Notes under the pieces: generated by a model
Databases searched by the model: none
The model's input: the letters and a program-made list of their open reading frames with translations, nothing else
What the model was told of the DNA's origin: nothing
Program-made: the position numbers and the translations under genes
From: Gymnopilus junonius
Taxonomy: Eukaryota > Basidiomycota > Agaricomycetes > Agaricales > Galerinaceae
Assembly (NCBI GenBank): GCA_015501075.1
Contig: JADNYJ010000037.1
Location: 124,001-188,000, forward strand
Direction: 5' to 3'
DNA: 64,000 bases
In this document: positions 1 to 64,000 of the stretch, piece by piece
How the letters are laid out: every line of letters begins with the position of its first letter
Position numbering within the stretch: position 1 is the first letter of the stretch

Positions 1-1206
1 AAGAGATCGGGACAGCTTCCTCTCTCTATCACCTTTCGCTTTCTGCTCGAACCTGGTCATTTTCCCGGAGAACATACCCCTCACATACGAGCTTTGGTTG
101 GTATGATCAAGGCGCTTTCTAACCGCTGGTCGCAAATGGAGCTCGATTTAGATCCGGCATTCCTTCCACTTTGGGGGGGCCCAGCGGTTTCTGCGCCCGA
201 GCTGTTAGGCTTTCCTTGCAATCAAGTAACGGGCATGCGGATCGATTTAGCCATGAATTCCGTCTACTGGATGCAAATCCAACGAAAATTAATCTTGGTC
301 TTATTGCCATACCTTTCCAATCAATCGAACTTGGATGGCAAAACTTGACAGATGCTCGATTAGATTGGAGAGACATAACTGAATGTTTTGCACTTCTCGA
401 ATGTGCACCTGCTTTAAAGGATCTTCATTTATTTCAAATCAAATTTGATTTATCCGCCATCGCATTCCTGTCGGCTGCTAATCCACTTATTCACCATTTA
501 CGCGCCCTGACCGTGACCTCTGGCAATGCCCTGAATGTCTTGTTCAACAAGCTTACCCTGCCATGTCTGGAAAGTGTATCCTATAACGAAGGGTCTCTGC
601 CAACTTCTGGCCTGCATTCCCTCTTTGAACGTTCCTGCTGCTCTTTGCGAGAGTTATCTTTGGACACAACGATCATCGACGAAGAAGCAGATTTTATTGA
701 ATATTACTGGCGAATCCGACATTAGAAAGGCTTGAAATACTGGAACCACGGCATTACTCGCCTTACAATCTTATTGTAGTGCTCTCTAAAACTTCTGCAT
801 GGAAGGTCGAGACCAACGGCGAGGAAACATTCCTTCCTCAACTCCGCATTCTCAATCTGTCTTCGAAAATATTCCTCCCCTGGGACGCAGTTGCCGACGC
901 ATTCGGGCCACCTTCTACAATACCAGATCTTCTCAGTCGACCGTTGCAAAGGTTTGATATAGACATTTGCGCCTGGGAGGGGGGTATGACAAGATGTATA
1001 GATGTGGACACTTTATATCGCTTCCTCGACATCCTTGCGTCGGAAAACATCTGACAATCAAGTGCCCCCATTTCAGTGAGGGTTGGGACACAACTATCGA
1101 TTTTCTGAAGGAGTCAATGCTGCAGTACAAGGTACCAGTTCCAAATACCTACGTTGACTGTTGCCTAGATCCAGCAAGCGCAGATGAGTCCGAGCCATCT
1201 ATTTAG
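1..1206 (+). pseudogene. F-box/LRR-like protein relic, left end cut off by the window
   Basis: The translated pieces read as the leucine-rich C-terminal half of a fungal F-box-type protein. Segments such as LLECAPALKDLHLFQI (about 390-440), LPCLESVSYNEGSLP (about 560-605) and FLPQLRILNLSSKIFLPWD (about 830-890) have the spaced-leucine pattern. The reading frame changes near 720-780 and again near 1,030-1,060, so no single ORF runs through. The end (GWDTTIDFLKESM) resembles the end of the gene at 10,522-11,376 (TIIDLLQKSMDHH), so the two are probably paralogues. No F-box or start codon lies inside the window. Family assignment is by pattern only. It could be a gene with unrecognised introns, but frame changes without good splice signals favour a relic. 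Confidence 0.5.
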
Positions 1207-1669
1207 CAAGATATCGCTTATCATAGCGTAATTATGTACAAAATGACTATTGAGTTTGACGAAGAATCTACACGATGATCTATTCGCCAGCTTAGAGTAC
1301 CCAGAGGAGCACCAGTCATCTAAGCGTGCTGGTTGGAAAGAGAGGAACATTAGATACCGTTTTATTCCCGACCCAGAGTGAGGCGGACGCACATGATGAT
1401 TCATGAAGTATGTACTCAAATATTATGGACCCTAATAGTACTATTTACGTTATGTACCCTCAATACAACGAATTGTATCCAGACCTTCACCTTTGAATTG
1501 CTTGGACATGGCATGTGCCTACAAGATGCCATCATGACTGACATCATTAAAGCTGATGCTGAAAGAGAAAAGAGGCATGGAACGAAGAAGTATCAGCAAA
1601 GACCAAGCTGAATCAACAACACTGAAGAACAACCAAAAGAAATTCGAACAAAAAGAAAGACGAGATGAT
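1207..1669. other. intergenic, no gene seen
   Basis: AT-rich sequence with only short overlapping ORFs on both strands and no convincing start, domain or splice pattern. Confidence 0.5.
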
Positions 1670-1671
1670 AA

Positions 1672-2230
1672 ACCCCCTCGTATGCTGATCCAACTTCCAA
1701 GTCCTTCAATGAACCTAATATAGCTCGGCTAGGTCATCATTGCCTATAGCTCATTGCCATAGGAGGAAACCCGTAACAGTGAGCCAGACCACGAATGCCC
1801 CCCAGACTACAATATCCAGTGAGACGTAACCCAACTATCAATCCGCTTAATGCGCCCCGGACCCAAGAGCCCGTCGGAGGAGACGACCTCCAATCGCAAG
1901 TCACAAGCCTCTACGCAGAGCGTTACGTTGAGGACGGCCAGAGTTATGGCCATGAAGTGGCATTAGACACGACAGGGGATGAGACCAAGACTAAAACGCT
2001 CTGGTCTTGTGTCTGATCTTGTATGTCTGAATGCTCCCAGCTTGGGTCGACAGCCACAAAGCGGCAGCAATCGACGCCGAGTAAACAATGTATTCCGACT
2101 TCAAAGCTGCCTCACTCTTAGCCACTTGCATCCACGATGACGACGAATTGAAAACGAGGGTTTTGGAAGTTGGAGATGGAACGTAGCACCATCACGCCCA
2201 CAAAGGGCACAGTAGCACCGATAGGGGAAT
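1672..2230. repeat. dispersed non-coding repeat, copy A
   Basis: The unit begins with aaccccctcgtatgctgatc and ends around the block agcaccgatagggga. The same two landmarks delimit copies B (from 2,459) and C (from 4,506). The copies share order but differ in length and inner sequence. The short ORF at 1,795-2,016 lies inside and has no recognisable domain. I see no clear terminal inverted repeats, so the type of element is unknown. Confidence 0.6.
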
Positions 2231-2458
2231 GGCCAACAGATAAAGGAAAGACGGGCAGATCATGAAAGAGCAGGCAGTGACTCACAGATGACAGGCCCGT
2301 AAGTAGGTTTCGGACTGTTTGATAACAAAAGACAACCTGCCGTCTTGGCGTCGTGGAGTCCTAAGGAAGGATGTTAGTCACTGACAATGGCAATGTTAAG
2401 TAATGGGGAAGAAAGAAGAAGAAAAATTATAACCAGAGATAAAAAAAACAGCGTAAAA

Positions 2459-3015
2459 TAAACCCCCTCGTATGCTGATCCAGAACCACCAACAAGCCAA
2501 GCTGAATGGCAAACGCGCTAAAAGTTGGCCTGGCCAAGTCTCCATTGCTAAAATAAATCACTGCCGCACAAAGCGAACAATAATCCCGCATGGCAAATGT
2601 AGCTGACTATTACTTGACCTTACAGCCCGCCCCAGACACTCCCGACTATTTTTTCTATAGTATCCCCGAAGGCAGAGACAACACGCGAATGCACAGGTGG
2701 TAGTAGGCCAACTGCACACCCGGCTGGTTGAACCAGACAAGAACGACGAGGTCTACCTCATGAAGTTCTGTCTGTTCCGAACCAAGCTTGGAGCTCCGTT
2801 GCTGGAACAGAGAACCAAGGTGCGGACTTCCGCGGCAGTCCAAGGTTGGAGACGAAGTGTTCATCCCGATTATCTTCCACATGGCTAATATAATATAGAG
2901 GGACAAGGACGAAGTAATAATGGGGGCCTGGATCACAAATGGCACCCGTATGGGCACCATTACACCCTTCAAAAGGGTATAGCAGCACCGATAGGGGATA
3001 TTCCACCAGATATTC
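2459..3015. repeat. dispersed non-coding repeat, copy B
   Basis: Same landmarks as copy A. Inside, the stretches atccccgaaggcagag, cagagaaccaagg and acttccgcggcagtccaagg are shared with copy C in the same order. Together they define a unit of about 560 bases. Confidence 0.7.
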
Positions 3016-3889
3016 TTGGAGAAGAAACGAAAGAAGTCCAGGATTGAGTCAACTCACCTTCCATGAGACAGCGCTGAGTCGAGTTCAATTCAAGCTGAGA
3101 TATAAGGATTGTATGTCAACAACATAAAAGAGAAGACTAGATTGCGAAAGGCACCTAACAGCCTATTGGAAGTGAGCAGGACTTTGGATATGGAACTACG
3201 GAAAGAATTTGTAGCCCAACCATCCTGGACCCCGAAATCCATCGTCGAAGAACCATATGTGCAGATGAATATCAACAGCTTTTGAGCTGACTGTCAAGTT
3301 CTTGAGGATATACTGGAAAGAGCCAGGGAAGACTTCAATGAGCGCTGAGAAGCAGTGGCCACGATAGAAGCCACGAGTGGTTGGGAAGGATGCGATGAAG
3401 TGTTGTGAGGTGGCGCAGTCCATATAAACCGGAAAATGCCGGCGTAGAATCTCCGCGCTAATTCTTGGCTTCGGAAGTCCATTATTTAGGAGTCCTGTCC
3501 TCTCGGAAATTTCGGAAAATGTGCTAGGAGGGAGGCTGTGGGGACAGATTTTTTTGATCATCATTGAATGTTTATCAGCCAGGACAGAGATGGTTGAGAG
3601 ATGATCTGTACTCACCAGCTACAGTCCAAGTTCAACACAAGGTCTTTTCGATCGGAAAAGGATTGCTATGCGGTCTGCAGGAGGAGGTAAAGACCACACG
3701 AGACTTAGTATATGTCGGTTAACTGAAGACTTTTAGCCACATTTTCCCGACTTCAATATTTCACTATGCATCCCGATTCCTTTGCGGCGGCTTCTAGTCA
3801 CTTTATCACTTCTGCAAGTCTGTTCAATATAGCTGTTTGACCCGACTGTTACTCGACCCACCAACCCGCCCACAAAATTATTGTTGACT
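3016..3889. other. no supported gene
   Basis: Lies between repeat copies. A 139-codon ORF on the minus strand (3,196-3,615) has no recognisable domain, partner exon or signal peptide. I do not call it a gene. Confidence 0.4.
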
Positions 3890-4010
3890 ATCGCCTCCTT
3901 TACAGCCAAGATGATAAAGAGGACAACGACGAAGGAATATAATAATTACGGCCCAGCCATGAATCACAAATGACGCCAATATGTAAACGATACCATTACA
4001 CCCTTCACGA
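3890..4010. repeat. partial copy of the dispersed repeat
   Basis: The stretch ggacaacgacgaagg followed by atcacaaatg and accattacacccttca matches the 3' part of copy B (2,900-2,970). The front part is missing. Confidence 0.55.
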
Positions 4011-4505
4011 AGAGGTGTGTACGGCAGCGTCGACTAGTGCTGGGTTTGTTATGATGATGTTAGTAGCTCAAAATAAATAACGTATAACAAACACGTTATT
4101 AACATATCTCATGATCATAAGGCCCAGGGAGGGTCTAAGATCGCCTGTTATTCGCCGTCGACAAGGGACATCCACCAAGGAGAAAAGATCAAAGAAAAGA
4201 CAGCTTGATTAACTTTATTGAAATGATGCACTTAGAAATTCACGGCAAACGGTGCATGGTTATAACCAAAAGTCTAGAACGAAAACTAATGTCCGACTTG
4301 ACAATTTACAATGAAGGCTATACTTTCAACATTGTCTCCTCCCATTGTGCAAACACCATGCAGGATAGAAAGAACGGACACCGATACTCAAAACAACTTG
4401 TCAGCGTAATGCCCTGGGACCTTTTAAAGCCTTTTAAAAGAGGGCGTAAGCCATTGATCACGACGAGTAAAATGATGAAAAAAGAAAAAGAAAATCCGCG
4501 TAGAA

Positions 4506-5065
4506 CAAACCCCCTCGTGTGCTGATCCAGAACCCCCAACAGACTAAGCCGTATTGCGTACATGCTTACAGCTGGCCTGGTCAAGTCTTCATCGCCGAAT
4601 ATTACTGCCACACATAGTGAACAATAATCCTCTAAGGCGAACGACGACAGGACTATCACCCGACCTACAACCCGCCCCTGACACAACGGACTACTGGCAG
4701 CCCGTGGCTTTCCAATAGCATCCCCGAAGGCAGAGGCAACACCCAAGTGTACAGGTGCGCTGCACACCCAATGGGTTGGGCTAGACAAGAACAACAAGGT
4801 TGATACCATGGAGTTTCATCTACCCCGGGACCCAACTTGGAACCTTCCCTTGGGGCAGAGAACCAAGGGTGTGGACTTCCGCGGCAGTCCAAGGTTGGCG
4901 CCCGTAGCACTCATCCCAATCCTCGCACCAGTTCTGGTAGGGAGGACTTGGAGGGAAGAGGAAGAGATGATAATGGCGGTTTGGATCACAAAATGATGTC
5001 GGCATATCACAGACACCATCACACCATCCGAAGAAGGTACAGCAGCACCGATAGGGGATGCCCAG
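4506..5065. repeat. dispersed non-coding repeat, copy C
   Basis: Starts aaaccccctcgtgtgctgat and ends agcagcaccgataggggatg. It shares with copy B the inner blocks atccccgaaggcagag and acttccgcggcagtccaagg. Overlapping ORFs on both strands across the unit (for example 4,318-4,809 minus and 4,816-5,154 minus) are mutually exclusive and look like chance ORFs. Confidence 0.7.
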
Positions 5066-6423
5066 CAAATGTTTCGGAAGAAATAAAGGAATAGAGAAAA
5101 AAAGCAAAATGAAGTAATGACCCACCTCTCAGATGGCGTAGAGTTGCATTGCATTACAAGTCAACCTAGGAGGTCAAGACCAGAAACGAGCGACGCTATC
5201 AAACAGCGTGTAAACATAGATAGGAAATCTGAATTGTAGTAAAAGAATCTAAATCAGAAACATGATCATCACCATCATGGGCAATCGCACGCACCTAACA
5301 GGCTCTGGAAAGTCGGCGGTCCTCAGTGATCAGCTAGCACACATGATAATAAAACATAGAAGGGATGAGACTGGACGCCGTATAGCAGAGCCTTAGGGGG
5401 CATCGTGGAAGAGAAGAGAAAAGGTCTTAAGTTATGGTACGAGGTCAAGAGGTGATCGATTAAAGTTTTCAACTTTAAACTGAAGTTTTGAATCTCCGCT
5501 TGAAGTAGGATTCACGTGCGACATCCAGGCGCGCCGCCATCGTCTCGTTCGGCGTCGACGTGTGTTCATTGGCTCCTCCAAGGTGTTACACGCAAGTCTG
5601 TTTCAAAGGATCAAAGCGATACATAAAAGAAAACCAGTGGTGAATATCGACGACATAAACATCTGAAGTAAAAGAGTAATTAAAGAGTTAATCGAAAAAT
5701 TCCGACAGAGTTGTGAATAAGTGACATTTATACAAGAAGAGGAAGATGTATGTCCCAAAACTACGAGCGTCGAGTTGCCACCATCTTGCGACAACGGCCA
5801 TTCCAAAAGGAAAAGCACAACGCTCAACTCTGCAGAGACTTTAAGGAAACCAGCATCCCTGTGAGCCCACCCGACCTCAAAACGAAATCAAGTAGCAAGG
5901 ATAAACAAGTCGTCGATCTTCCATGAACGTAACAGGCCTCGAGGGTAGGAATAGTATTCTGAGGCCTTGACTATGTTCATGGGTCCATGGTGGTCGAGTT
6001 TGCCATGACATGCGCAACGAGGCAAAGGATAGAGGCGGATTGGCAAGGATAAATCACGCAAAGAGGTCTAAAAAATAAGAATTATATTCAGTTCCGGAGT
6101 ACATACATAGCCGTTGTCGATAGAGGAAAGCAGAGGATGTTGAAGGAGGATTTTGGAAGGATGGTGGTGGTTGGAGAGAAAGGCTGGTCAGGCGTTCCTA
6201 TCAAGGAATAAGAAAATAAAGTTCCCACGAATTCCCGACTCCAAGTCGAGCTCATCGTTGTGTACGACGTCCACACCGCCCAATATCATGCCCAGGCCCT
6301 ATTTTTTCTGAATTCAATTTTTATTCTTCCGAAACCTGTCACCTTTACTTTAACTTTTCCATATTTCATCGAATCATTCCTCATTTATTCCGACTGATTG
6401 ACCTCCAAGTTTCACTTTCGAAA
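5066..6423. other. intergenic region without a supported gene
   Basis: Only short ORFs. The last 300 bases, pyrimidine-rich on the plus strand, precede the XPF-like relic and may be its old promoter. Confidence 0.4.
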
Positions 6424-9400
6424 ATGATGCCCATGAATGCCGGTACTGACCCTCTGGAATCCACAGAATTCAAGCAGCATATCCGAAATCTGCTGTACGA
6501 ATATTCACTCACGTATCTTACCACCAATCATGTCGTCTTCACTGAGGATCTGGCAGCAGAGGTCCTTCTCTTCGCGTCGCAAAGAAGCTGCCCCTGATTG
6601 ATTTCTTCTGCAAAATTTCCAGTGCATCCAGCGGTTGAAGCCAATCCCACTGACCGACCCATACTTGTTCACACTCTTTCCAGACTCATTTGTAGCTTTC
6701 TCTCAAATTCATTCACTTCCTTTTCTGGATCCGTACGACGAAACACCAGAGACTACTCAAGAAGCATTGACATACATTAGGCGGTTGGGAGCTGTTCCGA
6801 AGGGCGTCCCACGGACAGAGAAGATGAAAACTCAGTGGAGCGATGATAGCTGTACGCAGCTCCTTCTTTTTTCATGGGCATTGCAAAAACTGATACGATT
6901 GTATGCGCTGCCAGACGAACGGCCGCTGGAGGAGTTTCCCAGCATTGACACGGCAAGCTCGTAAAGCAACGCCTAAGCTCGGCAAAAAGGCTAAGCCAGC
7001 ATGCCATGAAACGTACCAAGCCCTGGTCAAGTCTCAGAAACTCGCCTCAATTCACGTAGAGCACGTCGAAGAACCCGAGCTCGTCCCGCAAGAATTCTTA
7101 TACGACCTTTCGGCTCCATTCTCAGCCCAACCCTAACACCTCCCAGTTGGTTCTTTGGCCCGGAGCTGACTTTTTTCACTTTCCGCAAGAAAAGTCATGA
7201 TACCCCCCGTTCACGGAAAATTAGAAGCAAGAACGGACTCATGCCGCATGTCTTGGCGGGGGAAGACGTACGTTACTCTTTTATTTCTCTAAATACCTCT
7301 TTTTATGAAGCTGACGAGGTTTTGTGCTCAGAATACGAACGTTCATTGGACCTATTCTGTCAAAGACCGGTGCTGGCATGATAAGGCCCCTACCCGCACC
7401 TGGTGCATCACTTCCAGTAAAAGAAGACGCGGACAAAGCCTAGTTATCCCCGTCTTCACCAACACCATCCTCACTCATCGGACAGCCCCCGTCTGTCCTG
7501 AACGTTGCTGAGGATGATGCTGATCATGGAGGAAATGGAGTCGATCTGGAGAAGGAGAAAAGGATCTCGACACGGAGCTGAAGGAGCTTCATGAAGCCCA
7601 TATTGAGGCAGTGCAGGATATGATTTTTGAATGAGAAAATTAAACAGAAAGAGAGCGAGCTCTGGGAAGGTATGAAACTCTTGCTTAATTCTCTATTTCT
7701 TGACCTGACGCACCCTCTGCCACTCTTAGTTCCCAAGCTTGCCTTCGCCCAACGCCTGCCCATCTAGCACAGACCTGGAATGGGCTTCATGTTCCCAATT
7801 CCTTTACGGATTTTTTGATCCCTCCATTGACTGGTGGCGGGTATCGGTGGCGGTGGCACGATTGTCAACGAAATTGAAGCCTACTCATCAGTTGTTGAAG
7901 AAGGCGAAGGGGAGGCAGTCGCTGGGGTTGGCTTTGTCGTGGATGTGCGTCCCTTTTCCTTTCCTTTGCTTTCTCCTTTTTTTGCTGGTTGTTTGATACT
8001 GATGATGCCTGTTATTCAGACCTTTTACCGTCGACAAGAAACTTCCTTCATTGTTGTTCGTTGGCGTTTAAGAGCCCTGCAGACCCCTTCAAGTTGAAAA
8101 GCTTTTCAGGCTACTCAAAATCGGCATCGACCCAGATGACGTGGCTATACATCACACTCAGAAATCAGAGGAGTTGGCGGATGCTCAACGTTTCGGGTCT
8201 GCTTGGCGTGAGATGGAATGCTACCGTCCGCCTGAGGCATATTCGTTTATGTCGGAAGGATTCCAGATCGTGTTGAACCGGCAGGAGAGACGGAGGGGTT
8301 GGCGAGGGTTGAAGGTCGGGTGGTTGAAGACGAAGATGACGACGAGGAAGAGAATGGCGCAGTGGTTCCCGTCGACGACGGGGCCGCTACTCCTGCTGGT
8401 CCTCCTCCTACAGTTGGAGAGAAAGAAATGGCTGTCGGAGGCAAGGATGTTCTTGGTGCTGTCCATCGTCCTTCCATGGATGATTACCCAAATGACGGCT
8501 ACAAGACGCCTAGTAAACGATTACGATTGAGCCTGAACGGCGTCCAGCGCATCGCTGCTGGTGCTGGTGATATCGCCTTGCTCAGCCGAGTGCTGCTCAA
8601 CTTCAATCGCACCCTCTTCATCCTGAGGAAGCCATACCCTTTTCCGAGGGTGAATTTGTCCAAGTGCGACAATAACGCCTCCTTGTCCATGAAGGAGTCC
8701 TTTTCCGAAGACGGCGTTAACTATAAGCACGTCCCTCTACCTGTGCCTTCAGTTGTGCCTTGGATTGGATCCGGATCAGTCGGTTATCTCAGAGGTGCCT
8801 ATGATGAGCATGATGGAGTCGGAAATGGAGTTGACGATGAAGACAAGGAAAACCTTCCGCCACCTACGTCGTCTTTTCCTTCCTCCATGCTCTTGGACGA
8901 TCGCGAGCGTGGTATTGAAGGAGCAGGTGACAACCTTGGTGATGAACACGGATATCTGGGTCAAGCAGAGGGATGGACGGGTTCAGTGGGCTACGATCAT
9001 GAATATGACTATAACCAAGACTATGTGATGGACGTGCAGCCGCCGTACACTCCTAGCATTGTCGCTGCTGACCAACTGGCGAACACGTTTGCGGCCGACC
9101 AGGTGCAAGGAGGATTTGGAAACGACATCGACGACCACGACTATCCTTACGTGGACGGGGGTGGGAGCTTTGAGCCTTTGTCATTCGGTTCGCAGTACCC
9201 TTTTCCTGGTGGTGAAGCTCGAAAAATATCGTTGCCGACGTTGGCAGTTCGCCCAAACGGAATGGAATATGGTCCAATCAAGGATCTGAACAAGTAACGG
9301 CGGACAATCAGGAGTGTGGTCAGAACGATACTCTTGTAGCTCCTGGGCTGGTCGGCAAGGAGGACAGCGCTGGTCCTTTATTACTCCCTTCCGCGTATCA

Positions 9401-10480
9401 AACGAAGCTGGCATCACAATCGCTTGGTAGCTACACATTCGCACAATTGCGTGCCAGAAAGGTCTCGGCTCCTGCTCCGGCTGCCACGTCAATACCTGAA
9501 CCTACTCCAATTCTTCCTATCCCCGACTCCTGCGAATGAAGAACAGCAGCCTGGGTTACCTGCAGAGCTTGTCAGCAGAGACACCCTCGTCTTCTCCACG
9601 ATCGCCTTCACCCCGCCATGCTCTATTCACTGATACATGGCATCTCTGGACCTCATACAGAAACATGCCCTAGTTCGTGCGCTCGGTTCTGAAGAGAGTG
9701 CTGTCGAGCTTGTGGAAAGGTACACTATAGGAGGGGTTGATTTGATCTTGGATCCATATTGTGCTGTCGTTTTTCTTTCGCTGTTCACGCTTCCTGCGAG
9801 GTGCGAGGCCTATGTGGATAGGGTGTCCAAGCAGTCGTGGATATATAACCATTTGTTGATCGTATTTGAGGCGTACCCGGAGCAATTGTCGAAGAGGGCC
9901 AACACAAACCGAGTTGGGGGTTCGGCAAGTGGATCATCGTCATCATCGTCACTGTACACCTATACACCGCCGATCGTCAAGGCTATCAAAATTTCAGAAG
10001 AGATATCAATATTGCCGAGGCCTGTGGGTCGAAAAGGGCTGAGACGAAAGTGCAATATGCTTTTGCAAACAATGTCCGTGAGGCTGCGCTGTTTACGCGT
10101 TGGTTTGGAGATCGAGCGGAGGAGAGGGATGGGACGGGTGGGATGATCTGGGGCGAGAGGAGGTGGTTGGGCGAAGATTACTCTGAGGTCGGTTGCTTGT
10201 CCGCTTTGTCTGTTTTCTTTTACTGTTCGGACGTTGATGCGATATTCAGGACGAAGAAAATTGCTTGGCGGACGTTCAAGGCCTGAACCACTTTTCGGCG
10301 TCCATCATCCTCAGCCAGCTGCCACTCCGGGACTTTCTGGATTTGTTGCCTGCAGAACGTGCGAGGGATTTGATTGCTGATGAAATAATTGTACGTCATT
10401 TCACTCTTTTCCTTCAGTTTCACTATTTCCTCTGTGTTTGCCTTTCTTGATGCAAATCCTGAATATATCAATCTTTCATT
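6424..10480 (+). pseudogene. XPF-family (SHOC1/Zip2-like) meiotic protein gene, decayed
   Basis: Scattered coding pieces on one strand fit one long multi-exon gene. The start is MMPMNAGTDPLE at 6,424; a 60-nt intron at about 6,570-6,629 would join LAAE to CIQRLKPIPLTD. The 3' part (9,637-10,390) has the ERCC4/XPF-like core: ILDPYCAVVFLSLFTLPARC, then IYNHLLIVFEAYP, then INIAEACGSKRAETKVQYAF, then a helix-hairpin-helix-like end VQGLNHFSASIILSQLPLR. In plants and animals such proteins (SHOC1, yeast Zip2) act in meiotic crossover formation; assignment here is by resemblance. The reading frame is broken repeatedly: near 6,960; an in-frame TAA near 8,070; near 8,290; a TGA just before MASLDLIQKH at 9,637; and one missing A in the run near 9,987. 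So it is probably a pseudogene, though homopolymer errors may contribute. Confidence 0.45.
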
Positions 10481-10521
10481 TCTGTACAAGCTTTAGAATG
10501 GTCGATATCGGATAGGACAAT

Positions 10522-11376
10522 ATGACCAAAGTCCGATTACATGGACACCAGATCGAGGAATGCGTTGAACTTCTCAAACGTGCCCCTTTGATGGCGGACC
10601 ATACATTCGAAATGAACGAACTTTGCGAGGAGGGTGGCTCCCAGTTTTCGATAACAGACTCCTTCGTTCATCATAATCTGAGTCGCTTTGAAGTGGTCAA
10701 TGGCACGCCTTTAGTCGACCTTCTCTTGGCCCAAGTCACTATTCCGCGTTTCGAGGAATCTGCCTGCCACATGCCAATTGGGCCTCTGCCCGTTTCCACA
10801 ATGCAATCCCTCTTTCGCTTCGGCTGTTATCTGCGGAAACTCGTCATCCATGGGGCTAACTTTAAACCCGAAGACGACTTGACACGACTACTACAAAGCA
10901 TTCCCACTCTGCACACGCTCAATTTAATTTGGTTGCCAATCTCCATTCACTCTTTGGACAAGCTTCTCAAACATCTTTCTCATACTTCGACCTGGATTAC
11001 CCCTTATACCGGAGACTTTCTGCCTGAACTTTGCTCGTTTAGTTTGCGTTATGAAGGCTTGATTTCATGGGAATTGGTCCTGGGAATATTTGGGCCACTA
11101 TGCATGGTGCAAGACGTTTGCCGTCGACCGTTACAGAACATTGAAATAGGGCTTAATCTCGCACATCAGGACGACTTCCGGACAGAAATCGGACAGTATA
11201 AAATCGAATACGTTGAAGAGGAAGTGGTCCGACACTTTATTTCAATGGTCCAAGCAGGTGCATGCGTGAAAATCGGCTGGACAGATCCCAATACTCGCCA
11301 CGGAACCATTATTGATCTTCTTCAAAAATCTATGGACCATCACGGTATTCTCGCTATGACTGGGATAACACAATAA
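10522..11376 (+). CDS. F-box/LRR-family protein, N-terminally truncated
   Basis: A 284-codon ORF with spaced leucine-rich segments: VELLKRAPLMADHTFEM, LLQSIPTLHTLNLIWLP (about residues 130-146) and FLPELCSFSLRYEGLISWEL (about residues 168-187). The form matches the C-terminal half of fungal F-box proteins, in which the LRR part chooses substrates for SCF ubiquitin ligases. The N-terminal F-box and the Cys-rich leader seen in other copies in this window are absent, and no upstream exon with them is visible. It is paralogous to the relic at 1-1,206. It may be a fragment rather than a working gene. Confidence 0.5.
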   Translation: MTKVRLHGHQIEECVELLKRAPLMADHTFEMNELCEEGGSQFSITDSFVHHNLSRFEVVNGTPLVDLLLAQVTIPRFEESACHMPIGPLPVSTMQSLFRFGCYLRKLVIHGANFKPEDDLTRLLQSIPTLHTLNLIWLPISIHSLDKLLKHLSHTSTWITPYTGDFLPELCSFSLRYEGLISWELVLGIFGPLCMVQDVCRRPLQNIEIGLNLAHQDDFRTEIGQYKIEYVEEEVVRHFISMVQAGACVKIGWTDPNTRHGTIIDLLQKSMDHHGILAMTGITQ

Positions 11377-12301
11377 ATTATCTTCTTTTCAACGAGACGA
11401 TATCGAAGTACATTCCTCCTCGCAATGACTAGTTATTGTTAGCATTTTCTTTCCCATTTTTCCTGCCTTTTTTTTTAGACATATCATTCCTTTTAACTTT
11501 CCTTCAGCAAAATCCACAAGAGCACGCATTAGACTTAGCCAGCCATTCATGTCTTGCACAATCCTCTAGTCTCGTACCAAAACACGTCCAACTCACGTTT
11601 CACGTGGGTGGGAATTTCTTGCTTAGCTGAGCCTACACAATCCTCCGCGCTGAACCGTTTCTGAGGATCTAATCGAAGACAGCCTTTGATGAAAGCTGCA
11701 GCTGCAGCTATCTCGTCCTCCTGGAGTGTATTTGCTAGGCCCACATTGATAGAAGTGACAAGGCCGTGAGCGTCAGGATTGAAATCTTTCATCTTGTTGT
11801 CACTTAACCATTCTTCAGGGAGTTCGTCTTCCAAGGCTGCACAGAGGGTGGCTATCCTTTTGGAAACATTCCCGCTGGAATAAAAGGGGACGTCTCCTGT
11901 AAGCAGATAGAATGTCTACAAGTAAAAGTTCATGAGACGTGGCTCGAAAAAAATTCTTGCAAGTGATGTACCATATATCCTAGCATCCAAATATCAGTCT
12001 GAGGCGAGCAAGACGCACGCTGTAAGAGGGTCTCGGGCGCAGAGAGGTAGTCGTATTTCTTTCCGGTTGGTAATCCCCCTTCTGGGCTGTCGAAATTAAA
12101 ATCAAAAAAATGAATGGGAGAGCAAAGGCAATGCTTTACCGTGTCCGAAGTTGTCGAAGCCTATTGGCCAGTCAGCGACAATTTTCGACTTATCGTTCCA
12201 TTTAAAGCGATGGTTCAAAGGTTGCGATCGCACGGTGGTGTACTTCTTCACTTTGACGGTGGTAGGCGTAGGTTCTGAATGCAGAAACTGGTTTGAGGAA
12301 T

Positions 12302-12470
12302 GCAACTTGTACGGGCGTTAAGAAGAAGATATTATCGCCTTTAATTGCTGCAGATAAATTAGTGATAAACTAAACTTAGGGTAGTCAGTCATGAAATACC
12401 ATTGCAACTTGTACGGGCGTTAAAGAAGAAGATATTATCAGCCTTTAATTGCTGGCAGATAAATTAGTGA
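12302..12470. repeat. tandem duplication of about 65 bases inside the left kinase
   Basis: tgcaacttgtacgggcgtta...gaagaagatattat...gcctttaattgct...gcagataaattagtga occurs at 12,302-12,366 and again at 12,403-12,469, with small indels and a 37-base gap. On the minus strand the unit covers the 3' end of the intron and the start of the exon encoding AIKGDNIFF. Confidence 0.85.
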
Positions 12471-12988
12471 CTACTCAAACTACAACCCAGGCTTTCAACG
12501 CGTACGCTGTGGCTGATCTGCCTTCGTGAAATCCCTTTTCCATTCATTTCATCGTTATACCTCACTACAACCCAATATATCTGTGCTTTCCTCCATGAAC
12601 TGCTGTTTTAACCCCTCCCCCCTGAGTTGCAATGCCGATCACTGCATCACTGAATTTCAAATTGCTTGCCATTCATTATCAATGCGCGACAAGACTATTC
12701 GGGAGGCATTATAGCAAAGGTGTGGATTCGGAGTGGCCTTTTCAACTGGAGAGACCCGGACGAGCTTACAGCACCTCGCAAAAAGCATAGGAGCATGTCA
12801 GGCAAGAAGGATTGACCCATAGGCGGCCGTAGAACTCTGTTTTTCGTAAATAGAAAAAACATTTTTATTTCTTTTTTGGAACCGTATACAACTAGCCGTA
12901 TAACCGTATATATACAGTAAATATACACTAAACAACCATATCCGTATATTTAAGTTGTCGACCCTATACGTATACTATATGGTTGGAG
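12471..12988. mobile_element. insertion splitting the left kinase gene, type unknown
   Basis: About 500 bases with no match to the right-arm kinase lie exactly where its first intron should be. Positions 12,880-12,975 are AT-rich and carry several ccgtata/tatacgg words in both orientations, which suggests an element end. No coding region or clear target-site duplication is visible, so the nature of the insertion is inferred. Confidence 0.4.
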
Positions 12989-14003
12989 CCTTAACCTCCA
13001 TGCATTATTCCAGCATCATGCAGACCTTTGAGGGCTCGAGCGACAGTACCAACTATCCTCTGTACTACGTGTACCGGAAACCGGTGATGATTTGCCCCTA
13101 ATTGAAGTGCTTGAACTGAAGTGCTCAGAGGATTTAATACGAAGCACAAATGTGACCCTGCTCCGCTGTCTTCCCAGAAGCTCCCTTGGAATATCGGAAG
13201 GCCAAGGTTAGAATCAAGCTTGTCCACCGCCTTGACAATAGGAAGCTCTACAGTCTTAGCGCGATCCGAGGCTGCTATGGTGAAGATCTTCACTGCAAAA
13301 TATACAGGATCGCGCGGACGAAAGACAAGCCATGTAGATGAGCGAGGGCCATATCCCAGTTTTCGCACAATTTCGAATTTGTCGCCATTGAGCTTCTGTC
13401 CGATTATGGCAGGGTAATAACCTCCACCTTCAGAAAGTGGCAGATCGAAAGGTTCCTCGGGAAAAGACATGAAAAACAACTGGAGGTTTCTGAAGACTGA
13501 CGTCAGGCGTTATAAGTACACAGCCATCGTTGTTAGGAATGTTCCTAACGATGCCAAGTCGACCTGCAGATGCCTGAGTTCGATGGTAAGTATGTAATGG
13601 TTTTTTTTCTATTTTAGGTTGATCCTTACCCACATTGGTTCAGAATTATGGCTCATCCTGCTATCGAACTCAACTCCTGTTGCATTGCAAAGTTTCTGTT
13701 GCCCACCCATCGTCGAGAATCGCCAGTCTAATAGGATTCAAGGTACAGAATTATGAGCGCCCGAAAAGCCCGAGGACGCACTCTCATCCCAGGGAATCGC
13801 CCACAGCGATGACCTAGCCGACAACTCACTTGCGGAAATGAATTTATCATTGTTAACCGCCAAATATAGTATCTTCACAATGCCTGACATTAATGGAATT
13901 TAATACTCAATGAGTCAAGATCAGCTATATCTGTTTCAGCAGCCACCGAACACCTCAAGTTGATATCGAAGATTTGCATTAGAAAATCAGAAGATAAATT
14001 CGG

Positions 14004-14944
14004 TCAAACATTGGTCGTACCTTCTAGGCACCCTTCGAACGCAGTTTCGGAGAGAGAGTAAGCGAAGATGGCGAGTCGACCGTCGCGCTGGAAAGAAGAC
14101 ATCAGGTCATTCATTTGCATATCCCAAAATTCCAAATGACCACAACGCACCTGAGCTATCGCAGTTCCAAGTCCAAATTCGTCCACCAATGCCAGGTCGT
14201 TAGGACGTCCGGCCACCAGTCCAGTCGAGTCCTGCAGCATCTCATGCTCAAATTCCCCTGACACGAAGACCGCAATAGGTAGATGAGAGAGGGCGCGATC
14301 GTTCAAAATATTGTTTAAGTCTTGTCTGGATGCCTGGAGAGTTGTGGCATTAGTCGAGTTTATGAGGAAGGCGATACCGTCGTATTCATGTAGAGCGTCG
14401 CGCATTTTTTTGCGGTCTATAGAAGATGAAGAGATAAACCAATCAAGTATCCAGGAACTAAGAACTCGACGAACCGCCAGGATTTCCCGGAGCAATTATG
14501 GCTTCTAGGTACACACCGTCAAGTTCGAAATATTCTGGCGCTGAATATCCATTGAAAGATGATAATCGAATGGGTGCATCTGATCAATATCATTGTGTAA
14601 TTTGAGTGCATGTGAATCAACTCACGAGGAAGAGCCTCGCCTCCAGCATCACGTTGAATAAATGTTTTTGAACGCACAGAGCGCACAAAAGACTGTCAAG
14701 GTCAGACAGGCCAATTGTAAAGAGGTCAACAGAGTCAATCATGGCCAGTCAGACAAACCGCTATCTCGCCAACGTCGGTTCCGTAAAAGCCGATTCTGGC
14801 TTCCACGAAACCTATACAATGATGGAGCTGTGTTAGCCCGTATGTGCCGCGAGGACCAGACCAGAAGTAGAAAAACGTACCATGCCTTATGAATAGCCTT
14901 CTGAGAATGATATTGCAGCAAAGAAGGATCGGAAGGATCGACAT
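14004..14944 (-). pseudogene. Arf/Sar-like small GTPase-related gene, degenerate
   Basis: The best-preserved piece (14,430-14,004) reads EYDGIAFLINSTNATTLQ then LNNILNDRALSHLPIAVFVSG, the pattern around the NKxD region of Arf/Sar GTPases (...LNxLLxxxxLxxxPxLxxxNK). The expected NKxD is VSGE. Upstream, ARIGFYGTDVGEIA sits where the P-loop (GxxxxGK[ST]) should be, with Lys replaced by Glu. Plausible introns with GT-AG ends join the pieces (for example gtacct...ttag at about 14,456-14,507, joining ELDGV to SWILDW). Both nucleotide-binding motifs are altered, so it is either a pseudo-GTPase or a relic. It lies between the kinase and CoaE of the left arm and has no counterpart in the right arm. 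Confidence 0.4.
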
Positions 14945-15310
14945 AAGGGTGAAAGGCTATCTATGCTGAGACTCACCAAAGTCTGAAGATTCAGCCGAGA
15001 CCTCCGGCACAAGCCCGAGACGAAGGGCAAGGAAATGAAACGAGAAGCTTTTGGTTGTAAGGATCGTTGTTCAATGCTTTCGTTGAATGTCAAATGGTTA
15101 CTGAAAAGTTTTGAATAAGATTTGGTGGCAGCCGTTACAGGATCACACTTAGTGAGCAAATCTAATGATATACAGAATGCTATTTTGTCTACATCTAATG
15201 AACAAGCAAGACACATTAATAAGGGGTATCCAATAAAGTGGGGTAGAAATGACAAAATTTACAATTACATCCAAAGGCGAGGATTATCACGAATCCTCTT
15301 CGTGATATCA

Positions 15311-16139
15311 TCATGCCTTCTTCTCCTTCACTGTGCTTTTCAGTCGCCTCCATACCAACGTCCACACAGCTGAAGCAAGTCCCACAGGGGGAACCAACCA
15401 GCTGACGATCCAACCCCAGCTCCCTGCTTCTTTCTCGAGTCTCTTCACGAGACTATCAACTTGAGATTCCAGTTCAGACCTGGTCCCAGAGTTATCCACG
15501 ACGACGTCTGCATAAGCTACTTTGTCCGCTATAGGGATTTGTGAGCGCAGACGTGACGAGGCCTCCGCTGGGGTGGAGGAATCTCGAGAAATTAAACGTT
15601 GAAGCTGAATTTCCTCTGAGCTATAAAGGCGTATGAGAGATATCGATTAAATGAGCAAGGAAAAACCGACCAGTATACAACGACAACCAATCCAACCCAC
15701 TTCCACAATGGACCCTCAATAAGCAGCGGTACATCAAGGATAGCATATTTATGCCCCGTCATCCAATGCCACAGCACCTGTAGCAGCATCGCTTTCCTCA
15801 CAGCAGGGTGCACGATCTCAGTCAGCTGCCTCCGCTTCTCCGCATCATTAAAGACGATGCTGCCTAGTTTCTTCCTATCAAGCGAACCATCCGGCAGTAG
15901 AACATCGCTACCAAAGGTCTTTGCAATTTTCGAAAGCCCAGATGTGCCGGGTGCTACAACTTCGCGCGCAATGACATCCGCGTCGATAATGGGGACGTTG
16001 TGCGCCTTGAGGAGGCCGGACACTGTGGATTTTCCAGTCGCAATTCCACCTGTTAGGCCTACGACTGTTGGAACCATAAAAAACTGGGGTCAGTTAGAAT
16101 AAAGAGGCTTGGACATCTGAGGAAAGTCGTACCAAGCAT
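15311..16139 (-). CDS. coaE: dephospho-CoA kinase
   Basis: Catalyses the last step of coenzyme A synthesis, ATP-dependent phosphorylation of dephospho-CoA. Three exons fit: 16,139-16,133 (ATGCTTG), 16,064-15,671 and 15,620-15,311, with introns of 68 and 50 nt, giving 236 residues. The spliced start [18 protein letters not shown] is the canonical CoaE opening with the Walker A P-loop [22 protein letters not shown] and HPAVRKAML follow, then VPLLIEG and VVYCSEEIQLQRLISRD, as in bacterial and fungal enzymes. The C-terminus has a predicted membrane helix (WIVSWLVPPVGLASAVWTLVW), fitting membrane-anchored fungal enzymes. The intact frame contrasts with the damaged copy at 34,470. The 7-nt first exon is small, but phase, splice sites and protein sequence all agree. 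Confidence 0.93.
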
Positions 16140-16368
16140 GGTGGTCGTCTGTAGATTCGTGTAAAACGGAAATGAATTATTTCATCACGGACGACTGTCA
16201 CGGGTCTCGAGTCAGGTAATTTAACTTCTTCTGCTTTTTTTACCACATTCTGAGGGCTTCTGGGCATTGGAGAGTCTAAACTCCAGATTTACTGCACATT
16301 CTACGTTCACTGTAAATTATCATGTATCCTAATGCCAATACACCTCAAATTTCAATTTACATATCATC

Positions 16369-18031
16369 CTAAATTTTTAGTATCCGCATTCCAGATACTA
16401 AATCGAGTTTCTGGTGCTTCCATGACCGAGGGTAATACGGTTCGACAGAGAGGTCTATTGCCATCCCTTTCCTTCTGCGCTCCAAGAGAAGGCCTCTCGT
16501 CTCCGGATCTATAGATGGTAACGCGTCTTCCGTACAATTACCCACTATGCTGATGCCAAAGAGGGGATACTTCCTGGCGCTAGGTCCGGCAGATTCATAA
16601 TTGAGGAGGCAGAGCTCCTGTACAATATCCCATTGTATACGTCGTGCTCCCATTTCCAAGATTTGAGTGCAGGAAGAAACTTGCCTCCTTCCGGGCGGGT
16701 CTCTAATATAAGCGATAGAAGGTCGTTGAATGATAGCATCGAGGGATGCCGTGGATGGCGATTGATGGCAAGTTTTTCAAGCAACGGACGTGATTCGAGG
16801 AGATTGATGAGATCATTGCTAATTGACTGTTCTTCGCCTAAGTATGTTATCGATTACCAAAGTACGCAGAGGGCACAGAGACCGCTGTAGAAATTGATGT
16901 AAATCTTCAGCGGGTAGTGATGGGTCCTCCATATCAATGACGAGATTTTGAAGGGAGGGCAGGTCTATAAATTGGAAGAAGAAACTAGCGAGCGACTCTT
17001 TTGTGAATTGAATGTTAAGAGATGTAATTGTGGAATGTGTACCGGCAGCAATATTCTGCAAGGAAGTCCTCAAGGGATCGACACACACAGTACAGTCGAT
17101 CATGTGTGTAGCCATCTTGAACAAATCAAATGTAGTGTCAAGGAGAAGTACGCTGTCTGAGATATGCTCGACATTACTCCAGTCAATATCGAGGTGTTCT
17201 AGTGTCACATTCCTCAGGCTGACAGAGGTCGGGCGCGGTTTGCTTGCTGCAGAACCGAACGTTGTTCCTGGATGTGACAGTAGTATGACAGAGCCGTATG
17301 ATGTCCAGGCCCAAGAGCGAAGGCGCAGTATTTTCAAGATCGGAGTGCCCAAGTAGGCTCAATACGACAACGAAGATCCTTCCAGAACCCTTTCGTAATA
17401 TCACAATCAAGACTTCCCACCGATCCGAACAGCTGCTGAGTGCCTCGATGAAAGGAAGGGGTAAAAGTTCCTCGTCGTCATCAAATCCATAGAAATTTTG
17501 ACCATGACTTTCGTTTTCATCATCACCTTCTCCGTCTTCTTCTTTAGATAGTCGAATTATGATGGATAGGGGCATTTGGCCGGAACAGCGAATGTGTTTT
17601 GTGAAGATATGCAGGTTGACGTCGCTAGTAATTTTGCTGATGAAGAGCCGGATATATGTCCACAGGGCAGGCATGGACTCGACATGGTCACGCCATGCTT
17701 GGCAAACGGCGGCCAACGTTATAGGTGAGTACAATTTGTTTTGACCTGGCTCGCGAGCCACATATAACTCGAATATGTGGGTGACTATCTCTGTGGGCAG
17801 AAGGCTCTTCACGATATCGTGTTCATAGTTGCGCTCCGACTTTATCTCCTGGCGCTTGAGTAAGAGTTGTTCTGGATACTCCTTCGCGTCAGCTATCCGC
17901 AAGTTCAAGCAGATGATTTCCTCGCAGCTGGTACAAGGACCTCCATTGCGTATGGTGCACAACTTGTACTCTTCCTTGTTAGATGATTCAAGGCCGCCGT
18001 ACTTGTCAGAGGGTACATGGGTTGGAAGCAA
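16369..18031 (-). pseudogene. F-box protein with Cys-rich leader, frameshifted
   Basis: The N-terminal part (18,031 to about 17,400) has the leader YKLCTIRNGGPCTSCEE, then a basic coiled stretch, then the F-box-like LLPTEIVTHIFELYV and LAAVCQAWRDHVESMPALW. After SSCSDRWEV the frame shifts relative to the neighbour at 18,739-20,432. LRR-like text resumes at 17,352-16,819 (TPILKILRLRSWAW..., LPSLQNLVIDMEDPSLP), shifts again at 16,784 (EKLAINRHPRHPSM) and again at 16,659 (RRIQWDIVQELCLLN...). At least three frame changes without splice signals point to a pseudogene. It is the F-box member of the left arm of the inverted duplication. Confidence 0.7.
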
Positions 18032-18738
18032 TTGGGCGAGAAAATGGACCTAGATGCGAGTGATTAGACATAGTATTAGGCTTATATCACGGAGCTATTT
18101 TACCCTTCCTATTGTATGGAGAATGTTCAGCTCAATCTAGCTCTGCCTGACTCCAAAATAATCGGGTGTGAACGCGAGTCATCGAGGGTTGACTTCTGAG
18201 CGATGTAGCAGTTGAAAGATCGAGCGTTGCAGCTCGCCAAAAATAGATCACAACACATTTTTCGCTGAATTCTAGGGTCCGACGCATTGATCTCTGGAGC
18301 TTTTTTTACTTGATGAGTTGTTTGGGTGTCATCGAGCTGGAATGGAAATGATAACCATTTGTTGCACAGCGCTATAGCTGTGCAGTAGACTACGCAAACG
18401 AGGATCATCAACGTTCTATAATTTTACAACTTGAACCATCCGATCTACTCACGTGCCAAGTTAGCCACTGACGGTTGGCAACACTCACTATCGCCTTGCT
18501 TTTTTCTTGCTTTGTCCCACCTTTCTTCTTATCATACTATATGTATACAAACTTCTTTCTTTCCATATAATTTATAAGTTTTGGAACTATGTATGTACTT
18601 ATCTACTATCTTGTGTTCATCTTATGCTCCCTGTAAGGCGTTATCTGTCCCTCGTTGTCAGTGCATCTCGTTCACCGATAATTTCCGAGTTCAATTTCCC
18701 ACTAAAATTTGTTGACCATTCCAGATAATAAGTCGAGT

Positions 18739-20432
18739 TTATGCCGCTTCCACGACCGACGGAATTTGAAGTGGGTTGACATAGAGGTCTATCACCATCC
18801 CTTCCCTTTTACGTTTTAAAAGAAGGTCTCTGCCTCGGTTCAATAGATGGCGAGCTCCCCTCTGCGTAAAATAGTCCACTATTTTGATGCATAAGAGGGG
18901 TTTCTTTCTTGCCATAGGCCTAGATGCCTCCGGGTCATAACGAGTAGGCATAGCTGCTGGACGACATCCCATTGTATATCCCGTGCCTTGACCTGCAAAT
19001 TTTGAGTGCAGAAAGAATTCATGTCCTTCCAAGCGGGCCTTCAATAATTGCGATAGAAGGCTGTTGAGTGATGTTTTGGGGTACTGTTGATGGTAAGTTC
19101 TTCAAGCAATGGAACCGATTTGAAGAGACTGATAAGATTTTTGCTGATAGAGTTGTCGCTCTCTCCTGCTATGTTATCAAGTGTTATAGTACGCAAACAA
19201 CGTGAAGCTCGCTGTAAGAATTCATTTAAATCTCCAATAGGCAGTTCTCTTTCTTCCATATCGACGATGATATCTCGGAGGGAGGGAAGATTCATCAGTC
19301 TGAAGAAGTGAGAAGCGAGTTCTGGATATTTCTGGAAATAAATGTGAAGAGATGTGAGCACGGGATATGTGTGGACTTTGAAATTCTGCAATCGTTTCCT
19401 TATGATATCGACATGAATGGTACAGTCGACCATTTTGTGGGCCAAATCAAATAGATCAAAGGTGATGTCGAGGGGAACTACACTGTCTGTGATGTGCTTG
19501 ACGCCGCTCCAGTCAATATTGAGGTATTCGGGTGTCATATGACTCAACCCTACAGACGTCGGGCGTGGTTTGCTGACTGTAGTTGCTTCAGAAATAAACA
19601 TTGGTTCTGCATGTGTCAAAAATGTTCTGAGACCATGTGGTGTCCAGCCCCAGGAGCAAAGTCGCAGTGTTTTTAGGCAGGCGGTACCCAGAGCAGAATC
19701 GACGCGGCGACGAAGACGCTTCCACACTCTTTTTGTAATGTCACAGTTGAAGACTTCCCATCGATGTGAACAGGAACTGAGCGCCTCGATGATGGGAGTG
19801 GATAATAATTCTGTGTCATTTTCCTCATCACTTTCGTCGCCATTTCCTCGGCCATTCGAACCATAAATGTCATATTGATAACCATCTTCGTCCTCATCAT
19901 TTTCATCCTCCTCCTCCTCAACATCTTCTTCATCATCCTCTTCAGAAGCCTCTTTAAGTAGTCGAATTTCGATGGAGAGGGGGAGTTGGCCAGAACAGGC
20001 AATATGTTTTGTAAGAACGTGTAGGTTGAAGTTGCTGGTACTTTTGCTAAGGAAGAGCTGAATATATTTCCAAAGACTGGGCCTGGACTCTATGAATTTA
20101 CGCCAGTGTTGGCAAACGGCGGCCAATGTCATGGGCGAGTAAAGTTCATAATAATCCGGATCAGGAGCTACACATAATTCAAATATGTGGATAACTATCT
20201 CCATGGGCAGAAGATTCTTCATGAGATCGTGTTTATTGTTGCGCTCCAACTTTATCTCTCGGCGCTTGTGCAAGAGTATCTCCAGTTTCTCCTTCGCGTC
20301 AGCTATCTGCAAGTTCAAGCGAATTATTTCCTCGCAACTAGTGCAAGGATTTCCATCGCATATTCTACATAGCTTGTACAGCTCTCCGTCGTCCGATGGA
20401 TCAAGACTTCCACACCAATCGCAGAAATACAT
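18739..20432 (-). CDS. F-box protein with N-terminal Cys motif and acidic insert
   Basis: The ORF at 20,432-19,041 codes 463 residues. Order: CDWCGSLD...LCRICDGNPCTSC (residues 4-36, possible zinc-binding Cys pairs), a charged helical stretch, the F-box-like LLPMEIVIHIFELCV and LAAVCQHWRKFIESRPSLW (about residues 75-125), an Asp/Glu-rich insert (about 160-210), then LRR-like repeats. F-box proteins bridge Skp1 and substrates in SCF ubiquitin ligases. The ORF stops at 19,041, but text typical of the family C-terminus (KPLLCIKIVDYFTQRG..., LLKRKREGMVIDLYV) continues in another frame to 18,739, so the last 100 residues are out of frame. It may be translated as the shorter form. Confidence 0.65.
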
Positions 20433-20828
20433 GCGTCGGAAGGAATTGTTCGAGAAATTGAACCTAGGTTTGACTGATCTGATAAGTAATACGATATCGA
20501 TATCGGGTTTACATTAAGGAAATACTTCTGCTCACCTGCTCTATAGCGTAAGATAAGATATCGCCACCCAGATTTTATAATGGATCCAGCTTAGACTGTC
20601 CTGAGTTCAGCAGAGTAATGAAGAGGATGACTGTCAGACTGAAGGAGCGTGTGGGCACCATGTTGAAATTGGCTAAAAATAAAACACATGGATCTAAATT
20701 TAGAAGGTAGAGTAGAATATGGTTTTCGACCAGCGATAAGTTTTTTGAAAGAGAATATAATGTCCTGATACATTACTAGACCCTATAACTGCAAATACAA
20801 CTGACGAATGTTCTGATCATCACTATAT

Positions 20829-22092
20829 TCAATTGTTGATCAGTAATATAGTTATCAAATCGACTTTTTGCCCCTTCCATTCATTGTTGAAAGGTTCGCA
20901 TTGGGTTCGGAAGGGCGTCACATGAAGCAGCTGGATGAGATCATGATCCGTGAGTCTTGCAAACTGAAGCAAAAATTCATGCATATGGCAAGAGGAACAA
21001 TCGGCAAAAGAGACCATATCCTTCACAGGTAATTCGCTATGTAAAGTCTTGATGAGAAGCATGTTGAGTGAAGGTAACTTAGGTATCGGAAGAAGAAATT
21101 GATATATGAAACTTCAGTCAGCAATTTGATTCTGATGAAAGCAAGATTACAATGTTCAATACTCCTTCCCCTTTGGAGGCTCAGGGTGGAGGAGAAGCGT
21201 GCATTGACTGCAACACTACAGCAGCCTAAGTTTGGGCCCATGCCAGAGGATAAACACTGCATCAATCCATATGTTTTCGACAATAGCATATTTGACAAAA
21301 GTCCAGTCCATGTCCAAGCGCATTGGGTCAATTTCCGAAAAATGGATAGCACTGGGGCGAGCATTCAGGGGCCGAACCTAAGACATTTCTTGCTTCAGGC
21401 TGGGCTACCCTTCGAAGAGAAAATCCGCAGTCCTCGTAACTTAGAAGTATTTTGAGGTAACAGACCAGAGCCAGTATCAAAGAGGTCTCACAGTGTGCAA
21501 GGAATTTGCAGATTCAGGTTAATCCATTGGTCAGAACAGTCATTTATCGCATTAATAAGTGGTCAGAATATTACCTTTCCTGCATCTGTGTCGTTGAACG
21601 TAGTGGGCCCAATTTGTAATTCAATAGAAAAAGGGAGTTATCCAGAATGTTTGATGTGATGTAGCAGGAATTTAAAGTTTGGTTCGCAGGTATCACCATG
21701 GTCAACAGCAATAATGATATACTTCCAGAGACAGGGCGTCGACCATGCGATCATTCTCCATGATTGACGAACTTTGCCCAAGACGAATGGTGATGATCGC
21801 TTTCTGAGAATGCGAGAAACAAGCTCTGTGGCATTCGACGGAAGACAGGGTCATGGTTATGATTGAATTTGGCCTTCAGACTGCGTCGCCTGTGCAATAG
21901 GTTTTCCAGAGCATTCCTTGCCTCCAATGTCTGTGCATTCAACAAAGGTAGCTCGCCACAGCTATCACAAGGACTTCCTTGGTGTAGGCCACAGTTCTTA
22001 TAGAATTCTTCATCAGAATTGTCTAGTGCTTCGAGGCCCCCACATTGACCGCAACGATGCATACCTAGGCAGCCTAGCAAGAGCAGATGCAC
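20829..22092 (-). pseudogene. F-box family relic
   Basis: The N-terminal signature is visible at 22,056-21,751: CGQCGGLEALD...NCGLHQGSPCDSCGELPLLNAQ. It then decays: an F-box remnant near 21,820 (RMPQSLFLAFSESDHHHSSWAKF), LRR-like scraps at 21,364-21,023, and a family C-terminus near 20,900 (GQKVDLITILLINN). No frame is long enough for a functional protein. It lies back to back with the gene at 22,408. Confidence 0.6.
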
Positions 22093-22407
22093 TAAAATTT
22101 AGCTTACAGGTACTCCAAACACATCGTGACGAGAAAATAGACTTACTTTAAACCCTTACTTAAAACCGTAAACCTAACACGAGAATATTAGAATGAAAGG
22201 GACAATGACTCAATAAACAGTTGGGAACTTGGAAGATCGCGTGCATCATGTGAAGTAACATTACATAATTGATTCGGCTCGCTCCTTTCCTCTAAAGCCA
22301 AACTCTCAAGCTTTTTCAAACTTCTGACCTCGAGTCCCTTTCGCCTTGCCAATTCACAGCCGCTCGATACAATTTTTCTCTGATATCACATCTGATTAGT
22401 TGCCAGA

Positions 22408-24059
22408 ATGCGTCGCTGTGACAAATGCGGCAGTCTCGACATTCAAGTTGCTCCCTCAGACAATGAAGAACAGTACAGGCCGTGCGACATACGCAATGGT
22501 GATCCTTGCATTAGCTGCAGGGAATTATCCTGCGTGAATCTGCAGATATCCAACGTGAAGGACCAGCTGGAGAAGTTGCTGTACAAGCGCCGCAAACTAA
22601 AGACGGAGCGAAATCATGAGCATGATCTCATGAATTCTCTACCGATGGAATTGATCTCCTACATATTCGAATTCTATGTCGCCGACATGTCGACTGATAA
22701 CCAATGGGGCTCGCCCATGATATTGTCTGCAGTCTGCCAAGCTTGGCGAAAATTAGTCGAGTCTACGCCTGTCCTTTGGACATATATTCAGATTTTTCTC
22801 AGCAAAAGTACTGTCAGAATCAATGTTGACATTCTTACAAACCATATCCATCATTCTGGCCGACTCCCTCTCTCAATCAAAATTCGAGCCGAAGAAACTA
22901 AAGATGATATTTATGCCAGAATGGATATAGAATCACGATTTACTCCTTTCGTCGAAGAGCTTTGTTCTTGCTCAGATCGGTGGGAAGTGTTTGATTGTGA
23001 GGTCGTAAACGGAATCACCTGGAGGCGCCTCCGTCAGCACATTGACGGCGCACTGGGTGCTCCCATTTTGAAAACGCTTCGCCTTTGGTCTCCCCTCTCA
23101 CAGCCATATCTAATGCATGGCGAATCGACGTCTCCTTCTGCCCTAAGCAAACCCTGTCCAACTTCTGTCAGCTTCAGACATATGATTCCGCAATACTTCG
23201 ATATTGATTGGAGCTGTGTTAAGCGAGCAACAGCGACTAACATCCCTGGTGCCGCTATATTCAACGTGTTTGCCTTGGCTGAGCAAGCAACCAACTGTAC
23301 TTTCCACGTTATCGATGACATTTCATCGAATGACACACTAAATGCAAAGACGACACATTCCATGATCACACATCTTACCGTCGCCTTTGAGTCTAGTTCA
23401 AGTCACACACCGATGATTCGATTATTTATGTTCGCGACTCTTCCCTCCCTTCAAAAACTTTCCGTCAATCTCTTTTTCAAACTATTGCCTGTAGACATGT
23501 TAGCGCGATTTTTAAAGAAGTCAGCGTGCCCTCTACGTTCCCTCACTCTGGATAATGTAGGAACCAAAGGGTATGATGACAGTTATAACAGTAATGTCCT
23601 CATCAATCTCTTCAAGGCAGCTCCATTACTTCAAGATCTGGCTATCAATTGTTATCCGAAGGATTCTTTGACACTGCCATGCAATGATCTTTTGTTTAAT
23701 TTATTAAAAACCCGAACTGCTTGAATGACGGAGAAGTGCTCCTTCCTGCACTCAAAAGTTTGCAGATCAAAGCAAAGGACATCAAATGGGATATTGTAGA
23801 GCAACTATGCCTCCTCAATCATGAAGCCACCGGGCCTCTACTCCCTCGTGTGCGGATCGTGGATTATTGTACGGGCTTGCCCACTCTCGAGCTAGAGAAA
23901 AGGCGCATGCTTGCTCACCGTAGAAGGCAAGGAATGGTGACAGACCTCTACGTCGCACCTTTACATCGTACAGGGAAAAGCGACAGATTGGATCTAGTAA
24001 CTGGATTGTGGTTCAAAAGTTCTAGTACTAGATGGATCTTGAACCAGTTAACTGGATAG
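22408..24059 (+). CDS. F-box protein with N-terminal Cys motif
   Basis: Starts MRRCDKCGSLDIQVAPSD and carries CDKC...C...PCISC in the first 36 residues, then a helical charged stretch (NLQISNVKDQLEKLLYKRRK). The F-box-like segment follows: LPMELISYIFEFYV and LSAVCQAWRKLVESTPVLW. LRR-like repeats run to residue 438 (for example LPSLQKLSVNLFFKLLPVDM). The ORF stops at 23,724. The usual C-terminus (VLLPALKSLQIKAKDIKWD..., RQGMVTDLYVAPL) continues in the next frame from 23,735 to 24,059, so a small indel near 23,715 separates the two. It could be a recent lesion or a sequencing error. Role inferred from family: substrate receptor of an SCF complex. Confidence 0.7.
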
Positions 24060-24513
24060 TCTGAATGAGAACCGACATTCTACTCTAGTCGGTATCCCGT
24101 GTCCTGCAACCTGCTGTAGTCGACATTTTTGAAGGAAATCCTTCGAATGATATATATGTTTGTTGAAAAATAAAGCAGCGCTGCATTTTCATAATGAAAC
24201 GGATGTCTTGTAGGGTAGGCGGAATCAAATTCGCGGAGTTGGGAGATAGAGAGAAGTGTGGGGCCGATAACCACGTGAAATAGACCACGAAATAGAGAAT
24301 AGGGGTGAAAGTGGAAGCCTCGCTACCCTTGGGGGCTTTTTTTCTCCTGGAAGATAGAAAGTCACGGAGATTTCATTTTCAGAGCATATTTTCGAGAAAA
24401 GCCCCAAGAGGTCCTCAGCGCCGAGGTCCCGGTGAGGAGCGGCGGCTGGCGAGATTATCTAAGCCATTAAATTGATCCTTGTCACCGTGCCTCACCTCCC
24501 CCTCGCAGAGTCG
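24060..24513. other. intergenic region between F-box gene and DUF726 gene
   Basis: No gene seen; probably holds the 5' region of the gene starting at 24,514. Confidence 0.4.
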
Positions 24514-27500
24514 ATGCCGGTCGTAACCACCTTTCCGCCCTCAAAGGACGTCTTCGACGACGACGATGACGACGATGGGTGGCAAGACATGCCAGTCATC
24601 CGCGAGGACACCTCCCTGAGCGGGCTCGACGAAGAAGACCAGAAGAAGTACCACTACCAGCTCCCATCGACTTCCAAGACCTCTACCAACGCCACAGGGA
24701 ACCTGATCGACGTCGACGATCTGGGAATGAGTGGCGATCGAAGCTGGACAACAAGAACGAGTCGGAGTATACCCGGTTACGGGTGAACGAGGAGGAGGAT
24801 GCGGATGAGGTGCATCTGCGGACCAAGTACCTGTTCGACGAGGACAAGGCGATGACGCCCCTCAGTCAGATGCAGGCGACGAAGAACCTGTTGACAGAGG
24901 CGCAGAGGATTGCGTATGTTGGCTTGTGTGCGCTGACCACTCGGGAGATGGTGCAGAGCTTGAAGGCGGCGAAGCGGAAGGAGCTCAAGACCTCGATCCA
25001 GAACATGGAGCTCTGGGCGCTGAAGATTATGGGAAGATTGTATTATCATATGGAGTTGGAGACGCAAGGTATGTTTATTTTTTGAGTACGTTATGTTGGC
25101 TGACTATTTTATTTCTATAGAACAAAAGATGATTGAGAGTCTGGCAGAGCACGGTGTGCTAGCCAGCGACCTTGTTCCGGCGCTGATGACTACCCATACT
25201 GTCGCTAATCCAGAGTATGACCCCGAAGAGGCCCGCAGAAAGGCAGAGAGCACTGTCCCGGATCGCCCTGAGTCTCCCGAGTCACTGTCAGATCAAACTC
25301 TCGTCAACGAACCCCTTGACTCTGAAGAAGAGGGAAGCAAAACACCGACAGCACCTCAATCTCCAGTGCTGGATAAATCTCCCCCCCCAGACCCTGCCAC
25401 CACCACAGAGCACCCAGCAGCACCTCTCACGCAAACACGGACCACCACGAAAGTGCTGCAAGACACCACAACCTCCATCCCAGGCGTATCAACCTCCCTG
25501 AGCACGACCGACGAGTCCGTAACACTGGACATCCGTTGGACAGTACTCTGCGATCTCTTCCTCATCCTGATAGCAGACAGCGTGTACGACGCCCGCTCTC
25601 GGGTCCTTCTCGAACAAGTCGCTTTGAAACTCGGTCTTGGTTGGCTGGACGTTGTGAAATTTGAGAGCCGTGTCTCTCAGGCTCTCGAGATTCAAGAGGA
25701 CATCGAGACTCTCGAGCAAGCGGATATCGTGGAAGGTGCACGAAAGGCCGGGAACAGAAGGCGGTATGTGATGCTTGGACTAGCGACAATCGGTGGTGGA
25801 CTGGTGATTGGCTTGAGTGCGGGCCTGTTGGCACCAGTTATCGGGCTTGGACTGGCGGGTGCGCTGACGACTGTGGGTGTGACGGGAACGGGGGCGTTTC
25901 TGGGCGGTACGGCGGGCGCGGCTGTTATTACTACTGGTGGTGTGCTTACAGGGTCGGGCATTGCTGTGAGAGGTATGGTGAGGCGGACACAGCAAGTTCG
26001 AACGTTTGATATTCTGCCGCTGCATAATAATAAACGGGTGAATTGTATTTTAACTGTTCCTGGGTATGTTCGTATTTTTTTTTCTGCCAAGCAGCTTTTA
26101 TTCACAAATTATTGTTGTTGTATAGATTCATGAATGGGATGAACGACGACGTCCGTCTGCCGTTTTCGGTGCTCGATCCAATCGTAGGGGACGTGTTCAG
26201 CGTGCTCTGGGAGCCGGAGATGATCAGGGAGACGGGTAGCGCGCTCAAGATCCTCACAGGGGAGGTGCTATCCCAGATCGGCATGACCGTGCTGCAGGCG
26301 ACTGTGATGACGGGATTGATGACGGCTTTGCAGTGGCCCGTCAGTGAGTTGAAAAATTTTTTTTTCACATTTCTTGTTCTGTGATTTTTTGGTCCAGTAC
26401 TAATCAACGCTCCTTCCAGTCCTCACCAAACTTGGATACCTCATCGACAACCCATGGTCCAACGCCCTGGACCGTGCACGCGCAGCAGGCCGAGTCCTCG
26501 CCGACGTCCTCATCCAACGCCACCTCGGTGTGCGGCCCATAGCCCTGATCGGATTCTCCCTGGGCGCCAGGGTGATATTCTACGCACTCATAGAACTTGC
26601 CAAGCAAAAGGCTTTTGGGATCGTACAAGATGTCTTCCTGCTTGGTGCAACGCTCACTGTGTCCCAGAAACAGTGGCTCGAGACACGCAGTGTGGTTGGG
26701 GGAAGATATGTGAATGCGTACGCGAAGAACGATTGGGTCTTGAATTATCTGTTTAGGGCGACGAGTGGTGGCGTGGGCGCAGTTGCGGGTCTCAGGGCAG
26801 TGGAGGGTGTTCCCGGATTGGAGAATGTGGATGTGACGGATAAAATTGCGGGACATATGAGTTATAGGACGTTCATGCCACTTATACTTGATCAGTTAGG
26901 TTTCCCGGTTTTCTCGGATTTCTTCGATGAGCCTGAGGTGGGTAGCCTCTTATTTTTTTCTTCACTTTGATTGGACCTATGACTCACCTTTTTTATATCT
27001 TTTTTTATTCATCAGGAACCGGACTTTGACGAAGAAAGAATAGTCGTTCGGGAAGATGACAACCAGAAGAAGAGTGGTTGGTTTTCGTCTTCGTCCTCCA
27101 AGAGGGCATCCATGGGCCCACAAAAACCGGTTCAGAGGCCGCCTTCTACGGCTACGTTTGCTGGCATCCAGAGGAGGAATAAAACGGAGAAGGAGAAGGA
27201 TGCGACTACTGATAAACCAAGTCAAAGCCCGAACCCGACCGGAAGTGAAGATGTAGTTGCAAATGGCAAGGCTGAAGCTGAGGTCGCAGCTGGTGTAGAA
27301 GATGACGATGAGGATCTACCGCCAAGGATGAGCACGCCCCACGCTCATGTTACATCTTCGCCCGCCCTGGTGTTGTGCCATTACCTTCTGGGTCGGGGTC
27401 GGGTAGGAGCACCCCAACTCCTTTATCAAGGTCTTCTTCCCCTGCCCCAGCACCGTATTCGAACGCTTTTGCTTCCTCGTCAAAGTCGCATTTGAACGCA

Positions 27501-27722
27501 TCTTCGTCTTCATCGACCACTGCGACTTCTGCTTCTGAGCATGTGAAGAACTCGAGCTCAAGCTCCAGTCCGAGCCCTAGTATACCCATGCACGCTGGAT
27601 TTGATTTGAATGCGATCAAGGATGCTATTAAGGAGGTTGAGGTGACAGGACGGGCAATGATGTGGATGGACAAACCCAACCCAAACCCAAGCACAGACAG
27701 CAAAGAAGTCGTTCCTCACTAG
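24514..27722 (+). CDS. DUF726/TMCO4-family membrane alpha/beta-hydrolase
   Basis: Four short introns (25,069-25,120; 26,064-26,125; 26,344-26,419; 26,938-27,015) join the exons in frame. Features in order: acidic N-terminus, helical region (AQRIAYVGLCALTTREMVQ), Ser/Thr/Pro-rich linker, DIRWTVLCDLFLILIADSVYD, a glycine-rich hydrophobic pair (LATIGGGLVIGLSAGLLAP..., VITTGGVLTGSGIAVRGM), then the hydrolase core with nucleophile motif GFSLGARV (GxSxG) near 26,550 and LLGATLT. This order matches the fungal DUF726/TMCO4 family, membrane proteins of largely unknown substrate. Exon 1 has an apparent one-base frame change near 24,725 (between LIDVDDLG and NEWRSKLDNK). The Ser/Pro-rich tail shifts frame near 27,350 and meets a TAG at 27,720. 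The core is well supported; the ends are not. Confidence 0.8.
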
Positions 27723-28875
27723 ACTCGTTCCGCCGTCGACGGCTACGAGGTCCCAGTCGACACCACCGTCGCAATACCAAGCACAATTATCCCCTGGGAG
27801 AATAACGCTCACATGAGGTCGAGTTCGTTGGACTCTGATCCTGATGTTGATCCATATGCTGAGGATGTGCAAACTTATCCTGGGTTTTCGAGTCATTCTC
27901 GTCCCCTTTGACTGGCGCTGGTGCATCTGCTAGTGCCTTCGCTCAGCTTCTACTTCGAGATTGGACGACTTTGCTTCCTCGTCCTATTCCGCATTTTCCT
28001 CTGCTGCTTCCTCCGCAGCTGAGCGAGCGTCGAGTTCATACACCAACCTAACGTCGAGTTTGAGCTCAAAGATGCCTAGCACCAGCTCCTTGGGGTTAGG
28101 GAGGAAGTCTTCTTTGTCCTTTGGGAGTCCATTTGGGGATGGGGAGGATGAGGAGGATATGGGTATGGGGGACAATCTACAGCCCGTCCCACTTTTTCAA
28201 ATACCAATGCGAGTAGGAGTACGAGTAACCGCTGGCGCTGGGGTTACCCCCCGAGGACGATATCGCGCCTTCTTGGGGGTTGCCTTCTTCATCGTTTGCT
28301 TCCACGTCAGCCTCATCCACTGCGTCGGCCTTTTCTTCAGCAGCTTCAGCGGCATCCGCGTTCTCTTCGTCAGCTGCAGCATCAGCACGTCTGCCGCCAC
28401 GTCATTGGCAGGACGGTATGGGAATGGAATAGGAATTCCGTCGCCTCCGAGCATGCTCAACCCGTTCTCTTCTACATCTGCATCTGCATCTGCCTCCTCT
28501 CTTCCTCTTCTCCTTCCTTTGGATCGACTCTCGGTTTTGGCACCCCTTCAACCTTTGGGAATGGGATTGGGAATACCCTCCGAGACGCATCTTCCAATCT
28601 GAGCTTTGGTTCCGGATCGTCTTTCGCAGATAGAATACCGTTGCCTGCGCCAAGTGCGCTGTCGTTTGGAGGGATAGACGGGTCGCTGGAGGCTGTGAAT
28701 GGGATGATCGGACGTGGGAGTGGGCAGAAGGAGGATGCGTGGAGTATACCCCCTCTGAGCCTAGGTAGCCTTGGTACAGGCGGGTTTGGGATTGGGGATG
28801 TTGGCGATAACCGGGAGAAGAGGAGGACAGGGTTGGATGGTGCGCCTGGGTTTGGGTCTAATCCCTGGTCGTGAG
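27723..28875 (+). pseudogene. low-complexity 3' continuation of the DUF726 gene
   Basis: After the TAG at 27,720 the same frame still reads sense-like text (SAVDGYEVPVDTTVAIPSTI). Ser/Gly/Phe-rich tails follow in shifting frames, for example SSLSFGSPFGDGEDEEDMG (about 28,105-28,165) and GDVGDNREKRRTGLDGAPGF near the end. This is probably a disordered C-terminal tail that has drifted, or a tail broken by indels. Confidence 0.4.
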
Positions 28876-29760
28876 GCATGAGGCATTGTCCGTTTATTTG
28901 CGCGGCAGCGGCAGCGTAAGTCTGATTCACCCCTGAGCCGTCGGTTTATACTGTAGAATCTAGATTTGTGCCGATTGGGCTGAAGTGGGTTCTTGGTCCT
29001 CGTTTTTGCATTTTGAATTTCATGCCTTTCCGTGCGAGGCAGGTTGTTCGGACTATAAATCCTTTCCCTTATCTTTTCTTTCATTTCTTTTCGTGTTCAT
29101 GCTGTCATTATTTCAACATCATCGTTCATTCTAATTTGTTCATTCCATAACCTGTCCATTCCGATATGATTTCGTGCTGTCTTTTCTTCGTCCTTCTTTT
29201 CTTATTTTTGTCGCATACTACGTTCATACATTCATACGTACATACAGACCATACAGGCACACCACATTCTTCAGCTAGGACGTACATGTTGGATATGATA
29301 TAGTTTTGAATCGTATAGTCAGATTATTATGTACAGTGGAAATGCCTGCGTAAAAAGAATCGAAGACGAATCAAACGAGACAGGTGCAGGACTGTGACCT
29401 ACCTTCTCCTGTTTACAGACCGAATGGAACCGGTCGCCAAATGAGGTGTCAGCGAGAGCAAAGTGGGGGTCTACCCCGGTCTAGCTTGATATAAAGCTCG
29501 GATTGAAGGCGATCGCATCCATTTCAGAGTAAGACGCTCTAAATTTCGTTTGAGCATCACTTTTGGCGTCATCCGACATTTTCTGGCATTTCCTCCACCA
29601 TTGGATATTGTCCGCTGATCTTGGTGAGGATAATGATCTTCAACAAGAGGAAGACATAGCATAGCATTACTAACATACGACATATGATAATATTGCTGCA
29701 ATAAATGTGGATGTTAGTTCCTACTACGAATGAATTGCATATGAAATGAGGCTCACGTTC
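28876..29760. other. intergenic, no gene seen
   Basis: T-rich on the plus strand up to 29,300, fitting 3' flanking sequence. No supported ORF. Confidence 0.4.
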
Positions 29761-30017
29761 TTATACAGCGACAGTAATGCCAGCCTTTGTCCTCTCCTCC
29801 TCCCTTTCCTTGTACTTCTTCTGCGACTCTTGCTGTTTTAACATGGCTTTGATCTGGCGCTGTCTTTTCCTCCTTCCTTTCCCTCTCTTTCCACCAGTGA
29901 GCACGATCGGCTCGTCATTTTCTGCTTGCGTTTCGCAGCCTCTTCAGCCCGGACTTTCTCTCGCTTCTTTCTCGTTTGCGTAGGGTCGTTGTCATCGCAG
30001 TTTTGAGAAGTTGCCAT
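29761..30017 (-). CDS. small, highly charged hypothetical protein
   Basis: The minus strand reads MATSQNCDDNDPTQTRKKRE then KVRAEEAAKRKQ. After a one-frame change near 29,930 it continues ENDEPIVLTGGKRGKGRRKR, QRQIKAMLKQQESQKKYKER and EEERTKAGITVAV, then stop. The two halves are both Lys/Glu-rich and helix-forming, so they likely belong to one product of about 85 residues, with an unrecognised intron or an indel between. I do not recognise the family. Confidence 0.4.
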
Positions 30018-30498
30018 AGTGGGTGTTGAATTTCGACATTCGTCTACTCTTACCTGATTTTGGAAAAAAATCGTCAGTAACAAAAGTTTAGGATGATAAT
30101 TAAGAAACGAACAAGGGTGGAGAATTTCGTTGATTTGCCATCGGTAACCCGCAGGAGGCATGGGTATTCGCGAGTATCCGTAGCATCCTCATCTTCGTGC
30201 TTCATAGCTGCATCCTCGCCGTCATGAGTGACTACGAACCATCGAAATATCTATGAGTTCGAGCTAGCAGATTATTTGAGATTCCATACGTCGTTTGTGA
30301 GTTAACCATATCGAACCATGGTCCTGCGTTGACTCAAATAGAGCAGTCAGGTTTTCAGGAACTTTGCAAAAACATTTTTAGAGGAGAATTGTTCAAAGAT
30401 TAGACTGAGGACGTACGGTATCGTGGTCAACCAGCTGCATGTGCATGTGCAAGACTCGGTAGATTTGGAAATTCATTAATTCGATGTTTATGTAATTA

Positions 30499-30840
30499 TT
30501 GTCTCACGTGCATCCTACTGGAAGAATTGGCTGGAAAGCTTTCAAATTTTTATTTCTCAACCATATACTCTCTCATTCGAGCCTTGGGTACTACAACAAC
30601 CTTCTAATATCGTTATTAAAGGCTCGCTCCAGTATATTTGAACTTCTTCATGGACTCGGAAACCTGCAGATCAAGGTCTGTCGAGAATTGTGCTTTCGCA
30701 ATCACAAAACTTGCGGGCCAGCACTGGTCGGCAATAAATTTCTCTCTCGCGTTGAGATCGTGGAAGATTTGCACGCACAAAGCACCGCCCATGTATTTAA
30801 AATAAGCATCTTTCGAAACGTTCAAGGGAAGAAATGGTGA
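30499..30840 (+). pseudogene. F-box family C-terminal fragment
   Basis: From about 30,590 the text YNNLLISLLKARSSIFELL then GNLQIKVCRELCFRNHKTCGP matches the C-terminal part of the complete copy at 32,316 (YNDVLVYLLKARLDSIKFLP...). The N-terminal two-thirds are missing. Confidence 0.6.
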
Positions 30841-31290
30841 TAATTGTCAGTTAAATCTTGCGAAGATAACTGGCGAATACGGCTTCAAGTTGATTTGATG
30901 TCGATAATTGTGAGTAAATTGGGCATTCTGATATGTGTAAATTGATAGAAGGCTAACATCGACTCGTTAGCGTACTGCACTGCTATGACGCCCGCGCCCA
31001 TCTGTGAGCCAAAAAAATAGGCATCGCCTGACGCCAAGCAAAGAACGCTCCGCGAAATTCAGATATTAAAGCACCGAGCGCAGGAATTTGGCGAAATAGA
31101 GAACGCTCAAATATAATATTTTTCCCCATTAACCGTTTGACCTTTGCTGCCACAACTTTTGCCGTTCACCCGATTCTTTTCGACTCGAGTCAGTACGGGA
31201 CCGAACTGGATATATTATCCAGGAAGCAGGTGAGTTATAATCATGAATAGTAACCTGCCCAGTTGACAGAGTTCTATCTAGGGTCATTTC

Positions 31291-31801
31291 GTGAAACAGA
31301 CCTTTCCAATGTACCGCCGTGAAAGACGTGGCGACCTCGATACATCGGATGGTGGGGAACTCTACAAGCTTTGCAGCATACGCGATGGAGGTCCTTGCAC
31401 TAGTTGCGATATCGATTGTTGTCGGTATGATTATAATGCACGGTCGTGTAATGATCTCCTGTCGCACTTGTTACAGGTGGAGACGAGTTCCTTCCGCCCT
31501 CGAAAAATTTGCAATCAAGGCACGGGACATTAATTGGGATGTCATACAACAGCTTTGCCTCCCAAGTCGCGATGCTACAATGTTGTTGACGGAGAACAGG
31601 CCGCTGTCCTGCATCAAGCTTGTGGATTACCGTTATGAAAGTGAATTAATGCCGTCTATTGAACCAGACAAGAGGCATCTTCTTTCGGAGCACAGAAAGC
31701 AAGGAATGGAGATAGGACTTTACGTCGAACCATTTGACGAGGACTGGAAGGGTCATAAATTGGATCTAATAGCTAGTTTGCGGATTGACAAACTTCAGTG
31801 A
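31291..31801 (+). pseudogene. F-box family member with internal deletion
   Basis: The leader GELYKLCSIRDGGPCTSC (31,348-31,404) is followed almost at once by the family C-terminus in another frame: FAIKARDINWDVIQQLCLPS, then LSCIKLVDYRYESELMPSIE and HRKQGMEIGLYVEPFDEDW, ending at 31,801. The F-box and LRR middle, over 1 kb in intact copies, is gone. This looks like a deletion derivative. Confidence 0.65.
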
Positions 31802-32315
31802 CGATAAAAATGACCATTGGTCGGCTTTGGCTCTCTTTTGTTTAAAAAGGTTTACAGTTACGTTGGTCTTCAATTGAATCTACTTATTGAACCCATGTCC
31901 TGACTCCCGAACTTGAACTTACCAGCACGTCTTTTCGTTTGTGTTCTTTCAAAGGCTAGTCTATCATTACTGTATATAAGAACCCCTTTGATAACTGAAA
32001 TACAATATACCCTTTGTGATCGAAAACGCGTCCCTTCTCCCTTCTTCCAAATTTGACAAGACACAGGTTATAAAAAAGTGGTCTACATGAACGGTCTTGA
32101 CTGCTCCTCCACCACTCGATTACCCGTTCCTCCTCTACTTTTTGAACAATACCTGACTGGTCTTCTTGAGACGATAGGTGGTCTACAATTTTGAACGATA
32201 ACATTACGTCTTTACAAGTAAGGTTAGGACACTCCTTATAATCAATCAGTCTTTTTAATTAGCGATGCGTCTAGGTTAAATTCGATTTCTCGGCCAGTGT
32301 CTTTAGACTTGACCT
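31802..32315. other. intergenic, upstream of the intact F-box gene
   Basis: No gene seen. Confidence 0.4.
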
Positions 32316-33923
32316 ATGCGCCGCTGTGATAATTGTGGTAGTCTCAATTCTTCACTGGATGAAGGAGACCTCTGCAATATATACAATGGGGTTCCTTGCG
32401 CTACTTGCAAGCAACTGTCGCTCTTGAACTTACAGATAGCAGAAGCGAAAGACCACATGGAGAAGCTCCTCCACGAGCGCCGAAGGATGAAATCAGAACG
32501 CAACCGGGATCACGATCTTCTGAATGCTTGTCTGCCCCCGGAAATAACCGCCCGCATATTCGAATTGTATGTCGCACCAACGTCAGAACCCAATCACAGC
32601 AAACGGGTCCCGAGCTCGCCCATGATATTGGTTGCAGTCTGCCAGGCATGGCGTGACTTAGCCGAGCGTACACCAAGTCTGTGGGTATCTGTCCGGATAA
32701 ATCTCACTAAAGATACCAAAGACGCCAGTCTGCAGACCCTCACTCGTCATATCCGTTGTTCTGGCTCCCACCATCTCTTCATTCAGATTCGCCTCCTTGA
32801 GGATGAAACGCGAACTAATGCTGATATCGGAGCAATATACGCCGCTTTTCTCGATACACTCAGCACCTGTTCTAAACGGTGGCAAGTCCTCGATTGCGAT
32901 ATCACAAAAGAGTTCTGGGAGCGTCTACGTCTCTGTCTTTGTGCTGGTACCGACCCCATTGAGGCACCGGGAATTGTTGCTCCTTTCTTGCAAACGCTCC
33001 GACTGTACTCTTTACGTGGTGATATTCTAACGGAAGAAGACGTATTCTCCCGTGGGCTATTGGACGTAACTGCTGTGCCCCAATTTAACCCCACTCATGT
33101 TAGTCTGGAATGTATAGCACCGCCATTCATCGATATTAACTGGACTAACGTTCAGAAGTTATCAGTCCGCAATATACGTCTCGAAGATGCTCTTGATTTA
33201 CTCGGTACAACTGAGCAAATGACCGATTGCGCATTTCATATGCACGAAAAATGGTTTTACGCCATCCCAAGGGAGCAAAAAATGCATCTCATGATTACAT
33301 CCCTCGACATTGGTTTTGAGGGACAGAAAGGCGTCACGATCTTTTTTGATTTGGTGACTCTGCCCTCCCTACAAAGACTAGCCATCAATCTATGCACACA
33401 TACGCTTCCGGCGTATAGTTTCGAACAATTTTTGAAACGCTCTGCGTGCCCTCTGCAGGTGCTGTCCCTGGATGGGGTAAGAAGTACATCCGACCTTGTC
33501 GATATTCTAAAGACCACTCCGTTGCTTCAAAAACTGGCTATGATATCTCACCCATACGACCAGCCAAAATATGGGTACAACGACGTTCTGGTGTATTTAT
33601 TGAAGGCACGCTTGGATAGTATCAAATTCCTCCCTGTACTCGAAGTCCTTTTGATCAGGACTCGCGATATTAATTGGGATGCTGTAGCGGACCTGTGCCT
33701 CGCCATTCATGGAGATGAAGCTTCTGGTCCACCCAACGTGGTCCAGAAGCCCCTCTCATGCATCAAGATCGTGGACTATTACACGCAGAACGGACCTCTA
33801 GCATCTTTTGAACAAGAGAAGATAGGCCTTCTCTCTGAAAGCCGTGACAAGCAAGGAATGGTAAAGAGTTCTACATCAGACCTTTCGACGATGACAATCA
33901 GATTCGGCGTCAAATGGATTTGA
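32316..33923 (+). CDS. F-box protein with N-terminal Cys motif, most complete copy
   Basis: A single 535-codon ORF, the longest unbroken member of the local family. Order: MRRCDNCGSLN...LCNIYNGVPCATC (Cys pairs, residues 4-31), a charged helix (LQIAEAKDHMEKLLHERRRM), the F-box-like LPPEITARIFELYV and LVAVCQAWRDLAERTPSLW (about residues 70-125), then LRR-like repeats (FLQTLRLYSLRGD, LPSLQRLAINLCTHTLP, CPLQVLSLDGV, LLQKLAMISHP) and the C-terminal PLSCIKIVDYYTQNGP. Compared with siblings, the last 20 residues after KQGMV look frameshifted (siblings read GLYVEPF-like text), so the true end may differ. Probable substrate receptor for an SCF ubiquitin ligase. It is the F-box member of the right arm of the inverted duplication. 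Confidence 0.8.
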   Translation: MRRCDNCGSLNSSLDEGDLCNIYNGVPCATCKQLSLLNLQIAEAKDHMEKLLHERRRMKSERNRDHDLLNACLPPEITARIFELYVAPTSEPNHSKRVPSSPMILVAVCQAWRDLAERTPSLWVSVRINLTKDTKDASLQTLTRHIRCSGSHHLFIQIRLLEDETRTNADIGAIYAAFLDTLSTCSKRWQVLDCDITKEFWERLRLCLCAGTDPIEAPGIVAPFLQTLRLYSLRGDILTEEDVFSRGLLDVTAVPQFNPTHVSLECIAPPFIDINWTNVQKLSVRNIRLEDALDLLGTTEQMTDCAFHMHEKWFYAIPREQKMHLMITSLDIGFEGQKGVTIFFDLVTLPSLQRLAINLCTHTLPAYSFEQFLKRSACPLQVLSLDGVRSTSDLVDILKTTPLLQKLAMISHPYDQPKYGYNDVLVYLLKARLDSIKFLPVLEVLLIRTRDINWDAVADLCLAIHGDEASGPPNVVQKPLSCIKIVDYYTQNGPLASFEQEKIGLLSESRDKQGMVKSSTSDLSTMTIRFGVKWI

Positions 33924-34469
33924 TGTCTGGGGCGCAGATTGAGATTTTGGAAGAACATGGACGTCCTTACCAGGATTTCCGAGTTAGTTATGACGATCCG
34001 TTCAATTTTTAAATAAGCAGCTTAGACAGCATGGTGACCGACCTCTACATCGAACCAACTACATAGTCATCATAGATATGGCGTGATATTTGGATTTCAG
34101 AGTGATAAATAGTATAAGTAGTATTTCAACTCTTGTCGCGAATTTCCACAATATCGAATAAAACATTAAACAATGTGAATCAACCTAGTAAATGTTGAAT
34201 AAGTATATGAATTTAGAGATGTGCGAAATCATTTGGTAAATTGGACATTGCACTGATTGAAATGTGTAGTATACCAAGGTCGGGATAAATGGTATCCTGC
34301 AGAAACAAATTGGAATTAGTACGCGAGTGAATAAACTCGCAGTAAAAAAACAAGGTCAGACCCCTAAACCCACATTCGCTAATGAATTATGAAATACGCG
34401 GACACGCAACACGACACGTGACTGTTGGCCCTCTACTCTACACCGTCGGCGTCACGACCACCTGGCAAC
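33924..34469. other. intergenic, includes decayed F-box 3' sequence
   Basis: The first 150 bases still contain family-like C-terminal text (tggtgaccgacctctacatc, reading MVTDLYIEP). The rest is AT-rich without a gene. Confidence 0.45.
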
Positions 34470-35294
34470 ATGCTCGGTATGTCTTTCCAGATTCCCAAGC
34501 CTCTTTATTCCAACTGACCCCAGTTTTTTATGGTTCCAACAGTCGTAGGCCTAACAGATGGAATTGCGACTGGAAAATCCACAGTTTCCGGCGTCCTCAA
34601 GGCGCACAACGTCCCCATTATCGACGCGGATGTCATTGCGCGCGAAGTTGTAGCACCCGGCACATCTGGGCTTTCGAAAATCGCAAAGACCTTTGGTAGC
34701 GATGTTCTACTGCCGATGGTTCGCTTGATAGGAAGAAACTAGGCAGCATCGTCTTAATGATGCGGAGAAGCGGAGGCAGCTGACTGAGATCGTGCACCCT
34801 GCTGTGAGGAAAGCGATGCTGCTACAGGTGCTGTGGCATTGGATGACGGGGCATAAATATGTTATTCTGGATGTACCTCTGCTTATTGAGGGCCCATTGT
34901 GGCAGTGGGTTGGATTGATTGTCGTTGTATACTGGTCGGTTTTTCTTTGCTCGTTTAATCGATATATCTCATACGCCTTTATAGCTCAGAGGAAATTCAG
35001 CTTCAACGTTTAATTTCTCGAGATTCCTCCACCCCAGCGGAGGCCTCGTCACGTCTACGCTCACAAATCCCTATAGCGGACAAAGTAGCTTATGCAGACG
35101 TCGTCGTCGATAACTCTGGGACCAGGTCTGAACTGGAATCTCAAGTTGATAGTCTGGTGAAGCGACTCGAAAAAGAAGCAGGAAGCTGGCGTTGGATTGT
35201 TAGTTGGCTGGTCCCACCTGTGGGCCTTGCTTCAGCTGTGTGGACGTTGGTATGGAGGCGACTGAAAAGCATAGGGAAGGAGAAGACGGCGTGA
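34470..35294 (+). pseudogene. dephospho-CoA kinase copy, broken (right arm)
   Basis: A near-identical second copy of the gene at 15,311-16,139, in opposite orientation, with the same exon layout (ATGCTCG at 34,470; exon 2 from 34,543; exon 3 from 34,985). Two single-base losses break exon 2: near 34,714 (CCGATGG where the left copy has CCGGATGG) and near 34,755 (GTCTTAATG versus GTCTTTAATG). In addition the P-loop reads [10 protein letters not shown]: the first glycine of the Walker A motif is Asp. A substitution at a catalytic position cannot be a homopolymer artefact, which supports loss of function. Exon 3 stays intact through RLKSIGKEKTA, so the duplication is recent. Confidence 0.88.
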
Positions 35295-36310
35295 TGATAG
35301 TCAAGAGGACTGATGATCATGCTCGTTATTAAATGTATTTGTTTATTTTTTTGTCCTTTCCATGGCACATCTTGCTCATATACCTGGTTAGTTCGCTAGG
35401 GAGGTGTCGAGGAACTCTAAGTCACCACTATCTATAGCCACGGATCCATTAGAAGTGAGCACTTCTTCATTGTCCTGACTCGTAATAAGTTGACCTTGCA
35501 GCTTCAGATGTTGGAGGTTTTGAAACAAGTACATGGTATGCCCTACTCGCTATACATTTGTCCATGGCTGATTCCTTCTTCACCCGGTGACATTCTCAAG
35601 CGAAATAAATATCTTAGATACCTCCGACTATGACTGCAATACGTACATCCGCATCGGCTGTGCATGGACAACACTGCAGGGCGTAAACAACATCACACTG
35701 TTCAAATGAAGCCAGGATCGAGACGAAGTGGAAAGCTCTCGGCGGAAGTATATGGCGACGAAGTTCCTTTCTTCGAATGTTACTTGGGTCAAAGTGCACG
35801 GCGTGCTTGATGATTTGCCTATGTTTCAATTTCAAGTGGGAGGCATGGTTGGTGGAAGATAGTGAGGTATTTACATTTTCTTGGCTTCCTCTTTGCTTTT
35901 GCAGAAGACTCGATTCAAAGAAGGTACTGCATCTATTTCCAGGCTATGTTTGGTTAAGGTTTCTAAATCATTTGTACCGCGTTGGGCTCAGGAACTTCAA
36001 AACCTGAAATTCTAGAAATACAGCCCTCTCGTTGTTCTGCCTTTGGAGACAAAGTCCTTCATGACAATATAATGACGGACAGATAGCACGTTGAATGACT
36101 TGTGCGAATAGCACTAATATCTACTGCTTTTGCGAAGAGTTTGCTTGGCAGCTCTGGACAGCGCGCTCGGTGATAATCAATACCCTATTGGTCAATGTTG
36201 TGGGGACGCTTAGACCAGATCAACGAAGGCTGTGCAACGAGTCATTCAGCCGCTCACTTACATTACATATTTAATCCAGGATTCGGTTGCTGTCCTCTTT
36301 TCATTTTTCC
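35295..36310. other. intergenic between CoaE copy and kinase
   Basis: Short ORFs only. The GTPase-like relic found at the matching place in the left arm is absent here. Confidence 0.45.
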
Positions 36311-37621
36311 ATGTCGTCTTTCCCCGAGGAACCTCTTAACCTTCTTCCGTCTGAAGGTGGCGGATATTACCCTGCTTCCATTGGACAGAAACTCAACGGT
36401 GGCAAATTCGAAATTGTACGCAAACTCGGATATGGCCCTCGCTCAACTACATGGCTTGTCGTCCGTACACACGACTTCGTATACTTTGCAGTGAAGATTT
36501 TTACCGTCGCTGCCTCAGACCGCGCCAAGACTGTGGAACTTCCCATCGCCAAAGCAGTGCACAAGGATTTTAGCCAGCCGCTTCCAGCATTTCACGGGAG
36601 TTTCTGGGAGACTAGCAGTGCTGGTTCACATATTTGTTTTCTATTGAACCCTATGGGCACTTCAGTTCACGCACTTCAGCGAGATGCTGAGCACCGGCGG
36701 CTCCCTGTCCATGCGGTACAGAAGATTGTTGCCAATGTTGCGAGTGTACTTAAAGGCTTACATGCTGCTGGAATAATGCATGGAGGTATGTCACCTACAA
36801 TTATTGACTTTCTCGCTTCTATGCCGCCGCTAATCGCCCTTTAGCGATTAAAGCTGATAATATATTCTTCTGGATGCCCTCACAGGCTGAATTCCTAAAA
36901 CCAGTTCTCGACTCAGAACCTGAACCAACGACAGTAAAGGTCAAGAGATACACTACTGTGCGCTCACAGCCTTTAACATCTGATGTGAAATGGAACGATA
37001 AGAAGAAAGACATCGCTGACTGGTCCATGTACCTAAATAATCTTGGACATGGTAAGATCTTTTTCTCATCCCTTAAATTACCCAGTTAAATTTGCCTTTG
37101 CCTTAACAGCTCAGAGAAGGGATTATCGACCTGAGAAGCAGGTTGACTATTTCTCTGCACCAGAGACTCTACTGTATCATGCATCATGCTCACCTCAGAC
37201 TGATATTTGGATGCTGGGATACATGGTGCGTCACTCATAAAAGCAATCATATGCACATCTCTCACGACAACCGAATTTCTAGACATTTAACCTCCTCACA
37301 GGAAAATCGCCCTTCCAATCAAATGACAGGATTTCCAGATGCATCGCTGGGATGCGTTTCACCCTGGAAGACGAGATCCCGAAAGAGTGGTTTGGCGATG
37401 TTAAAATGAAGGATTACAACGACGATGCCCATGGGCTCTTTACGACTATCGAGATGGGCCTTGCCAATGTTCACGCATTCCGAGGAGACGAGCAAGAAGC
37501 AGCAGCAGCCTTTATTAAAGGCTGTCTTCGACTAGATCCCCGGAAAAGATTTACTGCAAAGGAGTGTGCGAACCACAAATGGCTCGCTAATGTTAATGCT
37601 TGTTCTTGTCAGTTTTGCTGA
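36311..37621 (+). CDS. SRPK-like pseudokinase
   Basis: Four exons (36,311-36,785; 36,845-37,051; 37,110-37,225; 37,283-37,621) join in frame to 378 residues. The N-lobe has KFEIVRKLGYGPRSTTWLV and YFAVKIFT (ATP-binding lysine kept). Layout fits SRPK-type kinases: the pre-catalytic helix VLKGLHAAGIMHG, then the split region, then VDYFSAPETLLYH (activation segment/APE) and DIWMLGYMTFNLLTGKSPF. The catalytic loop reads HGAIKADN, where active SRPKs have H[TR]DIKP[ED]N, so the catalytic Asp is Ala. The DFG/DLG position reads NNLGHA, so the metal-binding Asp is Asn. Phosphotransfer is therefore unlikely; a binding or scaffold role is an inference. The left-arm paralogue shares AIKGDN, so the loss predates the duplication. 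Confidence 0.85.
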
Positions 37622-38009
37622 TGGGAGTGGGCGACATGGGATCGGATTATATTATTTCGGATTCACAGGAACTTCTAGCAATAGCTGTTGTACAATATAC
37701 TTAATGATTGATGGTCTTCCGGTCCTTAAAACCTATTCGTATTTTGACTTCAATTGCGTGAGCTTTCAAGGCAAGGGATTGATAGCATTATTTTACTCCT
37801 CGTTTTCACACCACGACGTTTTGGCACCTTCGCTACCAAACTTTAGAGTAGTCAACTCAAGTTTTTTCTTCATCATCACCACCATGTTGTCCTTCAAGTT
37901 AGTACAGGACAGAACTAGATCTATTCTACCAAGAGCTAGCACCCTAAAACCTCAATCATAACCTTGCGTCTTACTGCCCTATACGGCAAAGCCTACAGCT
38001 TAAGGTAAA
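37622..38009. other. intergenic, no gene seen
   Basis: Short ORF extensions only. Confidence 0.4.
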
Positions 38010-38309
38010 AGTATCAAATGAAAGGATATTGTCGAGAAACTACGCCTCTGGAACTCTGAAGCTGCCGGGCCAGTGATATGGAAGAGGCCACTCTCTTTCA
38101 TGGAGATTGTGGATCATTGCCAGCTAACGCAGGTCACAGCAGAGCCGACCATGGACGCAGACCAAAGACGTTTTCTTTCGGAGCGCAGAAAGCAAGGAAT
38201 GATGATAGGCCTTTACGTCGAAGCTCATCCTCCATCAGAAGAACAATTAAATAAAAAAGATTTGGTTACTGGAGCGTGGGTCGATTCCGCAGAAGTAGAC
38301 TGGAGATAG
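38010..38309 (+). pseudogene. F-box family C-terminal fragment
   Basis: DIVEKLRLWNSEAAGPVIW, then KRPLSFMEIVDHCQLTQV and ERRKQGMMIGLYVEAHPPSE, then DLVTGAWVDS match the C-terminal end of the F-box copies in this window (compare VEQLCLLNHEATGP at 23,796). Nothing of the F-box or LRR part is present upstream. Confidence 0.6.
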
Positions 38310-38669
38310 TATAATCTCCTAGAGTACAACCTTGGTACAACCGGATATAATCGATGACTCGGACTACCGTCCTTCGAGAACAGTATGTCACGTTCGTGTA
38401 CCAGAAGTCGAAATTATCAGCGTAAATGCTGCCGCGCCCAAGTCAAGCGAACGAAATGCCAGTAAGTGTGTCGACAGTATGTAACTGAGGGCATCCGAAA
38501 CGACAGTAACCAGTCCAGCTTGTTGCCGGACGGGCCGGACATGATTGGCAGTCACGTGTACCGCCCAAATTCGTTCCCGCCAATTGCTCATGAGCACGAC
38601 AAATTTTCAGTCGACAACAAACTGCTAAATGGAATCTGTCTTCCTCCTGGACCACCACTGGCTGAGATC

Positions 38670-40933
38670 ATGGCCAACGTATACGCTACTCCGAAGGGAG
38701 GAGCCTCCTTAATCCTTTCTTTCAGACTTCAACACAAGACGACTCTCATTATCGGTTCTGGAACTGGCAGCGACAAGAGCCTTTGCAGCTTTGGAAGCAG
38801 ATTCGGAGGTCATTATATTGGCCAAGGGTGGCTATAACTCTGCCTGTGACGAGCTGCGGTACAGAGCGCGATTACACGAACTTCAAATTGTCGATTGGGA
38901 CGGCCTGCCAGGCTCTTCGGACCCTAGCAGTTACACGAACACCTTGGAGGCATTTCTGGACACAACACCGAACGTAGCACTGGCTATCGTTACGATTACC
39001 CTCTACACAGAGCCTAGGACTGACCGCGTCTCGGCAGAGCGTATTTATCGAATTTTCAAAGCACGGAACATCCCTGTGAACACCACGGACGTTGTCGACC
39101 TCTCGGACTTTTCATTCACATCTTCTCATCGATTCGAGCACCCAAAAACTGGAGAGAAGACTCCTCTGCAGATTGGGGTCACAACCAATGGCCATGGATG
39201 CAGGCTTTCTGCCCGTCTGCGACGAGAGATTGTAGCCAAGCTCCCCAGAGAAGTTGGTACCGCTGTCGAGAAAGTTGGTCGTATGAGGGATCTTGCAAAA
39301 GATCCTCCAGGTGCCTTCCCAGGACCTTTGGCTGCTTTAGAAGATGAAGTTCACGAGGAAGAGGAGATTGGGGAAGACAATGCCATCTCAACTCCCAACC
39401 GGCCCGTTCCGTCTAGGACTGGCGTGGAGAGTGCTGTTGAGGCTAGGAGGAGAAGGATCAAATGGGTCGCCCAAGTAAGTGAATACTGGCCGATATCCAA
39501 GCTCGCATCAATGTCGGAAGAAGAAATGAAAGATGTCCTAGCAGAGGACAACGGCTTATCTCTCAATTCCAATGCAAATCATACCAAGACCCTTTCAAAT
39601 GACGACAACAGCAACCTCTCAGCCACTCAATCTCAGTCTTCGTCCAAAGACCCCCAGCCGCAACCATATTCTCAACCATTTCTCCATTTCGGGCACCTTT
39701 CCATCTCACCCTCTGCAAAGTCAACCAAGCCCGGTCGAATCCTTCTAGTAGGCTCAGGACCCGGACACCCCTCTTTGCTAACCATCGCCACACACACCGC
39801 TCTGACGCAACACGCAGATTTAGTGCTGTCAGACAAGCTTGTACCTGCTGCGGTGCTCAACCTAATCCCGAAACACGTTCATGTGAGAATTGCGAGAAAG
39901 TTTCCCGGAAATGCTGAAGGCGCACAAACAGAGATGATGGAAGCTGCTGTCGAGGCTGCGAAGCGCGGGTTGACGGTCGTCCGTGTACGCACTATTTTCC
40001 TCACTTTTCTTCTTTTCTTCATTTATCTGGATACATAACTGACGGTTCCATGCATCTCTCTCTTTCTTCCATGTTTATTTTTATCAATGCACCTATGCAC
40101 ATACAACTTGAAACAACGATCCACCTAAACAGCTCAAGCAAGGTGATCCAGTTGTGTATGGTCGTGCGGGAGAAGAAGTACTCTATTTCCGCTCACATGG
40201 ATTCGAGTCCCTCGTTATCCCCGGTGTCTCCTCCGCACTGGCTGCGCCGACGTTTGCTGGGATCCCAGTAACCCAGCGTGGTGTGGCCGAATCATTCATC
40301 GTCTGTACGGGCGTAGGAAGGAAGGGACAGGAGGTCCAGTTACCTGGGTACGAGAGGTCTAGGACGCTTCTTGTCCTTATGGGTGTAGCGCGCATAAGAC
40401 AGGTTGTCGACGCGTTGCTTTTCGACGACAGCGACGTTGAGGGCGGTGACCACGTGTCAGCTACCTCTCCTCCAGATTTGGGTTCAGATAGGGACCAAGG
40501 CGGAAACACCTTGCCCAAGCCCAGCCAGCAACAGAAACGTCGCGACGGACCTGCCTATCCACCTCACACGCCCATCGCGATCATAGAGCGAGCTTCCATG
40601 CCAGATCAGAGGGTCATCTATTCGACGTTAAAGGATATAGTACGAGCCCTAGAAAGCTCTGGAGAACAGAGACCGCCAGGCATGATGGTCATTGGTTGGG
40701 CCGTCTTGGCTCTCAGTGGCGCTGGGGACATGGGAGTGCTTGATGATCATAATGTCACTGCTAATTCTGGTGCCGAGGCTCGCGTGGGTGATGGGGGAGA
40801 AGGAGGAGATGTGCTTGCACTGGGGAGGCGGGATCGAGAGCGTGTAGAGAGTTGGTTGGGATTAGGAGGTGATGGAAGAGCTGTTGGATGGAAGGTACAT
40901 GAGGGGATTGAATTAGGGTGGGACACCCTGTGA
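38670..40933 (+). CDS. siroheme synthase-type fusion: Met8-like domain plus uroporphyrinogen-III C-methyltransferase
   Basis: Makes siroheme, the cofactor of sulfite and nitrite reductases. The N-terminal part resembles Met8 (precorrin-2 dehydrogenase/ferrochelatase): TLIIGSGTG, then LAATRAFAALEADSEVIILA and ARLRREIVAKLP. The C-terminal part is a SAM-dependent methyltransferase of the SUMT family: RILLVGSGPGHPSLLTIATH, ADLVLSDKLVP, then across an intron (39,985-40,132) LKQGDPVVYGRAGEE, VIPGVSSALAAPTFAGIPVT and RTLLVLMGVARI. An Asp/Gly-rich insert near 40,430-40,560 lengthens the protein. One oddity: the glycine-rich nucleotide loop (GSGTG) and the following LAATRAF lie in different frames, with a one- or two-base discrepancy at about 38,762. 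The longest intact ORF starts at 38,791, after the loop. Confidence 0.85.
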
Positions 40934-41713
40934 GGATGATCGTCCAGAATAATGGCATCATCAGGTACCGGAAGAAGGGTAATACGAGGTACAGCCTATC
41001 ACTCTGTTCAATTCGTTATTTCTTCGACTAACTTCCTTCCAGATTCCAGATATTTTAAATTTTACTGTAACCAGTCTTCCCTTGGGAACCGGTTCTAGTC
41101 AATAAGCTGCGATACGCAGATCGCCACTGTAAATTTCTCAAACTAGGATTGGTCTCGTAAGCCGTGTCATGACCTCAAGATCGTTAACTCAATAACAGCC
41201 ACCTATTCACCGGCTTTCAGCAACTCCGCTAAACTATTTCGTTGTCCTAATGCGCCTGGACATATCTTTTGGGTTGGTTGGAAGCTGTGATCATTTGACG
41301 TCTCATGCATCACGGGAATGACTATCGTCAAGGACGGCATTAATATCGTTTTCTGCCTTTCTGTCTTTCTGCCTGTAGAGGCACGTCATGAGCAACTCAA
41401 ATTAACGTAACGTTTACCGGCTTCCAACTTCACCTTTCGTACGCGACTTTCGTTTCGCCATAGACGACCGTAATGCGCCGTAATCCTTCTTTTCGGAGAG
41501 AGAGAAGACCCAGACGTCCAGTGTATCACAGATACCAGCTATAGGATGGCCGTCAAAGACCGCCTTGACGTTCTAGAGGGAAGAGTTCGTCAAAATACTG
41601 CACCAAATTTCATTTCTGCGAAATTCACAGTGTTAGAGATTCCGACCTGTGCCAGACTCGACAAGTTCGCGCAAGAGAAAATTTGGACTGCCATACACTC
41701 GTACCCGCCAAAT
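40934..41713. other. intergenic, no gene seen
   Basis: The ORF at 41,546-41,869 (plus) partly overlaps the UstYa gene antisense and has no recognisable domain. Confidence 0.45.
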
Positions 41714-42544
41714 TTAGCTACCCATTTCCCTCGACTTCAGCCACTCCCCATGATCTTCCTGATTCTCTTTCACCGCATTATAGACCGCTTCCCAATCCTT
41801 GCATTCATACACACCATGCCAATCAATTGGATTCTTGTGAGACGCGAACTGGAAGGACTCCAGTTCTAAATCGCCATGACACATCACCATTTGGCGGATA
41901 TAGTTGAGACAGTGCCGGGCTAGCTCCGTTTGTTGGGCAGAATTAGCTCCAGGAACGGGACCCGCGTAGTTCTCACTCTCGTCGGCGTCGGCGTCACTGC
42001 TGGGGCTGGGAGTGCTGCTCTCGGTGCTGCTGCGATTCCTGACCATTTCCTCGCGTATAATATCTAGACATTTAAGCTGGTGGATCATCGCGACTGTATA
42101 TGGTTGGCGGTGCGGCCCAAGATGAACGACTCCGTTCCCGGGTGCCTGTGCACCCCACTCTGCAATACCCGCTGGCTCGTCCAGTCGGAAATGCTTTGGA
42201 TTGTCGAATGTCATAAGTACTGATTTACGTTCGATGGGCCATACTTCCGGATAGTCATTCCCAACGTAACCTTTGAAAAATCAATGATTAGTCGAGGAAT
42301 CAAGGTCAGTAGTGTATACTCAGCGAGAGGGTTTTTTGCGTCGGCGGTGCCGAGACCATGACAAAATCGCATATCGCGCTCCAAGACACTCACTATATTC
42401 TCTTGTGAGGGATGCAATTTGCTGCTTAACCCACAGCATCCCAACTAGCTTGACCATGAAGCTTATCGCGACCAAGACCAGGCTCAAGCCCGTTAAAGAG
42501 AGGGATGAAGGCCCGCCCCGCTTCCAGGAGGATGAGATAGACAT
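41714..42544 (-). CDS. UstYa-family (DUF3328) membrane oxidase, divergent motifs (UstYa-1)
   Basis: Two exons (42,544-42,394 and 42,270-41,714; 123-nt intron, gtgagt...aaag) give 235 residues. UstYa proteins are fungal membrane enzymes, probably copper-dependent, that oxidatively crosslink ribosomal peptides such as ustiloxin. A membrane helix lies at residues 20-40 (SLVLVAISFMVKLVGMLWV). The join creates the family signature YVGNDYPEVWPI. The two HxxHC motifs are altered: HQLKC (residues 114-118, second His is Lys) and LARHC (167-171, first His is Leu). The surrounding LDIIREEM and LNYIRQMVMCHGD remain typical. A Ser/Asp-rich insert (about 130-160) separates them. It heads the putative RiPP locus, divergent from the 7TM gene at 43,226. 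Activity may be changed or lost. Confidence 0.85.
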
Positions 42545-43135
42545 CTGTTGATGGAGTATATCTCAAAGCGGGTGTTCGTGCTTTGCTCTTCGTCACAACG
42601 CGAAAGCTTCTTGGAATACGTAAACGAAGAAGGCTGGGCATGAGACAAGTCGTTCGCAGTGGCTGTTCCTTTCCGGGTTTACCGTGGCTCCAATTTTGAA
42701 TAGTGGTTCACAGGCATTCGACATGTCGATCCATCCGCGGCTTGGCTAGAATACCATGAGATCTGTCGAAATCGCTTTATTCATTAATCATCCTACCTGT
42801 ACGGGGCGCGACGCGTCTAAAATCCTCAACAATGGACTATTTTTTGCGCCCTCTGCCTGATGATTATTCTCAGCTACTCATTTCCTGGCGACAGGGCGAC
42901 GGAATATTTTTACTCGCTGACCTCAAAAGCATGGCAATCATATCTAAAAATGTACACTTCTCGTCTTCTCAACCTCTGCTCTTCCTCTCACGAGCATCTG
43001 GCGCGATCAATAATACCATATCAGTCATGCTTGCCAGAAACCCGCGACGTTGACACCATGTGCAGGTCAAGATTACTGAGAACTTGCCGTGCAACCTAAC
43101 CTCCTCGCAAATTCCACGAGCACACTAAAGATACA
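42545..43135. other. shared promoter region of UstYa-1 and 7TM-1
   Basis: About 680 bases lie between the two divergent start codons. Only short ORFs are seen. Confidence 0.45.
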
Positions 43136-43141
43136 TATAAA
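43136..43141 (+). promoter_or_regulatory. TATA box of 7TM-1
   Basis: TATAAA, 85 bases before the ATG at 43,226. Confidence 0.5.
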
Positions 43142-43225
43142 CACTGGCTCTGGAAGCAAGAGTCACAGAAGCTGTGTTCGCCCTCCTCCCCACGAACTCC
43201 CTTCCTCTGAGCTGGATCTGTCACC

Positions 43226-44426
43226 ATGTCTGATGCACTGACCGTGTTCCAGCACTCGTATTATATCGGGAATTACATGAGCGGTATCCTCTATGGTAAG
43301 TGTTCTATATTCAGATCAGAGGGACAACCTGACCTAAAGCCCCTCGCGTGCGCCACAAGGTGTCGAATTGGTCATGTACTTTACGACACTGCAGGGTCTG
43401 GTCCGCAAGGTAGTCATAACTCGCCCAAGGGCAGACGATTCTTTGCGATATACAGTACCATACTGCTCTTGCTGGTTACCATCGACATCTCAGTCAATGC
43501 AGTATGGGGAGAGCAAATGTGGATTACAAATCAGGCCAACGTACCAGAGTTTATCGTCAACGAAACCTCGGTCTGGTATCAAACTTTGGGCTCCACCTCT
43601 GTCGTCGCTTTAATCTTCATGGGAGATGCTCTTTGGTATGTTGCCCTGTGAATCATCGGAATTTTGGCATCCTCTAACCGTCTCGGTCAGTTATACCGTC
43701 TCTTTGTGATCTACGGTTCCAGTTATCTCATCGTAACCCTTCCCGTATTAGCTTATTTGGCTGCATTTGGTAGGTCTGTCATCATTTCTGTGTAACCGAA
43801 GCATCTGAAACCACGTTGTTAGCATTGGCTATCATTCAATTGGTTGTGGCGGGCGAACCGGGCGGCAACTTCTTCCATGGAAAGACTATTAACTTTGGCA
43901 CCCCTTACTACACTATCACCATTGCTTTTAACATCTTTGTTACTCTGGCAATTGTCATCCGCCTCTTGAGACTAGGCAAAGCAGTCTCACGAGCTCTCGG
44001 ACGCGAGAGTGCTCTGATGTACACAAGCGTTGCTTCCATATTGGTGGAGTCGGCCGCCCCGTACAGTATGGTTGGTATCATGTTTTTGATCCCATACGCT
44101 CTTGGGAACGGAACTGCCATCTCGTTCGGACAAGTCTGGGCTAAGATTGCGGTACGTCCTGCTTCTCTTCCGCATCCCGTTTTCGTATCCTCATTCACTT
44201 GTAGTGTCTCTCTCCTCAACTAATTGTTTTGCGGGTGGTAACTGGCAAAGCTTGGGGTCGTGAAATCATCACTCAAGCTCAGAGCAACGTAGAGTTCATG
44301 GTCAAACCTAACGCTCATGCTTCTGGCATCGAGTTACAAAGTCACGCATACAGCCAAGGCGGCACCACTCTGGGCGAGGCCGCCACCGAAAAATGGAATG
44401 GCAGTACCAAGAGTATTTCATCGTAA
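43226..44426 (+). pseudogene. seven-helix membrane protein, frameshifted paralogue (7TM-1)
   Basis: Five exons (43,226-43,295; 43,360-43,635; 43,691-43,769; 43,823-44,151; 44,205-44,426) match 7TM-2 (51,872-53,080) exon for exon; exons 1, 3 and 4 have identical lengths. Hydrophobic helices include ILYG/VELVMYFTTLQGLV, FAIYSTILLLLVTIDISVNA, LIVTLPVLAYLAAF and YYTITIAFNIFVTLAIVIRL. Conserved text: HSYYIGNYM, WGEQMWIT, LVVAGEPGGNFF and ESAAPYSMVGIMFLIPYALG. Exon 2 is two bases short of the expected phase: one base near 43,410 (AAGGTAGT, where the frame needs AAGGGTAGT) and one near 43,633 before the donor site. Both are in short homopolymers, so these may be sequencing errors or true lesions. 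The family is a common Agaricomycete serpentine protein of unknown function. Confidence 0.75.
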
Positions 44427-45413
44427 AGATGTAGCCATTGCAACAGTCCTTCCGATATCAGATGTATCCCTTACAGTAAATACCAACAACTTAGTACTTG
44501 TCTGCCTCTGGAATTTACTCGTGCTTTCGCTCGCAAGCAGTTCGCTAATTTAATTCAAGCGGAGCAGAGTAGAGTAGATTATAGCTGTAAGGATTATGGA
44601 GCTAGATTGTCCTAAATCTCGGATAGAATCTATTCAAGCGCTTTGAGAATAGGGACATAAAGCGCAAAGCTGACTGCTTCCCTTATTCCTTCCGCAGGAC
44701 TGCTCTAATATTTACAGGCAAGTAAACTCCAGCTGGCCTTAATACTTTATTTGTCGCGACGCCGATATCGGAACCCAAGTCGTCTGTAAGATCAAGTGTG
44801 TATACCCTTAAGATCAGCGTCATTTAGAATATTTTGTTCTTGCTGACTTTGGGCTTATTTAGTCTGCATTTGGGTGAACGCAATATAATGTTGCTATAGG
44901 TAACTCAACAACGTCCCATATTTTCAATTCTTATCAATAGCTATTATTTTGTACCAGTTATGGGCAGGAAGCATGACCGTTCGAGATGTGAGAAGTTTCT
45001 GACATCTATAATAAGACTACGTTTCTAAAAACCACTTCATAGAGACATACATTTCAGCGGATGAGAAGTCTTTTTTTATAACTAATGGTCAGTTAAGATA
45101 CCATCTTATACTGCATGATAGGATACATAATAGCCTCAAGGACACCATGCAGAGCTACAACTCGAATCCACGTTTTAATTTAATGAAAGACTAACTGAGC
45201 TGCAGGTAAGTACGCCCCCGAAAACGAAGGCTTTCCCACTGTCGTCAGTAATCAGGAGCAGCCTCTCAGAGGTCCCGGGACTTCTAGTATTCAAAATCAA
45301 AATCCACGTGCGATAGCGTCGTAGCAGGCATGCTAACTATAATCATTTCTTGCAAGATTCCACGATAGAATACCCTTATCTTCCATGTGTGAGAGGATCT
45401 CATGAGGAAAAGA
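44427..45413. other. intergenic, no gene seen
   Basis: AT-rich; no ORF over 60 codons of note. Ends in the promoter of precursor B. Confidence 0.5.
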
Positions 45414-45421
45414 GATAAAAG
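45414..45421 (+). promoter_or_regulatory. TATA-like element of precursor B
   Basis: gataaaag, 38 bases before the ATG at 45,452; similar distance to the TATA of precursor A. Confidence 0.4.
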
Positions 45422-45451
45422 GCCTGCCTTACATGTCGCCAGCTGTTCAAA

Positions 45452-45691
45452 ATGGTTCGATTCTTCATTCTTGCCCCAGTTATATTTCTGGCAGCATCAC
45501 TCATCATAGGGTCTTCTGTAAAGACGAGCGGTGAGATTTGATTCATCCGACGGAAACCCATACATATTATAACTTACTTCCTTTTCTTCCTGGTAGTTGT
45601 AGATAACCTTCTCGATCGCAAAGATGCACAATTCCTTCGTGTCAAACCTGCTGAATCAAATAACGACAGAAACAATCTTTTACGCAAGTAA
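45452..45691 (+). CDS. small secreted RiPP-precursor-like peptide, single core (precursor B)
   Basis: Two exons (45,452-45,530 and 45,597-45,691) separated by a 66-nt intron (gtgaga...tggtag) give 57 residues; too short for ordinary ORF finding. The N-terminus MVRFFILAPVIFLAASLIIG is a clear signal peptide. The body has DRK followed by DAQFLRVKP (residues 36-44), then a polar tail ending NNLLRK. The DAxFLR hexapeptide is the same as the heart of the four repeats in precursor A 1.7 kb downstream, and the gene plan (signal exon, one intron in phase 1, core exon) is the same. A basic RK pair sits just before the core, where a Kex2-type protease could act. Precursor role is inferred from these parallels; a plain secreted peptide remains possible. 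Confidence 0.65.
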
Positions 45692-47138
45692 AGTGGAGAC
45701 CAATGGCCAGTGTAAAGTGTCTGACCAGTAAGTACTATGACTCGTCCCCAAGATTATTCTTCAACTTATCCAAAATTTGCAGACCGGATTCCATAGCTTT
45801 GAATTAAATGATTTGGATGAGGCTAAAGTGTTATTATTTAAGGAGGATAAATTGACGAACGCACATTTATCTCCGGTCAGCGTGTCGGCTGAGTGATATA
45901 ATCTATCGGGTAGAGACACTTTGTCCTGATTTCCCTTATCCATTCGGTATCATATATCCGCATTGGGCAATGTGATGTGTACACAACTTCACGGATTAAC
46001 GCTCACCTAGCGAAGAGATGGATTTAATAAATGCGACGAGTCTCTAAGCAGACAGCATACACAGAAAGAAGTAAAATAGGAAAATGGTGATAGACAGTTC
46101 TTTTGAAGATTTCATGTCGTTGTCTTTTTTGCCTGTGACTATTGCTAACCACGCACGACGCATCATAGACTTTATTTCGGATTCCCTATATACTTAAATT
46201 CAAGAACGTGTATGACGGCACTACATGTCTGTAGATTGAAAGCAGGACCAAGGGGTCAAGTACGATAAAAGGAACAGGCTTCTTTCCAAGCCGAACAAGA
46301 GATCTACTCTGCTGTCATCGACGTAGACACAAGCATTATCGGTTACCTTCATATCGGTTACCTTCATACTTTCGCAGTCACTCATTGTTCATGCCACTCT
46401 CAAGCTTCTGTGCGAATTCATGGAAAAGCTCCGATTACAATTTACAAGCCAGAAGTATTTCTATAAATAGCTATTGACCCGGGTGGACAAAAATAGTATA
46501 ATCGCCACACACTCGTGGCTCGGCTCGGAAGTAGTAACAGAGATGAAAGACGGGTCCGACTTTGCCATGGTAGGGTGTGAAGATGAACAAGGAATCGATA
46601 ATAAATCTCCCGGTCTGGCTCTATTCAAGCTTACTCTATTGTTTACTTCAACCTTGGGAAGGAAATATCTGTACGTCCACATGCGTTTTGTGGAACTCAT
46701 GAGCGCTGATGAGAATGCTTCTTTGATTGCTACCAGTGACTGTTCTTTATCATATGCATTAATTTTCTTCAGGAATGCAGTCATTGATTCAGTCATCACA
46801 TAACTGTTTTGAATGCATAACTCGTGTCACAAAAGGGCGTAGGAGATATCTCCACGGGAAATTGGGGATTACTTGTCTAGCCCCCTCATACTGCGCACCA
46901 ATTCCCTTATTAAGGGAAATAACTTTAGATATATAGATATATAAGATTTATTTGATGAGATGGGGGCTTGAAATACGTAAGAACACTATCTAAATCTCTG
47001 TGGGGATCATTTCGAGGGCAACGTTGAAGCATGCAGGCTTGAAACGTTTGGTAAGCCAATTAGTCCTGAAGTACATTCCGACGTAAGTATAACCGCGGGA
47101 GTATAGCTTTGATCAATTTATATTTACCCGTAAGATGG
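45692..47138. other. intergenic, no supported gene
   Basis: Overlapping ORFs of about 110 codons exist on both strands at 46,461-46,803, but neither has a domain, signal or splice partner. A GT-AG pair at 45,728-45,782 may be an untranslated-region intron of precursor B. Confidence 0.4.
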
Positions 47139-47145
47139 TATAAAT
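47139..47145 (+). promoter_or_regulatory. TATA box of precursor A
   Basis: TATAAAT, 44 bases before the ATG at 47,183, implying a very short leader. Confidence 0.6.
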
Positions 47146-47182
47146 TAAGCTTGAGTTTTGGTCGTTTCATTACATCCCAACC

Positions 47183-47532
47183 ATGTCGAAAGTCATGCTG
47201 TTCTACATTACAGCTCTACTGCTCGTTGCTTCGGCGATCCCTCTCCCAGGTACGTCCCGACAGTTAATAATGAAAGCAGACTAGCTAATTGTAGCTACCT
47301 GTGCAAAGATGATGGAGGAAATACCCCCACAGACCCCTCAGACGCTGTGTTCCTGCGCTCGCCCCAAGATGGTGGAAGCGGTAAATCGGATGCCGTTTTC
47401 TTGCGTTCACCCCAGGCGGATACTGCCGGCACTCCATCCGACGCTGTCTTCTTGCGCAGCCCACAAGTCGATTCTAGCGATGAGCCGTCCGATGCTGTCT
47501 TCTTGCGCGCTGTTCAAGACGGTGTCAATTAA
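47183..47532 (+). CDS. multi-core RiPP-precursor-like secreted peptide (precursor A)
   Basis: Exon 1 (47,183-47,249) encodes a signal peptide, MSKVMLFYITALLLVASAIP. A phase-1 intron (47,250-47,308, gtacgt...aaag, with a ctaat branch-point-like word 20 bases before the end) leads to exon 2 (47,309-47,532); total 96 residues. A 35-nt intron ending at 47,284 would also keep frame and add eight residues. The mature part is four units of SDAVFLRSPQ (residues 33-42, 49-58, 66-75, 83-92; the last reads SDAVFLRAVQ). Spacers are acidic or small: DGGSGK, ADTAGTP, VDSSDEP. Repeated short cores behind a signal peptide, near UstYa genes, is the plan of dikaritin precursors such as ustiloxin UstA. Unlike those, the spacers lack Lys-Arg Kex2 sites. 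No family is recognised; modification is inferred. Confidence 0.75.
47338..47517 (+). repeat. four in-frame copies of the SDAVFLR core unit
   Basis: Period 16-17 codons. Core codons differ silently between copies (for example gacgctgtgttcctgcgc and gatgctgtcttcttgcgc), while the amino acids SDAVFLR are constant. This hints at selection on the peptide. Confidence 0.9.
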
Positions 47533-48351
47533 GGTGATGCTTCACGCCCGTAAATGTCAATAGCATTCTAACACTTCTCGACAAAACAGTCCGAATGCTT
47601 CCATTCTGACTCTGGGAACGACCGTTGCATCGTGTTCCATTTTGTAGATTACTTGTGCAGCATGAGGTATGCACCTATATGAGGACAATAAATCGTGAAA
47701 ACTATGAAATATGTATGTCCAATGACGTGGATCTGGACAATAAAGCACATTGCTCTTCGAGATAAGTTGTTGGACGCATCCCACGCCGAGCCATTGCCTC
47801 AGGTTGACGGGCAAAGGACATAAATGATAGACACCAACCAACACGGAGGAATCACGACTGATAAGATCGCATTGTTAAGCAGTGAGGGGAGAATTATTAA
47901 TGTTCCCTTGACGGAACTTTCTTGTTGCACGCATCATGAGCTTAATGAATCACATAATACACGACATTTCAATACAATTTCAAAGAAAAAAATTCAACCC
48001 GAGAGGAAGTCGTTTCACACTCGATAAGGTACACGTTAGACTGCGAAGCGACAGACGTGCAATGGCCGTCAATTGAAAACGATTCCCGAAGGGAATGACT
48101 TCCCCTGCAGAGAAGTGCCTGCGGCCATTGAGCCCTCAAAAGGAGCTGGGGTACAAGCTCGTGACAAAAATATTGAAGCTCTTAGTTGGTGTTTCAGGAA
48201 GTCCTCTTTCCAACTCATCATTATATTATGGGCATACGAGTACTATTCAACATGACAGCGGCATTAAACATGTCATGGCAAGTCTCCCGAGATTCCGAAC
48301 AATGACGTACTGTTTAATGGGGAAACCAATCGGCTTCAGCAATACAGGATT
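47533..48351. other. intergenic, no gene seen
   Basis: Only short ORFs on either strand. Confidence 0.45.
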
Positions 48352-49359
48352 TCATACAGTTTGATATTGGTTCAAGAAAATGCCTTGAGAATATTCGAGC
48401 TTGACACTCAAGAAGCGCAATGAATTGACTTACCCCAAGTTTGGTTATGATTTGTCCAGACATCGATGTTGCATTCTGGTGAGATATCTGCAGAGACATC
48501 TGCACAAGAAATTTGATATCCAATAAAGGAACCCGACTTGCATGAAAAAGGATCCATTTCCACCTCTTCTCCAACCTTGGCTTCGATGGTTCCCAACTGT
48601 CGTTGGCATACTGGACGGGTTGACCATGTGATTTGGCGTTCCTTCAATGGCCGTTTGACGTCAAGCTCACAGATGTTAAGGCGCACAACATCTTGACTAG
48701 TGGGCAACGTATACGGATGAGGCAATGTATCCCCGCGTCCAGGAAGCCGAACCGCGAGGGTACACTTTTCCATTCCGTAATCCAAGATATGGAACTGGAC
48801 CATGGTATGAATCTAGATAAACAATATGATAGGTAAGGTACGCGACATGACAACGGAAAGAAAAGGAAGTACTTGATTTGACACTTGAAAATGTCGGTCG
48901 GGAGGAGAGAGAACCCCAAAGTCGCTGAGCCAACGATGTGCATCGATTGGGAAGACCCTATTAGGTTCCGCTGGGCTAATTTGAGCAGAGAGACGAGGCT
49001 CGTTGATAACTTTGCTGAAGTGTGAAGGCTTGATGTCGTGGTAATGGTAAAGGTCGTCCAGACCGATATAGGGATTTCGGAATTCCATGTCTTCTGGGTC
49101 TTCAAAAGAGCGAGCGTCGAGGAGCATTTTTCCAATCAAGGAAAAAACGATAAGGTCGACCATGAGAAAAATGACCAAGCCAGCAACAATTGCAAGAGTC
49201 CATGTACTGGATTCAGTGGGGGTCGCTTTCGGTTTTTCTGGTCAAATTCGTTAACAAAGTGTCACGTTAAGCAGTAGGAAGAAGAGTACCAGATTCGTCA
49301 TCATACTCATTGCTGGCGAGAAGAGCGTAGGACTCCGAGTTCACCGTGTTCTGAGGCAT
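48352..49359 (-). CDS. single-pass membrane protein of the Agaricomycete 'YIGLD' family
   Basis: Four exons (49,359-49,290; 49,237-48,873; 48,812-48,434; 48,383-48,352) with introns of 50-60 nt join perfectly to 281 residues. The N-terminus is short and cytoplasmic (SESYALLASNEYDDES). A membrane helix follows (TLAIVAGLVIFLMVDLIVFSLIG), then the ectodomain: RNPYIGLDDLYHYHDIKPS, then FPIDAHRWLSDFGVLSPPDR and QFHILDYGMEKCTLAVRLP, then paired Cys (FSCKSGSF, ISCADVS) and the end GIFLNQYQTV. This pattern recurs in many mushroom proteins of unknown function. I recall it as a family but can name no activity. It is intact and lies tail-to-tail with precursor A, between the two 7TM genes, so it may belong to the same locus. 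Confidence 0.85.
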
Positions 49360-50465
49360 GGCAGGAAATCTTATGCCTGAAGGAAGTCAAGGAAAGACGG
49401 AGAGCTAGTAAGCCTACAGGAAACGACCGTGTAAAGGCCACAGCTGCGCTCCGACCTATGGGCCTGGGTGCCGCAGGACAACCACGAGAGCATTGCTGGG
49501 AGGCTATATCAGGATTTATGCGAAAAGATCTGATCTATGGAGGTCAGTGAGAACCAGGTGTGAACGCTCGAGACATCATAGTTCGGAAGAACTCAACTGT
49601 CGGAGCTGTCAACTCTCCAGAAAATCGACGAGAGAGCACGTGAAGCATACGACGAGTATCCGGGGGGACGGAACTCCAATTTGGCAAGCAATAAGGTTTT
49701 CTCAAAAGAACTTGGTCACTTATAATTGATCTTATTCACTTGCCATGAGTAATGGAACGCAATTATGATGACACCCAGGACAGGGTAATTATTGCGTTCC
49801 CTTGGCCACTGGTAAAGACAATATTCACTATTTTTCCTCTTATTTTACCTTCATCCGATCGCCTACCATATAAATATTGAAAAATAGGTCAAGGGGGTAA
49901 AAGAACGCTACAGGGATCCTAAATATTCGCTAGAGTCTTTCATAGCTTACGATACAGTGGTTTCGGCAGTGTTGAGGGTGAATACGTGGAGCGGCCAGTC
50001 ACCCCATGGAGAGGGCATCATCTTTCTTCCTCTGTGCGTAAGGCCAATGGATACATAGACAGGGACCTTCATGGGATATTAGACCACTTAGAACGATGCC
50101 GAGATGAAACCTACGTTATCGTCATTAGTCGTCGCACAAGCTATCACATCTCCAGATTTCTCGGCCTACCAAAGTAGTATTGAATTCATGGAGAGTTTAG
50201 GTAGAAATTTCATCTCACCTTTATACGAACGAAATCGATCAAAGCTCGCGCGATACCTTTCCTCTGATAATCTGGACGCACCATGGCCATATGAAGCCAC
50301 CAGGAATCTTTCTTACCCTAAAAAATATCTTTGATCAGTAAAACAAGGCGGTAGCCGCTGAAGGAGCGCACAGTATTAGGGCCGAGAAAACCGTTTATAA
50401 AACCCGGAATGTGCGCGAGATACTTTAACGGCAGAACGTGTCAGAACAAACGCACGGATAAAGGA
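49360..50465. other. intergenic, no supported gene
   Basis: Several ORFs of 60-80 codons, none with domains or splice partners. Confidence 0.4.
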
Positions 50466-50992
50466 GTTGCGTAGTAATTACTGTTGTTCGGAAATACTCT
50501 TTCCCTTCTTCAGAAAATCCAGCTACATAATCCTCGTAGCCGAGCTTTCGTTGCTCTTCCCTATTTCCTTGACTCGTCAGATGCCGAGTAGAAGTATACT
50601 CATTGAATATCACTCACGTGCTAAACAACTCCTGGCCAGGAGGCATCCATACTGAATATCCCACAAGTTCTCCCTCTGGATTCGATGCGACATAATATTC
50701 TCCTGCGAATGCTCCTGCGCGAATGGTAGCAAGTGCTTGAAGCCTTATCAAAGCCTTATCGCCGCCAGACAGGCTGATAGCACCCAAATCTTTGGAATGT
50801 CACTCCGAAACGATTCGCTATACAATGAGAGCCATCCTTACTGTCCTTCATTAAGTCGTAAAACAGGTCAGCAGATTTGCTGATTTGCTCTTCTATAGTA
50901 CGATAGTCGTCAAATCGAACTTCCTAAAGATCTGGAAGAAACGGCCACGCACCAGTTGGAGTCACGACGCGCTGAATGGCGAATGCAGACAT
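50466..50992 (-). pseudogene. GNAT-type N-acetyltransferase, truncated
   Basis: Pieces in order on the minus strand: MSAFAIQRVVTPTG (50,992), FDDYRTIEEQISKSADLFYD, then GGDKALIRLQALATIRAGAF and AGEYYVASNPEGELVGYSVW followed by MPPGQELFST, then across a short intron EEQRKLGYEDYVAGFSEEGK. This is the N-terminal half of fungal GNAT-fold acetyltransferases (GExxVA...G...WxPPGQxLFST). A stop follows FLPDL near 50,926. The acetyl-CoA-binding part (R/Q-x-x-G-x-G/A) expected after FRTTV is not found, so the gene is a remnant. Confidence 0.6.
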
Positions 50993-51871
50993 CTCGTTTG
51001 AGGCAATGCACCTCGCCACGGATTCAGCACGAATAAATGGAATAAAAAGACAAGATATGGTCAGATTTCTAATCGATTGATCCCCGGGAACTGTGACATT
51101 TCCTTCTTTCAAATACCCCAATGCCTTACTAAGCCAATCTGAGAAAGAAGAATCCAAGTAGAAAGCCGTAACATACCATGGTGTCAAATGGAAACTTTTG
51201 TGGAATCCGTATTACTTATAAACCAAACTATCCTTCCGTTCAGCCGAGGAGAAAATATTGATATTTGTTGCAACCAATGAGCCACAGTCGGGGACTGAGG
51301 TTTTGCTTGGGGCTCAGGTGGCTGATAATACTTAGATTCCAAATTTCCTCAAGCCAAAAAATGCAAAGCCTGGTGCCGCTCTTTAAACTAAGAGGAATAC
51401 CAATAACGAGTGCTGGATTGAGGATGGTGGTCTGGAATAGGAGGAGGCGGACCGTCACGCGACTTCGATTTATGATTACATAATCTTCTGTGCCTAGGTC
51501 CCTGCGCCACTATCGCAGGATTGAAATTTTTATTTTCCGTCCATATTCACATGCATACAGATACATACGCTTTCTTCAAAGTTTTTGACAATTCTAATCG
51601 GTTCTCCAGGCATAGGAAGCTTCGGAAAACAATATTTTTTGATATTCTGAGAGGCCAATCTTCAAGATGCAGCTATGTTGGACTGTCTCTCTGAGCGGCA
51701 AGGCAGTGCTATCCTGTTTCCTTATCTTCTCCCCTTGACATCGCATATTTAAGTCGATTTGGCAATTTCCTTACGGCAGGCGACCCTGGTGATCCCATCC
51801 ACGATCCCCTCCACTGCTGAATTCACTTTCTTTCTCCTCTTCCACTCAGAGCTAGAGAGGGGTCATGTACG
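50993..51871. other. intergenic, no supported gene
   Basis: Ends in the promoter of 7TM-2. The ORFs at 51,240-51,483 lie on both strands and look like chance. Confidence 0.4.
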
Positions 51872-53080
51872 ATGGTCAATGCAACGACTCTATTCGAGCA
51901 CTCATATTACATTGGTAGTTATATGGGTGGCATCATGTATGGTAAGCGAATCTACCGCATCCAACCCTTACTTGCGCGCTGATATTTTACAACAGGTTTT
52001 GAGCTTGCTGTGTATTTTATGATCCTTCAAGCGTTATTTCGAAAAGGAAGCAAAAATTCTGCCAGCAGCCGGAGATTCTGTGCTACATATAGCACTTTTA
52101 TGGTCCTGTTCTCAACTATTGATGTTGCTTGTAATGCAATTTGGGGCGAGCAGATGTGGATCACGTACCGAAATATCCCAGGCGGTGTACCTGCATACAT
52201 TGCCGCAAGAGTTTCTGTATGGTATGAAACCATGGGTTCGACATCTGTTGTCTGTTCAGTGTTTCTTGGTGATGGGCTACTGGTAAGAAACTCTTGACCC
52301 TCTTACATTCAAATCCGATCCATTAATTTCCAATCCAGATATACCGCACCTATTTGGTCTATGGGAGGCGTGGTGCCGCTGTAATTCTCCCGGTCTTGGC
52401 CTACCTGGCCGCATTTGGTGAGCCTGATGAACAGTTGTATGCTTTTTAGCGCTAATACATAGCAGGCCTGGCTATCGAACAACTTGTGGTAGCAGGTCGA
52501 CCACACGGAAATTTCTTTGAAGGAGAAAGCGTCAAGTTTGCTACTGCCTACTATTCCATCACGATATCCCTCAACATTCTGTTAACCATCTCGATTTGCG
52601 TGCGACTCGTTCGAATGTCGAGGCGTTTCGCTAGGAGTCTGGGGCAAGAAAACGGTCGAGTCTATACTGGCGCCGCGGCAATTCTCGTCGAATCTGCGGC
52701 ACCTTACAGCGTCTTGGGCCTCATGTACTTGATTCCTTACTCTCTCCAAAACGATACCGGCATCCTATTTGGTCAGCTGTGGTCGAAAATGAGTGTACGT
52801 CACATTTCCGACCTCTTCGCGCTTAACATTTAGCACTAGTGAACTTCGACTGACGGTTATGCTTCTAATCTTATAGGGTATAGCTCCTCTCCTAATTATT
52901 CTCCGAGTTGTCCAAGGCCGTGCTTACAGGGACGAAATCCTGACCAAGACACCCCTTGCTTTCATCTCTACAAATGCCGAACCCCGTCAGCCCACAGTCG
53001 CGTTCGCAACTGACGACACAACCACCTTCGTTTTAGATGACTTACCCACGAAACCTTCCTCTCTCTCTGGTCCAGCTTAA
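51872..53080 (+). CDS. seven-helix membrane protein, intact paralogue (7TM-2)
   Basis: Five exons (51,872-51,941; 51,996-52,282; 52,339-52,417; 52,466-52,794; 52,877-53,080) join in frame to 322 residues. The start MVNATTLFEHSYYIGSYMGG carries an N-glycosylation-type NAT. About seven hydrophobic helices follow, with conserved WGEQMWITYRNIPGG, LVVAGRPHGNFFEGE, ESAAPYSVLGLMYLIPYSLQ and a polar cytoplasmic tail. The layout resembles a serpentine receptor, but no rhodopsin, STE2 or STE3 signature is visible. Such proteins are abundant in Agaricomycetes with unknown function. With its damaged sister at 43,226 it brackets the two precursor-like genes. Transport, sensing or scaffolding are all possible. 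Confidence 0.85.
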
Positions 53081-54173
53081 ACCTTTCGCCTTCCAGAAGT
53101 CTTAGGCCCAGCTATTTACGAAATATCTTTGCTTAGACTAATTGAAATTCGCTCCAGCCCCATCGTTACCATTGGGCTATCTATATCTTCCTCGTCCACC
53201 GGGTAGAACGTGCTTTAATTAGGGATGCACTAATTTTCTGCTATAGATACCCTGGCGTACTATACCCCAGTAGTTGTGTAGAATCCAATGCTGTGCTGTG
53301 TCACATTCCCGTCAATTCCACCAAACTAGTGATATCTCTGAAGAGTCAGTGAAGACATCCAAGTATTCCGATCCTGACGCAGGCCTGACGGAGTTTGGAG
53401 CTTGCTCGACCCCTTCCCGACCTAGTTGGGAAACGTAGGCGGCTGAAGTACAACTCTACTGGGATCTCATAAAATGCAGCCATCGTGAATGCTCGTTCAG
53501 GAATTCTGACCATGAGGACGTCTACGTTCAATTTCACCTTTGAAGTGCAATCTTTGAAGGCCTCGGACAGCTTATCCACGACGGGAAAAATAAAGGCATA
53601 TGCGGGTGTAGTACAAACCAAAGCAAGGTTCTTTTTACTTAGCAATGTTCTTTTTACTTAGACGGCGACATTTAAACGGTCCCGTCCATACACCAAAAAG
53701 GACCCGATTACCGGCTCAGGGCAATTTCTAGCCAGCTTCGGGAAGCCACTCAGGTTTTTCTCAGAAGGAAACTCCTGGCTAATGATAAATTAGCCCGAGT
53801 GCCTTTATCGCTTCCGATGAAAGTATGGCTCACGCAAGAGGGGAACAGTCATCGGAGTTAAGCGTTGGCAGATGGGATAATGTCGACGAAATTGGATGGC
53901 GCGCACATTTTCGACGCCCAAGGTGTACAAGAAGCGTCGTGGTGCTCGAGGTCCTTGAGAATCACCTTCGAACACCATCATTTAGCTCTCCGTGGAAAGG
54001 TGAGCAAATGACACTGCTTGATTGAGATGGCGAAGTTACTTGCTAAAGCAGGGAGTGTGAAAGATCTATCAGTATTCCAGAGTTAATCAATTCTAAGAAC
54101 GGAGGCAATACCTGATATTATAAGCCCATAGGTTCGATATCGGGCAGTTCCAACTCTCGTCCGGCGACTCGCC
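53081..54173. other. intergenic, no supported gene
   Basis: A 99-codon minus-strand ORF (53,346-53,645) has no recognisable domain; not called. Confidence 0.4.
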
Positions 54174-54899
54174 ATGCATGGAAAGGAAGGAGGGAAGCGA
54201 GCTCAAATCTTGGCGATTGGGCTATTGATTGCGGCGTCGTTGTACTTGACGTGGTCGCTGGTCGCCTTGTCTCGGGACGTCAGGGCGTTGATTAGCCTTA
54301 AGGCACACCCAAGGCGGAGGCACGTCGTCAAACCGCTTGATTCATACTGTGAGATTTCCAGTTCATTACCCAGGAAAGAGGCCATGACGAACCTTTGAAC
54401 AGCCTTTATAGGAGCGGACCATCCAAAACGTCTTCCAATTGAAGAGAAACTTGTGAAGCTGAGAGTTGAGGAAAGTGTGCACTATGACATCCTCGCACCC
54501 GAAGCAGCGTCGGAATGGCTGTGGACCGCGACAGTTGGTGATGGACACATCCGCCTCGGCAAAGAAGAGCGGATGTTCGCAGTGGCCATGTCCCATGAAC
54601 TGCACTGCCTGCGCGGAATTCGAGAGGTGATCGAGAATGGCTGGGACATGATTGGCGAATCGCGTCAGCACCACATCTTGCATTGTTTCAATTACCTCAG
54701 GCAGTGGACGCTCTGCGCAGCGGACGCCACGCTTGAGCCAGGAGATTTTACTCAACGGAATTTCACGGCACAGAGAGTCGGGGCGACACATACGTGCGTT
54801 GATTGGTTGCCCACGTACGAGATGATGAAGGATAAGTGGCTTGAATGGGATCACTTCCGTATAGACCACGGTATTCCATGGCATGATGAGGTTACATAG
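54174..54899 (+). CDS. UstYa-family (DUF3328) membrane oxidase with canonical motifs (UstYa-2)
   Basis: Two exons (54,174-54,348 and 54,403-54,899; 54-nt intron) give 223 residues. Choosing the acceptor at 54,402 recreates the family signature YSFIGADHPKRLPI; the nearby tatag acceptor would give a stop. A membrane helix is at residues 12-32 (ILAIGLLIAASLYLTWSLVAL). Both HxxHC motifs are intact: HELHC (123-127) and HILHC (149-153), within SHELHCLRGIRE and HCFNYLRQWTLCAAD. These histidines are thought to bind the metal in UstYa enzymes, which crosslink or cyclise RiPP cores. It lies 6.6 kb from precursor A, at the far edge of the cluster, and is the best candidate for the active modifying enzyme. 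Confidence 0.88.
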
Positions 54900-55389
54900 A
54901 TATGTAGTTCTGGGCGTCGATCCTTATGTGATTTTTCAATGCCAGTAAAGTATCGTTGCTCACTAAAAGAGAGGCATAATTAGTTAGTATAAGTCTGCAC
55001 AAAGAAGAAACCACACCGAAATCTCTTGAGTGCTGGAAGTCGAGTATGCACAAGTGTCGACTTTATTACGTTGCCCGGTCAGCAAAAACCGTGTCGAAAT
55101 TCCACACAGATGAAGATGATAAATCACCAGCGAGAATTTGGCGTGCCAAAACTTCCAGCACGAAAATTTGTAACTTCGGTGCAGGGTCCACTTGATCTGC
55201 GCCATTTGCAAAACAAAAAGTCCAAACGCGGAGGAGATTATAAGGTCCATGGATTACAGATGAGCGATTATAAGTATTCAATAACGTAGGAGCGAATATT
55301 TTGTCTATATAAAATGACCTGAAAGTAGATTAATATTTCATCCCCAAAGTCAAGGAAATGACGTACCTCCACACTAAACCCAAACTCCC
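54900..55389. other. intergenic, no gene seen
   Basis: Short ORFs only. Confidence 0.4.
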
Positions 55390-56167
55390 TCATCCTAATG
55401 ATTCATAATCCTTCAAAACAGCTCCAGGGTCCTTTTTAGAGTGGTCACGAATCAGCTGGAATGTATACTTCGAGTCGCTGTCGTCGTCCACGTTTTGGAC
55501 GAGGTCAATCAGGCCATCCAAAGCGTCTTGCATCACCAGAAGCATGAAGTTCGCCGTATTGGCTATGGAATCCTGGTCGAGTTCGACGAAGGCGTTGTGA
55601 ATCTGTTCTGCAGCGTGTCGCATAATGCGGTGAGCTTCAACTTGCGGCTCGCCCTCCCCTCCAAGTTTCAATAAGCGAGTCATTCCGTCGAACAGTTCGT
55701 CGACTTGCTCCATAGGAATCCGAGAGAATGACTGATACAGTTTTTTGAAGTAGGCATACGTGGCACCAAGGTCCTCAAAATCCACGGTCTGGTACTCCTT
55801 GTCAAGGTGCTGGAGGTAAATGATACTGGCCAGGAGTCCAAGGGCAATTTCACTGTCTTCGACTATGTCGTATGTCATGAACAAAGTGAAGACATTAAAT
55901 AGCAATAGAGTGCCTGCCGGTTTACGGAGTATTAAATATGACCACTTCCTCCTGAAGACCACCGAAAAAAAGCTCACCAAAGGCTAATCCCACCATGCGC
56001 GACCTTGGTTTCCCATCTGGTCTAAACCGGATTTTCGCAAGTACACCTGGTCCACGAGGCTGATATACCTGCGTAAGAGGTGTTGATACGCGTAACGAAC
56101 GTCGAGGTATCTGGAGACCAGACCGTAGGATGGTGGTTGGCCGAGAAATGGCTCTCCAGGCGAGCAT
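55390..56167 (-). CDS. hypothetical protein, probably mitochondrial and membrane-bound
   Basis: Two exons (56,167-55,978 and 55,913-55,390; 64-nt intron) give 237 residues. The N-terminus MLAWRAISRPTTILRSGLQI followed by PRRSLRVS is Arg/Ser-rich without acids, like a mitochondrial presequence. A hydrophobic stretch follows (TLLLFNVFTLFMTYDIVED, then IALGLLASIIYL). The rest is helical and acidic (EQVDELFDGMTRLLKLGGEG, MRHAAEQIHNAFVELDQDS). I do not recognise a named family. It shows no link to the RiPP locus beyond closeness and may mark its right boundary. Confidence 0.7.
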
Positions 56168-57218
56168 GGATCGGTTGGATGTTAAATGAGGCGAGGGAAA
56201 TTCGCAAGGAGGAGTGAGATTATGTAAGCGATCTGGACCGACACAAATCAAGTACAGACAAAGTACAGACTTAAAAAATAAAGGAAACTGAACGGAGGAG
56301 TGCGGAATATAGTCAAAATTCGTGCACCTTCAGATTATCTAGAAATAGCTGTCTTGATATAGCGGTCAGTATAAAAGAGTTAACGTCCCCTAAAATTTGA
56401 AAATCCGGCCAGCGACGAAATTCAACGATCCATGGTCTGCGCATAAGAATATAAATGACGCGACAGACAAGCCCTTACTCTAAATTGAAGTATAATAACG
56501 GACACAATTTTCTGACCGGTTGAGTGCTGGAAATGAAGAATTGACTTTCTTGCGATGTCCAGGTTGATTTTGGGGCCCTTGATAAGCAAAGCCAAACAAG
56601 TGACTAATTGTTACAACATGTTACTGTGACAGCCCGCAGGGCCGATATCGGCCACACTCTGGAAAATTTCTCCGACTCGGATGATGAATCCCACAATCAC
56701 CGATACATCCAATCTCTGGAGTCTGCAATCCAAGGAATCCAAAGCTTCTCGCTCCCTTTCTGTCAACGAAGGCCAGTAATTTGTCGTATATTGTATCCAT
56801 CACGACGCTTAGATTAGGTCCAACCGTGGAAACAAAAAAAAATTGTCTGCGGATGTCTAAGATAAGTTTAGAACTGGCCCTCGAGGATAGATACAGGCAT
56901 ACAATTCGGTATTCTTTGTCGCCCGTGATCAAAAGGATGAAAGGCGTGGATAGAGACAATTATCTTTGCTTATGCCACCCAGCGCCGGCAGCATCATAAG
57001 AGCGCTGTGATTCCTTCCTCCTAAATTCAGATACCCCCAACCCTTTCACTCAGTCTGTCACTGAGGGTGTAAGTCAGTGTTGCTCATACACCGACAAGAC
57101 ACCTCATCCACACTCCTTTGTTGCCTTTTGTGTTCTTTTTTTTGCTCTGACACGTCCACTCCTTTTGTTTTACATTATTTTTCTTCTATACTTGGTTTTC
57201 AATTATTACTAACGCGTA
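56168..57218. other. intergenic, includes promoter of the gene at 57,219
   Basis: The last 150 bases are pyrimidine-rich just before the ATG, typical of fungal promoters. No gene seen. Confidence 0.45.
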
Positions 57219-58990
57219 ATGGCACAGGAAGACGGATCGGCACCTCATCTACCCCGGGATTTGCGCCCATCTGGATTTGTCCATCCCTCCGGGGGGACAG
57301 TTGCTTTCTCTTCCGTACCAACATCTCCTCTTCAAAATACAAGAAAAAGTGGTGCCACGCGGCGCAAAAAGTCGACCGAGAAAATCGTTTCAAATACGCG
57401 GGACGCCACCGACCAGGAAAATAAACGTCTCACTCAGCAACGCACACCTTCTGTCGAAACTATCCACACGCGACAATCGAAACCAAAAAAATACACGGAA
57501 CCGGCAGGACATGAAACCGTGACATCTTCTTTTACCTGCGCCGGCGCGACTAAACAGCAATCTAATACCTTCCTTCCTCCCTCCATCCGAATTATTTCTG
57601 GACTAGAGCCGCATCAACTTTGCAGTGGCAAGTTCGTCAAGAAACCGGACTGCATCCCGTTTTCCAAGTCGTCAGCTTCGATCCTCAATGTAGACCCCTT
57701 CCACGTCGCCAACGACATCACGACGTACACGAGTGCAGTTTTATCTATTGACTTTTCGGATGACCTCGCCCAGTGGGATATGGAGAACATACCGACGATC
57801 CCGTCACTTCCTAGCCCTCCTGGTAGCCCTCGTCACAATAGCGCCTCTGGTTCAACTAATACTACTCAACCTACATCTGATCCTAATCCCTTCTCCACGC
57901 CAATCGACGATGATGAACTTCTTGAAAATGAAATTCCGTTCCCTCTCAGTCGTCATTCCAAAGTAGTCCTCGAGAACATGGGCGTCAAGAAATCAAAGAC
58001 ACTTGCTAGAAGCCGGAGCATTAGCGGAGGAATTATCGCCCATCGACAAGGACAAGAGCCGACTCCCAATGTCGAGCCATCTGGAAGCAAGCAACGTCAA
58101 TTGGACACAGGCCTCCCATCCCCTCTCCCCCTTCGCATGCTGGGTGAGAACGCGGAATCGCAGTCTCGTATGCATAGTGAGTCAAGTCGAGTCTCCAGCC
58201 AAGTACACCCTTCCGCACTGCCCACGCTATCATCTGACCCTCAACAGCAAAGAAAGACTCATGGGGCTGTGTACATCTCGGTGCGGCGGACCTGGAGCTC
58301 TCCATTGTCTTTCCTAAATCTGCCCATTTCGAAGTTTGGGACATGGGTGATGAGTAAGTCTTTCTATTGTGCGCAGCGTTGACTCCGAACTGAATCTATC
58401 TTACTTAGTGCGCACATAGCTTTCCCTGTTACGCTTCTTTAATGATCAAGGAGCCTGCGGCGTTCAGCGGGATGCCAATCGCCTTGCCGGATGTGTCACT
58501 CACCGACATCCGTTGTGAAGACCTGCCCTTGCCTGTCCCTAGAGTCAAGTATGAACCCCGTGAAGAATATTACACTTCCTACACAGGTTCTAAGATTGGG
58601 AAAATGAGCCCCGAACCAATCAAGGACGCCGCTCCAAAGCGTACAGGCATCAGCATGGACAACATTTCTCTCGAAGGTCAATGGGTTCGGACATATATAA
58701 AGCCGGGAGTCGATGGAATCCGTCATTCACGAGTACCCCAAGATGGAGATGAAGCCAAAGATTTTCGGGGGTGGTACCAAAAGTTCTGGGTGCCAATTCC
58801 GACGCGCTTATTTGAGAAGCGCGAGACTCGCGTATTTCACATCCAGGCGCGAATATGGATGATGGGAGATGAGCAGCGCGTTCTCCTGCTGGATGGAAAT
58901 GAAGATGGCGACGTTTATCCCTTGCTTGCTGACACAGAGATGACGGTTTCTCACTTGAGGAAGGAGAGAGAAATGGAGCCCTGGTGGTGA
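57219..58990 (+). CDS. large, mostly disordered hypothetical protein
   Basis: The first ORF (57,219 to about 58,250) is Ser/Pro/Thr-rich with basic patches (RKSGATRRKKSTEK) and acidic parts (DFSDDLAQWDMENIPTIPSL). Near 58,260 the likely reading switches to GCVHLGAADLELSIVFPKSA then HFEVWDMGDE. A donor gtaagt (58,353) and an acceptor near 58,408 follow. The last part (58,442-58,990) is more ordered: YYTSYTGSKIGKMSPEP, FRGWYQKFWVPIPTRLFEKR and FHIQARIWMMGDEQRVLLLD, then PLLADTEMTVSHLRKE. Frame changes near 58,260 and 58,440 make the exact model uncertain. Family not recognised. Confidence 0.55.
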
Positions 58991-61002
58991 CATCGTCCAA
59001 GGCATCTATTTTTTTCCCATAATTAACTGCCCTCTTTTAATATATTAACACTATTAAATATCATACTTTATTTTGACCTCTTTTTCTGCATTGTATCACT
59101 TAGGCTGGAGCGGAAGGAACTCTTGAATTTCATGTATTGTAGTCAACGTCGTCGCATACCCCATTGTATTAGTTAGTTCATTATATTATTATCATTGATA
59201 ATCCTCTGTGTGCGCTCGCTCCATTCCCTGACCACCATCAGCGTTATTCTGCATGTAAAACGCCAGCATTCAGAAGCTCCACAATAAAACACTACGGACT
59301 ATTCGGACCAGTTATATTTGGATATTTTTTATACGATAACTACAGGCAAAGATGGTACCTTCAGGGGGATTGTCGATTTCAATAGGCCTTCTTTTGATGC
59401 TGATTGGGAGAGCATTTTTTCTCATATCCGAATGCAATACTGAGAACACCTTGGTTTGTGATCGGACATCTTATAAACCAGACAACTTGACACTCCACTT
59501 AGTAAGAATTCACATCCATAAGAATGCTTTCCGCCAGCGCCCACTGTGACAGTCAGTCTAGCCCGACAGAAATAGATTCCATTCACAAACGTCGTGGTTT
59601 TCGGAATGCACGCATGGCAGAGGAGATCTCATGAAGTTTGACCTTAACTTGGCATAAAAGATTACCATGTCGACTTTCATCAAAGGCCCAAAGCATGAGA
59701 CATCTCTTGACTTGAGCTTTGAGCAAAGCGTAGCGTCAAACAAGGACGAGCGCGCATTGCTGGCATTCAGAAGGATGGTTTGTCAAGTTCGTGCACCGCA
59801 TGATGGATATCAGAGCCCTTCGAAATATCAAGAGATGTTGGATAAACGTTTAATCTAGCAAGGACGTCTTTGCGCTGTAGCGCGTCATGTATTTCAACTA
59901 TATCGAGTAAACCTCTGTAAGCCCACGTCTGGAAAGGTTGTGATGCTAAAAATAGCCTTGACTAGAACGCTCTGATGACCTGGTACACTACATATAGTTG
60001 AACCCCTCATAACCTATATCATCATAGTGGACGGCCCAATGCTACGGGTTATTGGATGTTACGGGTTTTGAGAGGTCAATCTGTGTGTAAATTTTTATTT
60101 GCCGGGCGTCAAAACCTATGGGTTATGGGGGTGGGTTCGACTGTAATTAGTGCTCATGATCAGTCCTAGTCGTTCAACAGTAAGCAATTGACTATGAGTA
60201 CTATGCAGATAGTAGCTATGAAAAAGTTTGGAAAGAATGGAGGACAACAATTCTGGCTCGGGTGCTCTAATGACTGGTAAACATCTCTACTTAAGGACCC
60301 AGTGTTGATATGGTAAGAACCAGCCATGTTTACAGAGCCCTTCGGAAGGGTTGCAGGAAATGCGAAAAAGAGTGGACACACCAATGGTTATGCTGAACAA
60401 AACGAGAACAAAAGTCGGATCTTATCCTCTCAACCAACCTCGTGTGAGTTCGTCCGTGTTCTGCCAGCGGGCAGCATCAGAAATGGTGCTACTTTGGATT
60501 TTTTTTCTCGCGTCTTGCATCGTGGCTGATACAAAGTGTTTCGGACCTTTCGGACTGGCTGCCATTATTTCCCAGTTTTTTCAAGGTTTTCCTCTAATCG
60601 AATCGGAGAACGAAGCAAAATAAGATCGGTTAAGTCAAGACGTACTTGAACCTTTGTACTGGTTATGTAATGCCCCAAAATTCGGGCCCACTAGCACGCA
60701 TGTCCATTTCGCAACCTTCGGACCTCGTCTAGAAAAATACGCGCCGGACCGTTCAAGACCATTAAGCGCGGTTTGAATGGGGAACTTGCCCATATTCAGC
60801 CACGTCGGTCACAAATCGAGAAGAAACGAGGACATCTGGGATTCTGGGACGTCCTCAACATCAGCGGCATGGGCCGCGGAGCTTTTCCTCGTGGTGACAT
60901 ACCGCAATCCCTTTTTTCCATGGGTATGTTGATGGCAGAGGTATTTTAAGCAACGTTTGCTTAAATCATCAATTCCTTCTTTTCTCTTGCTTTATCATCC
61001 CT
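58991..61002. other. intergenic, no supported gene
   Basis: About 2 kb. A 65-codon ORF at 59,352-59,549 starts with a hydrophobic leader (GGLSISIGLLLMLIGRAFFL) and could be a tiny secreted protein, but there is no further support. The rest holds short ORFs and the presumed bZIP promoter. Confidence 0.4.
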
Positions 61003-61697
61003 TATGCCAAAATCGCCGAGTTCGTCATCGCACACAGAGGTGATAGCGATGCCACAGTCCGGAAGAGGAGAAATGCCCGAGGTCAAGCTGCCTTTCGGGC
61101 AAAGCGCTCGCAGTACATGACTTCATTAGAAGAGACAGGTAAGATTGATCCAATAATCTGGGACTTCCGTGCCGAGAGAAGTCTAATTGACAATGCATAT
61201 GAACCCCTTTCCCAGTGCTAAGACTGGAGAACGCGCTTGTTACTTATCAAGACGAATGGAGGAAGCATCAAGACGAGATTTACCAAATGAAGGAAGAGAA
61301 CGAGAAAATGCGACAGGAACAGCGAGAGCATGAGCTTTTATTGGAGACTCTGTACCGCCGTGGTGAAGCTCCTGAGCTAGCCGATCTCCTTCAGTCAGAT
61401 CCTTCGTTATCGCCTATAATGGGTGATGTCATCAAGCTGCTACCTATTTCGCCTTCTTCGGGTCGCAGATCAACTGAAAATAGTCCGACTTACCTTGTCA
61501 GTCCATCCAACTATGAAGGCAGAAGCAGTAGCTCTGCAGACTCGATCAGCCAATCGCCCTTCCCTCTTCCGCATGTTGGAGTGTCCACAGGCGAGCATTT
61601 TGGTCCTCCAGTGACTTACAATACCTTTCAATATCCTTCAAATCAACTTTCAGAAGTTGATGGTTGGCCGCCGCAATCAAGGCCGATGAACATGTAG
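61003..61697 (+). CDS. bZIP transcription factor
   Basis: The basic region reads VRKRRNARGQAAFRAKRSQY (61,051-61,110), matching the bZIP pattern NxxAQxAFRxR with GQ for AQ. MTSLEETVLRLENAL follows across an intron (61,139-61,215) and continues as a coiled coil (YQDEWRKHQDEIYQMKEENE KMRQEQ). The C-terminus is Ser/Pro-rich. Such factors bind DNA as dimers in the nucleus. The ATG at 61,003 (MPKSPSSSSHTE) lies in a different frame from the basic region, so a one-base indel near 61,036 or a missed upstream exon is needed. Target genes are unknown. Confidence 0.75.
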
Positions 61698-62005
61698 AAT
61701 ATGATACGACTTGGAGGAAAGACCGAGCAAGCAACTTGCAGGCAACAGCACTATTTTCCGCGGTAACCCTAATCACAGAAAGGACTTTAGGAATGGAAGG
61801 AAGTAGACGTATGATACAAGAAACCGAAAGTCAAACTTGCGGAGGTGAACATATTGTAGTAGGTCCGTAGGTATAGTGTCATCGAAGTGTCGTTGAGGAT
61901 TAAAGCGTGATTCATCGAGACTGATCCATAGGAATAGAATGTGGAAACGGAAAAGAAAGATGAAGCCAACCGCTCCTGTGCCTGTCCTTCCATTCAAACC
62001 AAAAT
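61698..62005. other. intergenic, no gene seen
   Basis: Convergent 3' ends of the bZIP and coiled-coil genes. Confidence 0.45.
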
Positions 62006-63044
62006 TCAAAAACTGACTCCGACGCCAGCAGCCTTTGCCTCTGCTACCTTGTTCTCATATCTTCGACCCTCGCCTTCCGCTCTTTCCAACATCTTGGCCA
62101 ATTTCTCTTCACGAGCGTCCAGTCGTTGATCCATGCCAAGAATAAGCATCTTGACTTGCTCAATTTGGGCAAGTGCAGCTTGCCGTTGTGCCATCTTTTC
62201 TTCATCATTGGATGTCTGTTGGGAGTTGGACGATTGGTCATAAGGCGTTGGGGTTGTAGACATTCTTGGCGGTTTGATGAGGGCCCGCTTTCATTTGTGT
62301 TGAAAGATCCTGTACCTGACCGCGACCCAGAGGCGGAGCCAGGACGGGGGGACGGAGATGGGGAGTGGTAGCGAGAAAGTTGAGTGCGATAGGCGAGGAG
62401 ATTGTGTTTGAGCGATGATGCATTGAAGAAGACGAAGGGCCAGGCCTGAAGATGGAGGGATTTCGAGATTCGCCTGTAGATTAGAGGTTCATGATGAGAT
62501 TTTGGTGGATGAGGAACAAGGCGACATACCTGCCAATTGTCTCCAGCGAGTCGGGTTAGCTCTCGTTCGAGCATCTTCTCCCTGGCTTTGACCCTGATCC
62601 AGGAATCACTTGTCAGACGGTATTCCAAAGTCAAAGGACTCGCCAACACACCTTTCAGTTTCAGCCATGCTCTTCTCGTTCTCTCGCTGGGTACCCTGTA
62701 AGAGCAGCTCCAAATTCCTATATTCCCTCTGCAATTCTTGAATTTGTTCAATCGGAGGCCTCTGGGCGAGCTGGTCTTGCAGAGCTTGTACGGCCATTTG
62801 TAGCTGTTGAAGGAAACAGGTCGGTTAGGCTTCATCCAAAGAGAAGTGGCCGAGACGATGGAAAGCAAGATTTTCCAAACGAACAAGGGCGACTTACCCT
62901 ATCGCACTCCCTATCCTTTTCCAGAAGTTGACGCCTCAACACATCTTCATTCGACTCGTCCCCTTCACGTAAAACACCCAAATCGTCCGCCGCTAAAGCT
63001 AATGAAGGCCTTGGGTAATGGCGTACACTTTGAGCACGGCGCAT
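62006..63044 (-). CDS. coiled-coil protein of unknown function
   Basis: Exons 63,044-62,898, 62,803-62,652 and 62,593-62,530 join in frame: MRRAQSVRHYPRPSLALAAD..., VLRRQLLEKDRECDR, then LQMAVQALQDQLAQRPPIEQ and IQELQREYRNLELLLQGTQR, then VKAREKMLERELTRLAGDNWQ. These are heptad-rich helices. A Ser/Pro-rich linker follows in uncertain frame (62,480-62,280), and the end is SNDEEKMAQRQAALAQIEQV then MLILGMDQRLDAREEKLAKM. The linker needs one or more frame changes or introns I could not settle. Charged helices of this kind occur in cytoskeletal and trafficking proteins; no specific role can be given. Confidence 0.6.
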
Positions 63045-64000
63045 GGTAAATATATGATGGCAAAGCGATAGTTGCTCTTTAAAGGAATGCTCTCAGAGCT
63101 GTCTAATTTGAGCCCTTCCAGTCGAGTTGCCGCGATCTTTTTCCGTCTAAAGGAGACTGTATATTGACAGTCACGTCAGTCTAAATGGTTTAAGTTTGTG
63201 GTGTCAATATACTTGCCTAAGAAGTGAAAAAAACTTGGTTATCGGTCAGGAAATGCGAGATGAAAGAAACATGCAAGTCGAACATGTTGTCAACGCGAGG
63301 ATTTGGGACGCGACGGTCACGTGTTATTTAGAAGCGAATGGCAAATAAATGCAAACTTCGGTTCAAGGAAACCGTAACCAAACTTTTGACGTTGGCCTCG
63401 TCCAGTCATCTTCCCTTTTGAATTTTCACAATCTCTTGTGAATGCCCAAGTAGTTTATCGCCCAGGGAGATTACGCTATCTTCTCTTGTTGTCTTATTGC
63501 ACATCAACTGCTGTCCCTACTTCCTGAGTCCGTCGAGATCATAGACTACTGCTAGCGAAGATGCGCTTGTTCGTGGCAATTGTTCTTTATCTTTCTTTGC
63601 CTTATTTCACCGAATTTTCCCAGTTATAAGTACAATGCTCGAGCTATGATTACACCGACGATCTTCTCTTTTGATGGCACTATAAACACCGTGGACCTTC
63701 CTGTTTACCCAACTGCCGTCAAATACACCACAAACAACGCCAATAACGCAAAGATATTGATCAGACCTTCGCCATAAATTGCGGCGAAGAATATGATTGC
63801 GGCTATGGAAATTTTTCCTAGACTCTTGAGAGTAGTCGGCGGATGTTTCTCTTTTGTACCAACCTGTGTGAAGAAATAATGGCGGGAAATGAGATATCAG
63901 AATTCCCGATCGACGATCCACTTGCCCATCCGTCGCTACGCCTTTTAAACGTCGCGAGATTGCCCCTGTCATCTTTGAACAGGCTGATGGATGTGATAGA
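63045..64000. other. right end, no supported gene
   Basis: At 63,561 MRLFVAIVLYLSLPYFTEFS looks like a signal peptide but stops after 22 residues. A following 65-codon ORF (63,580-63,777) overlaps it in another frame. It may be a small secreted gene with an intron, but I cannot make a consistent model. Confidence 0.35.

Follow-up and report, generated by a model that had tools for sequence, protein, structure and literature searches.

Among described fungal systems, the closest to the locus reported here are the dikaritins (ustiloxin, phomopsin and asperipin, with victorin as a relative), whose short precursors bear a signal sequence followed by several near-identical cores, and whose UstYa/DUF3328 genes lie a few genes away from the precursor. 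In ustiloxins, phomopsins and asperipin the cross-links are made at Tyr, and the tyrosinase, peptidase and methyltransferase content varies among the known dikaritin clusters. The amatoxin/phallotoxin and borosin precursors are not known to have a UstYa association or comparable repeated cores. In the accessible part of PMC12048977 these two (the former as MSDIN) are named as basidiomycete RiPP precursors, a standing that they would share with the candidate described below. The KEPs of Umemura 2020 are likewise secreted proteins with tandem repeats, encoded near DUF3328 genes; in the accessible text of that work their definition asks for three or more repeats, of at least 8 residues each, bounded by KR, KK, RK or RR, the mean distance of those with DUF3328 neighbours is 3.09 genes, and Tyr is present in 65.6% of the repeat sequences of the DUF3328-adjacent ones (PMC7329392).

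In this work, we have analysed a stretch of 64,000 nucleotides from the basidiomycete Gymnopilus junonius (the window, on contig C301), and we propose, with moderate confidence, that the product of 47183-47532 is secreted and serves as a multi-core precursor, from which a UstYa-modified peptide would arise; it would be dikaritin-like in its working while failing some tests of that family. As in dikaritins, an N-terminal signal-like sequence precedes repeated cores and UstYa/DUF3328 genes are close by. Unlike dikaritins, the locus belongs to a basidiomycete and its gene group includes two 7TM genes. Further differences, which count against our proposal, are that the cores contain neither Tyr nor Trp, that the repeat precursor has no dibasic sites for Kex2 release, that the nearer UstYa protein lacks the HXXHC pair, and that no tyrosinase and peptidase were found in the cluster: none of the 19 tyrosinase matches of the genome lies on C301, and S41, the one peptidase searched for, has no match across the genome. 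Having zero dibasic sites, the precursor also falls outside the KEP rule as worded in the accessible text (PMC7329392). The open-access literature, as far as its text was accessible, held no description of this locus, of DAxFLR peptides or of a basidiomycete UstYa product, and the string FLR does not occur in the accessible text of PMC7329392, the sole text checked for the motif. On the evidence that follows, which comes from sequence comparison, the precursor is real, under selection and probably secreted; it has a companion gene, lies among UstYa genes, and is a variant on a known precursor type.

The repeat precursor gene and its homologue

The gene is read on the plus strand as two predicted exons, from start codon to stop, encoding 96 residues. 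Exon 1 (47183-47249) encodes the signal sequence MSKVMLFYITALLLVASAIPLP, hydrophobic and signal-like as judged by hydropathy and reading rather than by SignalP, and it aligns with the G. dilepis protein P0001. A predicted 59-bp intron (47250-47308, GTACGT...AAAG, with CTAAT at 47285-47289) separates it from exon 2 (47309-47532), where DDGGNTPTDP is followed by four SDAVFLR cores (47338-47358, 47386-47406, 47437-47457 and 47488-47508), the variable spacers SPQDGGSGK, SPQADTAGTP and SPQVDSSDEP, the tail AVQDGVN and the stop. SPQ thus follows the first three cores and AVQ the fourth, and the cores are spaced 16, 17 and 17 residues apart. An earlier note on this DNA had described four silently differing core units at 16-17 residue spacing behind a signal sequence and one predicted intron, a description that hydropathy and codon comparison bear out. 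Its ten-residue unit holds in three copies, but all four agree only over the seven residues SDAVFLR; its variable, acidic spacers are indeed variable, but acidic only on average, the net charges of leader, three spacers and tail being -3, 0, -1, -3 and -1.

The two-exon structure is a prediction from the letters of the gene. Three intron models were scored by alignment to the G. dilepis homologue, and the protein spliced at 47250-47308 reached 260, against 252 and 254. This top score, together with the branch-point-like CTAAT about 20 bases 5΄ of position 47308, sets the intron best at 47250-47308. Three other phase-consistent models exist beside the scored ones; an intron that keeps the phase could also stop at 47284, 47317 or 47332, or start from another donor, and the 35-bp intron ending at 47284 was dropped because an end at 47308 suits the homologue better.

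That homologue, P0001 (G. dilepis CVT26_009457, 94 aa, E 7.2e-19), was the sole one found in 5.8 billion proteins at E up to 10, both in a single-sequence search (213 candidates) and in a two-sequence alignment search (855 candidates). Its units are SDAIFLRSAQ, SDAVFLRSPQ, SDAIFLRDPQ and SDAIFLRAFG, so that 25 of 28 core residues match those of G. junonius and all three changes are V to I; P0001 keeps SDA(V/I)FLR, and its spacers drift in sequence at lengths nearly as in G. junonius. Small genes are frequently absent from annotation, and the range of the precursor may be wider. In the G. junonius genome, a protein search with the repeat precursor found only this locus and its near-identical copy on contig C652, in 4 matches. 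The mature region holds no KR, KK, RK or RR in either species, and neither Tyr nor Trp in G. junonius, in line with the Tyr-free cores and the absence of Lys-Arg sites noted earlier; the one Tyr in the mature region of P0001 is located in its tail.

Over the seven core codons, the six copy pairs, which are not mutually independent, show 23 silent and 0 replacement nucleotide differences (pS 0.70, pN 0), while the three codons 3΄ of the cores have a pN of 0.37 in the same six pairs. These values point to a peptide, SDAVFLR, that is kept by selection while its DNA drifts, and indicate strong purifying selection on the four cores. When the mature region was shuffled 20000 times, not one shuffle had any heptamer even twice, against the observed heptamer present four times; a three-residue version of the shuffle gave no separation (4 observed, up to 5 in shuffles). 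The core DAVFLRSPQ proposed earlier is unlikely, since the residues after R differ between copies and between species and the conserved unit stops at R.

The same figures bear on the possibility that the reading frame is spurious or a sequencing artefact. The contig C652 (locus L013) holds a second copy of the locus, 98.6% identical, with 53 mismatches and 68 gap positions over 8.5 kb, and inside the precursor gene it departs from the window by six differences, all single-base indels, as an artefact might. A conserved homologue annotated in G. dilepis speaks strongly against this explanation, as does a pN of 0 beside a pS of 0.70 in the cores, and we give it almost no credence. Being so close a copy, C652 was rejected as independent evidence; with the further copy pairs C36/C423 and C244/C12, it makes the assembly seem to hold part of a second haplotype.

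A probable single-core companion and a second repeat ORF

On the same strand, 1.5 kb upstream of the repeat gene (1.7 kb from start to start), lies a putative precursor with one core (MVRFFILAPVIFLAASLIIGSSVKTSVVDNLLDRKDAQFLRVKPAESNNDRNNLLRK; 45452-45691, plus strand, predicted exons 45452-45530 and 45597-45691, core DAQFLR at 45623-45640). Its layout is that of the repeat gene, a signal-like sequence followed by a phase-1 intron, for which two other acceptors are possible. After the intron the product reads LLDRK-DAQFLR-VKPAESNNDRNNLLRK, with RK directly ahead of the core. We infer a kinship between the two genes, and the region 45452-45691 is probably a single-core companion of the repeat precursor.

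Among window ORFs of at least 35 residues in six frames, DAxFLR is confined to these two genes; a looser motif in the same scan also caught DAGFLK at 5606-5887. Two genome-wide scans with DAxFLR-like patterns returned 69 and 52 places, against 47 and 46 for reversed controls. Eight places fall at this locus or on its C652 copy, and of 14 others inspected all except L044 encode DAxFLR, once each, with no convincing secreted short ORF among the 14; one weak short-ORF model, in L043, was set aside, since it would break up a longer open frame. In the fetched UstYa stretches, C652 and the window from 40 to 57 kb, a script scan recovered as FLR-type precursors only the two window genes and their C652 copies; a further model of the same scan is a wrong-frame reading of the repeat gene. 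The scan is non-exhaustive, its two-exon rule having missed the repeat ORF on contig C708 described next.

Repeat ORFs were also sought near other UstYa genes of the genome, in 20 stretches no longer than 10 kb each, and one further clear case came to light. This DAxAMF-KR repeat ORF, on contig C708 (locus L017, 6356-6607, plus strand), has a UstYa gene about 3 kb away and encodes five units between acidic spacers, ASAMFKR, DAVAMFKR, DAIAMFGR, DATAMFKR and EAEAMFK. It occurs once in the genome; the script produced no full gene model with a signal sequence for it, yet a likely signal-sequence exon is readable about 240 bases upstream. This ORF resembles the window precursor in its acidic spacers, its DA(V/I/T)..F..R-like units and its UstYa neighbour, and differs from it in a spacing of 11-13 residues, in AMF rather than FL, and in carrying KR after 3 of 5 units, GR once and K at the end; the KR ending of those three units is the one familiar from classical Kex2-processed repeat proteins. 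This KR takes the position held by LR in the window cores, which suggests that both are cleaved at the conserved Arg. The position of this ORF near another UstYa gene supports the reading of a UstYa-modified multi-core precursor. On contig C893 (L033, 4308-4427, minus strand), an acidic 12-residue unit (EEPEPEQMRPR) stands three times in tandem, with a UstYa match on either side, and may represent another precursor.

Could the product of 47183-47532 instead be a repeat protein, small and secreted, that works as the intact, uncut chain, in the cell wall, at the surface or in an effector-like manner? It is short, it has no recognised protease site, and the spacers are of near-equal length in G. 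dilepis, as one might expect of such a protein. Its spacers, however, vary in sequence and charge around an invariant core, and a separate gene bears a single copy of the core, which together make the pattern that of a carrier of peptides rather than that of a fibre; we regard a whole-acting protein as quite improbable.

The UstYa genes and other neighbours

By gene reading, the order from left to right is UstYa-A, 7TM-A, the single-core gene, the repeat gene, a But2 protein, a GNAT protein, 7TM-B and UstYa-B. The earlier note had placed UstYa genes nearby, and PF11807 indeed matches at about 41.7-42.5 and 54.2-54.9 kb; it did not register the putative second precursor at 45452, nor the 7TM genes, nor that the nearer UstYa has lost HXXHC. 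UstYa-A (41714-42544, minus strand, E 6.8e-18, 65.8 bits) has exons at 42544-42394 and 42270-41714, set by eye with, as a guide, the N-terminus of P0003 (CPB84DRAFT_1678951), the matching G. junonius gene model, which skips part of the reading frame. UstYa-B (54174-54899, plus strand, E 4.4e-15, 56.6 bits, exon limits by eye) has an N-terminal hydrophobic segment. Both scores exceed the curated cut-off of 25 bits, and the genes lie 4.6 kb (UstYa-A) and 6.6 kb (UstYa-B) from the repeat gene, three and four genes away.

The two proteins share only a distant likeness (28-29% identity over 172 residues). The pair of HXXHC motifs, quoted as a mark of RiPP-related DUF3328 proteins in the accessible part of PMC12048977, is present in UstYa-B (HELHC and HILHC) and missing in the nearer UstYa-A (HQLKC and LARHC). 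UstYa-A and UstYa-B were compared together with the 50 database hits of UstYa-A, 52 sequences in all. The first motif reads HQLKC in 33, HQLRC in 15, HQLSC in 1 and HELHC in UstYa-B, with 2 not located; HXXHC as second motif was seen in UstYa-B alone, with 1 not located. Within those limits of location, HXXHC was found in none of the 50 hits of UstYa-A. By these sequences, UstYa-A represents a clade without the HXXHC pair, mostly from Agaricales with few hits beyond; its relatives mostly carry HQLKC or HQLRC with xxRHC and perhaps form a separate functional clade. Three other UstYa loci of the genome (one is present as two near-identical copies) have HQLHC with HFRHC, HIQHC or HMKHC. A PDB sequence search with UstYa-A gave 0 matches, and its predicted structure was too poor for use (mean pLDDT 59.1, pTM 0.37).

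In G. dilepis, the best relative of UstYa-A is P0002 (CVT26_009445, 84% identity). It and P0001 are each assigned to a contig of 93,707 bases, and very probably share that one contig; their locus tags are 12 apart, and if the tags run in order the gap between precursor and UstYa gene there is about 12 genes and not 3. Homologues without a UstYa neighbour, or with the repeats as part of a larger structural protein, had been named as grounds for abandoning the reading; neither was seen, the sole homologue found being a 94-aa protein with the same contig figure as the UstYa relative.

Over the whole G. junonius genome PF11807 has 42 exon-level matches, spread over 17 contigs and counting near-identical copies. 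Taking each contig with a match as a locus, copies counted, the surroundings of these 17 UstYa loci out to 6.5 kb make up about 0.4% of the genome. Two UstYa genes within 7 kb of the precursor are therefore hard to square with the view that its cores are released by cutting after Arg as unmodified linear secreted peptides (hormones, pheromone-like or defence peptides) and that the UstYa genes act elsewhere. Recurrence of the precursor-UstYa pairing in G. dilepis, very probably on the same contig, and a second repeat ORF (C708) near a UstYa gene also weigh against it. This view does fit a core without Tyr or Trp, and the flanking membrane proteins could be receptors of such peptides. It also fits the wide range of the relatives of UstYa-A, which occur in many mushroom genera, far beyond a precursor found in Gymnopilus only, so that UstYa-A may serve another substrate. 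In the accessible text of Umemura 2020, only 103 of 1680 basidiomycete KEPs have DUF3328 neighbours, and the possibility is raised that such peptides are hardly cyclised in Basidiomycota (PMC7329392), which would again suit a linear product. We hold linear peptides to be unlikely, if not to be dismissed lightly.

The remaining neighbours are a But2 C-terminal domain protein (48408-49359, minus strand, PF09792, E 1.6e-7, limits approximate, N-terminal hydrophobic segment by eye) and a GNAT acetyltransferase (50100-50990, minus strand, PF13508/PF00583, limits approximate, exon pieces joined by hand). Beside UstYa-A, at 38713-40933, lies a sirohaem synthase / tetrapyrrole methylase gene (PF00590, PF14824, PF14823), whose domains mark it as a housekeeping gene rather than a borosin-type methyltransferase. 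Several paralogues of one gene family (MRRCDxCGSLD..., F-box/LRR-like by eye) lie in both orientations at 17183-23724 and 32313-33923.

The 7TM family and a proposed route for the peptides

7TM-B (51872-53080, plus strand, limits by eye) has about seven hydrophobic segments and no Pfam match at E up to 1 and no NCBIfam match; of three 7TM fragments compared with Pfam, two gave sub-threshold DUF6534 and DUF3681 only. Its paralogue 7TM-A (43226-44426, plus strand), also a multi-span membrane protein, is frame-shifted in the window but not on C652, by assembly error or as a real allele. Searched against the whole genome, 7TM-B has 25 matches. With C652 (a copy of C301) and C268 (a presumed copy of C107) set aside, these fall by contig into 11 loci; one more weak match, next to a UstYa gene on C92, turned up only when the fetched stretches were compared locally and was left uncounted. 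Four of the 11 loci (C301, C77, C36 and C423) lie within 6.5 kb of UstYa matches. C36 and C423 share 93-96% identity across most of the stretches compared, so the fairer count merges them, giving 3 of 10 loci against about 0.04 expected (binomial 6.5e-6), for an association spotted after the fact. As a control family, DUF6534 had 0 of 29 matches within 6.5 kb of a UstYa match, and generic DUF6534 proteins were accordingly rejected as a UstYa-associated family.

These counts (3 of 10, or 4 of 11 unmerged, against DUF6534 at 0 of 29) raise the prospect of a peptide-signalling module, in which UstYa-modified DAxFLR-type peptides, released by a monobasic protease from precursors free of dibasic sites, would be sensed by the co-clustered 7TM family; 7TM-A and 7TM-B do lie between the two UstYa genes and flank the precursors on both sides. 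Such a module is nevertheless very doubtful: the association is post hoc, nothing marks the family, which has no Pfam match, as one of receptors, 7 of 10 of its loci have no UstYa match nearby, no precursor was recognised at the other 7TM-UstYa loci, and 7TM-A is frame-shifted in the window.

We propose that the multi-core precursor would enter the secretory pathway, where a lumenal UstYa oxidase could modify the core S-D-A-(V/I/Q)-F-L-R. UstYa-B, having both HXXHC motifs, would more likely be that oxidase, with UstYa-A perhaps as a partner. The modification would probably fall on Phe or on an aliphatic side chain, as the core has no Tyr or Trp. In this respect the core differs from the Tyr-rich known ones, as had been pointed out, but it would not be unprecedented: victorin is described as Phe-Leu cyclised in the accessible part of PMC9233826, which keeps a Tyr-free F-L core within what is possible. 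A protease might then cut after the conserved Arg, where the C708 ORF has KR, and an exopeptidase would trim the ends; a Kex2-like enzyme is likely available, since proprotein-convertase P-domain matches are present in the genome. Each core would yield a single short oxidised peptide. The new RiPP family put forward in the earlier note is likewise a hypothesis.

What would such a locus mean for mushroom peptides? Surveys that require dibasic sites would miss this precursor, which has no dibasic Kex2 site in either species, and the requirement can thus hide precursors. The locus offers a concrete candidate pair of precursor and enzyme in a basidiomycete rich in UstYa genes, and it suggests seeking conserved single-Arg cores, together with the HQL(K/R)C-type UstYa clade, in mushrooms.
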